The notes below the pieces were generated by a model, which was given only the letters and a program-made list of their open reading frames with translations, was not told the origin of the DNA and ran no database searches. Shown here one piece after another: positions 1-64,000 of a DNA stretch of 64,000 nt (position 1 is the first letter of the stretch; the number at the start of each line of letters is the position of its first letter). The position numbers and the translations under genes were made by a program. The stretch lies in the NCBI RefSeq assembly GCF_000003815.2, contig NC_049996.1, forward strand, positions 10,872,838-10,936,837, in the 5' to 3' direction. This stretch comes from Branchiostoma floridae. Its lineage: Eukaryota; Chordata; Leptocardii; Amphioxiformes; Branchiostomatidae.

Positions 1-2434
1 CTTTAATTTGATATTGAATTCTGGAAAACATTACAAGAAATATGTTTGCAAACATAAATCCATGTATCACTCAAATCATAAATCTCTATCAGCCCACATT
101 ATCTAAACTCGCTGACCTGTGCACAACAGACATTTTATACCACAAAGGGATCCCGGATTCTGAAGGTCAGGTGATATTTCAATGTCAGAAAAGGCATTCC
201 TATACATATGCTTCAGTGCGTCACAAAATATTTGTCACAACATGTTTCGCCAAAGCTTAATCTAGCCACCCTTTGCCTTTATCTAACCAAGAAAATCAGC
301 ACTCGGGGGGTACTAAATATACGACTAACTTAATCAATGTGAACATCCAAGCATTTAAACAATAAATAACTAAGCTTAAGATAGGTGTTTTGGTGCAATC
401 CAATGGTGGTAGGCCTATAGGTGCAGTGGAGTAGTGGTTAGGGATTAAGTATTGGTGTACATCCTGTTTCTTATGTGTTAGAGTTCCAGCTATGCTAATG
501 CTAGACATAGTTAACGGCTTAGTGGGACCAACTTCAATTCTAGGATGTTTATAATATTGACCAAAATTCCTGCATTCCTGCATTCCTCACCCTTTAAGAA
601 GAAAATGGTTCACACAGCCTAATGCTAGTTTTCATAACAAAAAGTATAACACCACTGATAATTGTGATACACTTGAGATGCCTGAAGTTGGTCTCCAGTT
701 TAGCAACCACCCTCAGTCTGGTAAATTTTGTTAACATTCAACAACAAAAAATGCCAAAATCGTTACCTAGTGATACAAATATTTTAAGTTCCTACTTTTA
801 GAAGAATGCATTAAGTTTATGCAAAGGAGTCATACCTGAATACTCAACACACAAAGTGGGCCAAGACACAGCTCCAAAACTACTCATACTAGAGGCAGCA
901 TTGAGAGCAAGCTTTACGGTATTATATAATGTATTATTACTAACTTGAAGATAAGAAGGAGATGACTTATTCAGGATTTGAGAGGCTATATGATCCTGGT
1001 TCAAACCTGAGCTTTGGCACAGGGTTTCTCTAGTTCAAGTGCAGACCAAAAGGTGTCACTGAGTCATGTCATTTGTTCTACGCATCTTTGCAGGTAAGAC
1101 GTCAGTACAACATGCCAAGAGGACTGTTCACAAAGCCTGGTCATGCTGGATATACTAAGGCCATTCACTATCCAGAACCAGAAAAAAACAAAAACAAATT
1201 CTTCACCTAAAAGTTCCTTGAATGCTAGAATGGCATGCTTGTGTATAAAGGCGTATTGGCAACACTGACGCACTGACGCAAAGAGTTGAAGACAGCAAAA
1301 AACTTGAGTCAACTGTCAATGACGTGGATATCTAAGTAAGAATCAGACCTCCACAACAGTAAAGCCCCCCATGAGAAAAAAAACAAGCATTGCCCAAGTT
1401 TCCTTTCAGCTGTAAAATGCAAGTACAAGAATAACAAACAATTTTTGTAGAATGACATAATCGAAACAGGTTGACTCTCTAAAAACATCCTATTCATCTG
1501 GCATTCCTCTAGTGTAATATATGCTTGAATACAACTTGCACAATGTTATGCAATACTCAGCAGCTGAGAGATGTTATCATGACCACCAATAAAACTGTGC
1601 AGAATTGATTTCTCTGTCTGTCTGCAACAAGAACAGAAAACAACAACACAGCTGCTGCAAACCACTGTCTGGTTGTGGACTTTAAACTTAGAATCAATTT
1701 GTTACACTTACAGCCAGATGAGTCTGGTTTGAACCATTGAGTGAATAAGAAGATTACAATTTTCATTAACTTGACAATCTAGTTAACTTCCTCGATCCAT
1801 AATGGTACCTTAACTAACAATTAAACAGGAAGGTCATTCTTCCAAGTATGTGAGAACAACATCAGGCCATCTAGAGAAAAACAATTATCAACAGTGTCAT
1901 ACAGTTTAGTAAAACAACACATTAAGACAATTTATATGAGGTATTTCATTTCTATCCAATCCAAATACCGTAAAACTATCACACCTGTTCAAAGCATATG
2001 GTTGCAGCTTATATTGTATCATTTTGTAACAAATTAACAAACCAACTTGCTTGCAGAACAACAACTGAAAACAAATAGTTGATCACCTTGTACGAGGTTT
2101 TAAGTCATCAGATTCTGATTTCAAGTTTTACACCTTGTCTATCCTTTTGCAAGATGGCACTGCAAGTTACATCATTTAACACTTGCCTGAAAGTTTTCCT
2201 TCTGTACTGTTAGAAAATCAATAAATGTGCACTTAACAGGTTTCACAAGTATTCAGGGGGTATGATAGGGGTTACCACAAGGGAGAATTCCAATGTTCTA
2301 CCTGCACATCAATCTGTTTCACCTACTATATAGTAAATGATTTATCAATGATGTACATGAGCCATATTGGGTAAAACTAAGTTTGTAACACTGGCTACAA
2401 AAGGAAACAGCAAGCAAACTTTGCTAAAACATGA

Positions 2435-2476
2435 ATTAACTTTAACTTTAACTTTAACTTTAACTTTAACTTTAAA
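2435..2476. repeat. Hexanucleotide microsatellite (TTAACT)n
   Basis: About six perfect tandem copies of a 6-bp unit reading AACTTT/TTAACT, followed by an A-run. Simple sequence repeat in non-coding DNA. Confidence 0.9.
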
Positions 2477-5400
2477 AAAATTAATGTGGGTAATTGAGTA
2501 ACTTTTCAATCTGAAAAAATCACTTTTTTCCAGTTTCAAGATATAGACAAGGATGAGTTACACGGGGTGCAATATTGAATGATGGATGGGGAAAACCTTG
2601 CAAAACACAAGTTTGAAAATGATTTGCTACTAGTATTCAGAAAATTGACAGAAGAATAGAATGATAATTCTAAAAACTCCTTTCCAACCTTAGAGGTATG
2701 GTAGAATATTCAAAGAATAGAGTCTAAAAAAAATAATAAAATGCTGCTGTTCTCTGTGAAAACATGATGTTTCCTTACAGCAAAGTATAAAGTCTAGAAA
2801 AGTGCAAATATGACCTCAGGTACATACATAGCCCCCGAGCACTTGGGAAAGTCCATCCAAGCAGACAAACATTGACACACCACTTGTAGTATTGGGTAAA
2901 CTTCAAAACACCCAGTGGACTACTGCAAACAGGTGGTTAAAAATGGGCAGCAGTGGAATGTGGGTTTTACAATTTCTGAAGTTTGGCTCTCTTGCGGTTG
3001 TGGCTGTTTCGAGATATGGAATCTAAATTGCATTTTCAAGGTTTTGTTACATCAACATGTCCTTCCATGCATGCATCTTTGTAATCTTCTCCCAACTAGC
3101 TTATCTCAAAACCAATAGAAATTTGGGGCCATGGGGCTACCTCAGAAGGAAAACATTGTTGTTTATACAAAAATAGCCAGTGAGGCACACAAAACAGCTT
3201 ATCATTGGAAAGAACTTGGCTCCCCAGGCCTAATAGAGAACCTTGTGCTGACTTACTGAAGCTACTTCATACAATGATTATCATATTAAGAACTTCAACT
3301 GACAAAAGTTTAACCAACTACAGCTGAACTTGATTATAAGAAAACATTGTATATTGATTCCTACAGTGAGCCCTCTGCCTATCTTACACTCAAGTTTAAC
3401 AGTTCTCGTAATTGGATGTTCACTGAAAGGCTAGGTAAAAATACTCACTCTGTTGAAGTGCCCAGTGTACAAATGACACATTTTCTATCACCCTAATGGC
3501 CTACCATGAACAGAATCTGATCGTGGGAAACAGCACAACTGTTCACAACAGAAACATATGACAGCTTTTCTTACAACACCTCACTTGAAAAATCTCTGGC
3601 TTTCAAAACATCCCAACCATGCATTAAAAAAAACTAACACCTGCAAATACATGTGACAAGCATTCGCTACTCTTTGTTCGCTGGCCTGCTGTCTTCAAGC
3701 ACCTTGCAAGACAAGCACACATCAATACCCTTGGCTAACGTATGTTAAGCCTAGCATACATCCTGAACAAAACGCTTTGCAGCCAGGAGTGACAGGTACG
3801 TGCAGGCTAGCAGACAGGTATGTAAGATGACATGCTTCTTAACACGTCAGTCCTCACCTCTAACCTCTGACAACTACAGCAAAGACTTAAACTTTAAGCA
3901 AGCACGCTATATTGAATCTAGTAAGAAAATGATGACAGTTGATAACCTCAAAGCAATCTTATGATGTTTGCAATGGCTAGAAAAAAACAGTCTTCAAATC
4001 AGAAGTATAATAAGTCATGGATGAATATGTTAGCTAGAAGTAGATTTACCTAAGAACATTTTGTTCACACTGTTTGTATTTGGTATAATTAGATTAAGTT
4101 GTATTTGGTATAATTAGAGAAAGTTGGACAATAGCCAAACACCTGTTGTTTCATTTGATTAGAATGCATCATTGGTTTGCAAATAGTAATGCAATTTGAC
4201 AGAACTTTCAATACAGTGTTCTACTAATTGCCAGGAGTTTTGTTCTAGAATCCATTAATTTGTTTTTTTCAGCCCTTTAGTGACACATAAAGCATCTTTT
4301 CCCTGCAGCCTTCATGCAAATTCAGTGCTAAAATGTTTCTTTGGTGGTAAGAAAGCTAATTGCTTTTCAGACTTTCAAACTAAACGAATCATCTGAAAAT
4401 TAGGCCACACAGGCACCCCACACTCCACAGCAGGTGGCCTTGCTTTCTTCTACCCCCGTTTTTGATGGACAGGTGTCCAGATGGGGAGCGAGAGGCAAAG
4501 ACTCAAAATGTTTGCAGATACTTTGTTTAAATCCAGATGAGATCTGATTTCATTGTGGTATTCTTTGATCGACACACTGATATCGCCTTATCTTGGCAGA
4601 AATCTCTATTCACTAAGTCTGTGAAGCTTTGTATCTATTCTGAATCAACTGCAAAGTATGTTGTGTCATAATTTCCTGTCCTCTATTGTCTGTTTGATAG
4701 TGGCCATGGGTTTCTGAATACAATTTATATTAGCTTTGCTCAAGAAACTATTCACAAAGACCTTTATGGAATTCTTTCAACACTGAGATGACCTCAGGTA
4801 ACAGAATGCCACGTGACCCAACTGTAACTGCGTCATGTACGTGTGATAATACACCAGCATATGGTTACCAGTGACACAGATACCAGAGATAGCGTACACT
4901 CAGACAATAACGATGGGCATATCATAACGTATTGGGAGCTGTTCCCAACACGTGACTTGGTTAGATACATGTGTGTTCCTGATGAAATGTCTTAAGGTAA
5001 TCAAATTCTGTCAAAGTGGGAATTCTTTATTCTTAAAGAATTTCAATTGAGCCATATTGAAAGGCCCACAACTGTTCTTTAATTGCTGGGTACAAAGCAC
5101 TTGTCTCTCTCTAATTCAGTTCAAATGCGACAGTCACTGACATGACATTTTTGTCCCTTCCTTCCCCATCAGTTAACCACCTCTGATCAAGACAACGAAA
5201 AGTGAGAAGTAAGTTCTCGGCAAAACAACAGGTCGTTGACCCCACACTGCACCTGTTCCAAAACAAAAGTCGAGCAAACATCATGCCAGCATGGCAGACA
5301 CCTGGAACATATATCCTACGAAAAACAACAACATCCAAAGCCCTCAAAAACCATACAAAATCTTCTACAGTATTGTAATCCATGCATGAGACCCTTTCCA

Positions 5401-7360
5401 CAAAGTCCCTTAATATCTTTATCCTAAGTTTATCCAATATACCATAAGAATTTAACCTAGAAAAACAGTCTAACAAAAAGAAGCCAGTCGCTTGTTTTTG
5501 TTTCTAGGATCACTATCAAATCTTCGTCCAAACTGCGGCCGATCACGCTTCTACGCTGTCCACACAGTCAATGGACTGGGACAGGATTAATCGTCTTTCA
5601 GGGATCTCTAGTTTCACCTGTTAATCCGGATAAACACACTGCGTAAGCTTCCTGTGTCTAAAGGGCTTTATAGTCTGAGGCATGGGCTTTGTGGGTTTAA
5701 GTGTGGATATCATGGTTTGTCTCTTAGGTTCCGATTGTGTTAAGTTTCTACTTTAGAGATGGATCCACGTGTGACTTACTGATAAGACCAGTTCATATAA
5801 AAGGTCATCAAATAGACAATGTCATTCTATGTATGGAATTTTATGGATCTCAGTATTTTAGCATTGTATTAAATGTGCTTGTAATGTCGGTAGTCTGCAA
5901 CATACGCTTAATTGCTGATTGGCGTACCACTTTCAAGTTGTATTGTTTTCATTGCAATTTCAATTAAGTAAAGCAAAGCAAGGTCATTTAGGTGTTTAAT
6001 TGAAAGAAGACATTCTCATGTAACTTATTACAATCGGCAATAGTCTCTTCGTAATACCAATACCTAACTGTGGTTTAATTATAGTTTTCAGAATAGTGAA
6101 ACATGATGAAAAATCCCATTTTTAAGAACTTGGGGCAGATATAACCTAAAATACGGCAAGTTTTTTTTCTGTTTCTTTTTCAATCTGTCAAATGGCGATG
6201 AAATCAATATGATACTCAGCATGGAAAACAAAATTACCACTAGACCAAAAAGGAAAAGTAACATTAAACTCACAACTATTTCTGAAGGCTGCAGTACAGA
6301 GAGCAGCAATAAATATTTCACTTCTTTGTGATGTATGAACACAGTTTACCTGTTTACTACTTGATCCTTTCTACTGCTCCAGTCCTTTAATTGTTCTTAA
6401 TGAACTTTGCTATCAACAAGTGCCATTAAACACAAGGTCTTCCTTACATAATGCTCTTCCTGCACTATCCTACTAATGGAGCCTTAGTGTGTGGTACTTC
6501 ACAATCAAAACAAATACACCCAGACAAAGGCACACGATCAAAGACTCACTTTAGACAGAAAGGGTCCTGTCAATCACAAATGAAAAGGTGTGAAAATCTA
6601 TCTGCGGATAATTTTCACCGTTATGATCCAATCTTAAGAGCCCTCACTCTTCCTACTATTAAGAAGAGTCAACTTATTTGTAAGTGGATGAACTTAAAGT
6701 ACAGAGAGATGTGAGATTTAACCTGTGTATGAAAAAAGTCTTGTGAATCATGATTTTTACTCAGCTGCCAGGTTTTGCTAACACAACTTTAGAAAGCAAT
6801 AGGCTTGGGCAATTAAGATTACAGCATTTGATAACATTGATACTAATTGCTGTATGAATGTAACAAACACGGAGAATAAACCAACCGTTAATGACATAAA
6901 GATCTGACTTTGCATACAGCACAACATGCATCGGAAGTTATGATACCTGAGGGTTAAGTAGAGAGCACTTCAAATTCAAGGCAACTGCCTATACAGGCTT
7001 AACAGTTGCATGGTACAAGTAAGTGATCATATAACATATAAGAAGGTTCACCTGACACTTAAAGTCTATTTTCTACCTTAAATGCTTGAAGGACAAAAGA
7101 AGGCAGCAGAGTTGGCTTTGACTCATTTGAGAAGCTCTGTTGTGGTAAATGTCATTTCCAGTACTCCTTGAAATATGATAAATTTGCAATCTATTGTGGA
7201 AATAATGTACACATTTTGCTGAAAGATGCAGCTATAATTCATGGTCTGCCACTTTGAATCTTAAATTTCTTCTATGTCATTGAAATTTGTGATGAAAATT
7301 TGATTGTCTGCATTATAACAAGCTTGCATTTTAAACCTTGAGATTGTATCATGATTTTAA

Positions 7361-7586
7361 ACAAAGCTAGTTCACCTTTATTCGCAGGGTAACCTATATC
7401 CGCTATCTTTAAAAACAGGGTATTTAGGGATTTCAAGTCTATTGACGGTGGTTCCAAATTGCAAAATTGTCAAAGCATTGCAGCTTAATTTTGAAACCAC
7501 AGTCCACTGACTTGATATCCCTAGATACGCTATTTTTTACCCGGGATATAGGTTGTCCCCCCCAACCAAAGGGGAACTAGCATTAC
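7361..7586. mobile_element. MITE-like element with long terminal inverted repeats (family 1)
   Basis: The left end reads GCTAGTTCACCTTTATTC and continues into GGGTAACCTATATCCGCT. The right end carries the reverse complement in diverged form (GGGATATAGGTTG then GGGGAACTAGC). No coding capacity. A second, cleaner member with the same termini lies at 49708-49929. Confidence 0.7.
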
Positions 7587-8919
7587 AATGCCAACAGTAA
7601 CATGAAGTTCAGTAGCATCCATGAACAAATCCCATGTCCGAGGAATCTGCTTACACGGTGCTGGATTAACCTATAAAAGGGGAGACTGTTTACATAGCTC
7701 CGTAGCAGTAAGCACGTAAGGAGGGGGCAAATAAAACAACTCGGGTCTGGGGGGAACACGAGACCTCTAGTCCAGTGGCAAAAACAACATGTCTGCCACC
7801 TTACAAAAACCTGCCGAGATGACCTTGAAAATAGTGTCCTCACCTGAACATTGTAGGAGACTTTTAGAACAAATCTAAGGTCACAAAGCCAAGGACAGGT
7901 GGTTTAGAAATTGTTGGAGACATGACAAACTTTTAAATGGTCATTTCTAGGGGAAACATGAAGCTACAAGAAGCAGTTTACAACTCTACACAATACCATA
8001 ACTTTATAAAAGCAGTCGACTGCACTTGTCTGATTCAAAAAGTTGTTTCTGATTCTAAAAACTACCAGCGGACTTTAACTAGCTTTTGAAATTTTCACCA
8101 ATGACAGTGGTCTGAATAAAAGGAAGAATCTTACATTCTTAAACCACAATAATTCAGAAAATGGTACAAAAGAACACAGTCAAGCTCCTAGGAAAAACTT
8201 AAAAAACCTTAATTTCTCTTATATCAGAAAACAATATTCTATGATTAATATTTAGCTTATGTTGATCAAATGCAAAATGACAATGTACCAAATGTGAAAA
8301 AGTTGAAAACAATAATGTTTTTGTTGCAGGAGACATCTGAAAACTTGAAAGTAACAGCCATAAAGGATTGTATTCCAAGTAAGTGGATAGTCTTTTCACC
8401 ACAGCATTCATGACTACCTCTCAATAGTCACAATAGATCCCTGTATCAAGTGGTTAATGGCTTTCCTACAAGGAAACTCACTTAGTCTTAAGTCATTTGT
8501 AGAGTGGCACTATAATCTCTGTATGAAAGTCTTCAAACATCTTTAAGCTTGCTGTAACATTACATGTACATGCTAATTTCCAAAGGCAGATGCTAGCAAC
8601 ACCTTTCTGTTTAACAATCAAATTGACAATTTCAGATACTCACTGATTTCGCTGTCTCAAAAGATTTTACTTCAAAATGCTCAAGCTGACATCTTCAGAA
8701 CTTCTGCTCATTACTTTGCAAGATACAAACAAAACTTCTTGCAGAAAAAGTAAAGAACTAACTACAAGACGTAACCGTGTACTTTCCAGACCCCCAAGAG
8801 AACTCTCGAAATCATAAACAGAACCTGTTTGTCACAGGTAAATGTTTTACCATCAAACACCCTACATAAACATACGGATAAGAAGATCAGCTACAAAAGG
8901 ACGCAAAAGTCCAACTTAC

Positions 8920-9030
8920 TTTCAAATCTCCCTGCAGATCGGACCTGTTGATGTCCTATAGTACGCAGCGTGACTTGTACTCTCTCTGAAACCACAGCTG
9001 GCTTTTCCTGCCCCTATTGGCGCCGGACCA
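8920..9030 (-). other. Possible 5' untranslated exon with strong donor
   Basis: On the minus strand this more GC-rich block ends in a consensus donor GTAAGT (plus-strand acttac at 8914-8919). No start codon with a useful frame is visible. It could be the first non-coding exon of a leftward gene. The evidence is composition and one donor only. Confidence 0.22.
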
Positions 9031-11517
9031 AGTAAGACAAACAGGCACGCTTCAACGCAAAACATCACGCAAGCCTTTCATCCCTGGCTTCGATTACACC
9101 TGGCATAGAAAAACTCAAAGCCCATGTGATTGGCTCCCTGTATCAACTGATTGAGTGTCCTTATTAGATACGGGTTGGGGAAAACACACACCATTGGTCC
9201 CATTCTTCCTTCATTGTTGACCACGTAGTTGACCTCTGTTTACCCGCTACATTGCCATCTGACAGCTGCCATTCCTTTACGAAATATCCTTTTTGTATGG
9301 AGGGGTAAAAATAAACCATTAATGTAAACAAGACCGCGGTTATGCTTTCTTTCATTGCATACCAAAAGGTGTAAGCACATATCTCTATTGGCTAATTGAT
9401 TTATATCCATTTATCATGTCTGGGGTGCAAAGTTGCCTTGCCATAAACATTGACCATATGTCTGAATTACTTAAGTGTCACATGACCACATACTTTCAAA
9501 GTGACTTCACCTCCTTACAGTTAGGTTGTGCGCTATAGATGGGAGAGGATAAGACAATGCCAAGGTACATCTGCAGTACAAAACAACTTACATTTACTAT
9601 TCTGCAACAACCTCAATACTGTATGGTATTAACGTAAGTGCAACTTTTTACTGAAATTCAAAGTTTAAAAGATTCTGATAACCATTAAAACTTACAGCTT
9701 ACTGATTAAGTACAACTTTCAAGACAAATCTTTACCTATGTGGAAAAAGTTTTGACCTAAGGACAAGAAATTTGTTTCTATATAATTCTACTTCAGCCAA
9801 CTACCGATACAATAAGTTAGTACAAACAAACTCCAATTAACATCTTAAACTGCCAACATCTGTTAATGTCAGCATTCCATGCTGTTTGAATAGTAGTATT
9901 GCTGTCTAAATAGCAGAAGAAAGTGTCTGAATCAAAAGTGTCACCATTATGTAAACTACATGCCTAAAGCTTGTAGGCTCTTTGGTTACAGACAGAGGTT
10001 AGAGAATAGAATATCTGTCAGCTGGTGAGAGATAACCAAACACCTACTTCAACCTGATATTACAACAGCAAAGCACCTTTCATTTCATATGGCAATACAT
10101 GGGCCCCCTTAAAATTATTATTACATGCATAGTAAAATGTACAATGTATGTAATCAGACATTTAGAGCTTCCATTTAGGACACTGGAAGTTAAGAATATA
10201 CCTATTCAATATAAGGCATTTTTAAAGCAAAACAGTTTTACTGCATATTAGAAAAGAAGTTACAAGCATAACACTGATAACTTAAGGAAGAATGCTCTTT
10301 CAAAGGACAAAGTAAAAGATTGATTGTAACAGTTATTGTATATCAAGCAACAGGACTTATCTGAATGTACGCCAAAAAGTAGTTACTCAAGCAACTGGAT
10401 ATGGTTAAAAACCATATCCAGTTGCTTGAGTAACTACTTTTTGCCGTATCTTATTACCTGGATGTCTAACCTACATTGACTTATCTGAATGTAGTTATTA
10501 CTTCTGATTTAAACATGCCATTGGTATCTTTAAACACTGAAAATGGCTTTCCAGAATTGCAATGACCCGACAGTGTGACCTTTGAACTTTATGGTCTGGA
10601 ACCACCTGTTAAAGGTTGTCATGACAACCATTCTGTTGTCGAAAAATGTTTGGAAAAATTTCGCCTTCATAATTGATAAAACAAATTATGTTACTGAGGT
10701 ACTAGTAAAAAAATGTGCCATAGCAAGTTAATATCATCAGTCATAAGTCATCACTGGGTGTTACTTAAGTTAACAAGTGTCATATTTCACTAGAAGAATG
10801 ACGGATAAAATAACAACTGACTAATGCTATCTCCCTTGGATCTCAATCACACATACTTGCAGTTTCTTGGCTACAGATAATAGGGAGAAGCAAATACTCG
10901 TATACTAGAAGGTAACTGTACAGTTAGTTATGTGGGTTGTGGGGGGTAGCCGCAGGTGGCCTAGTGTTTGAAGAACCTGCTTGTAAAAACATCAATAACA
11001 ATATTTGTGTCACTCAAACATTCCGATTTCTTACCAATCAAATCGCTGCAAACAAAGCTAAAATAACTATGCGAGGCACATGTAGGTACATGTATTAGAT
11101 GAATTAAAGTTGCAATGTTGATAAAAACATATGCCATAAAAAAAACTTACTGTGGTATAATAAAAGCTGAGGAGGAATGGAGTTCAGTTTGAATTTACTT
11201 CTATCTACTTGAAGGCTATTCCATCAGCAGTTGAGATAAGGGAAAACGTAGTTGCAATACATAACAGCACAACATCAGCACAGCATATAATCACACAGTA
11301 TGTGAAACATATAATATGTACACATACATGTAATATCATAAGGCAGTTCAAATCTTTGAGGACTTCTTGAAAATATATTAATCATAATAAAAAAAATACA
11401 ATGTATATCTATATGTACCAAGTACAACCTGCCTACATGGAAAACATTATATTCAATAACAACATATCTTCATGAAAAAGACTACACCAATTCAAAAAGT
11501 TCCTTCAAATCCCTCAC
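9031..11517. other. Intergenic or intronic, no gene recognised
   Basis: No coding similarity seen. The one clear structure is the perfect hairpin element at 10371-10443. Confidence 0.6.
10371..10443. mobile_element. Hairpin MITE, core family 2 (ACTCAAGCAACTGGATAT)
   Basis: Two near-perfect 31-bp arms (AAAGTAGTTACTCAAGCAAC onward into TGGATATGG, and its reverse complement) flank a 6-nt loop. They are followed by a conserved tail containing ATCTTATTACCTGGATGT. The same arm and tail recur at 29095-29155, 44808-44935, 59945-59990 and 60432-60600. Confidence 0.8.
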
Positions 11518-11588
11518 CTAACAGAGAAGTTCCAGCTGTATCCTGATCAGAGAATCACACACCTGCTCCACATGCTCGTGGTCGGCAC
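11518..11588 (-). CDS. Candidate terminal coding exon of an unrecognised gene
   Basis: On the minus strand a good acceptor (CATTGCAG at about 11589-11596) is followed in phase 1 by an open frame GADHEHVEQVCDSLIRIQ.., ending in LELLC and a TAG stop at 11518-11520. The peptide looks like an amphipathic helix and is not chance-like in composition. I do not recognise the family. The exon at 12902-12942 does not join to it in frame directly, so either another exon lies between them or one of the two is spurious. Confidence 0.28.
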
Positions 11589-12901
11589 CTGCAATGTAGA
11601 ATACCAGTATGGAATATGACATCAAAGTATGGAGCAGTCCACAGAGCTTATATGGAGGGGGTGGGTGGAAAAAAATGAGGACAATGTTGCTTTTTGCTTT
11701 TAGTCATACATGTACCGGAAGTGGTTGAATGGCATTCAAGACATTTTCTTCAGGAGGAAATCGAGTAAAAAGTATCGCCGGCATACTTCAACTTTCAAGA
11801 CACTTTTTGTGCAACTTTTCATTTTTTCCAAGTTCACAGTACTCACCCTATAATATTTGAGGTCTACTGTTCAAATTTACACACTCAGTTGATTTACATG
11901 AAATGTCAGGCATTCACCCTCAAAGGATAAACAAGATGCAGGCAGATAGGAAAGTGTAATATATCACATAACCGCCAAGAAACTGCCCACAAAAACTATG
12001 TGTAAGACACAATCAGACCCCCCACTTGGCTAAACAATTCGTTATTACTGTTAAGGAACTAGGTAAGGTAGGTTTTCTCCAGCATTTATTTGTTAGTTTG
12101 TGAACTAGATTACTTTGTAGTTTGTACATAAGAAATTGGAAGAAAAGGCTGGCACATACAGTATTACAAAGTGTCCAGTAATTTTAGAACAGTGATATAA
12201 TATTGTGTCTGCAGTAGTTTAAGAACAGTAGCTATGAAAACAAGACATGTACAATTCAGATATCTATACCTGTCGCTTGTCTATAGCAACTAAACTATGG
12301 GCAAATATCAGAAACCACAAGGTTTACAGCTCTTCTTATCACAACACCACCTGCATTGCTAGCATAGTGATAGCGCAATGGTAAATCATGATGTCTCACA
12401 GCGACAACAAGTAAACTGTTGGGTGGTAAATCATACTATTCATAGATTAAATTTTGAATAGCCTTTATTAAATGCTGTTTACAGTCAGTGGCTTTGTTAT
12501 CTTAATAAAGATACAATCGTCAGTAACTGAATTCAAACTTAACTCCAAAAATGAATCTTCTGACATAAACACCTAGTATCTAAACCTCTTCAAAGATCAA
12601 AATGTGTATTCTATAATTACATGACAAGAAAGAATAACGAAAAACTAAATAAAATCATCTTTGTTTGTATTAGCTATACTGTTTAATTGAGGTTCTGGAA
12701 AATTTACTGGCCCTAAACATGTCAACTATGATATTTCTACCCCAGCAAGGACAAAATTACTCAAAAACAGTTATCACATAGCTGCATGCTTAAGCAATGG
12801 CTTTACAATCTAGTTGAGCTATGTAAATATTTGTCCCCTTTGATTAAACTCACAAGTGTCACACACAAACAAAAACATTTCATTAGACATTCAGTACTCA
12901 C

Positions 12902-12942
12902 CTCAGAATGCTTGGCAACATCTCTTCCTGTCTTTTGTTGCA
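12902..12942 (-). CDS. Candidate 41-nt internal exon, minus strand
   Basis: Bounded by an acceptor TTGGTTTCAG and a strong donor GTGAGTACT on the minus strand. With two leading bases it is open as QQKTGRDVAKHSE. A further possible exon at 13079-13124 (between ..CATCAG and GTAAGTTC, reading NFTLEVTDFGEIQM) ends in a phase that does not fit this one. Together they hint at a small unrecognised gene between TYW5 and 11.5 kb, but the chain is not closed. Confidence 0.22.
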
Positions 12943-13815
12943 CTGAAACCAATAATATTTTGAAAAATTCAAATATTTGAAGTCATCACTTCAAACTTTG
13001 GCAAATTTGTACATTAAAATCTTCCCAAAGAATTTCTTAACACTTGTAGACGTTTGCACAAGTACATGTAGAACTTACCTCATTTGTATTTCACCAAAAT
13101 CTGTCACTTCCAGGGTAAAATTTCCTGATGAGTAAAACGTAGGACTTTCACTTTATCCTGTCCTGATTCCTCTTGTTGTCAGCAGCAGAAAAAAACATCC
13201 GTGGTTGTATATATACTAAATATTCTCACACCCAAATTTGAGCCCTTGCTTGGGACGGAGTTAGGCTTTTATCAAAAACTTCAGAAGCAATACACCAAGA
13301 GTCACATAACATGCATATATATCTACCAGCTACTTGGAGAGGGTGCAGTCTAAATTCATCACAATATACATTTTGTATATGGCATGTTTATAGTAAACAG
13401 CACATCACCACAAAAAGGTATAGCAGAGTTCACTAGCATGTACTATCATCATTTCATAGATGCTTGTTACCTCCAAGAACAATGGAGGTATTGTTTGGCA
13501 GGTGTCTGTGTGTGAGTCTGTCCGTCTGTGTTTCCAGATATTTGTGGTCAACATAACTTAAGAGGATCTGGATGGACAGTGACGGTATTTGGTATATGAG
13601 TAGTTCTTGGAAGACAAAGGCCAATCTAGATAGACCCTCAGTGGCTATCTTTTTTCACTGGGTGTAATTATAAGGTTTGATAGAACCTTGCTCTGTGTGA
13701 TATTCAGTTGGAAAATGCTGTTGTGCTTCAACTTCTTTCCGTAATTAAAACCTCAATAAGGCTTTTTCTCTTTACAAAATATTAGGACAAGATTCAATAT
13801 GTTCTTATAACTGGA

Positions 13816-13821
13816 CTTTAA
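13816..13821 (-). other. Possible TYW5 poly(A) signal ATTAAA
   Basis: The plus-strand TTTAAT reads ATTAAA on the minus strand, about 290 nt downstream of the TYW5 stop. It is the only common poly(A) hexamer variant I noticed in that interval. Confidence 0.3.
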
Positions 13822-14107
13822 TGCTGGTATTAGATGCTTTTAAGTGTAGTACCCGCTCAAGAAATTAACCTTGTCAAAGTCAGCATGTTGAAAAAGACTT
13901 TGTAGGCATGAATTGCCCATAGCACTGGATATCATTAATTTGTAGACACATTTCACTGTTGTGCATACTAAAGCAAACACACAGATTGCCTTGGATGTGA
14001 ATCTTATACCAACGTATCTGTAACGGTGTTGATTCACATTTCACTGTTGAAACGTTGACTTGATTAAGTGTATATCCTCCCATGTAAATCAGTCTTTTTT
14101 TTTGCAG

Positions 14108-17100
14108 TCAAGGCAGTTCTTTGTCTAATACTGTCTGTTGTATTTTGGACACCATCCTACGCCCATAAAAGTCTTTGTACTCCACTGGAAGTTCATCCAA
14201 AGTTTTAAGGGCTCTGTCCAGTATCTGAAGCGCCCTTTGACCCGATAATAAGTCCTTGTTGCCATAGGGATCCTTGTTGTCATAGAAACCAGGATCTAGG
14301 TGTCTCCAAAAGATGTTGATGGCCACGCCAAAATCAAGAGAGACTACATTGTGGAACCACAAAGCTGGAAGAAAACACAACAATGTTGCATTGTACATAT
14401 AACACTTTGCTACACTCAAAGTGAAAACCCTTTTGGAGCAGTTTGCATTTCAAGTAACTTTTTTGCATCAATTATAAGAATTTCCTTATCAGAAGTGTGA
14501 ATATATTCAAAAATCACAAGAATCCAACAAGCCACATTACACACACACACACACACTTAATAATACACAAGGATTGCTATAGACTCAATACTCTAGTACA
14601 TCCATAATACAATATCACAGCATAATGGCATAGACCAGAGAACAGCATAGATTTTACCATGCAAGGCCTTTGTGTTGTGGAAGATGACATAGTACACTCA
14701 ATCTTGACCTTGGCTTTCCTTCTCTAAAGCAAAACAAAACAGAAAGTACCTGGTAGAAAGAGGATGTCCCCAGGCTGTAGAGTGCAGGTGTAGGGTCTGG
14801 CCTGGGAGAACTGGGGAAATCTCTCAAGGTCAGGGTTTTCAAGGTCAAGAACAGCGGACTTGTCACCTGTGAGAAAAACATCCAACAGCAATCAGCTGAC
14901 TTCCAGTTTCTACCACACTATGGTGATACATGTATATGTCCTTTTCTGGAATATCATATGTTATCATTTCTAACATAGTAAATGGATTAATCACAATTCT
15001 CTTGTGACAATATCTTCCCAATATTCTGGCATTTTTTCCTTATTTATTTTCCTGGCAGCAGAATTTCTCACAAACCTTTGCCAATACTGCAATAATACAA
15101 TTATTGCTTCACCAACATTTCTCATTTGTCAAAGACAACATCATCACTCTAGGATCTTCATTGTAACATTCAGACCCACCAGGTGAGACTGACAGGTCTG
15201 TATATGCATCTTACCTGTCAGGTACAGGTGTGTGGCGTCTCGTGGACTGAACAGCACAACTCTCTTCCGGCCGCTCACCTGGATAAGAAGGTTGTCCATA
15301 ATCTGCAGGTGTCAGAGCAGATCATTTTAACTGCTGCAGTTTATCTTTCAAAAGAACGTTAAAGTTTACTTTGCAAACAAACATACATGTATTACCATTG
15401 GAGAAATTAAGTCAAGTCAAAGCCTTTATCATGTTTTGAAGGATAATATGTGATTAATGGAGATGTCTTGGCAATTTCATGCTACATGTACCAGCAGCTA
15501 CATGAAGCTTAAATTGAACCATCAAATTTCATTCGCTTCCTCTACCCTACACCAACATACAGTACTAGTTGATTGCTCAGAGCAATGCTGCCATCTAGTG
15601 AAGTTCTTGGGTATGACATTATGCAGCATATGTACAAAATGTACCAGCAGCTACTGTATGAAGTTTAAATTTCACCATCAAATTTGTTTGACTTGCTCTA
15701 ACCTATGTCAACATACTAGTAGCTAGCCCAGTGCAATGCTGCCATCTAGTTACAGTCACTGGTACTGCAAGCAAAAATATGCATTTCAAGTTGGCTTACC
15801 AAAACAAACTACTAGTACTAAGTAAGCCTGAGTACCATCCTCCATAGTGACCACTGGCTCAATACTTTCGCTTGCTAGAAAGAAAGTATTCAGCCAGCAG
15901 TCACTATGTACATACAGAGGATGGTACTCAGGCTAAAACAAGCTAGAAATGAATAATGAAATAATGAAATAAACATACATCATAATGCGTCCAAAGCTGC
16001 ACACCGGGTGAGCCTATTCTGAACACACTGGAGAAGAACTGGGAGGGAGCAAAGAACTCTGGGAAGATGATGTCATCTGCAAGTTCAGGAAACTGTGTCC
16101 TGATGTCTGCTATGTCCTTGGGAAAAAAGGGTTGAACAATTTTCACATTCTTGTGATATTTTCCTCTATTACCAGAACTATAAGACAGTATAACAAGTTA
16201 TCTGAAATATCAATAAGTTCTTGCAACTTGCAGATACCTTTCTGTTCCTGTTAAATTCACTGAGGAGAAAACTCCAGTACCTTTCTTGGGTCTTCTCCCA
16301 ATGAACGTAGATAATATTTTTCATCCTGTAAGACAAGCACAGATGCACTTAACAATTGCATAATGTTACAATGAATTGAATCCACCAAAATTCAATGATA
16401 GTACTGCCACATATATTGTCTTACAATAGAATTTATCTAACTAACCAACCAAAATCAAAAACAACTTACATTAGCACGAATGTCATCCTAGTTGGTTTAT
16501 GGGGGTTCCCATACTCTTCTCTCACCAGTCCCAGTAAACTAACTAGGATGATACTCAGGCCAAACTTATATATGTAAGTTACATTCCTTGTATCAAATAT
16601 TACAATTGTTCTATGTGCCTTATAATTTATAATATCTAAAGCATGGCTACATACCTGTGAATGGAAGAAATCTTTGTGTTTCTCTTCTGCAGCTCTTGTC
16701 ACAAACTCATCAAATGGCAATGTTCTAAATGGGAAATTAAGTTATAATTACACATATTAATCATTATTCACTTCTAGCAACTTTTGTCAAAGAAAATTGG
16801 AATGTTTTGTGAAATCCCCCTCCCCAAAAAAAGAATAAGAGAGGACCCAAACATTGCATTCTTAAAAGTTGTGCTAGGGAGAATATATTACTGGTAGGCA
16901 AACAACTACAAACTCCTTTTGTCTTCGCTCCATTTCAAAAGGAAAAATATATATCATAATTTATACTACCTGTAAGCAAAGTTTTTGTTGATAAAGTCCA
17001 TTTGTGCCGTGGGACAGACGTGGATTTTGACTTGTCTACTCCCACCCTTCTGAAAGAGGTAGTCTGTAGTCCAGAGGTTCACACAGGGACCGATGTCCAC

Positions 17101-17708
17101 TCCACGTAATACAGCCGGCACTCTCTGAGAGGAACAATAAAAAATATCATACATTGAAATGCCATATTTGTAAAATAATGAATATGCTGCCAAAGAAAAT
17201 TACTAATATCAGGATTCCAACAATAGAAGCAATTGCACCTACTACCAAAGCCATTGTATACATTTTGCAGTTATGTAGTGTAGAAATTATAATAAAATTT
17301 AATACTGTGTCATGCACTCTCCCTTCAGGCTTCAGTTTTTGTGGTCCCCTTTTTATGATAACAGTTACATGTATGGTTATCATATCATCTTTTTAAAGAA
17401 ATTGTAGAAATACAGACAGACGGACTCAAACAAATACCGCGGGGTTAAGTGATAACTGATAAGATATCTTTAACTAACTTGTCACATTGACTTGCATGAT
17501 ACAATTCTCAATATTTTCAAATTTGGCACCAAATTGGCTTTAGTTCATGCAAGGAGGTTGAAAGAGGACAACCTCCTTGGTTCATGTGAAAAATAAACCA
17601 GTCTTCTCTGCAAACGATCCCTACCTTTGGATATATTTCGCTCAGAAAAAGTTCCTTGTTCACATCTTCATACAATGGCACCTTTCCATCCTTTTCCGAA
17701 TCTCCCAT
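14108..17708 (-). CDS. TYW5: tRNA wybutosine-synthesizing protein 5 (JmjC Fe(II)/2-oxoglutarate hydroxylase)
   Basis: Complete gene of eight coding exons on the minus strand: 17708-17625, 17124-16970, 16724-16655, 16325-16281, 16116-15979, 15302-15215, 14866-14750 and 14364-14108. All junctions are GT-AG with matching phases and give 317 aa (human TYW5 is about 315). The family hydroxylates the wybutosine side chain at position 37 of cytosolic tRNA-Phe. Signatures include GVDIGPC and [13 protein letters not shown] (about residues 36-80), [23 protein letters not shown], and the iron ligands in WTHYD (H162, D164) and ALWFH (H237). These match the human HxD...H positions shifted by two. The C-terminal helix ([12 protein letters not shown]-type: [17 protein letters not shown]) is also conserved. 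The start Met lies 298 bp from the divergent MAIP1 start, which implies a shared promoter. Introns 5 and 4 carry a tandem duplication and two small inverted-repeat elements. Confidence 0.97.
15480..15765. repeat. Tandem duplication, period about 160 bp, in TYW5 intron 5
   Basis: Two diverged copies (about 15480-15612 and 15640-15765) share ATGTACCAGCAGCTAC, CACCATCAAATTT-like and CAATGCTGCCATCTAGT blocks in the same order. No coding potential. Confidence 0.8.
15825..15934. mobile_element. MITE with AGCCTGAGTACCATCCTC termini (family 3)
   Basis: The left end AGCCTGAGTACCATCCTC is the exact reverse complement of the right end GAGGATGGTACTCAGGCT. The interior is about 75 bp and itself partly palindromic (TACTTTC..GAAAGTA). 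Related termini occur at 16483-16563 and 43062-43175. Confidence 0.85.
16483..16563. mobile_element. Short MITE related to family 3
   Basis: Arms TCATCCTAGTTGGTTTA and TAAACTAACTAGGATGA, the right one followed by TACTCAGGCC, the family 3 terminus. It lies in TYW5 intron 3, between the exons at 16724-16655 and 16325-16281. Confidence 0.7.
17541..17581. repeat. AAGGAGGTTG / CAACCTCCTT hairpin
   Basis: Short inverted repeat with a small loop, just downstream of the TYW5 exon 1 donor. Near-identical hairpins occur at 45659-45686 and 48390-48418, and a diverged, longer-loop form at 43659-43715. Confidence 0.7.
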
Positions 17709-18006
17709 CTTGGTTTTTTAGGTGAATTTTTACTGGCCTTCTGCAAAAAAGTGCGCGCTGTCGTCTGAAACTTCAGGTCAAAGTTGACATGAGGTTACAT
17801 AAAGGTCATATATGAGAGTGCATCCAAACAGTGAGTATAATTGCTCGATATTTTCAATATTGTGAATAGTTGAAAGAATATAAAACTCTATTCTGCTTTA
17901 AATATTTTTATTCTACACTATATATGTCTTTTATAGCCAAAAACTATTTCTTTAAGTGGTTTATGTATGTTATTTCTTATTTCTAAGCGTTTTATTTTTT
18001 TCCATC
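17709..18006. promoter_or_regulatory. Bidirectional TYW5/MAIP1 promoter interval
   Basis: Only 298 bp separate the two start codons, which face away from each other, so both 5' untranslated regions and core promoters must lie here (or overlap exon 1). The interval is AT-rich and lacks a CpG-island character. Human TYW5 and MAIP1 (C2orf47) are, from established knowledge, also divergent neighbours, so the arrangement appears conserved. Confidence 0.75.
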
Positions 18007-20733
18007 ATGGCTGCCGCCAGCGTTTTCGGACGCCGGATTTTCGGCTTCTGCAATTTATTACCTCAAAGCTGCCTTGTAACTTCACCTAGCAACGGCAGAT
18101 CTTCACAACATATACTGCAGATATGTGGTAGATCCTTTTCGCAAGATCATCGGTATTCCAGAGCGATTAAATACCGCAGAACGTCCCAAATTTGTTGCCC
18201 TTCTCAGCCAGCAGTCTTCTCAGCTCGCCAATTTTCGTCGCCCGGATCAGAAGAAGGTATTTATTTTGTGTGATCAACATGTCGCAACAGTGCTTACATG
18301 CATCCAGTCTTCTACTTTATTGAATTTGCGAGGTTTCAGAGGAAAGTTTTCTTAATAAATGAAGATGTTGAGGCTCAAGAATTGCCCAGAAAAAAATAAG
18401 AACTCAAAGTGCCGTTTGTTGGCTTCTTGGGGAACCTCTGTGTCCTTGACCACTCGAAGTGGGCGTAACACTTTTGGTTCTGTTGTAACCAGGGTGGCAA
18501 CTATGCTTATGATTGCAAAACTACAATGTACACCCATAAAAACTTTTACAGTACCACTTCAAGATGTACATCTAGCACTTGAGCTAAGAATGGTCTCCAT
18601 GGCCTTTTTCCGTGAGGTGTAGCTATTTCGATTTATGATAATTAATATCAATAATTATGTGTCTGAGATTCACAATGTTGGGTCTTCCAGGTCCTCCCAA
18701 ACCAGAGAAACCAGAAAAAAAACCCACACCGACAGTACAAGTGATCGGGGTCCCCAGTCCACTGAGATGGATCAGAAATAAGGTCTACTTCTGGCTCATA
18801 CAGATCTACTTCGACCCAGAGTTCTCGTATGCAGGTTTCATATCAGGGGCAAAACAGGTAAGGGAATTTTGCATAACCAGTAAGCATTAAATTGCCTGAA
18901 GTCAACTTCCGTATTTCCTTTATTATTGCAAAACCTTAGATTCCCAGTGTACAATTATTGACATGTTTATCTTCCCTTTATACTTGCTTAGGCCCTGGTG
19001 GTTATCTCAGAGAAACTCTCACAGTGCAATTTTGAAGGGCTGGACCAGCTCATATCAAAAGAGGCAAGTTTGGACTCTCAGTTTGATGTGTGTGTAGTTT
19101 GTGCAATGATTCAGGTGTGCATGGCTGTTATACTGTCTATATAAATCTATAATTGTTATCTTACGTAGATACAATATGAACACAGATTTACCTCTCTCTG
19201 GCAGTACTATTTGTTGGTAAGATGTTTTATATTAATCAAGGGTCAAAGGGCTGTATCAACCTGTCATTCAATTTCAGACATATGGCGACAAACAATGGTA
19301 TTCAGAAAAACAAAGGTGGTGGATGCCTGTTTATTCTATATTCATTTGGATGACATCTCAAAGGTTCGTGGAGTTCAATAATCTTTCAAGTGACATTGAA
19401 AAAAATATCATCAATTATGATGAAAAAATAATTTTTTTGTTGACTTCGATTCCACAGGCCTTACCCACAGTGAAAGACAAGTGCACATCCCTGTCCCTGA
19501 GTCAGAGGGAAGGTCTGAGGGTAGACAAGGAGGACATCATGATCACATTTCCTCAGGATGTCGCTATCTATTATGATGAAGGAGGTAGGATATTGTCTGT
19601 TTCACATAACCGGTAAACCACCTTAACTTTAAGCATAGCACACCACCATAGCACACACCATAGCAACTGTTGGTAACTCAACTTTCTGACGTTATTGGCA
19701 TACAAACATATCCTCGTATGAAAAACCTGTCATCTCAGCTATCAAAAAGAAAAAGTGTCGCCAAGAATCTAATGGTAAATCTTCTGGTATTTGGCTTAAT
19801 CAACCTTTTTCCTCTTGACCACAAAACTACCAGTGGGGGAACCCTTGTGCTAGGACAAAAATGTCCCAACTTTATATCCCCTGATAACCACACAAACTCA
19901 GCTTTTCGGCCCTAATCAGAAAGTAAAAACCCTCCCCTGTCACATCCTCCTAAAAAAACTGCAAGCATTTCTACCCATTTCACCAGGAAAAAAATCTTTG
20001 AAGTTTTAGACCCGGAAGTACATTCGACCACCATCAATTTGCATGGAAGATGGCTGGCAGATCCCCTCATTCTATGACATGACCTCAGCATCTGTTTGTC
20101 CCCCTGTCCAGGCCGTAAGTTTGTGGACGTGATGGTGAGGTTCTGGTTCCTGAGTAAGGCCAGGTGGCACCCCATGGAAGACGACCCAGAAGGGATAAAG
20201 ATATTCAAGGTTCCCAGAATAGATGGGATGGAGGGCAGAGAGGAGGACAAAAAGATTCTCACCTGTAACTATGAGTAAGTCTTTCCAGTCATGTATCTCA
20301 CTTTGGATCTTGGAGTTTTCTTTTGCACAACTTTGTTTCTTTGGTCGTTTGGTTGTTTTATAACCTGTAAACCACCTGTACAAAACTGGTGTGTATGCAG
20401 ACAGACAAACAAAACCTGTAAATTTGTCTGTCTCCTGCATAACACACCAGTCTTCTACAGTAAGTACAATCTGCATAAGAGTGGACTGTAAGGTTCTATT
20501 TATTCAAGCTGGAATTGACCCCTAGTCCCAAACTCTGGATAACTGTGGCAGGTTCTTTACATGGTGCTTTAGGTTGGTAGTTTGTCTCCTGCCTTCCTTG
20601 GAGCTTGATTGTTTTCAATTTTGATACCCTAAACCCTGTCTTCTTTCCCCCTAGGTTCCATCGAGAGTTCACCCCAGGAGTGACAGCAGATTGGACAGTA
20701 ACCAAAGTACAGCACTGGAAGCTTCTAGAATAA
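18007..20733 (+). CDS. MAIP1: Matrix AAA peptidase-interacting protein 1 (m-AAA protease cofactor)
   Basis: Complete gene of six coding exons: 18007-18256, 18691-18857, 18992-19063, 19458-19584, 20112-20274 and 20655-20733, giving 285 aa (human about 291). The family acts in the mitochondrial matrix with the m-AAA protease (AFG3L2), and supports maturation of the MCU subunit EMRE. The first ~80 residues are Arg/Ser-rich (MAAASVFGRRIFGF..) and look like a mitochondrial presequence. The core starts with a Pro/Lys linker (PPKPEKPEKKP), then VIGVPSPLRWIRNKVYFWL and FDPEFSYAGFISGAKQ, then IYYDEGGRKFVDVMVRFWFL. It ends with YEFHREFTPGVTADWTV..WKLLE. Intron 3 has a GC donor (AG|GCAAGT) instead of GT; the exon phase (0/0) and protein alignment demand it. 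An upstream in-frame ATG at 17956 would put an unusual hydrophobic leader before the presequence, so 18007 is preferred. Confidence 0.95.
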
Positions 20734-21505
20734 GTCTTAGCTTGGTTTTAGTCATGTAGTTCTTAGCACCATCTCATATGCATTCTCATAACACTGGTCT
20801 AGTGTGGAAAAACTCTTGGAATTTGGAATCTCCAGCAAATTTGTACAAAGTCAAATGCATCTACGTTTGAACACTGTGAGTTTGTGCCATATTGAAATTT
20901 ACTTTACATGTAGCCATGAACATGGAAAAAAATTGAAAACGTACCATGTGACTTCCTTAAGTCAGGGTCAAACTCAAAAGTGACTCACACTCGCTCACTC
21001 ACACTCACTCCGTGACAGATTTGTGTATATTCCTCAAAAAGCTGTTTGGAACAAGACTACTACAAACAAGTGTTAACAGTGACACTCTCCCACATTTACA
21101 GTAATTATTTCACAATTTGTCTGCATCATATTTGAGATGATGTTGAAAGGTTTACTCCCCTTTCATTCTAGTTTCAATGAAAATGATCAGAGAAATACAT
21201 TGTAGCTCCAATGTCTTGCCACAAATACATTTATGTCAATACTGAGTCTTGATTAACATCCGTCTAGCTTCATGGTTGCCTCTGCTATAGTTAGTAAGAC
21301 TAAGAGTGTTTGGGAGCTACAACGTCCGTGTTTGAGAACGACTGCCACTCAGTGTCCTGACTACTGGTTACCTACTGGGTAATAGTGGTACTCTTGGGTT
21401 AGCCTGAAGTTGGTACATGTATATGTATATTTTCAGACAAATGGTAGCTATTTTGTTGCTTATTATTATTGCAACACTTCCTGTTATAAAGTTGAAATTC
21501 GATAC

Positions 21506-21511
21506 AATAAA
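21506..21511 (+). other. Probable MAIP1 poly(A) signal AATAAA
   Basis: Canonical AATAAA about 770 nt past the MAIP1 stop and 225 bp before the stop of the convergent gene A. The intervening 20734-21735 shows no other gene and is best read as 3' untranslated and intergenic sequence. Confidence 0.55.
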
Positions 21512-21735
21512 GGTAGAAAAATATCTTTAAGTTAGTACTTTCTGGTTTACAATGTTGTTGGATGCCTGTGACCCAACCATTTATCCATATAAGTTATCAG
21601 CTGGAAATCTCAGGAAGAAAAATTTTCACTTCATGTTCAACAGACTGATCCTAAATATCTTTCAATGAATGCGTTAACCATCCTTGCCACTAGAAGGCAC
21701 TGTTGCTGGAAATGGGTGCGCCACCAGTCCTTAAT

Positions 21736-24700
21736 CTACCTAAGGTTATTTTTCAGGTAAGACTTTTTCCACTCGTTGTATTGGGAAATACTGCTGCTGA
21801 GCTGCAGGGAATAGTCCAGTGACTTGCCGCTTTCCTCAAATGCCTGTCCTGGTACCAGGTTACGGAACCACCACAAGGCTTGGTCGGCGGTGGTGTTCGT
21901 CGGAGGGACTCCGCGAGGGACTTTGTTGATCTCGTCCGGTACGGAGGCCGTGGAGTGGCAGGAGGTGCAGCAGGACTTGAAGTTGTCCACCGGTCCGTTC
22001 GCCCGGCCCAGCCAACCCAGGTACGGGCGGGAGGCTGGAAGGAACAGCTATGATATTAAAGGACAACACAATATGGAAAAAAATAACCCAGGACTCGAGT
22101 TCCCAGCAGACTCACCCTGCTGTATATCAAGTTCCCCAGAGTAGAACACTCTTCAGACATGCTTCCCACATACAGTCTGAGAATGGTACAACCTCCCTGT
22201 AGAGGTTGCCTTTTTTTTACCATCTCTGGAAACATTGAGTCTAACATTAAGGCTTACGTCTAACTCCAGCTGGCAACAAGCTTTCCCAACAAAGCCTATA
22301 AAAGGTAGCAGAGTCTTCAATAAGATGAAAGCTGCTGCCTTTATTGGAAGAAGGGTCGAAGCAAAAATTACAGTAAACAGAATAGATCCAGTGAATGGCA
22401 TATTTTGTTGTGCGTTTTTACCATATTGCTATCTCACTGCTTCTGCTGTTGGTTTCCCATGTAAAAGAATGCCATTTGTCATGAAACCTTCTAACGTACC
22501 CTTTGTGACCACTAAAAAGGGAGATATAAAGAGGTGTTATTCACCAGATACTATCCCCAATTCCTTGAGCCGCGGGTTGTTCCATGTCTGTACGGGCCTG
22601 GCGCCCTCCTGGTACCGCTGCAGAGTCAGGTCCGGATCGTTCCCCCACTGCAGACACACGGGCACCAGTCTCCGCCAGGGGGCGTCACTGCACCGGGAGC
22701 TGTGGTACACAAATGTGCCGAACACCCAACCTGAAAGGTAATAACAATCAGTCATCAATCAGTCATCATTCTACCTTTTTTTTAAAGTTCGAAGTAACTT
22801 ACATAACTACAAACTATTGCAGGCAATGTGTATGCCAAAAAAAAAAATGTGGCGTTGCAACTTGGTCCTTTCCTCACCTATGTCGGCCCTGTCGTCTCTG
22901 ATGGCGACGTCCATCTGGATCAGTCTCGTCTCCACGGGCGGACCCCTGTCTCCGGGCTCTCGCGGGGTTTTAGCGATCGCCGCTTTCCAGATCGGACTGC
23001 CTTTAAGGTAGGGAACTTCCTCCTCCGTCGCCTGTGTGAATAACGGTTTAAACCCCACCGTGCCCTCTGGGAAGGCGACGCCGTCCTGTGCAGGTTGCCA
23101 GGGCAGGGACCAGACTCGGCCGACGGCGTACGCTCCCGGAGAGTTGTAGAAGGCGACCGCCCAGTTCTGCACCTCTCTCTGCTGCGAGTCCGACAACATC
23201 CCCTGTTTGGACGATTTCTCCATGGTCATGCCGTGGATGGGCTCCCGTCCTGTGGGCTGGGAGGACATCCACGGGACATGGTACCAGTCACGGATCTGGT
23301 TCTGTTCCACCTGTACACAAATAACAACAACAACAACAAACAAGTTTGTACATCCACGGGACATGGTACCAGTCACGGGTCTGGTTCTGTTCCACCTGTA
23401 CAAAAATAACAATAACAACAACAAACAAGTTGGTACTCCCACGGGACATGGTACCAGTCACGGGTCTGGTTCTGTTCCACTTGTACAAAAATAACAATAA
23501 CAACAACAAACAAGTTGGTACTCCCACGGGACATGGTACCAGTCACGGGTCTGGTTCTGTTCCACCTGTACAAAATAACAACAACAACAACAAACAAGTT
23601 GGTACATCCACGGGACATGGTACCAGTCACGGGTCTGGTTCTGTTCCACCTGTACACAAATAACAACAACAAACAAGTTGGTACATCCACGGGACATGGT
23701 ACCAGTCACGGGTCTGGTTCTGTTCCACCTGTACAAAAATAACAACAACAACAAACACGTTGGTACATCCACGGGACATGGCACCAGTCACGGGTCTGGT
23801 TCTGTTCCACCTGTACACAAATAACAACAACAAACAAGTTGGTACATCCACGGGACATGGTACCAGTCACGGGTCTGGTTCTGTTTCACCTGTACAAAAA
23901 TAACAATAACAACAACAAACAAGTTGGTACATCCACGGGACATGGTACCAGTCACGGGTCTGGTTCTGTTTCACCTGTACAAAAATAACAACAACAAACA
24001 CGTTGGTACATCCACGGGACATGGTACCAGTCACAGGTCTGGTTCTGTTCCACCTGTACAAAATAACAACAACAACAAACAAGTTGGTACATCCACGGGA
24101 CATGGTACCAGTCACAGGTCTGGTTCTGTTCCACCTGTACAAAATAACAACAACAACAAACAAGTTGGTACATCCACGGGACATGGTACCAGTCACGGGT
24201 CTGGTTCTGTTTCACCTGTACAAAAATAACAACAACAAACACGTTGGTACATCCACGGGACATGGTACCAGTCACAGGTCTGGTTCTGTTCCACCTGTAC
24301 AAAAATAACAACAACAACAAACACGTTGGTACATCCACGGGACATGGCACCAGTCACGGGTCTGGTTCTGTTCCACCTGTACACAAATAACAACAACAAA
24401 CACGTTGGTACATCCACGGGACATGGTACAAGTCACGGGTCTGGTTCTGTTCCACCTGTACAAAAATAACAACAACAACAATAAACAAGTTGGTACATCC
24501 ACGGGGCATGGTACAAGCCACGGGTCTGGTTCTGTTCCACCTGTACAAAAATAACAAAAAACAAAAAAAACATTTGGTACATCCACGGGACATGGTACCA
24601 GTCACGCGTCTGGTTCTGTTCCACCTGTACAAAAATAACTTCAAACAATTTGGCACAGTTACAAACTATGTTTTAGTAAGTGCCGTATACCTGCCTAACA

Positions 24701-25204
24701 TAACAAGAAACAGCTTCGACAATACCTATTAGTGTTGTCGACGAACCCAGAAAAATGTTCTTGAATTCGAAAATGTGTCTTGTGCGACGCATGAAGTTAC
24801 ATAATATAAATATATATTGCATATGGTATGGCGTGTCTGCGAGACAGGTGTGTGTTGTATTGTAATTGACCTATACTCAAACCTACCCTGAAGTCGCACT
24901 CAACATTCCCCTCCAAACAGTAGTCCCGAACCGTCCGCAGGTATCTCTCCGGCTCCGTCCTGAAGTCTATGTCCAGCCAGGGGAAAGCCTCGTTCCCTGG
25001 GTTAACGCTCCTGGGGAAGTCGAGTCGAGGTTTGAAGACGGGCCCGTCGTAATCAGCAGGTGGAGGGTTGTAAGACGGGCGGGAGAATTCGCACCGGGCA
25101 GCGGCCCGAAACTTGGCGGCCTGCCGTCCCCGGTGCCCCGCCACAACACCGACCACCGCGGCTCCGGTAAAAGCAACTACACGACTAAAACTGCCAGAAA
25201 TCAT
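21736..25204 (-). CDS. CxxCH-motif protein, bacterial-like family, paralogue A
   Basis: Four exons on the minus strand: 25204-24887, 23310-22878, 22730-22545 and 22034-21736, all GT-AG and phase-consistent, 411 aa. The N-terminus (MISGSFSRVVAFTGAAVVGV) is a short basic-hydrophobic leader, either a signal anchor or a mitochondrial presequence. Exon 1 then has a Pro-rich stretch and FPWLDIDFRTEPERY. Exon 2 has RDWYHVPWM, AVAFYNSPGAYAVGRVW, FPEGTVGFK, VPYLKGSP and RLIQMDVAIRDDRAD. Exon 3 has WVFGTFVYHSS and LVPVCLQWGNDPDL. Exon 4 has YLGWLGRANGPVDNFKSCC and the heme-c-type motif C335-T-S-C338-H339. I recall similar unnamed proteins in bacteria; I know no eukaryotic function. Compared with copy B the last exon has a 2-nt deletion just before the stop, which removes about 35 C-terminal residues that B and C share (WW..HPFP-type tail). 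Intron 1 is filled with an exon-derived minisatellite. Confidence 0.82.
23311..24650 (-). repeat. Exon-start minisatellite in intron 1 of gene A (about 16 copies)
   Basis: Tandem units of about 78-86 bp fill most of intron 1 (23311-24886). On the minus strand each unit reads T-rich tract, TTTTTGTACAG, GTGGAACAGAACCAGACC, then CGTGACTGGTACCATG and CCGTGGATG. This copies the real 3' splice site plus the first ~40 nt of exon 2 (VEQNQIRDWYHVPWM). I counted 16 copies besides the authentic exon start, judged by the recurring CATG/GGGACATGG core. Unit length varies through the (TTG)n tract. Because each unit keeps a pyrimidine-rich tract and CAG|G, every copy is a plausible decoy acceptor. Confidence 0.92.
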
Positions 25205-25690
25205 CTTAATGGCAAGAGCGCGATTTCTAACTGCGCAGTTTTAAAGGCAATAAAAGGCTAGCATGCATTGGGAAATCACCTTGCCACATTGCCAAGTTAC
25301 GTCATCGAAACTCACATTTGAAAATTATGTGGTTTTCATACGCATCTTCAATTGATATTCTAGTCTCGATAATGACTTCAATGTGCCTTTCATCAGTTGT
25401 TGGCAATTTGTTTATACATTTTCGAACCTCGCAGGAAATGTTGACAAGCGGAATAGCAACAGTAGTGCTTGGACTGGTCTGATTTCCCCCTATATAAACC
25501 AGGTGAAAGTCTATTGTTTATTCACGACCACCGTTACCATTGTTGACAGGTCAGAGCCAGGGTGAAACTAGTTTCGATGCGTCATATATATGTTTCTAAA
25601 CGTGGAGATGTCCCCTGAGTACTGTTTCTACATTTTAGATGTACGAAAGGATATTTTTGCCTCAAATTTTTCATTAATTTTAAAAGTCCC
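25205..25690. promoter_or_regulatory. 5' flank of gene A
   Basis: The minus-strand sequence directly upstream of the A start (ACTGCGCAGTTAGAAATC.., about 25205-25250) is homologous to the sequence upstream of the B start (26766-26799). The shared upstream part is therefore short. A CRE-like TTACGTCA lies near 25299. The remainder shows no gene. Confidence 0.45.
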
Positions 25691-26300
25691 AAATCTCAAA
25701 GGATCCCAAGTCAATGACTGGGGCGTGATCTAGCAAAACATCATGCAGGAGAATACTATATAATACTATACAAGTAAAATTATACGTCCTAAAATTATAC
25801 AACGCGGGCTACGTGTTAGATAACTATCGGGGCCTGGACCCAGTGCCGAAGTGTCCTCGGCTTGGGGCCGAAATGTCCTGATTGGCAGGGGGCCGAAGTG
25901 TCCATGTGCCGAAGTGTTCGACATTCGTAGGGGGCTAACTAAGCATATAAACTGTACCGACGAGTAGGACTGGTAAAGTAGTATCAGTCCAGCCTTATTT
26001 CTTTATTTTGCTCCAAGGAAGTTTGCCCCAGGCTGCGTACATTGTACCTAGGCGCGATTCTAAAATCTGACACACCACATATCCTCCTTTACAAAAGTAA
26101 TAACAGACCCAGGATGGGTTACTACGATTTTATATCACATTCTAATCGCTTTTGAATTCATTGTTTACATTCACAATGGACCTAGAGCCGATATTGATTG
26201 ACACGTAATTTTTTTTAAAATTTGTCACATTCAAAAATACTATAACGTTCAACTATTAGATAATGGAATTTCTTAGTTTGTAATTTGAGTATGGCAAGTC
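25691..26300 (+). pseudogene. Relic of CHK-kinase-like gene 3' end and 3' flank
   Basis: Diverged copy, same strand, of the last codons and downstream flank of the kinase gene ending at 36574. AACTGGGGCGTGATTTAG becomes GACTGGGGCGTGATCTAG at about 25717-25734. TAAGCATATAAGCTGT..GAGTTGGACT becomes TAAGCATATAAACTGT..GAGTAGGACT near 25940-25975. AGAGCCGATTTTGATTG becomes AGAGCCGATATTGATTG near 26184-26200. No coding capacity remains. Confidence 0.8.
25845..25920. repeat. Fourfold CCGAAGTGTCC motif cluster
   Basis: The motif CCGAAGTGTCC (or CCGAAATGTCC, CCGAAGTGTTC) occurs at about 25845, 25868, 25893 and 25909 in one orientation with irregular spacing. It is absent from the parallel kinase flank at 36.8 kb, so it was inserted or expanded here. 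Confidence 0.7.
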
Positions 26301-26329
26301 TACTAGTAGTTTTTAACTACGGTTGTCGA

Positions 26330-26575
26330 GTGACCTGCAGTAACCAAAGTATAGCACTGGAACTTTCAGAGTAAGTCTTAGTGCTATAGTTATTAGCACC
26401 ATTTTATGCGCATCCACATAATTATATATTGTTATAAGAGTCATAACACCGGTCAAATGTAAAAAGACACCTGTAATTTGGAATCTTACATGAAGTGAAA
26501 AAAATCTGCGTGCATATGCTTGACAAAAGAAAAGGATATCATGGTTTTGTGCCATGTTGATATTTACTGAACATA
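26330..26575 (+). pseudogene. Relic of MAIP1 3' end and 3' untranslated region
   Basis: Begins with GCAGTAACCAAAGTATAGCA, parallel to MAIP1 exon 6 at 20694-20713, then follows the MAIP1 3' untranslated region block by block: GTAAGTCTTAG, TAGTTATTAGCACCAT, ATAACACCGGTC, AATTTGGAATCT and TTTGTGCCATGTTGA. Only the last ~12 codons plus untranslated sequence are present and the stop context is lost (GAACTTTCAGAGTAAG). It is a truncated duplicate, not a gene. Confidence 0.88.
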
Positions 26576-26712
26576 AATAATGCGTGAGTCTGACACTTCT
26601 CAGTATATATTCAAGGAGAAATGCAGAAGAACCACATACATGTAGGGCAGCCTAGGGGCATATTGGACAACTCGTTATGCATGTCCATATTGTTTCTCAC
26701 TTCTTAAAAGTG

Positions 26713-26750
26713 TCACCAAAGGTCACGTTATCAACAAAGGTCACTTTAAA
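26713..26750. promoter_or_regulatory. Two AAAGGTCAC half-sites upstream of gene B
   Basis: AAAGGTCAC occurs at 26718-26726 and again at 26736-26744, in direct orientation with an 18-bp period, 56-82 bp before the B start codon. The sequence fits extended nuclear-receptor half-sites (ERR/SF1/HNF4 type). The pair is not present upstream of gene A. Confidence 0.4.
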
Positions 26751-26799
26751 GGGACGTTAACCATACTGCGCAGGTAAAAATCCTGCTCTTACCGCTAAG

Positions 26800-29673
26800 A
26801 TGATTTCTAGCAGTTTCAGTCGTGTAGTTGCTTTTACCGGAGCGGCGGGAGCGGTGGTCGGTGTGGTGGCGGGGCTCCGGGGACGGCAGGCCGCCGAGTT
26901 TCAGGCCGCTGCCCGGTGTGAATTCTACCGCCCATCTTACAACCCTCCACCTGCTGATTACGACGGGCCCGTCTTCAAACCTCGACTCGACTTCCCCAGG
27001 AGCGCTAACCCAGGGAACGAGGCTTTCCCCTGGCTGGACATAGACTTCAGGACGGAGCCGGAGAGATACCTGCGGAAGGTTCGCGACTACTGTTTGGAAG
27101 GGAATGTCGAGTGCGACTTCCGGGTATGTTTGACGCGAATTACATTATACGAAACACATCTGTCTCGCAGACACGCTATACCATATATTGATATATATAG
27201 ACATTATCTAACTTCACGCCCGTCGCACAGAACTGGCACATTTTCGCATTCAAGAACATTTTTCTGATGCGCATGGTCGAAGCTGTTTCTTGTAAGGTTG
27301 CTATAATGTACTTAATGAATCATAGTTTGTACGTATACATTTGTACCAAGTTGTTTGTTGCTGTTGTTATTTGTGTACAGGTGGAACAGAATCAGACACG
27401 TGACTGGGACCATGCCCCGTGGATGTACCAACTTGTTTGTTGTTATTTTTGCACAGTGGAACAGAACCAGACCCGTGACTGGTACCATGTCCCGTGGATG
27501 TACCAACGTGTTTGTTGTTGTTATTTTTGTACAGGTGGAACAGAACCAGACCCGTGACTGGTGCCATGTCCCGTGGATGTACCAACGTGTTTGTTGTTGT
27601 TATTTTTGTACAGGTGGAACAGAACCAGACCCGTGAATGGTACCATGTACCGTGGATGTACCAACGTGTTTGTTGTTGTTGTTGTTGTTGTTATTTTTGT
27701 ACAGGTGGAACAGAACCAGACCCGTGACTGGTACCATGTCCCGAGGATGTACCAACGTGTTTGTTGTTGTTGTTGTTATTATTTTTGTACAGGTGGAACA
27801 GAACCAGACCCGTGACTGGTACCATGTCCCGTGGATGTACCAACTTGTTTATTGTTGTTGTTGTTGTTATTATTTTTGTACAGGTAGAACAGAACCAGAT
27901 CCGTGACTGGTACCATGTCCCGTGGATGTCCTCCCAGCCCACGGGACGGGAGCCCATCCACGGCATGACCATGGAGAAATCGTCCAAACAGGGGATGTTG
28001 TCGGACTCGCAGCAGAGAGAGGTGCAGAACTGGGCGGTTGCATTCTACAACTCTCCGGGAGCGTACGCCGTGGGCCGGGTCTGGTCCCTTCCCTGGCAAC
28101 CTGCACAGGACGGCGCTGCCTTTCCAGAGGGAACTGTGATGCTTAAGCAGATATTCACACAGGCGACGGAGGAAGAAGTTCCCTACCTTAAAGGCAGTCC
28201 GGTCTGGAGGGCGGCGATCGCTAAAACCCCGCGAGAGCCCGGAGACAGGGGTCCGCCCGTGGAGACCAGACTGATCCAGATGGACGTCGCCATCAGAGAC
28301 GACAGGGCCGGCATAGGTAAGGAAACGGCGAAGTTTCAACGCGACAAACGCACAAGTGCATACACATTGCCCCCAATACAAGATGTACAGGTTGCCAAGA
28401 AAGCAGTAGAACTAGAGAATGATGACACTTAGCATAGATTGTTTATTTTTTTTTAGGCTGGGTGTTCGGGACGTTTGTGTACCACAGCTCCCGGTGCAGT
28501 GACGCCCCCTGGCGGAGACTGGTGCCCGTGTGTCTGCAGTGGGGGAACGATCCGGACCTGACTCTGCAGCGGTACCAGGAGGGCGCCAGGCCCGTACAGA
28601 CATGGAACAACCCGCGGCTCAAGGAATTGGGGATGATACCAGGTGAATAACACCTCTTTACTTCTTCCTACTTACTGGTCACAAAGGGTACGTTAGAAGT
28701 TTTGATGACAAATTGCTGTCATTATTATACACGATAAAAAAACAGTCATCTGAGCACAGAAGCAGTCAGAAAACAATACGTAACCTGGAAAAACTTAGAA
28801 CACAATAAGAAGCACTTCATTATGTTTATTCCAGCTTCATTTATTCTTCTAAAGAATAAGGTCACGATCCTAGACCCGACGGCTGTCTCCATGGTTACTA
28901 GAGGTGATAAATTACATAATGATAATGCAGCCACTGACAGCTAGGAGAGAGCCGGAGTCGTTAGTAAGAATATTAAAAGAAGTAGTCTGTCAATTCATAC
29001 TTGGGATATATAAACCTGCTCTCCAACGAAATCTCTTTAGTGTCACTGACGAAAAGTAGTGGACTCTACCTGAAACGTCTGACCGTTTCCCTAACCATAT
29101 CCAGTTGCTTGAGTAATTGCTATTTGCCTAGACCACGTGGATGTAAAACACTATGTATTTGATTGCTAATGTTAGTCTCTAGTTGGACTTATCTTTACTT
29201 TGTAATTTTTGCAACGACCCCCATACTTTCCATCATGTGTTATCCTTATCATGCCTATTCTTTCCACAGCCTCCCGCCCGTACCTGGGTTGGCTGGGCCG
29301 GGCGAACGGACCGGTGGACAACTTCAAGTCCTGCTGCGCCTCTTGCCACTCCACAGCCTCCGTACCGGACAAGGACAACAAAGTCCCTCGCGGAGTCCCT
29401 CCGACGAACGCCACCGCCGACCAAGCCTTGTGGTGGTTCCGTAACCTGGCGCCCAGACAGGCCTTTGAGGAAAGCGGCAAGTCACTGGACTATTCCCTGC
29501 AGCTCAGCAGCAGTATCAAACATTACAATGGGTGGAAGAAGTCCTACCTGAAAAATACCCTCATAGGTAGACTAAAGGACTGGTGGCTGGAGGCACACCC
29601 ATTTCCAGCAACAGCGTCTTCTGGTGGCCATGGCAAGGATGATAATGCATACATTAGAAAAGATTTGGGATAA
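26800..29673 (+). CDS. CxxCH-motif protein, bacterial-like family, paralogue B
   Basis: Four exons: 26800-27123, 27884-28316, 28457-28642 and 29270-29673, phase-consistent, 448 aa. It is nearly identical to paralogue A in exons 1-3 and lies head-to-head with it (1.6 kb between starts). Exon 1 encodes a hydrophobic leader (VVAFTGAAGAVVGVVAG), a Pro-rich segment and PWLDIDFRTEPERY. Exon 2 encodes the central conserved block (RDWYHVPWM to RDDRAGIG). Exon 3 is WVFGTFVYHSS..WGNDPDL, and exon 4 carries NGPVDNFKSCC and C337-A-S-C340-H341. The full C-terminus (KDWWLEAHPFP..) is retained, unlike A. No conserved Met ligand is obvious downstream of CxxCH, so heme binding is a possibility and not a fact. 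Intron 1 holds the same exon-derived minisatellite as A but shorter. Confidence 0.84.
27340..27883 (+). repeat. Exon-start minisatellite in intron 1 of gene B (about 6 copies)
   Basis: Six tandem copies of a splice-acceptor plus exon-start unit precede the authentic exon 2 start at 27884. GTGGAACAGAACCAGA-type starts lie at about 27380, 27457, 27534, 27613, 27703 and 27792. One copy (about 27457) has lost bases in the acceptor (GCACAGTGG). The units are separated by (TTG)n tracts of varied length. Confidence 0.92.
29040..29155. mobile_element. Partial family 2 hairpin MITE in gene B intron 3
   Basis: Contains GTCACTGACGAAAAGTAGTG, GAAACGTCTGACC and CATATCCAGTTGCTTGAGTA. These are the interior and right arm of the family seen complete at 60432-60600. 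Confidence 0.65.
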
Positions 29674-29729
29674 TACTCCTAAGTCATACGTTTGTTGTCA
29701 TGTTAAGCAAACCAACTTCAGGATAAACA

Positions 29730-30111
29730 TATCACAGACTAGCAAGTATTTAGATCTAGACTATCTAATAGTTGAATTTTTGTTTGCATATGACAAATAT
29801 AGAAAAGCAAGGTGGCAATCAATATCGGCTCTAAGTCAATTTTGGATTTTAACAATGAATTGAAAAGGTGTGATTGAAAGGTAATAGAAAAATAAGAAAG
29901 GTAAACATGGTAAAGGAAATACTGTTTGTGGTGTGTCAGCTGTCTGCTTTCACAATCGCACCTACGGGTACAGTCAGAACAGACTAATGCTATCTGTATC
30001 TGTCTAGGATCGATCTCATGGTACTTAACAGTTTTCACGATTGGTAACAATGTTAGTATCAGGATACATAAGGCGTACGTATAAGCACAGCTGAAGGAAA
30101 GACACAAACAG
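29730..30111 (-). pseudogene. Inverted copy of the kinase 3' flank
   Basis: On the minus strand GACTTAGAGCCGATATTGAT and TTTGTCATATGCAAA line up with the flank downstream of the intact kinase (about 37070-37135) and with the relic at 26184-26260. It lies just 3' of the truncated kinase copy, in the expected order. Confidence 0.75.
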
Positions 30112-30314
30112 CTATATCACGCCCCAGTTCTTGACTTCCTGTACAATCTTCAGTAGTTCAGGTTGTTGACTGGGGAGAAGCCCCGAAGCAGTGTTCACCC
30201 TTTCAAACACCCCGATCGCACAGTCAGCACGGAAGTCTGCTTTCAGCTGATCCAGTGTGTACAGCTGTAGACCTGCAGATTCTGTACGGAAACAAGATAT
30301 GTATTTTTACAATT

Positions 30315-30381
<67 letters not shown>

Positions 30382-30530
30382 AACATAAGTTGTTTGTTTG
30401 CGACACTATGTAAATAACAGTTAACTCTTTGTAATTTTTGTTGTCTTTGTAGTTTTTTTTTAAATCTCTGTACGGTGTCTGCTTTTATGGACCATGGGCC
30501 TGACGCAAACAAATAAATATATATATAACG

Positions 30531-30568
<38 letters not shown>

Positions 30569-31190
30569 GTACACAGTAGAGATTGGAATCGATGAGATTT
30601 TGGAATTCTGATTTCCAGATTCTCCTAGGAGAGATTGGAATTCTAATGTTTCCTAGGGGAGACTGGAAATCGACCAGAATATTCTGTCGGACTTCCAATC
30701 TGTCCTGGGGCAATAAGAGATTCTCTTAGTACACACTGGGATCCACATTATTCCCTCTTCAGCGCAGTCGAGTGTTCTGGGATATACTTCTAGAGGTGAC
30801 ATCAAATGTTTAGTTACAAATAAGCATCTAGGAAACTGATAAAAAAAGTCGACACTCACTCTTTTCTCCCAATGTCTTCTGAAGTTCTTTGTGATAATGT
30901 TCCAAGATGACGTCTCGTTGGTTGTGGAAAATGTCCCAACTTTGGTACATGAAGAGGACAACCAGATCAAAGGTCGGTGTCCGGTAGGAAGGAGTCTGCC
31001 AGTCCACCAGTTTTACGTCTGTGGCTTTATTATCTTCGTACTGAGGAGGGGTGAAAGGCGTTAAATTGCATCATCTGCTAAGATGCCAATGAAAGCACAA
31101 TACCTAGTCTTACCATATAGCGTCACTGGCTAACAACACCGCAGAACATAGAACGAAACAAAGTGTCCAGAATCACACAGTTCACTCCAT
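30112..31190 (-). pseudogene. Truncated CHK-kinase-like copy (exons 2 and 3 only)
   Basis: The minus-strand blocks 31040-30860 (181 nt) and 30281-30112 (170 nt) are the exact length equivalents of exons 2 and 3 of the intact kinase at 34902-36574. Both are open, with the same phases and splice sites, encoding YEDNKATDVKLVDWQ.. and ..LQLYTLDQLKADF..NWGVI with a TAG stop. Homology continues into intron 1 up to about 31190 and then stops at the exon 1 boundary. The 834-nt first exon, which carries the nucleotide-binding lobe and the catalytic HxD motif, is not found nearby on the minus strand. The copy cannot make an active kinase. It sits inverted relative to the intact gene and convergent with CxxCH paralogue B, just as the intact gene is convergent with paralogue C. 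Confidence 0.88.
30314..30379. repeat. (TA)n microsatellite
   Basis: About 32 dinucleotide units within the intron of the truncated kinase copy. A second (AT)n run lies at 30517-30565, interrupted once by ACG. Confidence 0.95.
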
Positions 31191-31229
31191 CCAAAAACAT
31201 TATTGTTATATTCTTTACATCACTAATGA

Positions 31230-31450
31230 GGGTCTGTATGCTCTTTTCCGTAAGGCGTAGGCAGGCCTTTTAATTTAGCGTAATTCGTAGGGAAGCTATT
31301 TTATTTCACGTAATTCGTAGTGAGGATGGAAAATTGACTGTAAAGCGTAGCCAGTGTATTTCACGTAAAGCGTAATCTAGCCTAAAAATATTTCACGTAA
31401 AGCGTAATCTAGCCTAAAAATTACCCGTAAATCGTAGCCTGGTCTCCCAA
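31230..31450. repeat. GCGTAA-rich degenerate tandem repeat, block 1
   Basis: Repeated CGTAAAGCGTA and CGTAATTCGTAG motifs at about 27-40 bp spacing, including an exact 30-bp direct duplication (CACGTAAAGCGTAATCTAGC followed by CTAAAAAT, near 31355-31418). A related block lies at 33940-34065. Confidence 0.75.
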
Positions 31451-31487
31451 AATTCATAAGTCGAAGGGTAGTCTACCAGTGAATTTA

Positions 31488-32340
31488 GCCCCTCAAAACA
31501 TGGGAAATTGCGTTTCAGATGATCAAGATTTCAAAATTTCCCTTGCAAATCCTTTCACATTCGGTCATCGACAAGCCAAAATATGTATCGGAGGCCTCGC
31601 CCTCACCTTTTGCCGTTAATAGGAATGTTATTGAAGGTAGCTAGATTAGTCTGGCAGCAAAATTTGCCTATCAAAATGCAGGAAATATCATCTTAGAGGT
31701 TCAAGATGTCAAAATTTCCATGGTCCTCCCGTTGCGCCGCCTACTTTCTTTGGCGCTCGAAATGCTGAAAATATGTTGGGGATGTGTCAAACTCAAAGAC
31801 CTGTTTTGCTAATACAAATGTCATTGAAGTTAGCTTAGTCTGTTAGCAAATTTTTCCCATCAAAATGCAGGAAATATCATTTTAGAGGGTCAAGATTTCA
31901 AAATTCCCTTGCGCCGCATGGCGCCTTCGGCGCTCGAAATGCTGAAAATATGTTGGGGATGTTACGTGTCAACCTCAAACACCTTTTTTGCTGATAGAAA
32001 TGTCATTAGATTTAGCTTTATATAATATCCATCAAATCAAAATTTTCTTAGAAAAACTCAGGACGCGGCGTTTCAGGGGGTCAGGATTTCAAAATTTTCC
32101 CGGATTTCCCTTGCGACGCCTCACCCCTTCGGCGCTCGACATGGCAAAAATAAGTTGTGTGGCGTCACCCTCAAAAGCTTACGCCAAATCCCTGGGAATC
32201 TTTGATTAGATATGCAATTTAACTTTTGTCTGCCAGCGAAAATTTGCCCTCAAAATGCAGGAAATAGTGTTTCAGAGAGTCAAAATTTAAATCTTCCCAG
32301 CGGAGCATGCCCCCGCCTCTGTCGAGTGTTGTCCAGAATT
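31488..32340. repeat. Tandem repeat of about 185 bp, five diverged copies
   Basis: Blocks TCAAAATGCAGGAAATATCA, TCAAGATTTCAAAATTTCCC, TTGCGCCGC and CGGCGCTCGAAATGCTGAAA recur in order, starting near 31488, 31670, 31857, 32035 and 32248. The spacing of 177-214 bp shows a satellite-like array. Short open frames through it are fortuitous. Confidence 0.82.
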
Positions 32341-32749
32341 TTACGGTCAAAGGTGTTCCAGATGTTGCGGGTCCAATTATTGCAAAGTTACAAGCGAAGA
32401 TATAATGACATCGTGGCTCGACATTTTCTTACAACAGAATTCGTTTGGTTTGATGTAGTCGGTAGAGTTCTATCCCTTCACTGTTGCAGGAGGCGTACGT
32501 ATACTTCCGAAATAATCTATTTGTACACAGTCGTCGTGACAGAGGTGAGTCTGAACATGCAGGTAGTTTATGTGGTGGCGGTCATCTTCGGGCTGATGCT
32601 CAGTGTCAAACTCATCACCATGGGGATGGTGTAATCAGGTATAAACTATTATTTAGGTTTCTATACTACTTCTAGTTAAACCACTATTATTTTTGTGACA
32701 TGGCCAAAGAATTGTTTCTAGAGTATTCGCCTTTTTATTATGTTAAGTA

Positions 32750-32935
32750 GTGTTCTATCCGCTCCCAGCCCTTCTAACAGAGTCTTTTATGCGATGGTCA
32801 GTTCGCAGTATCTTTCTGTAGCACTTCATCTCCAGGACCTGGATTCTGCGGCTGTCACTGGCGTGTAGCCCTGACTCATAGTCATAGGTTACCACGTACA
32901 CACAACACGGGCAGTGCTCCCAGGTTACATCTAGA
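32750..32935 (-). mobile_element. Non-LTR retrotransposon relic (reverse transcriptase C-terminal fragment)
   Basis: The minus-strand peptide YESGLHASDSRRIQVLEMKC followed by YRKILR matches the well-known (E)RRIQAFExKCYRKxLR signature downstream of the RT domain in many animal LINEs. No upstream RT motifs are present and the frame ends a few codons later. It is a short inactive fragment. Confidence 0.65.
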
Positions 32936-33213
32936 GTTCGGAGGGCTGCACGAGCTGTTTCTAGGCGTATACTGACAGCTAAGCTGGCTATTTGTTCTAT
33001 TGTGGGCATGAAGTACTTAGGTCCTGAGAATTGCATTTGTTCTTCTCGTCAGGTGGCTGTTACTTGAATGGGTCTCTTGGTTACAGCCATTATATAAACA
33101 TTCTTCCAAAATTGCCCCTAATTGTCATGCCCCCCGTGACCAAATACTGGTAATTTACTTGCACAAAACACTGAACTGTGCATCGAGTGGTCACTTACAG
33201 CCACAGTTTTCTC

Positions 33214-33257
33214 AATATTATTAAGGACGTTACGTTGATGTAACGTCCTTGATATTA
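33214..33257. repeat. Perfect hairpin AAGGACGTTAC
   Basis: AATATTA..AAGGACGTTAC, a short loop, then GTAACGTCCTT..ATATTA. Stand-alone palindrome in intergenic DNA, possibly a tiny MITE. Confidence 0.6.
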
Positions 33258-33939
33258 TAAATCAAAACATGCCTATCATTTCGGGTTTAACTTTCTGGTG
33301 ACCTGTGTAACGTCACTGTGTGACATGAAAACGTTCAACACGAGTACTATCCAGATACGTTAAGTTGTTGAAAATTTCCATCTAATTACGGACAGACTAC
33401 TATAGTTACATATGCAAAAGGCTATTATCTCCTTCAGTCTGTTCATTCGTGATTCGGTCTGTTCATTCGTGATTCATAATCACCGGTCTGACCAGTTTTT
33501 AGGCATAAAGGCAGCTCCGAGTCCTACTCCCTACATACCAGACCATCTAAATCTACACGGGCTGTTCTCGGCATTGACAGGTAAAACTGCAGTCAACGTT
33601 TATCTTCACTATTTGTTTGCATTGTAGTAGTTTCGTACTCTACAGAACGTTTAAATCGGTAACACCAATTCGGTAACATTTGTAACTTGTTCTTTATGTA
33701 TCCGGATTTTCTTGTCCGGCTTAACTTGGTCACTCCCAATCCCTACATCCGAATGCCTGAGAATGCAGAGAATGAGTCAAAGCCTGTGTAGGCTTTCGTG
33801 TGTTCATAACAACACCTACATGTATCTACTCGTTGATTTGTATTTGAGTCAATAACAGAAACAGCAAGACAAAACATTCAGGCCGACTCTAGTATGTGGT
33901 TCATCTTTACGCTTGACAGGAAAATTGGGCAACATCTTT

Positions 33940-34065
33940 AAATAACGTAAACCGTTGCCAGCCTTTCTGAATTTAGCGTAAAACGTTGCCGGCCTTCGTG
34001 AATCTAACGTGAAGCGTTGTCGACCGTCCCGAATTTAGCGTAAAGCGTTGTCAGGACCCTCCATG
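33940..34065. repeat. GCGTAAAGCGTTG degenerate tandem repeat, block 2
   Basis: Four to five copies, period about 34-37 bp, of GAATTTAGCGTAAAGCGTTG-like units followed by CCGGCC/TCGACC-type spacers. Related to the block at 31230-31450. Confidence 0.75.
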
Positions 34066-34550
34066 CAGACCCTCTAGTAAGAACCATGCCCTGCACTGCT
34101 GGCACTTTGTCCACAGACATTCTACCAGGTGATGAGGTGAGGTGTGAACCACAATCCCATGTCAACCAGATAGACATCGTCTCCGCTCTGCAACCTTAAG
34201 GAGGTCCTTAACTTATGAGGTAACTCATATATTTCTTTACCAGGTGTTTGACAGTTATATAGTGGATAATCACTTGGTTTTCTAAGTGTGCTTTTTTTCT
34301 GTGCATATCATGATTGAGAATAAGATCAGATACTGACGAGGCATCACAGATCCAGATGCCAGAACACCTCAAGTTGATTCGTACCGTTGAAGATACACAG
34401 TCACACATACACCGTCAAAATCAAAGATGGCAGCCACTGGTAATTCAGGGAGCGTTTCAAACTATTGGAGGTCAAACGAAATTTTCCAAGGGGTTTAATA
34501 GCCTTTGTCCGCCAAAGTGAATGGCAGCATAACATTACACACAAGATTTC

Positions 34551-34765
34551 AGCTTCGCGTAGCGTAACGGTAGGGTGTTTGGCTCAAAGCCCAGAGTCCT
34601 GGGTTAGAGTCCCCTGACATGGTCCGACACTGTGCCCTTGCTTGGGAAAGGCACTTTACAGGAATTCCCTCGCTTCACTCTGGTGCACATAAGTACCTAG
34701 CTTCGGAGGTCCCATGTTTGAGGAGTTTGTAAATCCATAAAATAAAGTTAGCGCTTGATAATAAT
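34551..34765 (+). mobile_element. tRNA-derived SINE-like element
   Basis: It starts with a tRNA-like A box (TAGCGTAACGGTAGGGTG) and, at the right spacing, a B box (GGGTTAGAGTCCC). A tRNA-unrelated body follows, containing GGAGGTCCCATGTTTGAGGA. The same body motif (GGAGGTCCTGTGTTTGAGGA) recurs near 63212-63231. It lies about 140 bp upstream of the kinase start codon. Confidence 0.75.
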
Positions 34766-34901
34766 ATTATTACGCTAAGGAGACTGGGGATTGACCAGAA
34801 TTTTGCTAATATATTTATACAATGTATGTAGAACATCGGCAATTTAAAACACAGTCCTAATGCCCTTCATTTTCCACCAGAAAGCTCTGATCCCTTAAAC
34901 C

Positions 34902-36574
34902 ATGTCAGCGTCCGACACGATCGCCGTCCCACGGTCTGTGGAAGACATCACCCAACCCTGGGTCCAACAGGTCTTCAACAAAGCCGACCCTGACGTCAGT
35001 ATCACCAATGTCAACATCGAGGGAAACATAGGTGAAGGTCAGGGCTATATGAACAGCCTTGTCGCCTTCGTAGCCACTGGGAACAAGGACAGTAAAGAAG
35101 AAAGGCACCGTCTTGTGGCCAAACTGACAAGTTTCCAAATAATGGAGGAAGTAGATTACATGACCGTGGAGGATTATCTTCGTATGGACACGGCAGAGTC
35201 CAAGTTCTACTCCGTGGCAGTGCCGGACTTACTGTCCATGTTACCCGCATCTAAGGGGTCCGAAGCCATGGCCGAAGGAGAAGTCGTGCCTGTCCCAAAG
35301 TGCTACTTCGCCACGAGTGACCAGACCTCCAAGATGTCAGTACGTGTGATGGACAATCTTAAGACTCAAGGCTTCTCGATCAAACCGTTCCCGGCGCAAA
35401 CGTTGAACCTCCAGGAGATGAAGCTCGCAGTAGGAGCTCTGGCCAGGATCCACGGTCTTTCCCATCGACTAGAGCTCCAGTCTGGAGTCCCCCTACCTGA
35501 CAGGTACGACTGGATGATGGACCTTCACGGTACCAAACAACAGTGGTACGGATCCAGAGCGGCCTACCTAGAGGGGGTCAAGGCCTTCGCATCAGCCTTT
35601 CCTGACGCCACAGATCTGTTGGCTTGTCTGGAGAAGCTGAACACTGTCCCGACGGTGAATGAGGCGGTGAAGAATCCAGAAAAGGTGAAGGTGCTGAGCC
35701 ATACGGACTGCTGGAACAACAACATTATGTTCAAGGTACGGAGTCAACTCTGTGATTCCGGACACTTTGTTGTCATTCTATGTACTGCGGTGTTGTTGAA
35801 CATTAATGCTATATGATGAGACTATGTTTTGTGCGTTCAATTAGCAATTTAAGTCCTTTTACTTTGTCTGCCCCTCCTCAGTACGAAGATAATAAAGCCA
35901 CAGACGTAAAACTGGTGGACTGGCAGACTCCTTCCTACCGGACACCGACCTTTGACCTGGTTGTCCTCTTCATGTACCAAAGTTGGGACATTTTCCACAA
36001 CCAGCGGGACGCCATCTTGGAACATTACCACCAAGAACTACAGAAGACCTTGGGAGAAAAGAGTGAGTGTCGACTTTTTTTATAAGTTTCTTAGATGCTA
36101 GTTTGTAAACTAAACATTTGACTAAGTCACCTGAAGATCTCAGGACACCCAACTGCGCTAAAGCGGGAAGAATGTGGGTTCCAATCTCGCCTAGGAGGAT
36201 CCCTTAATGCCTCAGGACAGATTGGAATTCCAACAGAATTCTGGTCGATTCCCAGTCTCTCCAGGGAGACATTAAAATTCTAATCTCTTTTTGGAGAATC
36301 TGCAAATCTGCCATACCAGACCTCGAAAGTCTCATTATTTCTAATCTCTACTTTGACATATATTATACAATTATAAAAATACATATAATGTTCTATCCGT
36401 ACAGAATCCATCGGTCTACAGCTGTACACGTTGGATCAGCTGAAAGCAGACTTCCGTGCTGACTGTGCGATCGGCGTGTTTGAACGGGTGTTATTTTGTT
36501 CGTGGCTTCTCCCCAGTCAACAGCCGGATCTGCTGAAGATTGTACAGGAAGTCAAGAACTGGGGCGTGATTTAG
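34902..36574 (+). CDS. CHK / ecdysteroid-kinase-like (EcKinase-type) phosphotransferase
   Basis: Three exons: 34902-35735, 35882-36062 and 36405-36574, phase-consistent, 394 aa, the usual size for this family. Exon 1 holds the N-lobe, with a Gly-containing EGNIGEGQGYMN at about residues 45-56 and the lysine-bearing HRLVAKLTSF. It also holds the Brenner-type catalytic motif VLSHTDCWNNNIMFK (H267, D269, N274). Exon 2 holds the metal-binding equivalent of DFG as LVDWQ (D291), then TPTFDLVVLFMYQSWD. Members phosphorylate small molecules such as ecdysteroids or choline-like compounds; the substrate here cannot be told. The gene is convergent with CxxCH paralogue C. Its exons 2-3 and 3' flank also exist as an inverted truncated copy at 30112-31190. 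A third copy of the flank is at 25691-26300. Confidence 0.88.
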
Positions 36575-37892
36575 CTGTTTATTTCCTTCAGCTATGTTAG
36601 GATATTATAACGTCACATTTCCAAACCTTCGCCAAACCGGACTGTTTGAGGAAACGGGAAAATATACACAAATAATGCCCACGACTGTTCTCTTTACGTC
36701 GTGTAGTTTGGTGTCTTTTATATCACACCTGGCCGGGTCCCAGTTTGGAAATGTGACGTAGACTGTACTATGCTCAATGCAGTCGGACAGGGCTGTGTAA
36801 ACTGTGCCAGTGAGTTGTACAGGGCTAACATTGAAACTAAGCATATAAGCTGTTCCGAAGAGTTGGACTTATTAAAGTAGCATGGACTTGGGAACGTAGC
36901 ATGAGATGGATACAGGTGTATATAGCTTTAGTCTATTGTTGTACCTGTACGTATACCTATGTGCGGTTGTAACAACTTACGGACAAACCACAAATAGAAA
37001 AGATAAAAGCACACTCAGTATTTTTCTTTTACATTTATTCACATTCTTTTGAATCCATTCGTTACATTAAGGATTGACTAAGAGCCGATTTTGATTGCCA
37101 CGTTAAAGAGATTTTATTACATTTGTCATATGCAAAAATAAACTTTAAACTATTTTATGATCTAGACCTAACTAGTCTGTAAGACTTGTTTTTAATCAAA
37201 AATTATTTCATACTCAGTACTTGGCAGTGAGTTGATTTGCAGCATATACACATATCTATATAATAGATGTAACGTTATATACTTTAAAACCTGTCTCAAA
37301 AGTTCATAATTATAATATCATATAGGACGCATATATTTCACTCTCTTCACAACGAAAAAGTAATTTCTCACCACTAAATTTGCCACTTCATCATATCCTA
37401 TAGTATGTAATGGTAGTTCAACACAAATCTTTTAACGACTGCTGATTACGATTCGTACATTTGTGCGTATATACATATCAAAATAAGAAAACCCCTTTTT
37501 TCATACATTCTTTTCTAACATTTTCTCTTGTAACAACAATTCAATATATACAACAGCATTTCAGTACCCTTAACGCTTATATAGACTACTTAATCTTTGC
37601 TTCCTTCCTAGACCAGTAGCACCACCAATATTTGAGGTCCGTTTCCCATCATTGCATTCTTGTTAATTGCAAATTAGTTAATATATGGCAGTAACATTTT
37701 CAGCAGCATTTTGCACGCAAAATTGTAGAGATTCTCTTTTAAATAAATCCTACAAGTAGAAGAATGCACATATTTTCTTGTTCGTTTTCTCTATCAACGG
37801 CGAAATATGCTCACCCGACACAACATAACCCAATTCTAATTCTAAATTTAACCCATTGTCTAATTTTTGTCTTTGCCGGTCGACTAATTGCA
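36575..37892. other. Convergent intergenic region, kinase and paralogue C
   Basis: AT-rich, no gene seen. It contains the kinase 3' flank that is duplicated elsewhere (TAAGCATATAAGCTGT near 36838-36854, AGAGCCGATTTTGATTG near 37081-37097). Confidence 0.6.
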
Positions 37893-40082
37893 TTAGTTAT
37901 CGTTTCCGCTAGGAGGCGTGGGCGCATTGGGAAACGGTCGCACTTGCAGCAGTCCTTGCCACCACACCACCGCCCTGTTTAGAAGTGTTTTTGGTCTGTG
38001 TTCATTCGCCCACTCGTTGTACTGCTTAATACTACTCTTCAGTTGCTGGGAGTAGTCCATCGACTTTCGTCCTTCCTCGAAGGGCTCCCCTGCTTTCAGG
38101 TTACGGAACCACCGCATCAACTCGCCGTCGCTCTCGGGACGACTGGGGGGTACCGGCCGAGGGACGGAGTTGTCCTTGTCCGGTACGGAGGCCGTGGAGT
38201 GACAGGAGGCACAGCAGGACTTGAAGTTGTCCACCGGTCCGTTCGCCCGGCCCAGCCAGCCCAGGTACGGGCGGGAAGCTATAGAAATGAGAATAGATGG
38301 GTGGTACGTTAAGGCCATTGCTCGGTAACATTACAGCAATGATAAGATGTCATCTACTATCTAAGACTAGAATAGAATATACTTTCCTTGCTTCTGTCAA
38401 ATAAAAAAGAACTGTCTTCTACGTACTGAAACTATCTGAAGTTCAAAATATCTGAGAAAAATGAAATAGCTTACCTGGTAGTATCCCTAGGTCCCTGAGC
38501 CGCGGGTTGTTCCATGTCTGTACGGGCCTGGCGCCCTCCTGGTACCGCTGCTGAGTCAGGTCCGGATCGTTCCCCCACTGCAGACACACGGGCACCAGTC
38601 TCCGCCAGGGGGCGACACTGCACTGTGAGATGTGGTACACAAACGTCCCAAACACCCAGCCTATTTCAAGAAGAGGAAGAAAACGACACAAAAATTCCAG
38701 GCATCAGTGATTTTGTTCTGTTGGAAGCAAATTTTGTTTTACGATAAATACAAGACATGTTTACCAGAGCTTTGAAACAACAAAATATCAGCAATATCAT
38801 TTTATACTTAAAAAAACCCACTACATACCAATATCTGCGCGTTCGTCCCTGACGGCGACGTCCATCTGAATGAGTCTCATGTTAACAAGTGGGCCCCTGT
38901 CACCTGGTTCCTCAGGCTCTTTGGCAATGGCCGCCTTCCAGACGGGACTTTCCGTCAAGTACGGGATGTCTTCAGCACTCCCTTCTGTAAAGAGAAGCTT
39001 GAAGCCGACCGTTCCTTCAGGAAAGACGACACCGTCTACTTTAGGGCGCGACGGTTCTTCCCAGACGTTGCCGATCACGAAGGCACCGGGCGCGTTGTAG
39101 AACGCTACGGCCCAGGTCTGTAGTCTCCGCCGCTGGGTGTCCGCCAACATACCCGGGGCAGCTGGCCGCTCCATGGTCATGCCGTGGATAGGCTCGCGCC
39201 CCGTGGGGAGGAAGGACATCCACGGGATGTGGTACCAGTCACGGGTTTGGTTCTCCGCTACTCTGAAGTCACACTCGGTGTTCCCTTCCAAACAGTAATC
39301 CCGAACGGTAAGCAGATATCTGAAATCAAACATGACGAATTTTATTGATTTTAGAATGAAACTCAATATTGATTGGGTCTGAAACTAGGATTATGGGTGT
39401 TCAGGTAACTGAAGTTTAAGTACCGTAAGTAGACAAGTGCCAGTTGACCAAATATATTTCAAGAAAATGATGATGGTGATTTGGTTTCAGTCACTTTCAA
39501 ACATTACTACAGTATTGTAGAATATAAGGTACACATAGCTGAAATGCACTGTGGTAATACAACACAGTGAACATACGGCAAGCATATTGCCCTTCGGCGT
39601 TACACAACCACTTTCTTGTCTTAAGTAGTTGGAATAATCTGCTCAGACGTGTCCTATAGCTACATGCTACAGAGTATAATACTAAATACTACTGTATAAT
39701 GATATGGTAAGGGGTTGCACATATAGTTACATAAAGTTTCAGGGCTATTCAGCACAAATGCTTTCAAAATTTGTACACTACATTATGTTCGGACATGAAA
39801 ATGACGACAGAAGTTTACATACCTTTCTGGTTCTGTTTTGAAGTCCATGTCCAGCCAGGGAAAAGTCTCGTCCCTAGGCTGTGTGGAGGGAAAGTCCAGT
39901 CGTGGCTGGAACAGCGGTCCCCTGTACCCCGGCGGTGCGGGGTTGTAGGACGGCCGGCTGAATTCTAGCCGCGCTACCTGCTGCCAGTCAGGAGTTGGTC
40001 TGCGTTGTTGGAAGAGTAGAGCTCCTGCAACGGTGGTGGTGCCCACAAGTACGGAATACTTGCAGAATCTGTAGAGCGACAT
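37893..40082 (-). CDS. CxxCH-motif protein, bacterial-like family, paralogue C
   Basis: Four exons on the minus strand: 40082-39823, 39319-38829, 38660-38475 and 38278-37893, 440 aa. It is clearly diverged from A and B but keeps all blocks: a hydrophobic leader (MSLYRFCKYSVLVGTTTVAG), FSRPSYNPAPPGYRGPLFQP, FPWLDMDFKTEPERY, RDWYHIPWM, FYNAPGAFVIGNVW, FPEGTVGFKLLFTEG, RLIQMDVAVRDERADIG, WVFGTFVYHIS, CLQWGNDPDL, LGWLGRANGPVDNFKSCC and C335-A-S-C338-H339. Its first intron lies about 20 residues upstream of the A/B one (phase 2 inside the Arg of PERY). The DFRVAENQTRDW junction, split by the minisatellite intron in A and B, is uninterrupted here. Introns 2 and 3 are at identical positions in all three. 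The start is 884 bp from the divergent protein-kinase-like gene. Confidence 0.83.
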
Positions 40083-40966
40083 GTTGTAAGGTACGTTCCA
40101 GACGTTTAGAATTAAAGGATGGGCGTATGTTTTCGAAAAAACGTCGTTTTATATACCCGTACTGTAGGAAATCCCCCAAATTTGCATAGAGTCTTGTAGA
40201 GATTGCACAACCGAAACTTTACACACCCCGAAACAATACACCTGTTAGTTTATACACGTAGGCCAGCCTATTAGGAGGAGGACAGGTTGTAATGGTTCGA
40301 TACAATATGCCTTAAATAAAGACAAATTTTATAGGATATGAATAGAAACTGTCATATCATATGACTATTCTACAAACATAGTCTTAATTTTATTGATATG
40401 TCTGCACCAGTCTCAATTCAGCTACAGTTTTGGGTTATCAACTCCAGTTTTCGTCCTCACCTAACTAAAATCATTCCTCCTAGATTAAACCAAACTGTTA
40501 AAGGTTGGAAACTATCTTAAGTTCTGTAACAACCAACAATATGGCAATTTTAGAGACAAAATAATGTATAAATTTGATATAACAGCAGTGAAGTTTACCT
40601 TTTGTTTTCATGTGTACAAAAATTTAATCATATGTTTGTAACACTGCTCTTGGAATAAAACAACCGGCCTATAATCTCCCCATAAAATATAATGCATCGT
40701 TCCAGTTTCCTTACGTCACACACACCTGGTATTCCCCGACGCGCGCGACTGAAATAGACCTTACAGGAGGTCATTAACTGACCGAAACTTCGGCCCCTGG
40801 GATTTTTCGGAAGACGTCTCAACTGCGTTTGTTTGTTCATCTCGCACAGAGAATGATCTGGAATCAGGTCCCGGTGCAATATTGTACTGATGAAGATATC
40901 ACCCCTATTTCTAGATCTTTCTAAAGTAATGGTACATTCCACACAACCCGGAAGTGCCGTACCAAC
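40083..40966. promoter_or_regulatory. Divergent 5' region between paralogue C and the kinase-like gene
   Basis: 884 bp between two start codons facing away from each other. A 136-codon minus-strand frame crossing the right part has no recognisable similarity and overlaps the neighbouring first exon. The segment near 40720-40810 is more GC-rich (GACGCGCGCGAC) and may hold the kinase-like gene promoter. Confidence 0.45.
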
Positions 40967-43900
40967 ATGGCGGACAGTCACAACAAAAAGCAAGCAGTTG
41001 CAGTTGGACTTTCTGAGACTTCTCCGTACGTTTGACAACGTTTGAACACGTCTTTCGTAGCATATAAGTCCCGTGTAGAGTCTGCAGTTATAATCAACCT
41101 ACAAAAATTGTTCAGAATTTGTCACATAATGATGATAAAAGCTCTTGATGAATCTGACATTATGCAAATTATGTAAACCTGTGAATCATAATTCCATGCA
41201 TGTTCCTTTTTTTACCATGAATGTTGTAGGGGGCACTATAATCTCATTTGCTTTACCATGTCTCATATATGCTATTCCTTCATTCAATTGTTTTTGTGGT
41301 GTTTGTGAATTTGTATGAAAAGGTATTGATTTTTTAAATTATCACTACAAATGATTTTTTTTCTTGTGCTCTGATGCATGTCGAAGTATCATAACATATA
41401 CCGTTTTCACCTTAAGCTTCCTACATATTGTTTTGAACAAGTAACCTGTTCTGTTTTACCTCCTATCCATGGGGGCAGCCATCTTGTTTCCTGTAGCAGT
41501 CCATAGTACTATTTTAACAAATAGCCAATTACTTTACACATGTGTAGGCCTCCCAGTACTACTGAAGGGTTGAAACAACACAAGGACGGATCAGCAACGA
41601 GACAGCAGGACTCTGGTTACTACAGTCAGCATCTCAGCAGGGGGGAGACTTCTGACACAGTCGATGCAGTTCTTGAGAAGCCAACCTGTCATTCTGAAGA
41701 AGGTAGAGAGAATTCTGATTTCACGTTGATTGAAGCACGTTGACAGATTATTTTGATAAAAGTATAGTAAAAAGTGGTAAGATCCAACAATCAGCTAAAA
41801 GGCACAGCCATCTTGGACGAGGGTGTCATAGCAGCTGCTGGATCAAAGAGGAGAAATCGAAACATTTTTGCGTATTCATGACTAACTAATAAGAAACATT
41901 ATGGACTTGTAAGGATCAGAAATTTATACTACACATATACATGCCACAATGTAAGTTTCTTCTTTTAGCAATGAGGTAAAGAACTCAAATCAGCCATCTT
42001 AATGTTAGGTCATGTTAAACTATGGAAAATTAGCAAGATCCATACTCTAACCTTTTTTAGTCTGATTGTACAATGTTATGATAGTTCATATTTTCTAAAT
42101 GCTGATATGTTACAATAGCCTGGTATCCATCCTTCTTATGTCTAACGTTACCAAGTCTTTGTCGTCCTCTCTGCAAATGTTGTTATAAGCCATTTGTATT
42201 TCTCATAGGTGAAAGTTTACTGAGCAAAAGGGTCAGAAGGGAAGAAGAGGAGTTCTTAAGGTGGGCAACAACAACACAAGCCAGCAGGTGCCAGGACTAT
42301 GTCCAGCTGGAGGAGGGAGTGGTGTTTTCCAGGTTCATAGTTACAAGCACAGGGAAGAGAGTGGAGGTGCAGCTCTAGTATTGGTGCTATTTTCATAGCT
42401 ATTGTAACTGTGATAAGGTAGCATTTTGACTTCCTACACATCCTTTTGGTATGGTTTTTATTCAGTATCAGTAAAGACCTTGCAGATATGAGACCTGAAT
42501 TGCATCCTATTACAAAAGGTTTACAACAATGTAAAAGTATCCAGTATTTGATTATATCTCACATGAAACTATACATCACAATCAATATGTCAACTGCTAT
42601 GAGAGCCAATTGCACAGTTGAAATATGATCATAGTATGTTATACATTTACTCAGTTTGTGTGAAGTCTATATCATGAAGGTATCACTGTTAAATTTTCTG
42701 GTTTTACAGTCAGTGATCGCACAATGCAGGAAAGAGATTTATGTACAGCATTTGTGTTCCATGGACGTGTTTGTTGCTACAGATCATCCGACCAGACGGG
42801 AGTCACTACCGGCGGGGTGAGAGGTACAGCTCGTCAGCGGAGTGGGTGACAGGGGGGCTGCTGGGGGAGGGGGCCTATGGAAAAGTGCACCTATGTGAGG
42901 ATCTGGCAAATGCCATCAAAAAACAACATGCAGTGAAAGAGGTTGGTTGTTACTTTGTCAAACATATTAAAGTCCAGGGCACATTTGTGAATATGCAGCT
43001 AACTAAACGTATTTTTTTATGGAAAAGTTAATTTTCTACAAGGATGAATTTGGTGTATATTAGCCTGGGTACCATCCGATTTCTACCGGGGCTCCTTAAA
43101 CTCGTTACCCTAAAATAATTTTTTTAGGATAGCGAGTGTAAGGAGCCCCGGTAGAAATCAGATGGTACCCAGGCTAGGTGTATATGCCCCTTTTATCAAA
43201 CTCTATATGTTTGTTTGCAAACATGCAAAGACAGATAAGACTATGGTAATGCTCAAGCAAATTTCTGACCAAAAACCATTACTCAGATGTGACAAACTGA
43301 ATAAATGTGCTAAAATTACAGTACCGGTACCACAAATAAGATATTATGATTCTGTTTCTTTACAGACGAAGCTGCGTGAGTTTAATCCAGTAGAAGCGGA
43401 CTCGTGGTTGAGGCTGGGGTTCAGCCGCCATGTTTGCGGTCTGAATGCCGTCACGCTGCAGGACGGAGCCGTGTGGTGGCACATGGAGCTCATCAACCCC
43501 AGTAAGTGTTAGAGTAGATTTCCCACCCCTGTCAGTAGACATGCCCAGACCGTAGTTCCAAGGGACAGTAAACCCTAGCAATCTACATGATTGTAGAGGC
43601 TCATACTGAATACACACGCCGTTCTATGTACATGTATGTTTACTTCCCTGAGTAAGGAGAGATCAAGGAGGTTAAAAAACAATTTTTGTGATTTTTAACC
43701 TTCTTGGAGAGATAGAGACCATTTAACGATGATAACAGAGGGTGCAGCTCTGGGTCTCTAGTGTCATTGGTGCAGAGCCTTGGTAAGAAGCCTGTGTGAT
43801 ACGGAAAATTATCACTCGGTCCGGCAAATCTGTATCAAATGTTATTGCGGCCCAGATATGACATACATGTACATACAATTACCAGTTGTTATCATTGTTA

Positions 43901-46275
43901 ACAAAAATATACAAAGCATTTGTAGATTGTTATAATTTGTGTCCTTCCCAGGAGTTTCTCTGAAACAGCTTGTGGAGATCCATCAGCCCAAACCTCTTCA
44001 CTGGCGGGATGCTGTTACCATAGCAACGGGAATTTTCTCTGCCATTGCGCACATTCACAGCTACAGTGTCAAGCATTGTGATCTCCATCGTAAGTAGGGA
44101 AGAACTGTTTCTGAATTGAAGTATGCTGGGACAGATGCCCTCTACTATTGAATATGTCTTCTGTACTGACTTCGCATTCGTTACATCATCTCTACGCATC
44201 TCACTTTGTGGTGTTGTCTTTGCATTAGATACAATGTCCTTTTTACTTTTTACACTTCATTTTCTCATTATACATTAATGGTAAACAAAACAAGCAGAAA
44301 GATATCTTAAAAAGGCCAAAAGAACAGTTCTTTGTCCATTGCAGGGTTGAACAGAGGCCCAGGCTTGTCATGCTTACAATACTTACATGTATCACAACTT
44401 GTCTCACTCCATCCAGGTGTAAAAATATAGGTATCTGACTTTGAGTTGGAGGTAAAAAGCAGTGAAAGGATAGGGTTGGGCTCCACTTTCCAATAATGTG
44501 CCCTAGACACAGTAGATAAAAACACACTGCCCCTACGGCCTCAAAAAAACTATGGGACTACCTTTTACCTTTCCAGCTGGAAATGTGATGCTGTGTAAAG
44601 ACCTGCGTGTGAAGGTGATTGACTTCTCCCTCCTGCAGCCTGCAGTAACTAACGATGACTTCAGTCTGGATGTGCAGAACGGACTGCAGCTCTTCCTGTA
44701 CATGGTCACGGCTAAGAGCTTCCGTTTCTCATGGACAGAAGCTTTAGTACAGGAACATGTTAAGGTAGAACTCTGTGCTTTGTTAAACTGTGTATCCAAA
44801 TAGCAATTACTCAAGCAACTGGATATGATTTGGGAATCTCTAAATTCCTTAATCATATACAGTTTTTTGAGTACATTGTAATTGGTAATTGCCATATCTT
44901 ATTACCTTGATGTTTAACCTTCATTAATGTAAGCTATGTAAACTATGAGTTAAAATTCATCTCATTTATTCAGCATTCAATCTTTATATTCCATCTTGTT
45001 GCAGATTGTGCACCATGCATTCTTCTATTAAAGATTGTAATATTTAGAGCATAGCATCTATAAAGGGATATTTGCCAGTTTGTAGTTGATTGATATATAT
45101 TAAGATTTTTCAGATCCCCAATGTCTTTCCAACTTGAATTAGACAAGTAGGCAAATCTAAATGTATGTACTTTTAATACCTCACACAATGTAAAAGTTCA
45201 CTGGGTGCCTTGATCCTGCAGGATGATAAAGTGTTGCCATTGGTGCTAAAGATGTTCCAACCAGTGACCAATCAGACTGCTGCAGACATTGCTAAGGAGT
45301 TTTCAGCCTGCAGAGTGAAAGGTGTTGATGAAGCCGATGGGATCAGAAAGGTAATCTTTAGAATTATCTTGGTACACATAAAGTTATGGTAGACATACAG
45401 AAATCTTCTAGGTCACACTGAAAAGATCACCAATGTTCACCCCCCATCTAACTCCTTTCACATAGAAGTCATGGCACTGTGCTGAGGGGTTTGGTCAATG
45501 TGTGGTTTTGATTGCTCAACATCCACCATTTTTTGTATCAGAGTACCAATGTGTGGATTACACAAAAATCTTGCATTTTAATGCTATACAGTCTGACATA
45601 TATACATGTATATAGTCCTCTGGTGAATATTCTTGACTAAATTTCTTACGGTAGTGCCAAGGAGGTTGAAATCAGCCTCCTTGGTAGTACCAAATGGCAT
45701 TGCCCAAATCCCACCCAGTGGCGACACCAGACCTTGCTGTGAAAGAAGTCAGATGGCATGGTGGTCCTCATTTTTGCCATTGCAAAAGTGTCATTTCAAC
45801 CAGTTGGTATTGCATATTATTGATGAATGTTTATCATGTTGTTATAGGATGATGCAGCTTCTGTGGACAGACAGGATATTGTCAGGGAGTCGTTTGCAAC
45901 AGCAGTGAGTGAGGATGATGTGCTGACTGCAGTTCACAACCACATCAGCCAGGGGGACTCGCTAGATGATATCTTTGCTGCACTGCCAGAAGGTGATAAC
46001 ATCATTTGTGATTGAACAAATAAAGAAGAATTTAATAAAAAGAAATGACAATAATTGATATCACAGATCTAGAAGGCATTCATTCTTTTTCAAATCTCCC
46101 TTTTCTTTTATTGAAAATGTTGACAATGTTGTAAGGTAATATACATGAATTTGTATGTTTTTCAATAACTTTTTGCAAGGAGAACATATGATTTTGCTGA
46201 ATGATTTGCTTGCTAAATTCTATTCCAACAGGTGGAATGTTTACTGTTACAACAAAACAGCAGCAGGCACCGTGA
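40967..46275 (+). CDS. Divergent protein-kinase-like protein, probable pseudokinase
   Basis: Ten exons inferred: 40967-41025, 41548-41702, 42209-42366, 42783-42941, 43366-43501, 43952-44089, 44577-44764, 45222-45350, 45848-45992 and 46232-46275; 436 aa. Residues 1-124 form a polar N-terminal region. The kinase-like domain starts near 145 with an intact Gly-loop GEGAYGKV (G152-G157) and AVKE (K176). The catalytic loop reads HCDLHPGN (H264, D266, N271), so the usual Arg of HRD is Cys. DFG is replaced by DFS (D284-F285-S286), and no APE motif or normal activation segment follows. I cannot place it in a named kinase group; a MAP3K (NIK-like) relation is only a guess. The donor of exon 3 (GAG|GTGCAG) was chosen because it alone keeps phase. 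If the exon 9 donor is not used, the frame ends at TGA 46013-46015, followed at once by AATAAA signals (46019, 46035). Confidence 0.8.
43062..43175. mobile_element. Long-arm MITE with AGCCTGGGTACCATC termini (family 3)
   Basis: Arms of about 45 bp (AGCCTGGGTACCATCCGATT then TCTACCGGGGCTCCTTA) form a near-perfect inverted repeat with the right half. It lies in intron 4 of the kinase-like gene. Confidence 0.88.
44808..44935. mobile_element. Diverged family 2 hairpin MITE
   Basis: TTACTCAAGCAACTGGATAT at left, TCATATACAGTTTTTTGAGT at right, then the family tail ATCTTATTACCTTGATGTTT. In intron 7 of the kinase-like gene. Confidence 0.75.
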
Positions 46276-46550
46276 GGAAACTGTCCTGTTCTGCCCTCAT
46301 GGAAGAGACAGAGAAGTGAGATGGGCCTGTAACTCACGACCACACTACTGAGATGGATGTTTGGTGGAGTGATAGATAACAATAGAATTAAGCAGGACCT
46401 GGAACATACTGGAAGACACCTCCGCACATCAAGTTTTTTGTTGCATTTTCTGGTACAGAACTTAAAGGTCTCAGGGTCCAATATCTTGCCAAACAGTATG
46501 GTTCTGTCACTTATGTGAGATTCACATGTGAGCTTGTGTTGGCTCTCAAT

Positions 46551-46556
46551 AATAAA
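46551..46556 (+). other. Probable poly(A) signal of the kinase-like gene
   Basis: Canonical AATAAA about 275 nt past the stop of the ten-exon model. The alternative nine-exon end has its own AATAAA at 46019-46024. Confidence 0.5.
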
Positions 46557-46590
46557 TGGAGCTGATTTTATGAGTTGTTTAAACTTTACA

Positions 46591-46976
46591 AGATAGAAGT
46601 GTCTTGTAATCCAGATATCAGTATTCAGAGCACTGTGAGCTGAACCAAAGTCAAGACTGTCTCAAAGTCTTTTCTCTTTATATGCTTCATTAGTTTTCAA
46701 AAAGGTTAAAAAGAATGAATGTTCCTCTTTACAAAGTTGAACATATTTTGAAGTAAATGTCTGTGACACTTACACAGTGGTATTAAAGATAGAAGTGTCT
46801 TGTAATCCAGATATCAGTATTCAGAGCACTGTGAACTGAACCAAAGTTAAGACTGTCTCAAAGTCTTTTTATGTCATGACTTTTGAAAAGGTTAAATTAA
46901 TTGAATGTTGCTACTTATAAAGTTGCACATATTTTGAAGTAAATGTCTCTGGCACTCATACTGTGGTACTGTATTA
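46591..46976. repeat. Direct tandem duplication, period 196 bp
   Basis: Two copies (46591-46786 and 46787 onward) start with AGATAGAAGTGTCTTGTAAT and share CAGATATCAGTATTCAGAGC and TTGAAGTAAATGTCT. They differ by scattered substitutions and small indels. Downstream of the kinase-like gene, non-coding. Confidence 0.9.
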
Positions 46977-48876
46977 TTGTCTCTATTGAATGATTAGGTC
47001 AGTTTCTACCTGCAGTGTTTGAAGTACCCAGTTGCACAGTAGGTAGTACAACGTCTGGAGGCCAGACTATTTCCATGGCCTACACAGGCCAGATCCTTGG
47101 CTCCAGGACCAAAATGCCCCAAAGAAATTTCAGCACGGTCCCCCTGAGGCTGACACCTGTGATGCGCTCCACAATTATATTTGTCTGGTTTAAATTTAAT
47201 TGTAATGAAGTAGCACTACTGAATTAATCCCAACGATATGGCTAGCGCTCCTCTTGGAAGTTGGAAGACAGGTCATTACCAATTGGGTTGTCTGATGTTT
47301 TTTTTCTAATATTCTCAAGTAATTAAAGGTATAACACTATATCATCAAAGTGGTCAACACAGAGGTGCTTCGATAAACGTTATCACAATTAGAGGAGTGA
47401 GGTTCCAACTGCAGTGATACTTCTACCCAACAAAGAACTCTCTACTCTGCCTTACTCAAAATACCCTGGATGGTAGTTCCTGTGTGACTCCGTACGCCAT
47501 AAATATTTGGTAACATTTTTCCTCTCATTATTTGGGAAGATGAAAGGCAACAAAAGAAAAAGTTTCAGAAGTCACCACTGCCGTAATGCATGAAATATAT
47601 GTTCTCTAACACTCTCTGCCCAACAATAGAAACCAATTCAATATTGAGAATAGTTGCGTGTCAAGTGCGCTGCTAAGCGTATTACAAAAGAATAGCGTCA
47701 TAATAATATTGCCAATACGTTTTACATGCCATATACAAGAGCGACTTCTAGCAGTCAATTGAATAAATGCAGGGGTGCTGTTGACTAAGGCGACAAAACA
47801 ACAGCCCATTGATTGGTCAATTAAAAATCCACTTGACGTACCCATTGGTTAGTCAATTAACATGCACATTACTATTTCCGTAGAGCAAAACTTCTCTTTA
47901 CTGATTGATCTATTGCATTTATTGGACCAATCAGCAACCGTATCACAAAGTCGACAACCTGAGTTGCAGTTCTGCTTTATTCCGCTGAGGATTAATGGCG
48001 TCCTTGTACCGTAGCGAGAAGAGACTTTCAAGAAATGAATAGACTTTATAGAGTACTAGCAGATGAGTTTGAGAATGTTCTTCAACAAACCTAAGATCAA
48101 AGATTACAAGCATGGGGAGCTTGAGGAGAATGATATTGATTCAAGTTCTTATTCTGAAAAATTCGGGTGAAATACTGATACTGACACTTTTGACACGTTT
48201 TAGTCCCACTTGCACTTTACACTCAAAAGATATTGGCCTTGTGAGGACCCGTATACTTGAAATAAGGATGATATCATTTGTTGGTAATTTTGGTTCCCTT
48301 GCATTTATTTATTTGTTAACGATACATTATGGTTACAACATGTGCGCAAGGATCAAGTTGACGTGCTCGTAACGTTAACTTTATATCAAGGAGGTTGAAA
48401 AAAATTCAACCTCCTTGGTTACATGTAACTGCGTTACTTGAACGGCAGGTGTTTTCAAGTGATTTCGATTGCTGGACAATCTTCCACGAGTTGATTGTAG
48501 TTTGTGCCATTTGTAAAGGAACATCAGATCCCATAGTTACGGTTTATGAACCTAATTATGAAAGCGAAAACGTCCAATGACACACGATGACTCATCCACA
48601 TGTCATTTCTGCCACGGAGCAGTCTCCACGTGGAGATTGTTGACATGCTGTCCAACCATATTATGCCTGTCAAAATTGTGAACGAAATTTGGCATTTCCT
48701 TTGAAAGCAATCAACAAAGAATTTTTGTAATTCATGAACTCTATATTATAGTCATATATTATTTCATAATTTTGATATAAGATCATAAAAACTCACAGAT
48801 ATAGAAAACAGATTTATTAGGCACTTATAATGTTACATAGGACAGCTGAGTCACCTGACACACACCGAAATCCAAG
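46977..48876. other. Intergenic region with CCAAT-box cluster, NSF 5' region
   Basis: No gene recognised; the frames present are short and lack similarity. Four ATTGG/CCAAT elements lie at 47812, 47844, 47921 and 47927 within about 120 bp. This could be a promoter or the remains of a small repeat. A palindromic GGAGGTTGAA hairpin is at 48390-48418. The NSF start follows at 48877. Confidence 0.4.
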
Positions 48877-51800
48877 ATGGCAGCGAAGGTGAGTTTCTGT
48901 CCGACTCGCTCCCGAAAATTAGTCACTAATAACTTACCCTGTCATTTATCGATAGTCAGTACCAAACTTGTGATAGTGGACATGACCAGGGATAGTAGTG
49001 ACCGAGTGATAGTCTTGTTATTAGAGCCTTTACTCGTAAATCAGTGTGCTAACCTGACGGTTGCAGTCTGTCGGTCACTTGATCGAAAATTTTCAGTTTC
49101 CCCTTTCTGTATATATAGTGTGATGAGGTGGGAAAATCCCCCGTCCTTTGTGAGTTGTATAAAATCCAACCTGCCTAATCCTAAAGGCAGTTTCGCTTCT
49201 ACTCTTTTATTCATGAACACGACATTTTGCTGTTTAGGCCATTATCTTACGAACTGTTAGTGTTAAGGGTGACCCAAATTATGCAACTCATAAAACACTG
49301 ATGTCCATTTGAATTTTGAATACCGGTTTCTCATTGTAACAGTGTAAGGAAAACGTCAATACATAAGGTTTATGATTTTTAACAATATACTGAAAAATCT
49401 GTCCATTGTAGATTTGGAATCAAGCAATATATGCCGAAGCGAAAGATGAAAAATTATAAATGTCTACTTTGTCATCAATCAATTTTGTGTGTGCAGGGGG
49501 CGTGTCATTTGACTTTCTCTTTTGATTTTGTACCTCACATTCAATCAAACACTTTCACTTTCAGTCGTTCACCTTATTTTTTAAATTCTATCCAGGAAAA
49601 TACAACTTAGGTCGTTTCCAGAAAACTACACTTGTTTTTTCAGGCATTCCTGGTCAAACATTAAACCAGTGATGTTACATAACAGTATACACTACAATAG
49701 CATAAGTGTAACGCTAGTTCACCTTTATCCATTGGGTAATCTATATCCGTTGCTTTTAAAAACAAGATATTTGGGGATATCACGTTGATGGACATTAGTT
49801 TCAAATTGCAGTATTTTCAGGATATTGCAGCTTAAAACTATCACCCACCGACTTTATGCGCCTAAATACACTGTTTTTAAAAAGCAACGGATATAGGTTA
49901 CCCTACAGATAAAGGTGAACTAGCGTTACTTAGATATACAAAGTATCAAAACAACATTAGATAAGCACAGAAAACAACATGGGAAACAAGTAAACACATG
50001 TTTGTCTCCCAGGTGATGAAAGCGGCCCGTTGTCCGACAGATGAGCTGTCTCTGTCCAACTGTGCTGTTGTCAACGACAAGGAGTTTGATGTGGAGAAGA
50101 TCAGGTGGGGCATCTTCTGTGTCCATCTGTACACCTTGTGTTATTGGTGATGGGTGTCTTGTAAAGTCTTCTAGATTAGTGCTTGAAAACCAGGGCTTTA
50201 GCCAGCTCGAATTTTTTTTCCGTCAGCCAATTACAATCGTCGCGAAAATTAGTTAGAAGGGCTGAACCGAGACCTTGAAAAACGGGTTTTAATGAGATTA
50301 TCGTATGCGAAAGGGCGCCAACACACATTGTCAACAATCATAACAATAGCAAAACAAACAGTGTGTGGCTTTTATGGCCGTGGACGGCGTCCCCAAGCCG
50401 CCTGTAGCTTCCACCAAGGATTTTTGTCCGTCAAGGTTGACGGATTGGTTTTAAAATTTTTCCGTCGGACGCAGCAAATTTCCGTCAATTGACGGAAAAA
50501 CGGACGCTGGCTAGAGCCCTGTTGAAAACACACCTATAATCATCTATTGAAGAAAGCTACATATAGTATCAGTTTCACAAAAATGATCAGTAGAATGCAA
50601 GTAACTAAAATCATCATGTGCCAGACTAATTTATTATATCATGCTACTGTTATAAGTGACTGTATGTCCTGAACCAGTCCATCTGCATTCACTCGCACCA
50701 AGAACATATTAAGTAAGTATCGTTATAAGTATTATGCTAGCATTCCAATTTCCATTAATGTTCAGGCAAGTCAGTTTGTATGTACATACATATCTCAAAC
50801 TCAATGTCCCCTTTTTATGATTTTGAGTCTTCTGCATGCCTCTGATTGTAGATACCATTTCACATCATTAGTATCATTGATATCATCATATTATTGATCA
50901 GAGTAGCTTGATAAGCATACGTTCTCTATTTTGTATAAAGCTGATTTTCCATTTATTTTCCAGACATGTAGCAGTGAGGACTGGTCCTACAGACAAGTTT
51001 ATCTTTACTCTGAAGTCTCACAGCAGCGTTGTACCTGGTACCATCGCCTTCAGTCTCATACAGGTTAGTTTTACTGTAAGGTATCACACAGGTGTTCTTG
51101 TTGCCTTCAGTCAGGTCAGTCACACTGGTGTTCTTTTGGTCTTCAGTCTCATATAGGTCACAGTTAAAGACCGTGGCCATATGTGACCTAGTAGCATCCT
51201 CGATCAATCTGAATTTTATGTTTGCCAGAGGATGTGCTCCCCAGAGAAAGGGTGTCTTTAGGGTGTCTTACTCAAAAGTATGGTGTTTGATTACTGTTCA
51301 AACTATTTTTAGAACCACAAGTCCAAAAGATGCATGGACACATCCCTGGCTAAAGGCCAGAATGCCACCAGATTGTACAGTTTCATTGTCCCCAGGCTTT
51401 ATTCCACAAGCACTTTCAACAGTGGAGCATAACATCCCGTCTCAAGTTTTAAACCAGCTGTAAATGTATATGATCCTGACGGAAAACATGTGTATGTTGA
51501 CTAACACTTTAGTAGTTGGAAAAGATGGTTACAGTGTGGTCGTTACTGCTCACAACAAGCTGGCCCTCCCCACCCGTGGCCACATCTATAGGCTTCCTGA
51601 TATTGACAACAGTACGGATATGGACTCCATCACCTGTGAACATCTCTACACGATTGTTCCTTGTGTCAGTCACAATTATGCGGCCCAACTTGTCAGCACA
51701 GATACCATAAGGAGTCATTAGCATAGCTGTCCCTGGACTTCCAAATTTGGTCCTAAAAGTCCCAGTTTTGTCGTACTTGTAGATCAGGCTATGATGCTGA

Positions 51801-54800
51801 TCTACGATGAAGATGTAGCCTTCGTGATCCACTGTAATTGACCGTGGGGATTTCAGTTCCTGTTTTCCAAATATTCCTGCAATTTTTCCATCCGGCTGGG
51901 AAAGAAATGCTTCAGCATTTCTACCTCTGTATGCCACTGCCACAATGATATTGTCAGATAGTGTGTCCACAGCAATTGCAGTAACGGTAGCCTCTTTCAT
52001 TGTCCATTCAAACTGAGCGAGGAGGCTACCATTCTGACTGTACCGGTTGACCAACTCACTAGTATCTCCACCATTACCCAAGACCCAGAGAGAACCGTTA
52101 CGATCCATGTAAACGACTCGTGGAAGCATGCGTCCTTTTAGGTGTTTGGTGCTGCAAGGGAAAGAGCGAAGGAAAACACCCTGCATGCTGAAGACTTGGA
52201 TCCGTTCGTTTCTCATGTCGGCTACAAATATCTCGTTGGTCGTGGACACGGCCAATCCATGCGGGAAAAAGAATTGACCCTGTCCTGTTCCCCTCCTTCC
52301 AAATATTATTTTGGCTTCTTCTGTTTTCAGAGTTGTCTTTCCTACAGAAAAAATATAGCTTATAGACTAATGGTGCAATGCAACTACATTTACTACTCTC
52401 TGTTGAAAAACTACATGAATGATGAATATCAGCAGGTAGTGAATAGATTGTATTAAGAAATACCTGTTGTGGTCTTAAGGATGTGTGGGTTAGTACCATC
52501 AGAGCTCCCAGGTGTTGGTAGGTTGGTCCCATTAGCATTTTCAATGGTGAGTGGGGTGGTACCATTGATGATTTCAAGGATGATTGGGTTGGTACCATTT
52601 GTCTTTCCAAGGGTGGGTGGATTGGTAAAATTGGTGCTCCCAGGGATGGTTGGATTGGTATCATTGGTACCATTGGCGCTCCCAAGGAAAGGTGGATCAG
52701 TACTCATTATGGTACCGATAGTGGTGAATTTGATCACATTTCTAGGGGGACTGGGCTGAGGAGTAGTAAAACAACAGCAACTGTTATAACAATCCATGGA
52801 CTTTTCCTTTGTAAAGCTGGTTTGTTATTTCAAAGGGTACTAGTACTGCTATACCAGGTAATTAAAATATAACAGAATTGTATAAAACAGCTCCTCATAC
52901 CCACATGTAAAAGTTTGCATAATTGTCGTACAACAATTACCCATGGCATACATGTAACAGTTGTGATATCAAAATTGTATAACATCAGATTTTACCATTT
53001 GAATGTCTGGCTCTGGGGTGTTTTGGTAGACTGCTAGGAAGATTCCCGCAGTGACTGAGCCAACCAGGACCAGCGAGACAACCCAGGCAGCCAACCAGCA
53101 GTGCCGATACACAGGACAGCCTGTCAAATCCAGTTTAAATCTCTGAGCTTTGGCTAAAGGTTATCAATCTGGCTTTCTGAGATAAAATGGCCATAAATTA
53201 ATAACTCCTTTGCAGCATGTGCCAACACAAAATGTTATGTTGTGTTTATACATGTGTACAGCAAAGTAATTGATATGACATGCATAAAACAGTTTTTGAT
53301 GGCAAAATGCAGAATAAATTGTTAGGCACAGAAACTGCATTCTGTAGTTCATGTACAAGAATCATAACGTTAGAAAGGAAACAAGATAGAGGAATTTCTT
53401 ACTTTTGGAAAAATCAGTGATCTGTGTATCAAGTTTGACATTAAACATTTGAAAAGCAAAGCAATAAAGCAATGTGAAAAAGCCTGAATTTTGAATTGTG
53501 AGGAACATGGTGTATATTGAAAAATGTATATGTGTTGAATCAGTAGATTTACCACATTTTTAACATTTATTTGATGAATATACACATGCGATTCAGGTAT
53601 TGAATATTTTGAATTTGCAGTTTTTGCCTGCTTTGCAGCACTCATTTGAAAACCATCTCTAAAATAGGGAAAAGCATTTTCTAGTGTCTACTGAAGGAAG
53701 ATATAGGAGAGTATATATATAGATGACCATGTTTTCTATACTATGGCACAAAGACAGCTTCCATTATAAGTAGGCAACCAAAGAAACGCAACAATGTTGT
53801 AAGGTAAGACCTACCATTCCCTGCCTGTTGGTTCTTGTTTGCCACATATAGAGGATTAGAAAGAAGGGTGTCTCCATTTGGGTCTGCTGTCTGGTGCGTA
53901 CCATCTAACCTGCACATTGGGTTGGGGAAATGTCTGTTGGGAGTTTTTCTTGTCTTTGTTTGTGGTGCTTTTGAAGCATTTTTGTCACAGTTCAGGTCAA
54001 TCTCACTGAAGTTTGACACAGCATATGGTTCAATATTGGTATCGCCGGACACATTGTTTGGTATTATTGGTATTGTCAGTATCGTAAGAGACAGCGTACG
54101 GTTTGATACTGGTATCATCGGATACTGCGCTTGGCTCAGTATCAGCTTTGTAATAGACAGCGTATGGTTTGATACTGGTATCGTCAGATACTGCGCTTGG
54201 CTCAGTATCAGCTTTGTAATAGACAGCGTATGGTTTGATACTGGTATCATCAGATACTGCGCTTGGCTCAGTATCAGCTTTGTAATAGACAGCGTATGGT
54301 TTGATACTGGTATCATCAGATACAGCGTATGGTTCAATATCGGTATCATAGGAGACGGCGTATGGTTTGATACTGGTATCATCGGATGCAGTGTGGGTAT
54401 TGTCGGATAAAGCATTTGGTTCAATATTGATGTTGCCCAATACAGTGCATGCATATGGTTCAATATTAGCATCTTTAGGGACAGTGTATGGTTCAATGTT
54501 GCGATCACCAAAGACTTCCTTGTTGGGAATATCATTATTTTTTGTAGGATTCTTATTGGTTGTAGTATCAGGCTGACTTTCAGAAGTGTCTCTACTTTCC
54601 AGTATGTTATGTTCATTAGATGACAACCCCTCTTTAGTACGTGGAGGGTCTTTACCATACACTGGTGGTTTGGTTTGGCTGATGTTTTGTCTGTACAGGG
54701 CATTTGGTCCCTTGGTTTTTACTATGCTTGTGGTCCAGTCAGGATCCCCATGGTTTGTAGAATATGTAGGGTTGTCTGATCTATTCATGGTATATGCCTG

Positions 54801-57800
54801 CAGAGTTTCTGTCACTGTTGAAGAATTTGAAAAATTCAATCAAAGCGAGATTTAGTGGATGGATACATGTATATACATAATATCTATCAAACTTTGTTAG
54901 CTAACAGTTCTGACAAATATGGGTACATTCTTAGAGAACTATAGTCATGTAAGTTGAATCAGTACCACAGAGTGAGATATCTTTGAATGATAGTTGAACT
55001 GCTAAACATGATAATCAGGGATTGGTTGACACATGATCAAAAGTATAGTATGCCAGCATTTGTCCTTGAGTCAGTGTGAAAGAAGCTGAATATTCGTTTG
55101 TTCCTTGCCCCTTGTGTGATGTCAACAGTTGTTTATTTGTTGAAAGAAAAACAGCCCTGAAACTTCTTCTAGACTAGTTCAGGGGGTGTGGACGTGATGC
55201 TGTAGACAAGAAATATTTGTTGAATATTCAGCTTTACTTGCACAAGGACAGGTGTGTTGGCTTGCCATGTTGGTTGTTTCTGCGAGGTTCTTGAAACTAG
55301 AAACCTTTCATATGCATAGACTACTAATTCTTAAATCTTGCTACAGAAACAAAATCAGTAAGGGTAAAAAGTTCCATTCAGAAAATTTTTTGCCCCACCA
55401 TCATTGCTGTACAAGCCTATCATACTATAGCAGGTAAAGCAGAGACAAAGACAGCAGGTTATTTGCAAAGATGACAACAGATACGTCATTTCACTACATG
55501 TATATCTCATGACTCATGGTCCAGTTTGCCTTAACCTTATTAAGTTATGTTTATGTAATTACAATGAAGTTGTATCAAGCTTTCAAGTCTAACTATTTTC
55601 ATCTTTGTCAACTTTCCCCAAAGCAGTTAAAGCCATGAGTTCTTTCAAGCCCATGAGCTAAGTTGGTTAGAACGTCTTTACTTTAGCATCATACATAAAA
55701 ATACAAAATTTGGGCACAAATCTGAGCCTCGAAGCTGACTGACAATTTTGTTCCAACTTATATTACAAATTAAAAAAGTTACACCAGAGATATGCTGTTC
55801 TTGAACATGTAACCAAAACATACCTTTGGTGAGGAAGAACCCTTGGTGAGGTAGAACCAGCTGTCAGTTGGTTTACTGATAAGGATTACCTAATTCAGCT
55901 GTCCCAGAATGTTACTGACAAAATCTTTGGTCAAGAGAAACATCACCTGTCCACCCTCGGCCTGGCTTGTGCTTTGGTCTGAATAATTCTACTATTTATC
56001 TTAGTAATAACATTATTGAATAGTCATCATCATCATCATCCTTGATAGGGACCAACACGGACATGTTTCAAAGGATTAAAGAGTATTTTGATCATCAGTG
56101 GAACTAGTTTTCTTATAATTATGCAGATTACAAAAACCTTTGTGTTCATATCATTTTATTATGTGTAGAATAATTAAGGGTTAATGACCCGCCCCAAGGT
56201 GTATATGGTGTGATAACACCTGGGCCTTTATGCTGTCATAACACCTGGTCCTTTGCTGTGGGGTCTGATCTTTCCTCCATGTTCTGTGCTATTCTTATTC
56301 AGTGTTCACAAATTCATGACATCCAAACATGTCTTTTCAGCATTATATTATCATTGATTATACAGTACCACATTTTTAGTGTTTCAACCCCAAATCTAAA
56401 ACAATGCAAAAACCTCCTCATACTGCAAAATAATTCCTCCACAAAAGTAAATAAAGTTAGTACAGTACTCTTCACCCAAAACATGGAGATTACTGATAGT
56501 ATTTCTGTGCTAGATTATCCCAGGAGAGATGAAGCAAAGTCATTAGTAAAGCCACAGTACTGCTAATGAACCATCAATCAGTCAGCAGGGCTAAAATAGG
56601 TGATTTGCATAGAAATAGGGCTATTTTAGACAAGAAGAAAATACTAAAAATGCATTTACTTTTGCTGTGTTTTTTGTTATTTTCACGGAAGGAGGAAAGT
56701 AGTTTTACGCAATGTTTTAAATTCATGGTTGAAACAACAATTACATTGGAAAGGCATATCCACCAGGCTATAAAATCCCAGTGGAAAGGTTACATAAAAA
56801 ATGGCGGAAATACAACCACAATGACAGCTTTACAATTTACTACATATGTTGGGAGGCAAGATGATACATGCATGTGTAGTTTTGCTATAACCCTCCCACC
56901 ATATGTTCTTTTATAATGCTATGATTTTTTCAATTAGATTGCATATGACATTCCACCATAGGTATTTCTATTTCATCTCCATCCAGTGCAGTTTTGGCCT
57001 CTATATTGATTTTGTGCAAGCCTTTGGAAATCGTGACCAACTGACCGAAAAATCATCCCCCACTGTTTAGTATGTAGTACAGTGGAGTCATTCCTCAGCT
57101 AGCTGACATCTTTTGTACTGCAGTCATCCCAAGTCATCCCTCAGTAAGACATTTGGCATAATTCCAGTTAAGAAACTCTATTCAGCCTGCCAAAATGGTC
57201 TCGTAGCATGCAACTTCTTCAGAAGCTAGAGGCTTACTCGATTCCTTACTGTGTAGTGTTATAAAGTAGCAGAAAATCTACCTACATCATGTTGTTTTAA
57301 TGATTCTCTATATATATGTATGTATAACTGTTGAGAATCGTGACCAAGATACCAACAGAGCAATCCCATAGCACCACTGTAATGACTGCAGAGAAATTCT
57401 GGGCACCACACACCGTGTTCAAGGCTTGAAATTCATCTTTGGGATTAGGTGCACTGGTGCAAAATTGGGTGCACCAAAAAAGTAATAACCTAATAATAAA
57501 ACTTAGTTATAAGCTATCAAATTCCTAAACAAGTACCATGACAGACATTTTTATTATCTTTCTAACACTTACATGTCAAGAATATGATGTATACTTGTAT
57601 GATGATATCTTTACATACATAAACCTAAAAAAATATTTGGGTATGGGTACACCCTGTGCACCCACAGCTCCAATTTGGGGTGCACCTGGGTGCACATGCA
57701 CCCAGTATTTGGAGCCCTGGTGTTGTTTTATTGATTTTCCTACAAACCCCCAGGAATAGCTAGCGTGATCAACCAACCAAAAACACTTTCTTACCATAAT

Positions 57801-60800
57801 GGCACTAGAATGACTCAGGAGAAATTATGGGCATATTTGTGGTGACATGGAATTTTTACAAGGCTTAAAAGGATATGGATTTAACTGACTGACAAATTTC
57901 CAATTCCCAACAGTTACAAAAGATGTAAAGAAATGTTGGTCATGTTTGCAGTTGAATAGTGATGGTTCATATGACCTTTACATGCATTGATGAATGTGGA
58001 CCAAATTATCCTTTATGAGGTCCAAAAATCAATATGCTATTTGGATGTCCTGATTTAGGATAAGCCAGTAGATTTGCATTTCACTGATAAGGTTAATTTA
58101 CTATTACATCGAGTTCTAACGAGTGTTGATGTGCTGATGAATGATGATAATTATCTTGTATCTATAGCACATATCAGGTCTGATTTTGATCATTCTATTA
58201 ACCTCCTTCCGGCATCCTATGCCTAATTAGCAATGCAAATGTGGCGTCTAAGGCTACCTTAGCAATGGGGAGGTTAAACCAAGGGTACTACAAATTATGT
58301 GGAAAATCACATTACATTATTACATTAATCATGTAAGGCTCCCTTTTTAGTGGTACTAAAACATTAATGGATTATGGTGTGAAATAGTTTAATTCTTCAA
58401 AGGGCCATTATTAGTAGAATATTACTGGGAACACAAAAATCACATTCTGATAATTCTGTATTCAGTTTGTCTTCTGACAAGTCTATGGAGAATGGAGGTA
58501 TCCTGCAACTGCTGCTATCATTCTAACAATTTCAGGGCTCAAAATCCTTTTTTCTGCATACCTGCACTGGTGTAGGTAACATTGAAAATTACCTGCACCA
58601 GACAAATTTTACCTGCACCACTCTGAATTTAGGAAGTGTAGATTAAAATTGGACTAAAATTATTGAGGAACCATTGCTATTTTTTTCTTTTATACTTGAT
58701 AGGTGGTAACAGGCAATGCAGCTAATAACAATCAACATACACCTACATCATAGGACATTTATGTATAAAACCCAGTACATGAACCAGTGCAGGTTAGGTG
58801 CAAGTAGACACCAGAAATACCTGCACAGCTCCAATTGTACCTGAACTAACATTATGCAGGTGGTGATATTTTGAGCCCTGAACACGTAACCTTGAAATGC
58901 CTTTCCAACATGACTTCTAACCCCATGAGATAAGATATCAGACCACCAGCGAATCAGAACTACTCAAGAGGGAAATTACAATGTTTTGTCTTAGCGAATG
59001 TCTCCATTACAAAATGGACTCAGTTTTTTATCCCTTCACTTAATCAGGGTTTTTCAAGGCTCTGCTCAATCCAGCCATGTATAATTCAGTACATCAGAGC
59101 TGTTTGAAGTGGTCGGCTTGCACTGTGGTCTCTTGGGAATAACACTGCTCTCCGTCTTTCACTGTAAACCACTAAGACTAAGAGGATATCTGTTTCAATT
59201 TTGCAGATGTGTTTTGGAATACCTTGTTGATTTTACAATCTTTTGAATGTATTCAAATTTGAGTTTTCCTCTCAGCCGTCTGTTTTCACATTTGTCTGTT
59301 CTTAAGATGTCAGAGAACAGAGGAAATAGATCAATGTGGGCTACCTGTGATGACTCAATTTCACACACCATATCACATCCCAAATACAACCCTCCTCGAC
59401 CTTGACAACGGTGTATGGATAATGCCACCCAATTATAACGTGAGCTTAGAGTTATAGTAAAAACTAATGCACAAAGAATTGAGGGTATGTCCTTGAAAAA
59501 ACACACGGGGCAATTTTTGTCTCCCAGTATTTTGATATAAAATCTCCCTTTGTCAGGGCACGTCGGTTTTGACATGTAAACACAATATTTCCATACTTAT
59601 CTTTGTATGTTAGAATTCCTGTCTGATTTTAAGGCGATTGATGCAATATGTCTTGTTATTTCTTTAGAAAAAATGTCCAAATCTATATCATTTACTGTAA
59701 ATCTTGACATGTATGCAGTGGTGTTATCTTTGTAGTTTTCACAGTGACCTCTCCACCATGAATATGCATTTCCAATGCGTAACGCAAGAACTATTTTACA
59801 GAATTGTTTCAACTCTGCACTTCAAACACATAAAATCTCCCTTCCTTTTATGTCTTCAGCTCTTCATAGTTAGGGTATAGATCACCCATTCCTCACAAAG
59901 CTCTTCAATGTCACTGACGAAAGATAGTGGATGCTATCTGAAATGTCTGACCATATCCAAAATCATATCCAGTTGCTTGAGTAACTGCTTTTTTGATGTC
60001 CCTTTCCTTTTCATTAATGTGAAGTTGAGTCCCTCTCGAAAATAAATGAAATACAACAGGCACATGATACATTAGAATATCATCACAATCACCGTAGAAG
60101 ATTTTCTGTCTTGCGTTTGTCTCATTCCTGGTAGAAAAGGCATTCCTGTACCAGACTGTTCATAACAGTCTTACACATAATTCAGCACCAAGGACAGATC
60201 CCTACTGCTCGGTTATTGTTGTTAATGGCTATCCGTTTCCTAATGTAATCACACAATCAGATTTGTGCAGTGATTGTCACTTGATTAATATCAAGGGACA
60301 TCAAAAGGTCAAAGTATTCATGGATTAAACTGTTGTGTAGAGGTCCTGTGTGCAGAAATGATTTGTTTCTTTTCATGGAAAGCATTTTGGAAATGATTAC
60401 TATTAAAATTTGGATTTCTGTTATAGGATTTGCCAAAAGCTGTTACTCCAACAACTGGATATGATTTTGGAAATGGTCAGACATTTCAGATATCATCCAC
60501 TATCTTTGAGTCAGTGATACCAGAATCATATCCAGTTGCTTGAGTAACTGCTTTTGGCATATCTTATTACCTGGATGTTTAACCTTCATTGACTTATTAT
60601 AAGATTATTTTCCATTATGTTGTATAAATGTGCACTCGATAGATTTTATTCAATGTGGGGATTCGGTAATCATAGATATAATCAAGTCTCAAGCAAATCA
60701 GATCATTTTGTCACAATAGAATAAAACCCCATTACAAAATAGCAAAAAGATAAATTGGAATATATTTTTCCTTTCACAAATCTTTCAGTATATAGGAACA

Positions 60801-63800
60801 TGTAGGAAAATGATTTCAAGTCCACCATAATTTCTTCATTTAACAGACTTACAGGAAAAGACTGTACCCAGTGTGTTCTGTATCATATGATAAATGTACA
60901 GTAGAGTAGGAGCGTGTTGTTATGTTTTATTAACGAGTGGTCTTTCAATGCTGTTACTGCTAGATAATATATCAGAAGGTCTGCATGAACTCTGCAGTGT
61001 GTGACATTTGTATTCTTCACATGATTCCATATACATGTGTCAGGTTGCAGCACAAGTGTAATGTATCATACTGATAGTGGGTGTCAGAGGGGATAGCGCC
61101 TGTGCATGGAATTGCTTATCACGTTATTGAATAGAGGAACCTTGAATTGGGAAGGAAGGGGGCTTTGTATACTCTTACTGCAGTACTTTGTGGAGGAAAC
61201 TTGATGAATCTGTTGCTCTATTTCTTTGCCTTTATTGAATCCTGAAGGCATTCATTCAAACCAAGCAACCTAAGTACAGATATAACAAAGAGCAAATAAT
61301 ACCATACCTTACTATAGTAACAGAAGATAGGTCCATAATATCCCTATAATTTTACATTTGGCCATAGCTCACTGGGCCCAACCCATATTCATTTGACAAA
61401 TGTGATTGAGTCTTTATATTGCAGAGATGAAATGTCTGATTCTTCTCCATACATGGCAGAAAAGGCAGTGCGCCCTCCAAAAAATGATGAGATGGATGCA
61501 AAAGTTTTCCCCAAAATCCATATGTAGCTTAAGGTTTGCATACAAGTTGTTGTTTCACAATGTGTGATGACATGTCACTGAAAACATAAATTGTTTTCTT
61601 GTCTTGCAGAGAAAATGGGCCTCCTTGTCACTCAATCAAGAAGTGGAAGGTACTTATCTTCAGTTTTTTCTTTTTCAATGTTGATAAACAGTAACTGTTG
61701 AATATATTAATTCTGTGAAAGTCAGTACAAATGTACAAAAATAAATATTCCATATCTGAAAGTATAACTGCCAAGAAAAGATGTGAAGTCATTATGACAA
61801 GAGGCCACATGTTTTTGTTTTTCCAGTGACTCCCTACCGGTTCGACCCCAACACCCAGTACTTGAGTTCAGTCACCATCAATGTGGACTTTCTACAGAAG
61901 AAGGCGTAAGTATTTATTTGTTGATGAAGGTTACAAATTCAGGTAAACAATATTCAAAAACAATCTACTCTCTACAAATGGATTAAGATATAGAGATTAC
62001 TTCTAGATTATTTGAGTGACATCCATCACTCTTCTTCAGTATTACTGGAATGAACTGACAGAGAAAAGAGTGATAGGTGTCACTCAAAACAGTCAGAAGT
62101 AAAGTCTGTTTCTTATCCAGTTGTACAGATTGATTACATAGGCACTCATAGGGCTTGTAAGACCATGAGTGGTACAGAAAGTAGTACTTTCCTTTAGAAA
62201 TAAATTTAAGTGTTTACAGAATTAGATATCAATGGAATGTTACAGTCTGTCAGAATGCATGAATTAGCAGGTGAAGTGAAAAATTGCATTGTAAACAACT
62301 ATACTTGTTTTATTGTTCTACAGGGCAAATCAGGATGCTTTTGACACGGACAAGATGGCTGCCGAGTTTTTGATGCAGTTTTCCAACATGGCTCTCACAG
62401 TGAACCAAATGGTTGGTTTGGTTACTTTTTACAGTGTTTAATTCAAATCTACCATGATCTGGGTGTTGTACAATTTATGTTACTTCAATCTATAGTACCA
62501 GCTGAAGGCTATTGTGTATCCATACATGCCTACACATATACATCTATATGCTGGTGAAGTCTTTAATGTGATTGTCTCTGTGGGACTTTCTTTAACCTGT
62601 TTGTTGTTCCATGATAACCAGAATTTGACCCCTTTCCCCACAAAATCATTCATGACTATTTTTTTTTCCTGTAGATGGTCTTCAGTTTTGCTGACAAGAA
62701 GCTGCTACAGCTAATTGTTAAGGATCAAGAAGGTATGGTTATTAAAATCTGTTATTATTTATTAAAGCATGACAAAATTCTGACAAAAAAGAAAGCATAG
62801 AATTAGCTTTCAGATCTGTAAATATTGTCAACTTAAAGATTCCATGACAAATTGACAGAACATATCAACGTACACTGGAAAAAGAAACATCTTTTATAAC
62901 AATTGACTCTAAAATGCAGCACCATAACAGTTACATTAATTAATTAATGTCTGTCTTGTCTCTTCCAGCTGCTGATCTGGCAGTGTTGAAGGGAGGACAG
63001 TCATCTGGCAAGGCTAAGAAGGTGAGACGGTAGTTTTGACTTTGTACGAAAGTAAACTATCTGAATTACTCCATTCAAAGCAAAGTGCTAAAAAGAATAT
63101 GGCATCGATGGCATGTTCAAATTCAAGTTAACATTGAGTCATATGAACCAGGAAATTATGTCCACTCTACCACCAGCAGTAACTCATACTGTCTCTTGGA
63201 TAGGACATTAAATGGAGGTCCTGTGTTTGAGGAGCATGCCTCAAGCACGTTTAAGAACCCACCACACTTAGAAAAGAATAGGTGTCCTTCTCTGTGAGAT
63301 TGGTGCAAAACTCACAGTCCTGTGGCCATACCTGGGGCAATTAATGCTGTCCTGAGTTCACCAGAGGTAGTGCCAAATGGCTCCAGTCCCGTGCAAGTAT
63401 TGTAAGTTCCTTGCATTTTAGCCCATGGCTGTGAAGAGAGGCCCAATAACTGTAACAATAACAATTCCTCCCCTGTTCCTGTAGATCCAGACAGGCATGT
63501 GCATGTCCAACACTACAATCATCTTCGACAAGTCTCCAGACTCTCCTATCAACCTGACTGGGAAGTCCAAGGGGTGAGTTCTACTTAAGCCACTTAAGCG
63601 ATGTGTGGTTAACAACATGCTTTTTGACCAAAAGGTTAAGAGTTCTTATCCCATGAAGTTATTTGCATACTACAAGAAAGAGTTTCAAACCAAAATTGTG
63701 ACATGGACAAACATCATCATGCATTTACTTTACAGTCAATGTTGTTTTATTTTAGTAGTATCTGCTGTATTTTTAAGTTTGCCAGTGAAAGATTCAGCAG

Positions 63801-64000
63801 TACAAGAGGCCATTTAAAAAAAGCAATAATTGAACCATGAGTTTACAGTTTACAGTATCTGTATATGACTTTGATACCTGGTAAAGAAATAGAAATGTGA
63901 TGACTTTGGTTTAAACTAACCAGGACTTGTGTGTTTACTCCACAGGAAGTCTGCTCGGCAGTCTATCATCAACCCAGACTGGGACTTCCAGAAGATGGGC
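48877..64000 (+). CDS. NSF: N-ethylmaleimide-sensitive factor, vesicle-fusing ATPase (5' part)
   Basis: Ten coding exons are visible: 48877-48888, 50013-50104, 50964-51063, 61610-61649, 61827-61905, 62324-62411, 62675-62732, 62969-63021, 63485-63573 and 63946-64000. They encode residues 1-222 in one phase-consistent frame, after which the window ends. NSF is the hexameric AAA ATPase that, with SNAP adaptors, pulls apart cis-SNARE complexes after membrane fusion. Only the N-terminal substrate/SNAP-binding domain and the linker to D1 are present: [19 protein letters not shown] (residues 8-26), [74 protein letters not shown] and FQKMG. Similarity to vertebrate NSF is direct throughout. The Walker A/B motifs lie outside. 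Exon 1 encodes only four residues. The third intron (51064-61609, 10.5 kb) contains a complete gene on the other strand. Confidence 0.96.
49708..49929. mobile_element. MITE with about 59-bp terminal inverted repeats (family 1)
   Basis: The left end GTAACGCTAGTTCACCTTTA and right end TAAAGGTGAACTAGCGTTAC are exact complements. Similarity continues through the TATATCCGTTGCTTTTAAAA region. In NSF intron 1. Diverged relative at 7361-7586. Confidence 0.9.
50191..50521. mobile_element. Non-autonomous hAT-like transposon with 8-bp target-site duplication
   Basis: Termini CAGGGCTTTAGCCAGC and GCTGGCTAGAGCCCTG form a 16-bp inverted repeat with one mismatch. The element is flanked by a perfect 8-bp direct repeat TTGAAAAC (50183-50190 and 50522-50529). 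Length 331 bp, no transposase. The CAGGG termini and 8-bp duplication are the classic hAT pattern. In NSF intron 2. Confidence 0.92.
51509..54788 (-). CDS. Single-pass membrane protein with tandem IxPYAV tail and six-blade NHL propeller
   Basis: Four exons on the minus strand: 54788-53815, 53120-52996, 52755-52464 and 52341-51509. Exon 1 encodes a long presumably cytoplasmic tail with NPTY near the start and many [14 protein letters not shown] units, including three perfect 66-bp repeats. Exon 2 encodes [20 protein letters not shown].., one transmembrane helix. Exon 3 is a stalk rich in Thr/Pro and NxT glycosylation sites. Exon 4 gives about six NHL repeats ([36 protein letters not shown] and [20 protein letters not shown] among them) and the stop. 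This order fits a type II protein with an extracellular propeller. Tyrosine-repeat tails of this type are, as I recall, typical of amphioxus multigene families. Exon 1 as given needs a 1-nt frame change near 54030-54090, so the allele may be broken or the base call wrong. The gene is nested antisense in NSF intron 3. Confidence 0.8.
54077..54345 (-). repeat. 66-bp coding tandem repeat in the NHL gene tail
   Basis: Three consecutive near-perfect 66-bp units plus partial ones encode [18 protein letters not shown] followed by SAVS. The units keep frame and each carries one YAVY tyrosine motif. More diverged 30-33-bp half-units continue to about 54500. Confidence 0.93.
54840..57400. other. NSF intron 3, right of the NHL gene
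   Basis: Likely includes the promoter and any 5' untranslated exon of the NHL gene: an acceptor TTCTTCAACAG lies just before its first coding exon. A (CAT)n-like run is near 56023. A weak tRNA-like A box (GAGCTAAGTTGGTTAGAAC) lies near 55656. Open frames at 56210-56916 have no recognisable similarity. Confidence 0.5.
57415..57722. mobile_element. Degenerate repeat with GGTGCACC palindromes
   Basis: Multiple GGTGCAC/GTGCACC words at both ends (GGTGCACTGGTGC, TGGGTGCACC, CTGGGTGCACATGCACCCAG) and an outer AAGGCTTGAAAT / ATTTGGAGCCCTGG pairing reminiscent of hAT-like termini. No clear target duplication. Confidence 0.4.
58533..58880. mobile_element. hAT-like MITE, CAGGGCTCAAAAT termini
   Basis: Left CAGGGCTCAAAATCC and right ATATTTTGAGCCCTG are inverted repeats of about 14 bp. 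The interior has repeated ACCTGCACCA words near both ends. Flanking 8-mers (AACAATTT and AACACGTA) match only partly, so the target duplication has decayed. Related to, but distinct from, the element at 50191. Confidence 0.75.
58881..61609. other. NSF intron 3, distal part
   Basis: No coding exon seen. It contains a family 2 fragment near 59905-59990 and a fuller copy at 60432-60600. A 126-codon minus-strand frame near 59195-59575 has no recognisable similarity. Confidence 0.55.
60432..60600. mobile_element. Family 2 hairpin MITE, fullest copy
   Basis: Left GTTACTCCAACAACTGGATA; interior TCAGACATTTCAGATATCAT, CACTATCTTTGAGTCAGTGA; right CATATCCAGTTGCTTGAGTA; then the tail ATCTTATTACCTGGATGTTT and AACCTTCATTGACTTA. 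Shows the complete order of modules shared by the other members. Confidence 0.85.
63165..63415. mobile_element. SINE tail-like repeat in NSF intron 8
   Basis: Shares GGAGGTCCTGTGTTTGAGGA with the SINE-like element at 34551-34765, then continues GCCTCAAGCACGTTTAAGAA. No A or B box is evident here, so probably a 5'-truncated copy. Confidence 0.5.

Follow-up and report, generated by a model that had tools for sequence, protein, structure and literature searches.

The window analysed here, a 64,000-nt stretch of DNA from Branchiostoma floridae, contains three related genes, A, B and C (Table 1), and raises the question of how spliced animal genes came to resemble bacterial CxxCH proteins and what their products might do. 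The span that an earlier note on this DNA had assigned to them is exact, since position 21736 is the final base of the stop codon of A and position 40082 is base 1 of the ATG of C. In our splice models the reading frames of A, B and C are open throughout and all nine introns are of the GT..AG type. B is the inverted partner of A, and the two proteins are 93% identical. The family motifs PWLD.DF, FPEGTVGFK (FPEGTVMLK in B), RLIQMDVA, WVFGTFVYH and LQWGNDPDL were all recovered; the motif around the heme site, first written as GR.NGPVDN..SC..CH, is also present, but it reads NGPVDNFKSCC(A/T)SCH-like and is one residue longer. A c-heme-type CxxCH is carried by A, B and C, and introns 2 and 3 indeed occupy the same sites in the three genes (phase 1, aa 250-252 and 312-314).

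Table 1. Genes, putative functional sites and intronic repeats of the locus (positions of the window)
Feature	Position	Strand	Description
Gene A	21736..25204	-	411 aa; exons 25204-24887, 23310-22878, 22730-22545, 22034-21736; splice model, open frame
Mirage minisatellite, A intron 1	23311..24639	-	16 decoys ahead of the real acceptor
Gene B	26800..29673	+	448 aa; exons 26800-27123, 27884-28316, 28457-28642, 29270-29673; splice model
Mirage minisatellite, B intron 1	27375..27883	+	6 decoys ahead of the real exon 2
Gene C	37893..40082	-	440 aa; exons 40082-39823, 39319-38829, 38660-38475, 38278-37893; splice model
C exon 4	37893..38278	-	encodes the heme-c motif CASCH at residues 335-339 and the C-terminal tail
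C exon 2	38829..39319	-	predicted heme cross-link Lys K194 (FPEGTVGFK) and distal Gln238/Asp240 (LIQMD)
C N-terminus	40003..40082	-	acidic-free and basic; hydrophobic stretch of ~17 aa, then basic residues

The family is larger than the three members initially proposed. At least 35 exon matches were found in the genome, on C18, C4, C5, C8 and C14, and beyond A, B and C the chromosomes C4, C5, C8 and C14 hold five further genes or gene remnants plus two partial copies. The paralogues on other chromosomes are about 57% identical. Their distribution over several chromosomes, together with the introns, bears out the proposal of a long residence in an animal genome. The dN/dS values are 0.23 for A-B, 0.22 for A-C and 0.18 for C-D1, the last with dS close to saturation, and A, B and C are under purifying selection.

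In a comparison that covered bacterial, plasmid and viral collections and, among eukaryotes, this genome, the closest relatives are bacterial proteins with a c-heme CxxCH, as expected from the motifs. Full-length bacterial relatives are up to 46% identical and belong to nine phyla among the matches listed; their tblastn E-values, computed over the candidate stretches alone, go down to 1e-92. Such strong full-length homologues and the low dN/dS together exclude a chance origin. In a plasmid collection the E-values reach 4e-80, and 28 plasmid records carry relatives. The gene is rare in bacteria, with 7 of 369, 1 of 385 and 2 of 244 genomes in three genome sets, where 1 of 385 (the class of G002) is a lower bound whose single positive is the seed itself. 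The bacterial loci represent the best 80 of 106 confirmed relatives, and 63 of 81 loci entered the alignment A2; for L048, a stop interrupts the first HSP ahead of the conserved part, and the row was taken from beyond this stop. No single partner was found in the gene neighborhoods of the 81 loci. A protein of about 540 aa follows the gene in 13 of them (no Pfam match in two representatives scanned); of a linked group of 17 and a group of seven, the one representative scanned each is molybdopterin-dehydrogenase-like and phosphoesterase-like, respectively. L050 is adjoined by LodA/LodB and L049 by a multicopper oxidase. A viral origin was rejected, because one scan of IMG/VR returned a lone relative, L128, whose adjacent ORFs look bacterial by eye.

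Contrary to the initial impression of a nameless family, the core is recognizable as a divergent cytochrome P460 (PF16694), though the animal scores lie below the curated cut-off. PF16694 is the sole family match for A (19.4 bits, E 0.0015), B (22.8 bits, E 1.3e-4), D1 (23.7 bits) and E (17.2 bits); the cut-off of 27 bits is reached by no animal protein, and C has no Pfam match of its own. The same domain matches 54 of the 63 bacterial relatives scanned at E <=0.1, with a best value of 3.9e-7. A scan of C against NCBIfam gave nothing meaningful, and sequence and profile searches for solved structures returned none for C and none for the 63-row profile. With a P460 HMM, 14 of 91 rows reached an E-value of 0.01, and A, B and C are not among them; a motif filter had reduced 20 loci to the 14 from which our P460 profile was built.

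Profile comparison by hhalign yielded two registers. The core-only alignment places FPEGTVGFK on PWPDGTILAK and LIQMDVAVRD..GWVFG on FVHAEFMIKD..GGWGFA, with a score of 33.2; the scores of 20 column shuffles did not exceed 16.1. The same Lys-on-Lys register was obtained with a Lys-type P460 profile and with the animal-only profile against the 14-row profile (41 columns). The rival register comes from five runs (the mixed untrimmed profile and four trimmed ones), which align the CxxCH end and shift the Lys region, and against 11 rows the animal-only profile aligned at the CxxCH end alone. The hhalign probabilities of the animal-only profile are 37% and 32%, versus 1.2% for the reversed P460 profile. 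Among the Pfam stretches inspected, the Lys falls inside in B, L072 and P0001 alone; that of A begins at residue 199, beyond K194, and those of D1 and E cover only the later part. We prefer the Lys-on-Lys register because the stretches of B, L072 and P0001 agree with it. Taken together, these comparisons identify A, B and C, with high probability, as animal members of a large and divergent branch of the cytochrome P460 superfamily.

The residues of the putative heme site are conserved. The residue K194 (as distinct from the bond) and Q238 are each kept in all 84 non-animal and all seven animal rows, D240 in 83 of 84 and 7 of 7, and CxxCH in 84 of 84 and 6 of 7. The available text of PMC6427953 and PMC11928373 describes Lys78 as the cross-linking residue of McP460 and Gln100/Asp102 as its distal residues. 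The core-only and Lys-type registers put K194 on Lys78 and Q238/D240 on Gln100/Asp102, and five other runs differ. At the position of the distal carboxylate (Asp102/Glu96), D240 is aligned in the core-only comparison, and the runs with the shifted register differ. For Arg50 and Arg121, distal residues of McP460, we see no clear equivalent, and the strand with the capping Arg/Phe (Arg50 in McP460) lacks a confident alignment.

Where did the genes come from? The phylogenetic tree comprises 65 of 91 rows, after removal of F, of one plasmid row and of rows that were near copies or had long branches, and is rooted with two long-branched plasmid rows. The sequences of this amphioxus genome form one clade (100/100) that groups with 13 Proteobacteria (96/89), namely eleven Alphaproteobacteria, a member of the Granulosicoccaceae and Paracidovorax, and the node to the nearest bacteria is weak (90/42). 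The 57 ingroup bacteria as a single clade are rejected (p-AU 0.0022). Given this root, the animal genes are nested within Proteobacteria, which is the outcome that the earlier note had named as support for a transfer. Its choice between an old transfer and a widely lost ancestral gene is thereby decided in part, and the sequence data make a bacterial transfer into the animal line the rather probable reading. A gene ancestral to eukaryotes, inherited for instance from the mitochondrial ancestor, that was kept by few lineages and lost by most appears considerably less likely: the predominance of Alphaproteobacteria beside the animals (11 of 13) would then reflect descent, and introns and dispersed paralogues agree with long residence, but the accessory rarity in bacteria (within the class of G002, at least 1 of 385 genomes, with the seed as the one positive), the plasmid records and the presence of Granulosicoccaceae and Paracidovorax in the grouped set argue against it. 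Bacterial contamination of the assembly, which would account for the bacterial best outside matches, has a negligible probability and is ruled out by the GT..AG introns, amphioxus-type mirage minisatellites, chromosome-scale scaffolds and diverged paralogues on other chromosomes. Overall, we favor as the probable explanation a P460-superfamily gene, most likely from a proteobacterium, that would have been acquired before the animal subfamilies split and subsequently duplicated and filled with introns.

If the transfer is right, the gene would have come intronless and every intron site was gained in the animal line. At least five sites were distinguished: two common ones at aa 250 and aa 312, one of C at aa 86, the mirage-bearing one of A and B at aa 106, and one of D1 at aa ~153. 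Intron 1 accordingly differs, lying after aa 86 in phase 2 in C and after aa 106/108 in phase 0 in A/B. Mirage minisatellites are already known from amphioxus Adh3 and BflGb6 (available text of PMC3087553). As in BflGb6, the repeats of A and B consist of the 3' end of the intron and the 5' part of the exon in tandem and thus extend across the intron-exon boundary; the unit of A comprises the splice acceptor and the first ~46 nt of exon 2, with ACAA instead of ACAG in one decoy. TRF delimits the array of A at 23265-24639 (16.7 copies; 17 acceptor and exon starts counted with the real one) and that of B at 27437-27929 (seven copies with the real one). They differ from the Adh3/BflGb6 comparison in their units of 75-91 bp, in their 16 and 6 decoys and in the absence of the whole mirage intron from C and D1. 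Under a transfer, the mirage model of how introns are born could be tested directly on this gene family.

The N-terminus of C is a predicted mitochondrial or membrane anchor, and the protein may reside in mitochondria, anchored to a membrane, as a c-heme protein that acts on hydroxylamine or NO. The known P460-family members of bacteria handle hydroxylamine and nitric oxide, and for the animal proteins such nitrogen-oxide chemistry is a tentative prediction. Through its hydrophobic, acidic-free N-terminus the protein would reach the inner membrane of mitochondria, and its body would lie in the intermembrane space, where holocytochrome c synthase (HCCS) could attach heme to the CxxCH; the HCCS family PF01265 is found above the cut-off on C15 of the same genome. 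His339 would be the axial ligand, Lys194 might cross-link with the porphyrin, and Asp240 and Gln238 could form a proton relay on the distal face, so that small nitrogen oxides (hydroxylamine, NO) would be oxidized or bound.

To our knowledge, animals attach c-heme to CxxCH only in mitochondria (intermembrane space), and HCCS is selective, requiring a cytochrome-c-type helix near the motif. These points, and paralogue F, whose CxxCH is lost while its reading frame is still open, favor a heme-less CxxCH that serves in metal binding or disulfides of a secreted or ER protein; against this reading, which we regard as improbable, stand the retention of the motif in six of seven animal rows and the basic, acidic-free N-terminus. 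Slightly less improbable, yet still unlikely, is that fold and CxxCH were kept in an NO/CO carrier or sensor resembling cytochrome c'-beta instead of an oxidizing enzyme. Cytochromes c'-beta have the P460 fold and evolved from P460s (available text of PMC11928373), and the animal proteins show no evident distal Arg residues. However, the three c'-beta proteins in Table 2 of PMC11928373 have Phe/Met at the Lys position and Ala/Gly at the carboxylate, and this signature of a hydrophobic non-Lys and a small residue is absent from the animal rows, all seven of which keep Lys and Asp.

The most far-reaching reading of the sequences, a chordate with working bacterial-derived P460-type enzymes for hydroxylamine oxidation or NO quenching in mitochondria and a so far undescribed Lys-cross-linked c-heme maturation, is doubtful. 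If true, an animal would possess a P460-type heme site, raising the question of animal nitrogen-oxide chemistry and of how a non-standard c-type cytochrome matures without the bacterial Ccm machinery. We know of P460-type nitrogen-oxide chemistry only from bacteria. In its main text, a 2025 review devoted to the P460 and c'-beta cytochromes (PMC11928373) uses the terms 'eukaryot' and 'animal' nowhere, and no paper on P460 with amphioxus or Branchiostoma was found among the open-licence papers searched.

The closest architectural equivalents are WP_162590200.1, a 'cytochrome P460 family protein' from Variovorax RA8, and hypothetical proteins from Rhizobium and Agrobacterium, which share the full-length organization at 33-43% identity; unlike the animal genes they are intronless, and their N-termini resemble bacterial signal peptides by eye. 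With cytochrome c'-beta, the animal proteins have CxxCH and the superfamily in common. With the P460 proteins McP460 (6HIU) and NeP460 (2JE3) they share, in the same order, the Lys of PDGxxxxK, the carboxylate of Q-x-D/E, the W of the GWxF strand and the C-terminal CxxCH with its axial His. At 411-448 aa, A, B and C exceed P460 (~160 aa) more than twofold in length, with an additional N-terminal region of ~150 aa (PWLD.DF...GRE..HGLT.ER) and two inserts absent from P460, one of ~22 residues between Lys and Asp and one of ~57 ahead of CxxCH.

The gene models of the three spliced, CxxCH-encoding genes of the window (A, B and C) reproduce exactly the coordinates of the earlier note and are listed in the table together with the neighboring features. 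A and B form an inverted pair, whose proteins are 93% identical. Synonymous divergence (dS) amounts to 0.15 between A and B, 1.05 between A and C and 2.0 between C and the paralogue D1, with dN/dS ratios of 0.23, 0.22 and 0.18, respectively. The family is old, the A/B pair is recent and the genes are under purifying selection, which bears out the long residence that had been proposed. Introns 2 and 3 occupy identical sites in A, B and C, as the earlier note had recognized, and also in D1.

Features of the window (positions within the stretch)
Feature	Position	Strand	Description
Gene A	25204-21736	minus	4 exons, GT..AG introns, open frame, 411 residues
Mirage minisatellite of A	23265-24639		tandem repeats in intron 1
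Gene B	26800-29673	plus	4 exons, GT..AG introns, open frame, 448 residues
Mirage minisatellite of B	27437-27929		tandem repeats in intron 1
EcKL (ecdysteroid-kinase-like) gene	34902-35816	plus	between B and C; PF02958, E 1.9e-19
Gene C	40082-37893	minus	4 exons, GT..AG introns, open frame, 440 residues
NHL-repeat beta-propeller protein	51509-52255	minus	PF01436, E 1.2e-13
66-bp tandem repeat	54084-54387		4.6 copies, 92% match, both strands open; one minus-strand frame reads as repeats of a 22-letter protein unit

The position of intron 1 differs within the family: it follows residue 86 in C (phase 2), residues 106 and 108 in A and B (phase 0) and residue 158 in D1 (phase 0; about 152 in C). 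In A and B this intron contains 16 and six decoys, respectively, of the acceptor plus the first ~46 nt of exon 2. These minisatellites, composed of copies of intron end and exon start, correspond to the mirage type of BflGb6, one of the amphioxus examples described in PMC3087553. Since the mirage is located at a site where C and D1 have an uninterrupted exon, intron 1 of A and B is a candidate for a fresh intron. Several mirage units share the reading frame of exon 2, which makes alternative in-frame insertions conceivable.

The family is larger than the three members initially assumed. A search of the genome (513 Mb, 431 contigs; window at C18:10872838-10936837) with C as query retrieved at least 35 exon matches. 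In addition to A, B and C, the family includes a cluster of D1, D2 and D3 on scaffold C4 (near 29.04-29.11 Mb), E on C8 and F on C4 (6.46 to 6.48 Mb). The model of D1 was spliced and checked, those of D2, E and F were assembled piecewise, and D3 has a stop in exon 1 and no exon 3 that we could find. Two truncated stretches, namely one of the region of F on C5 (L037, near 27.648 Mb; 98.7% identity over 2.7 kb) and one of the 3' part of E on C14 (L038, near 20.456 Mb; pieces >60 bp, 83-96% identity), are either segmental copies or assembly duplicates. In the last exon of F (L130:659-894, C4 near 6.48 Mb), LE is joined straight to SSCAAS and the RANG.VDN..C..CH stretch is gone, while the frame is kept and the exon is otherwise open; F may be a pseudogene at an early stage or a naturally heme-less member of the family.

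Cytochrome_P460 (PF16694) is the sole Pfam match of A, B, D1 and E, in all cases under the 27-bit cut-off, and C has no Pfam match. The same domain matches 54 of 63 scanned bacterial relatives at E-values up to 0.1 (best 3.9e-7). With an HMM of P460s, 14 of 91 rows scored E 0.01 or lower, as did none of the 91 reversed rows; A, B and C reached only 0.28, 0.058 and 0.55. P460 proteins were collected for a profile comparison, in which the core-only profile (C residues 150-262) scored 33.2 against the P460 region upstream of CxxCH, with a maximum of 16.1 in 20 column-shuffled controls. Its register places FPEGTVGFK on PWPDGTILAK and LIQMDVAVRD..GWVFG on FVHAEFMIKD..GGWGFA, in agreement with the Lys-type P460 profile. 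By contrast, longer profiles, mixed or trimmed, aligned the CxxCH end in five runs but shifted the Lys strand, and the animal-only profile reached probabilities of only 37% and 32% against P460. The Pfam stretch spans the Lys in B and the relatives L072 and P0001, but in A, D1 and E it starts downstream of this residue. A sequence-based search of solved structures gave no match. On balance, the family of A, B and C probably belongs to the P460 superfamily.

Among plasmids, 28 records matched (tblastn), and the best one, from Variovorax sp. RA8 (43%), is annotated as "cytochrome P460 family protein". The earlier note was hence right about bacterial relatives, but with this annotation and the frequent Pfam matches they are not unnamed. 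A scan of a prokaryote genome collection yielded 106 confirmed relatives; the best 80 of them, at 31-45% identity, belong by title to Pseudomonadota, Bacteroidota, Acidobacteriota, Planctomycetota, Actinomycetota, Myxococcota, Armatimonadota, Vulcanimicrobiota and Melainabacteria. With a threshold of E 1e-20, at least seven of 369 genomes from the class of the seed genome G001 (seed included), at least one of 385 from that of G002 (the seed itself) and at least two of 244 from the phylum of G003 (one being the seed) carry the gene; these counts are lower bounds, since scoring was confined to a few top candidates from each genome. This distribution suggests that the family is rare among bacteria. 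One relative (L128; 46% identical to C) was found on a viral contig. In an Obscuribacterales bin (L050:909-3888), the P460-like gene is preceded by genes for a LodA-like protein (PF17990/PF18417) and a LodB-like flavoprotein, which we take to be a quinone-cofactor amino-acid oxidase pair. A protein of ~540 residues follows the gene in 13 loci (L072, L073, L077, L079, L081, L082, L083, L087, L091, L102, L113, L126 and L127), all from the bacterial set that contains the animal sequences in the tree; its start looks BTAD/SARP-regulator-like by eye, and two scanned representatives had no Pfam match. In the openly licensed literature, we found nothing joining P460 with amphioxus or Branchiostoma, no title about animal P460 among papers on P460 and eukaryotes or horizontal gene transfer, and the term "cytochrome P460 domain" for plant microbiomes only; mention elsewhere is possible.

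The nesting within bacteria that the earlier note had suggested looking for was recovered. The seven animal rows of a 91-row tree form one clade (100) within a set with 16 Pseudomonadota (96), and in a careful 65-row tree the six animal rows are likewise one clade (100/100) within a set with 13 Pseudomonadota (96/89). The branch uniting these 13 is weak (90/42), which blurs the exact sister relationship of the animal clade. A topology that unites all 57 ingroup bacteria to the exclusion of the animals was rejected (p-AU 0.0022), in a test that shares the long-branch pull of the model and presumes a group named beforehand. The nested position is the pattern that a bacterial transfer would predict. 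A eukaryotic ancestral gene that was widely lost is less probable than a transfer, but has some room left: the 65-row tree is rooted with two distant, long-branched plasmid proteins, from Paracoccus and Bradyrhizobium, and its eukaryotic rows are paralogues of this genome alone.

The N-termini of five animal proteins examined consist of a hydrophobic stretch followed by basic residues, the first acidic residue is at 27-40, and no further stretch of these five scored as membrane-spanning. In animals, c-heme is attached by HCCS, and the only known site of this reaction is the mitochondrial intermembrane space; the HCCS family (PF01265) has four matches on C15. Judged from these sequence features, the P460-like protein would be anchored in the inner membrane with its body in the intermembrane space, HCCS would attach heme to its CxxCH, and the product might bind or oxidize hydroxylamine or NO. 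HCCS favors a cytochrome-c-type N-terminal helix, which argues against an easy maturation of the animal protein.

The residues around the putative heme site are strongly conserved. According to PMC6427953 and Table 2 of PMC11928373, Lys78 is the cross-link of McP460 (6HIU), Gln100 and Asp102 belong to the distal residues, and few residues are invariant, Gly73 and Lys78 being two of them. Alignment to chain 6HIU places the Lys at 78, the position of the Gln at 100 and the carboxylate at 102; the counterparts in C would be G189, K194, Q238 and D240, with a shifted Lys register in some profile runs. K194, Q238 and W252 are kept in 84 of 84 non-animal rows, D240 in 83 and G189 in 78, and each is present in all seven animal rows. 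The heme-c-type CxxCH pointed out in the earlier note occurs in 84 of 84 non-animal and six of seven animal rows, the exception being F. For Arg50 and Arg121 of McP460, no clear counterpart was seen in the animal proteins. Three cytochromes c'-beta have Phe or Met at the Lys position and Ala or Gly at that of the carboxylate, according to Table 2 of PMC11928373, whereas the animal proteins retain both Lys and Asp, which places them on the P460 side of the divide between P460 and cytochrome c'-beta.
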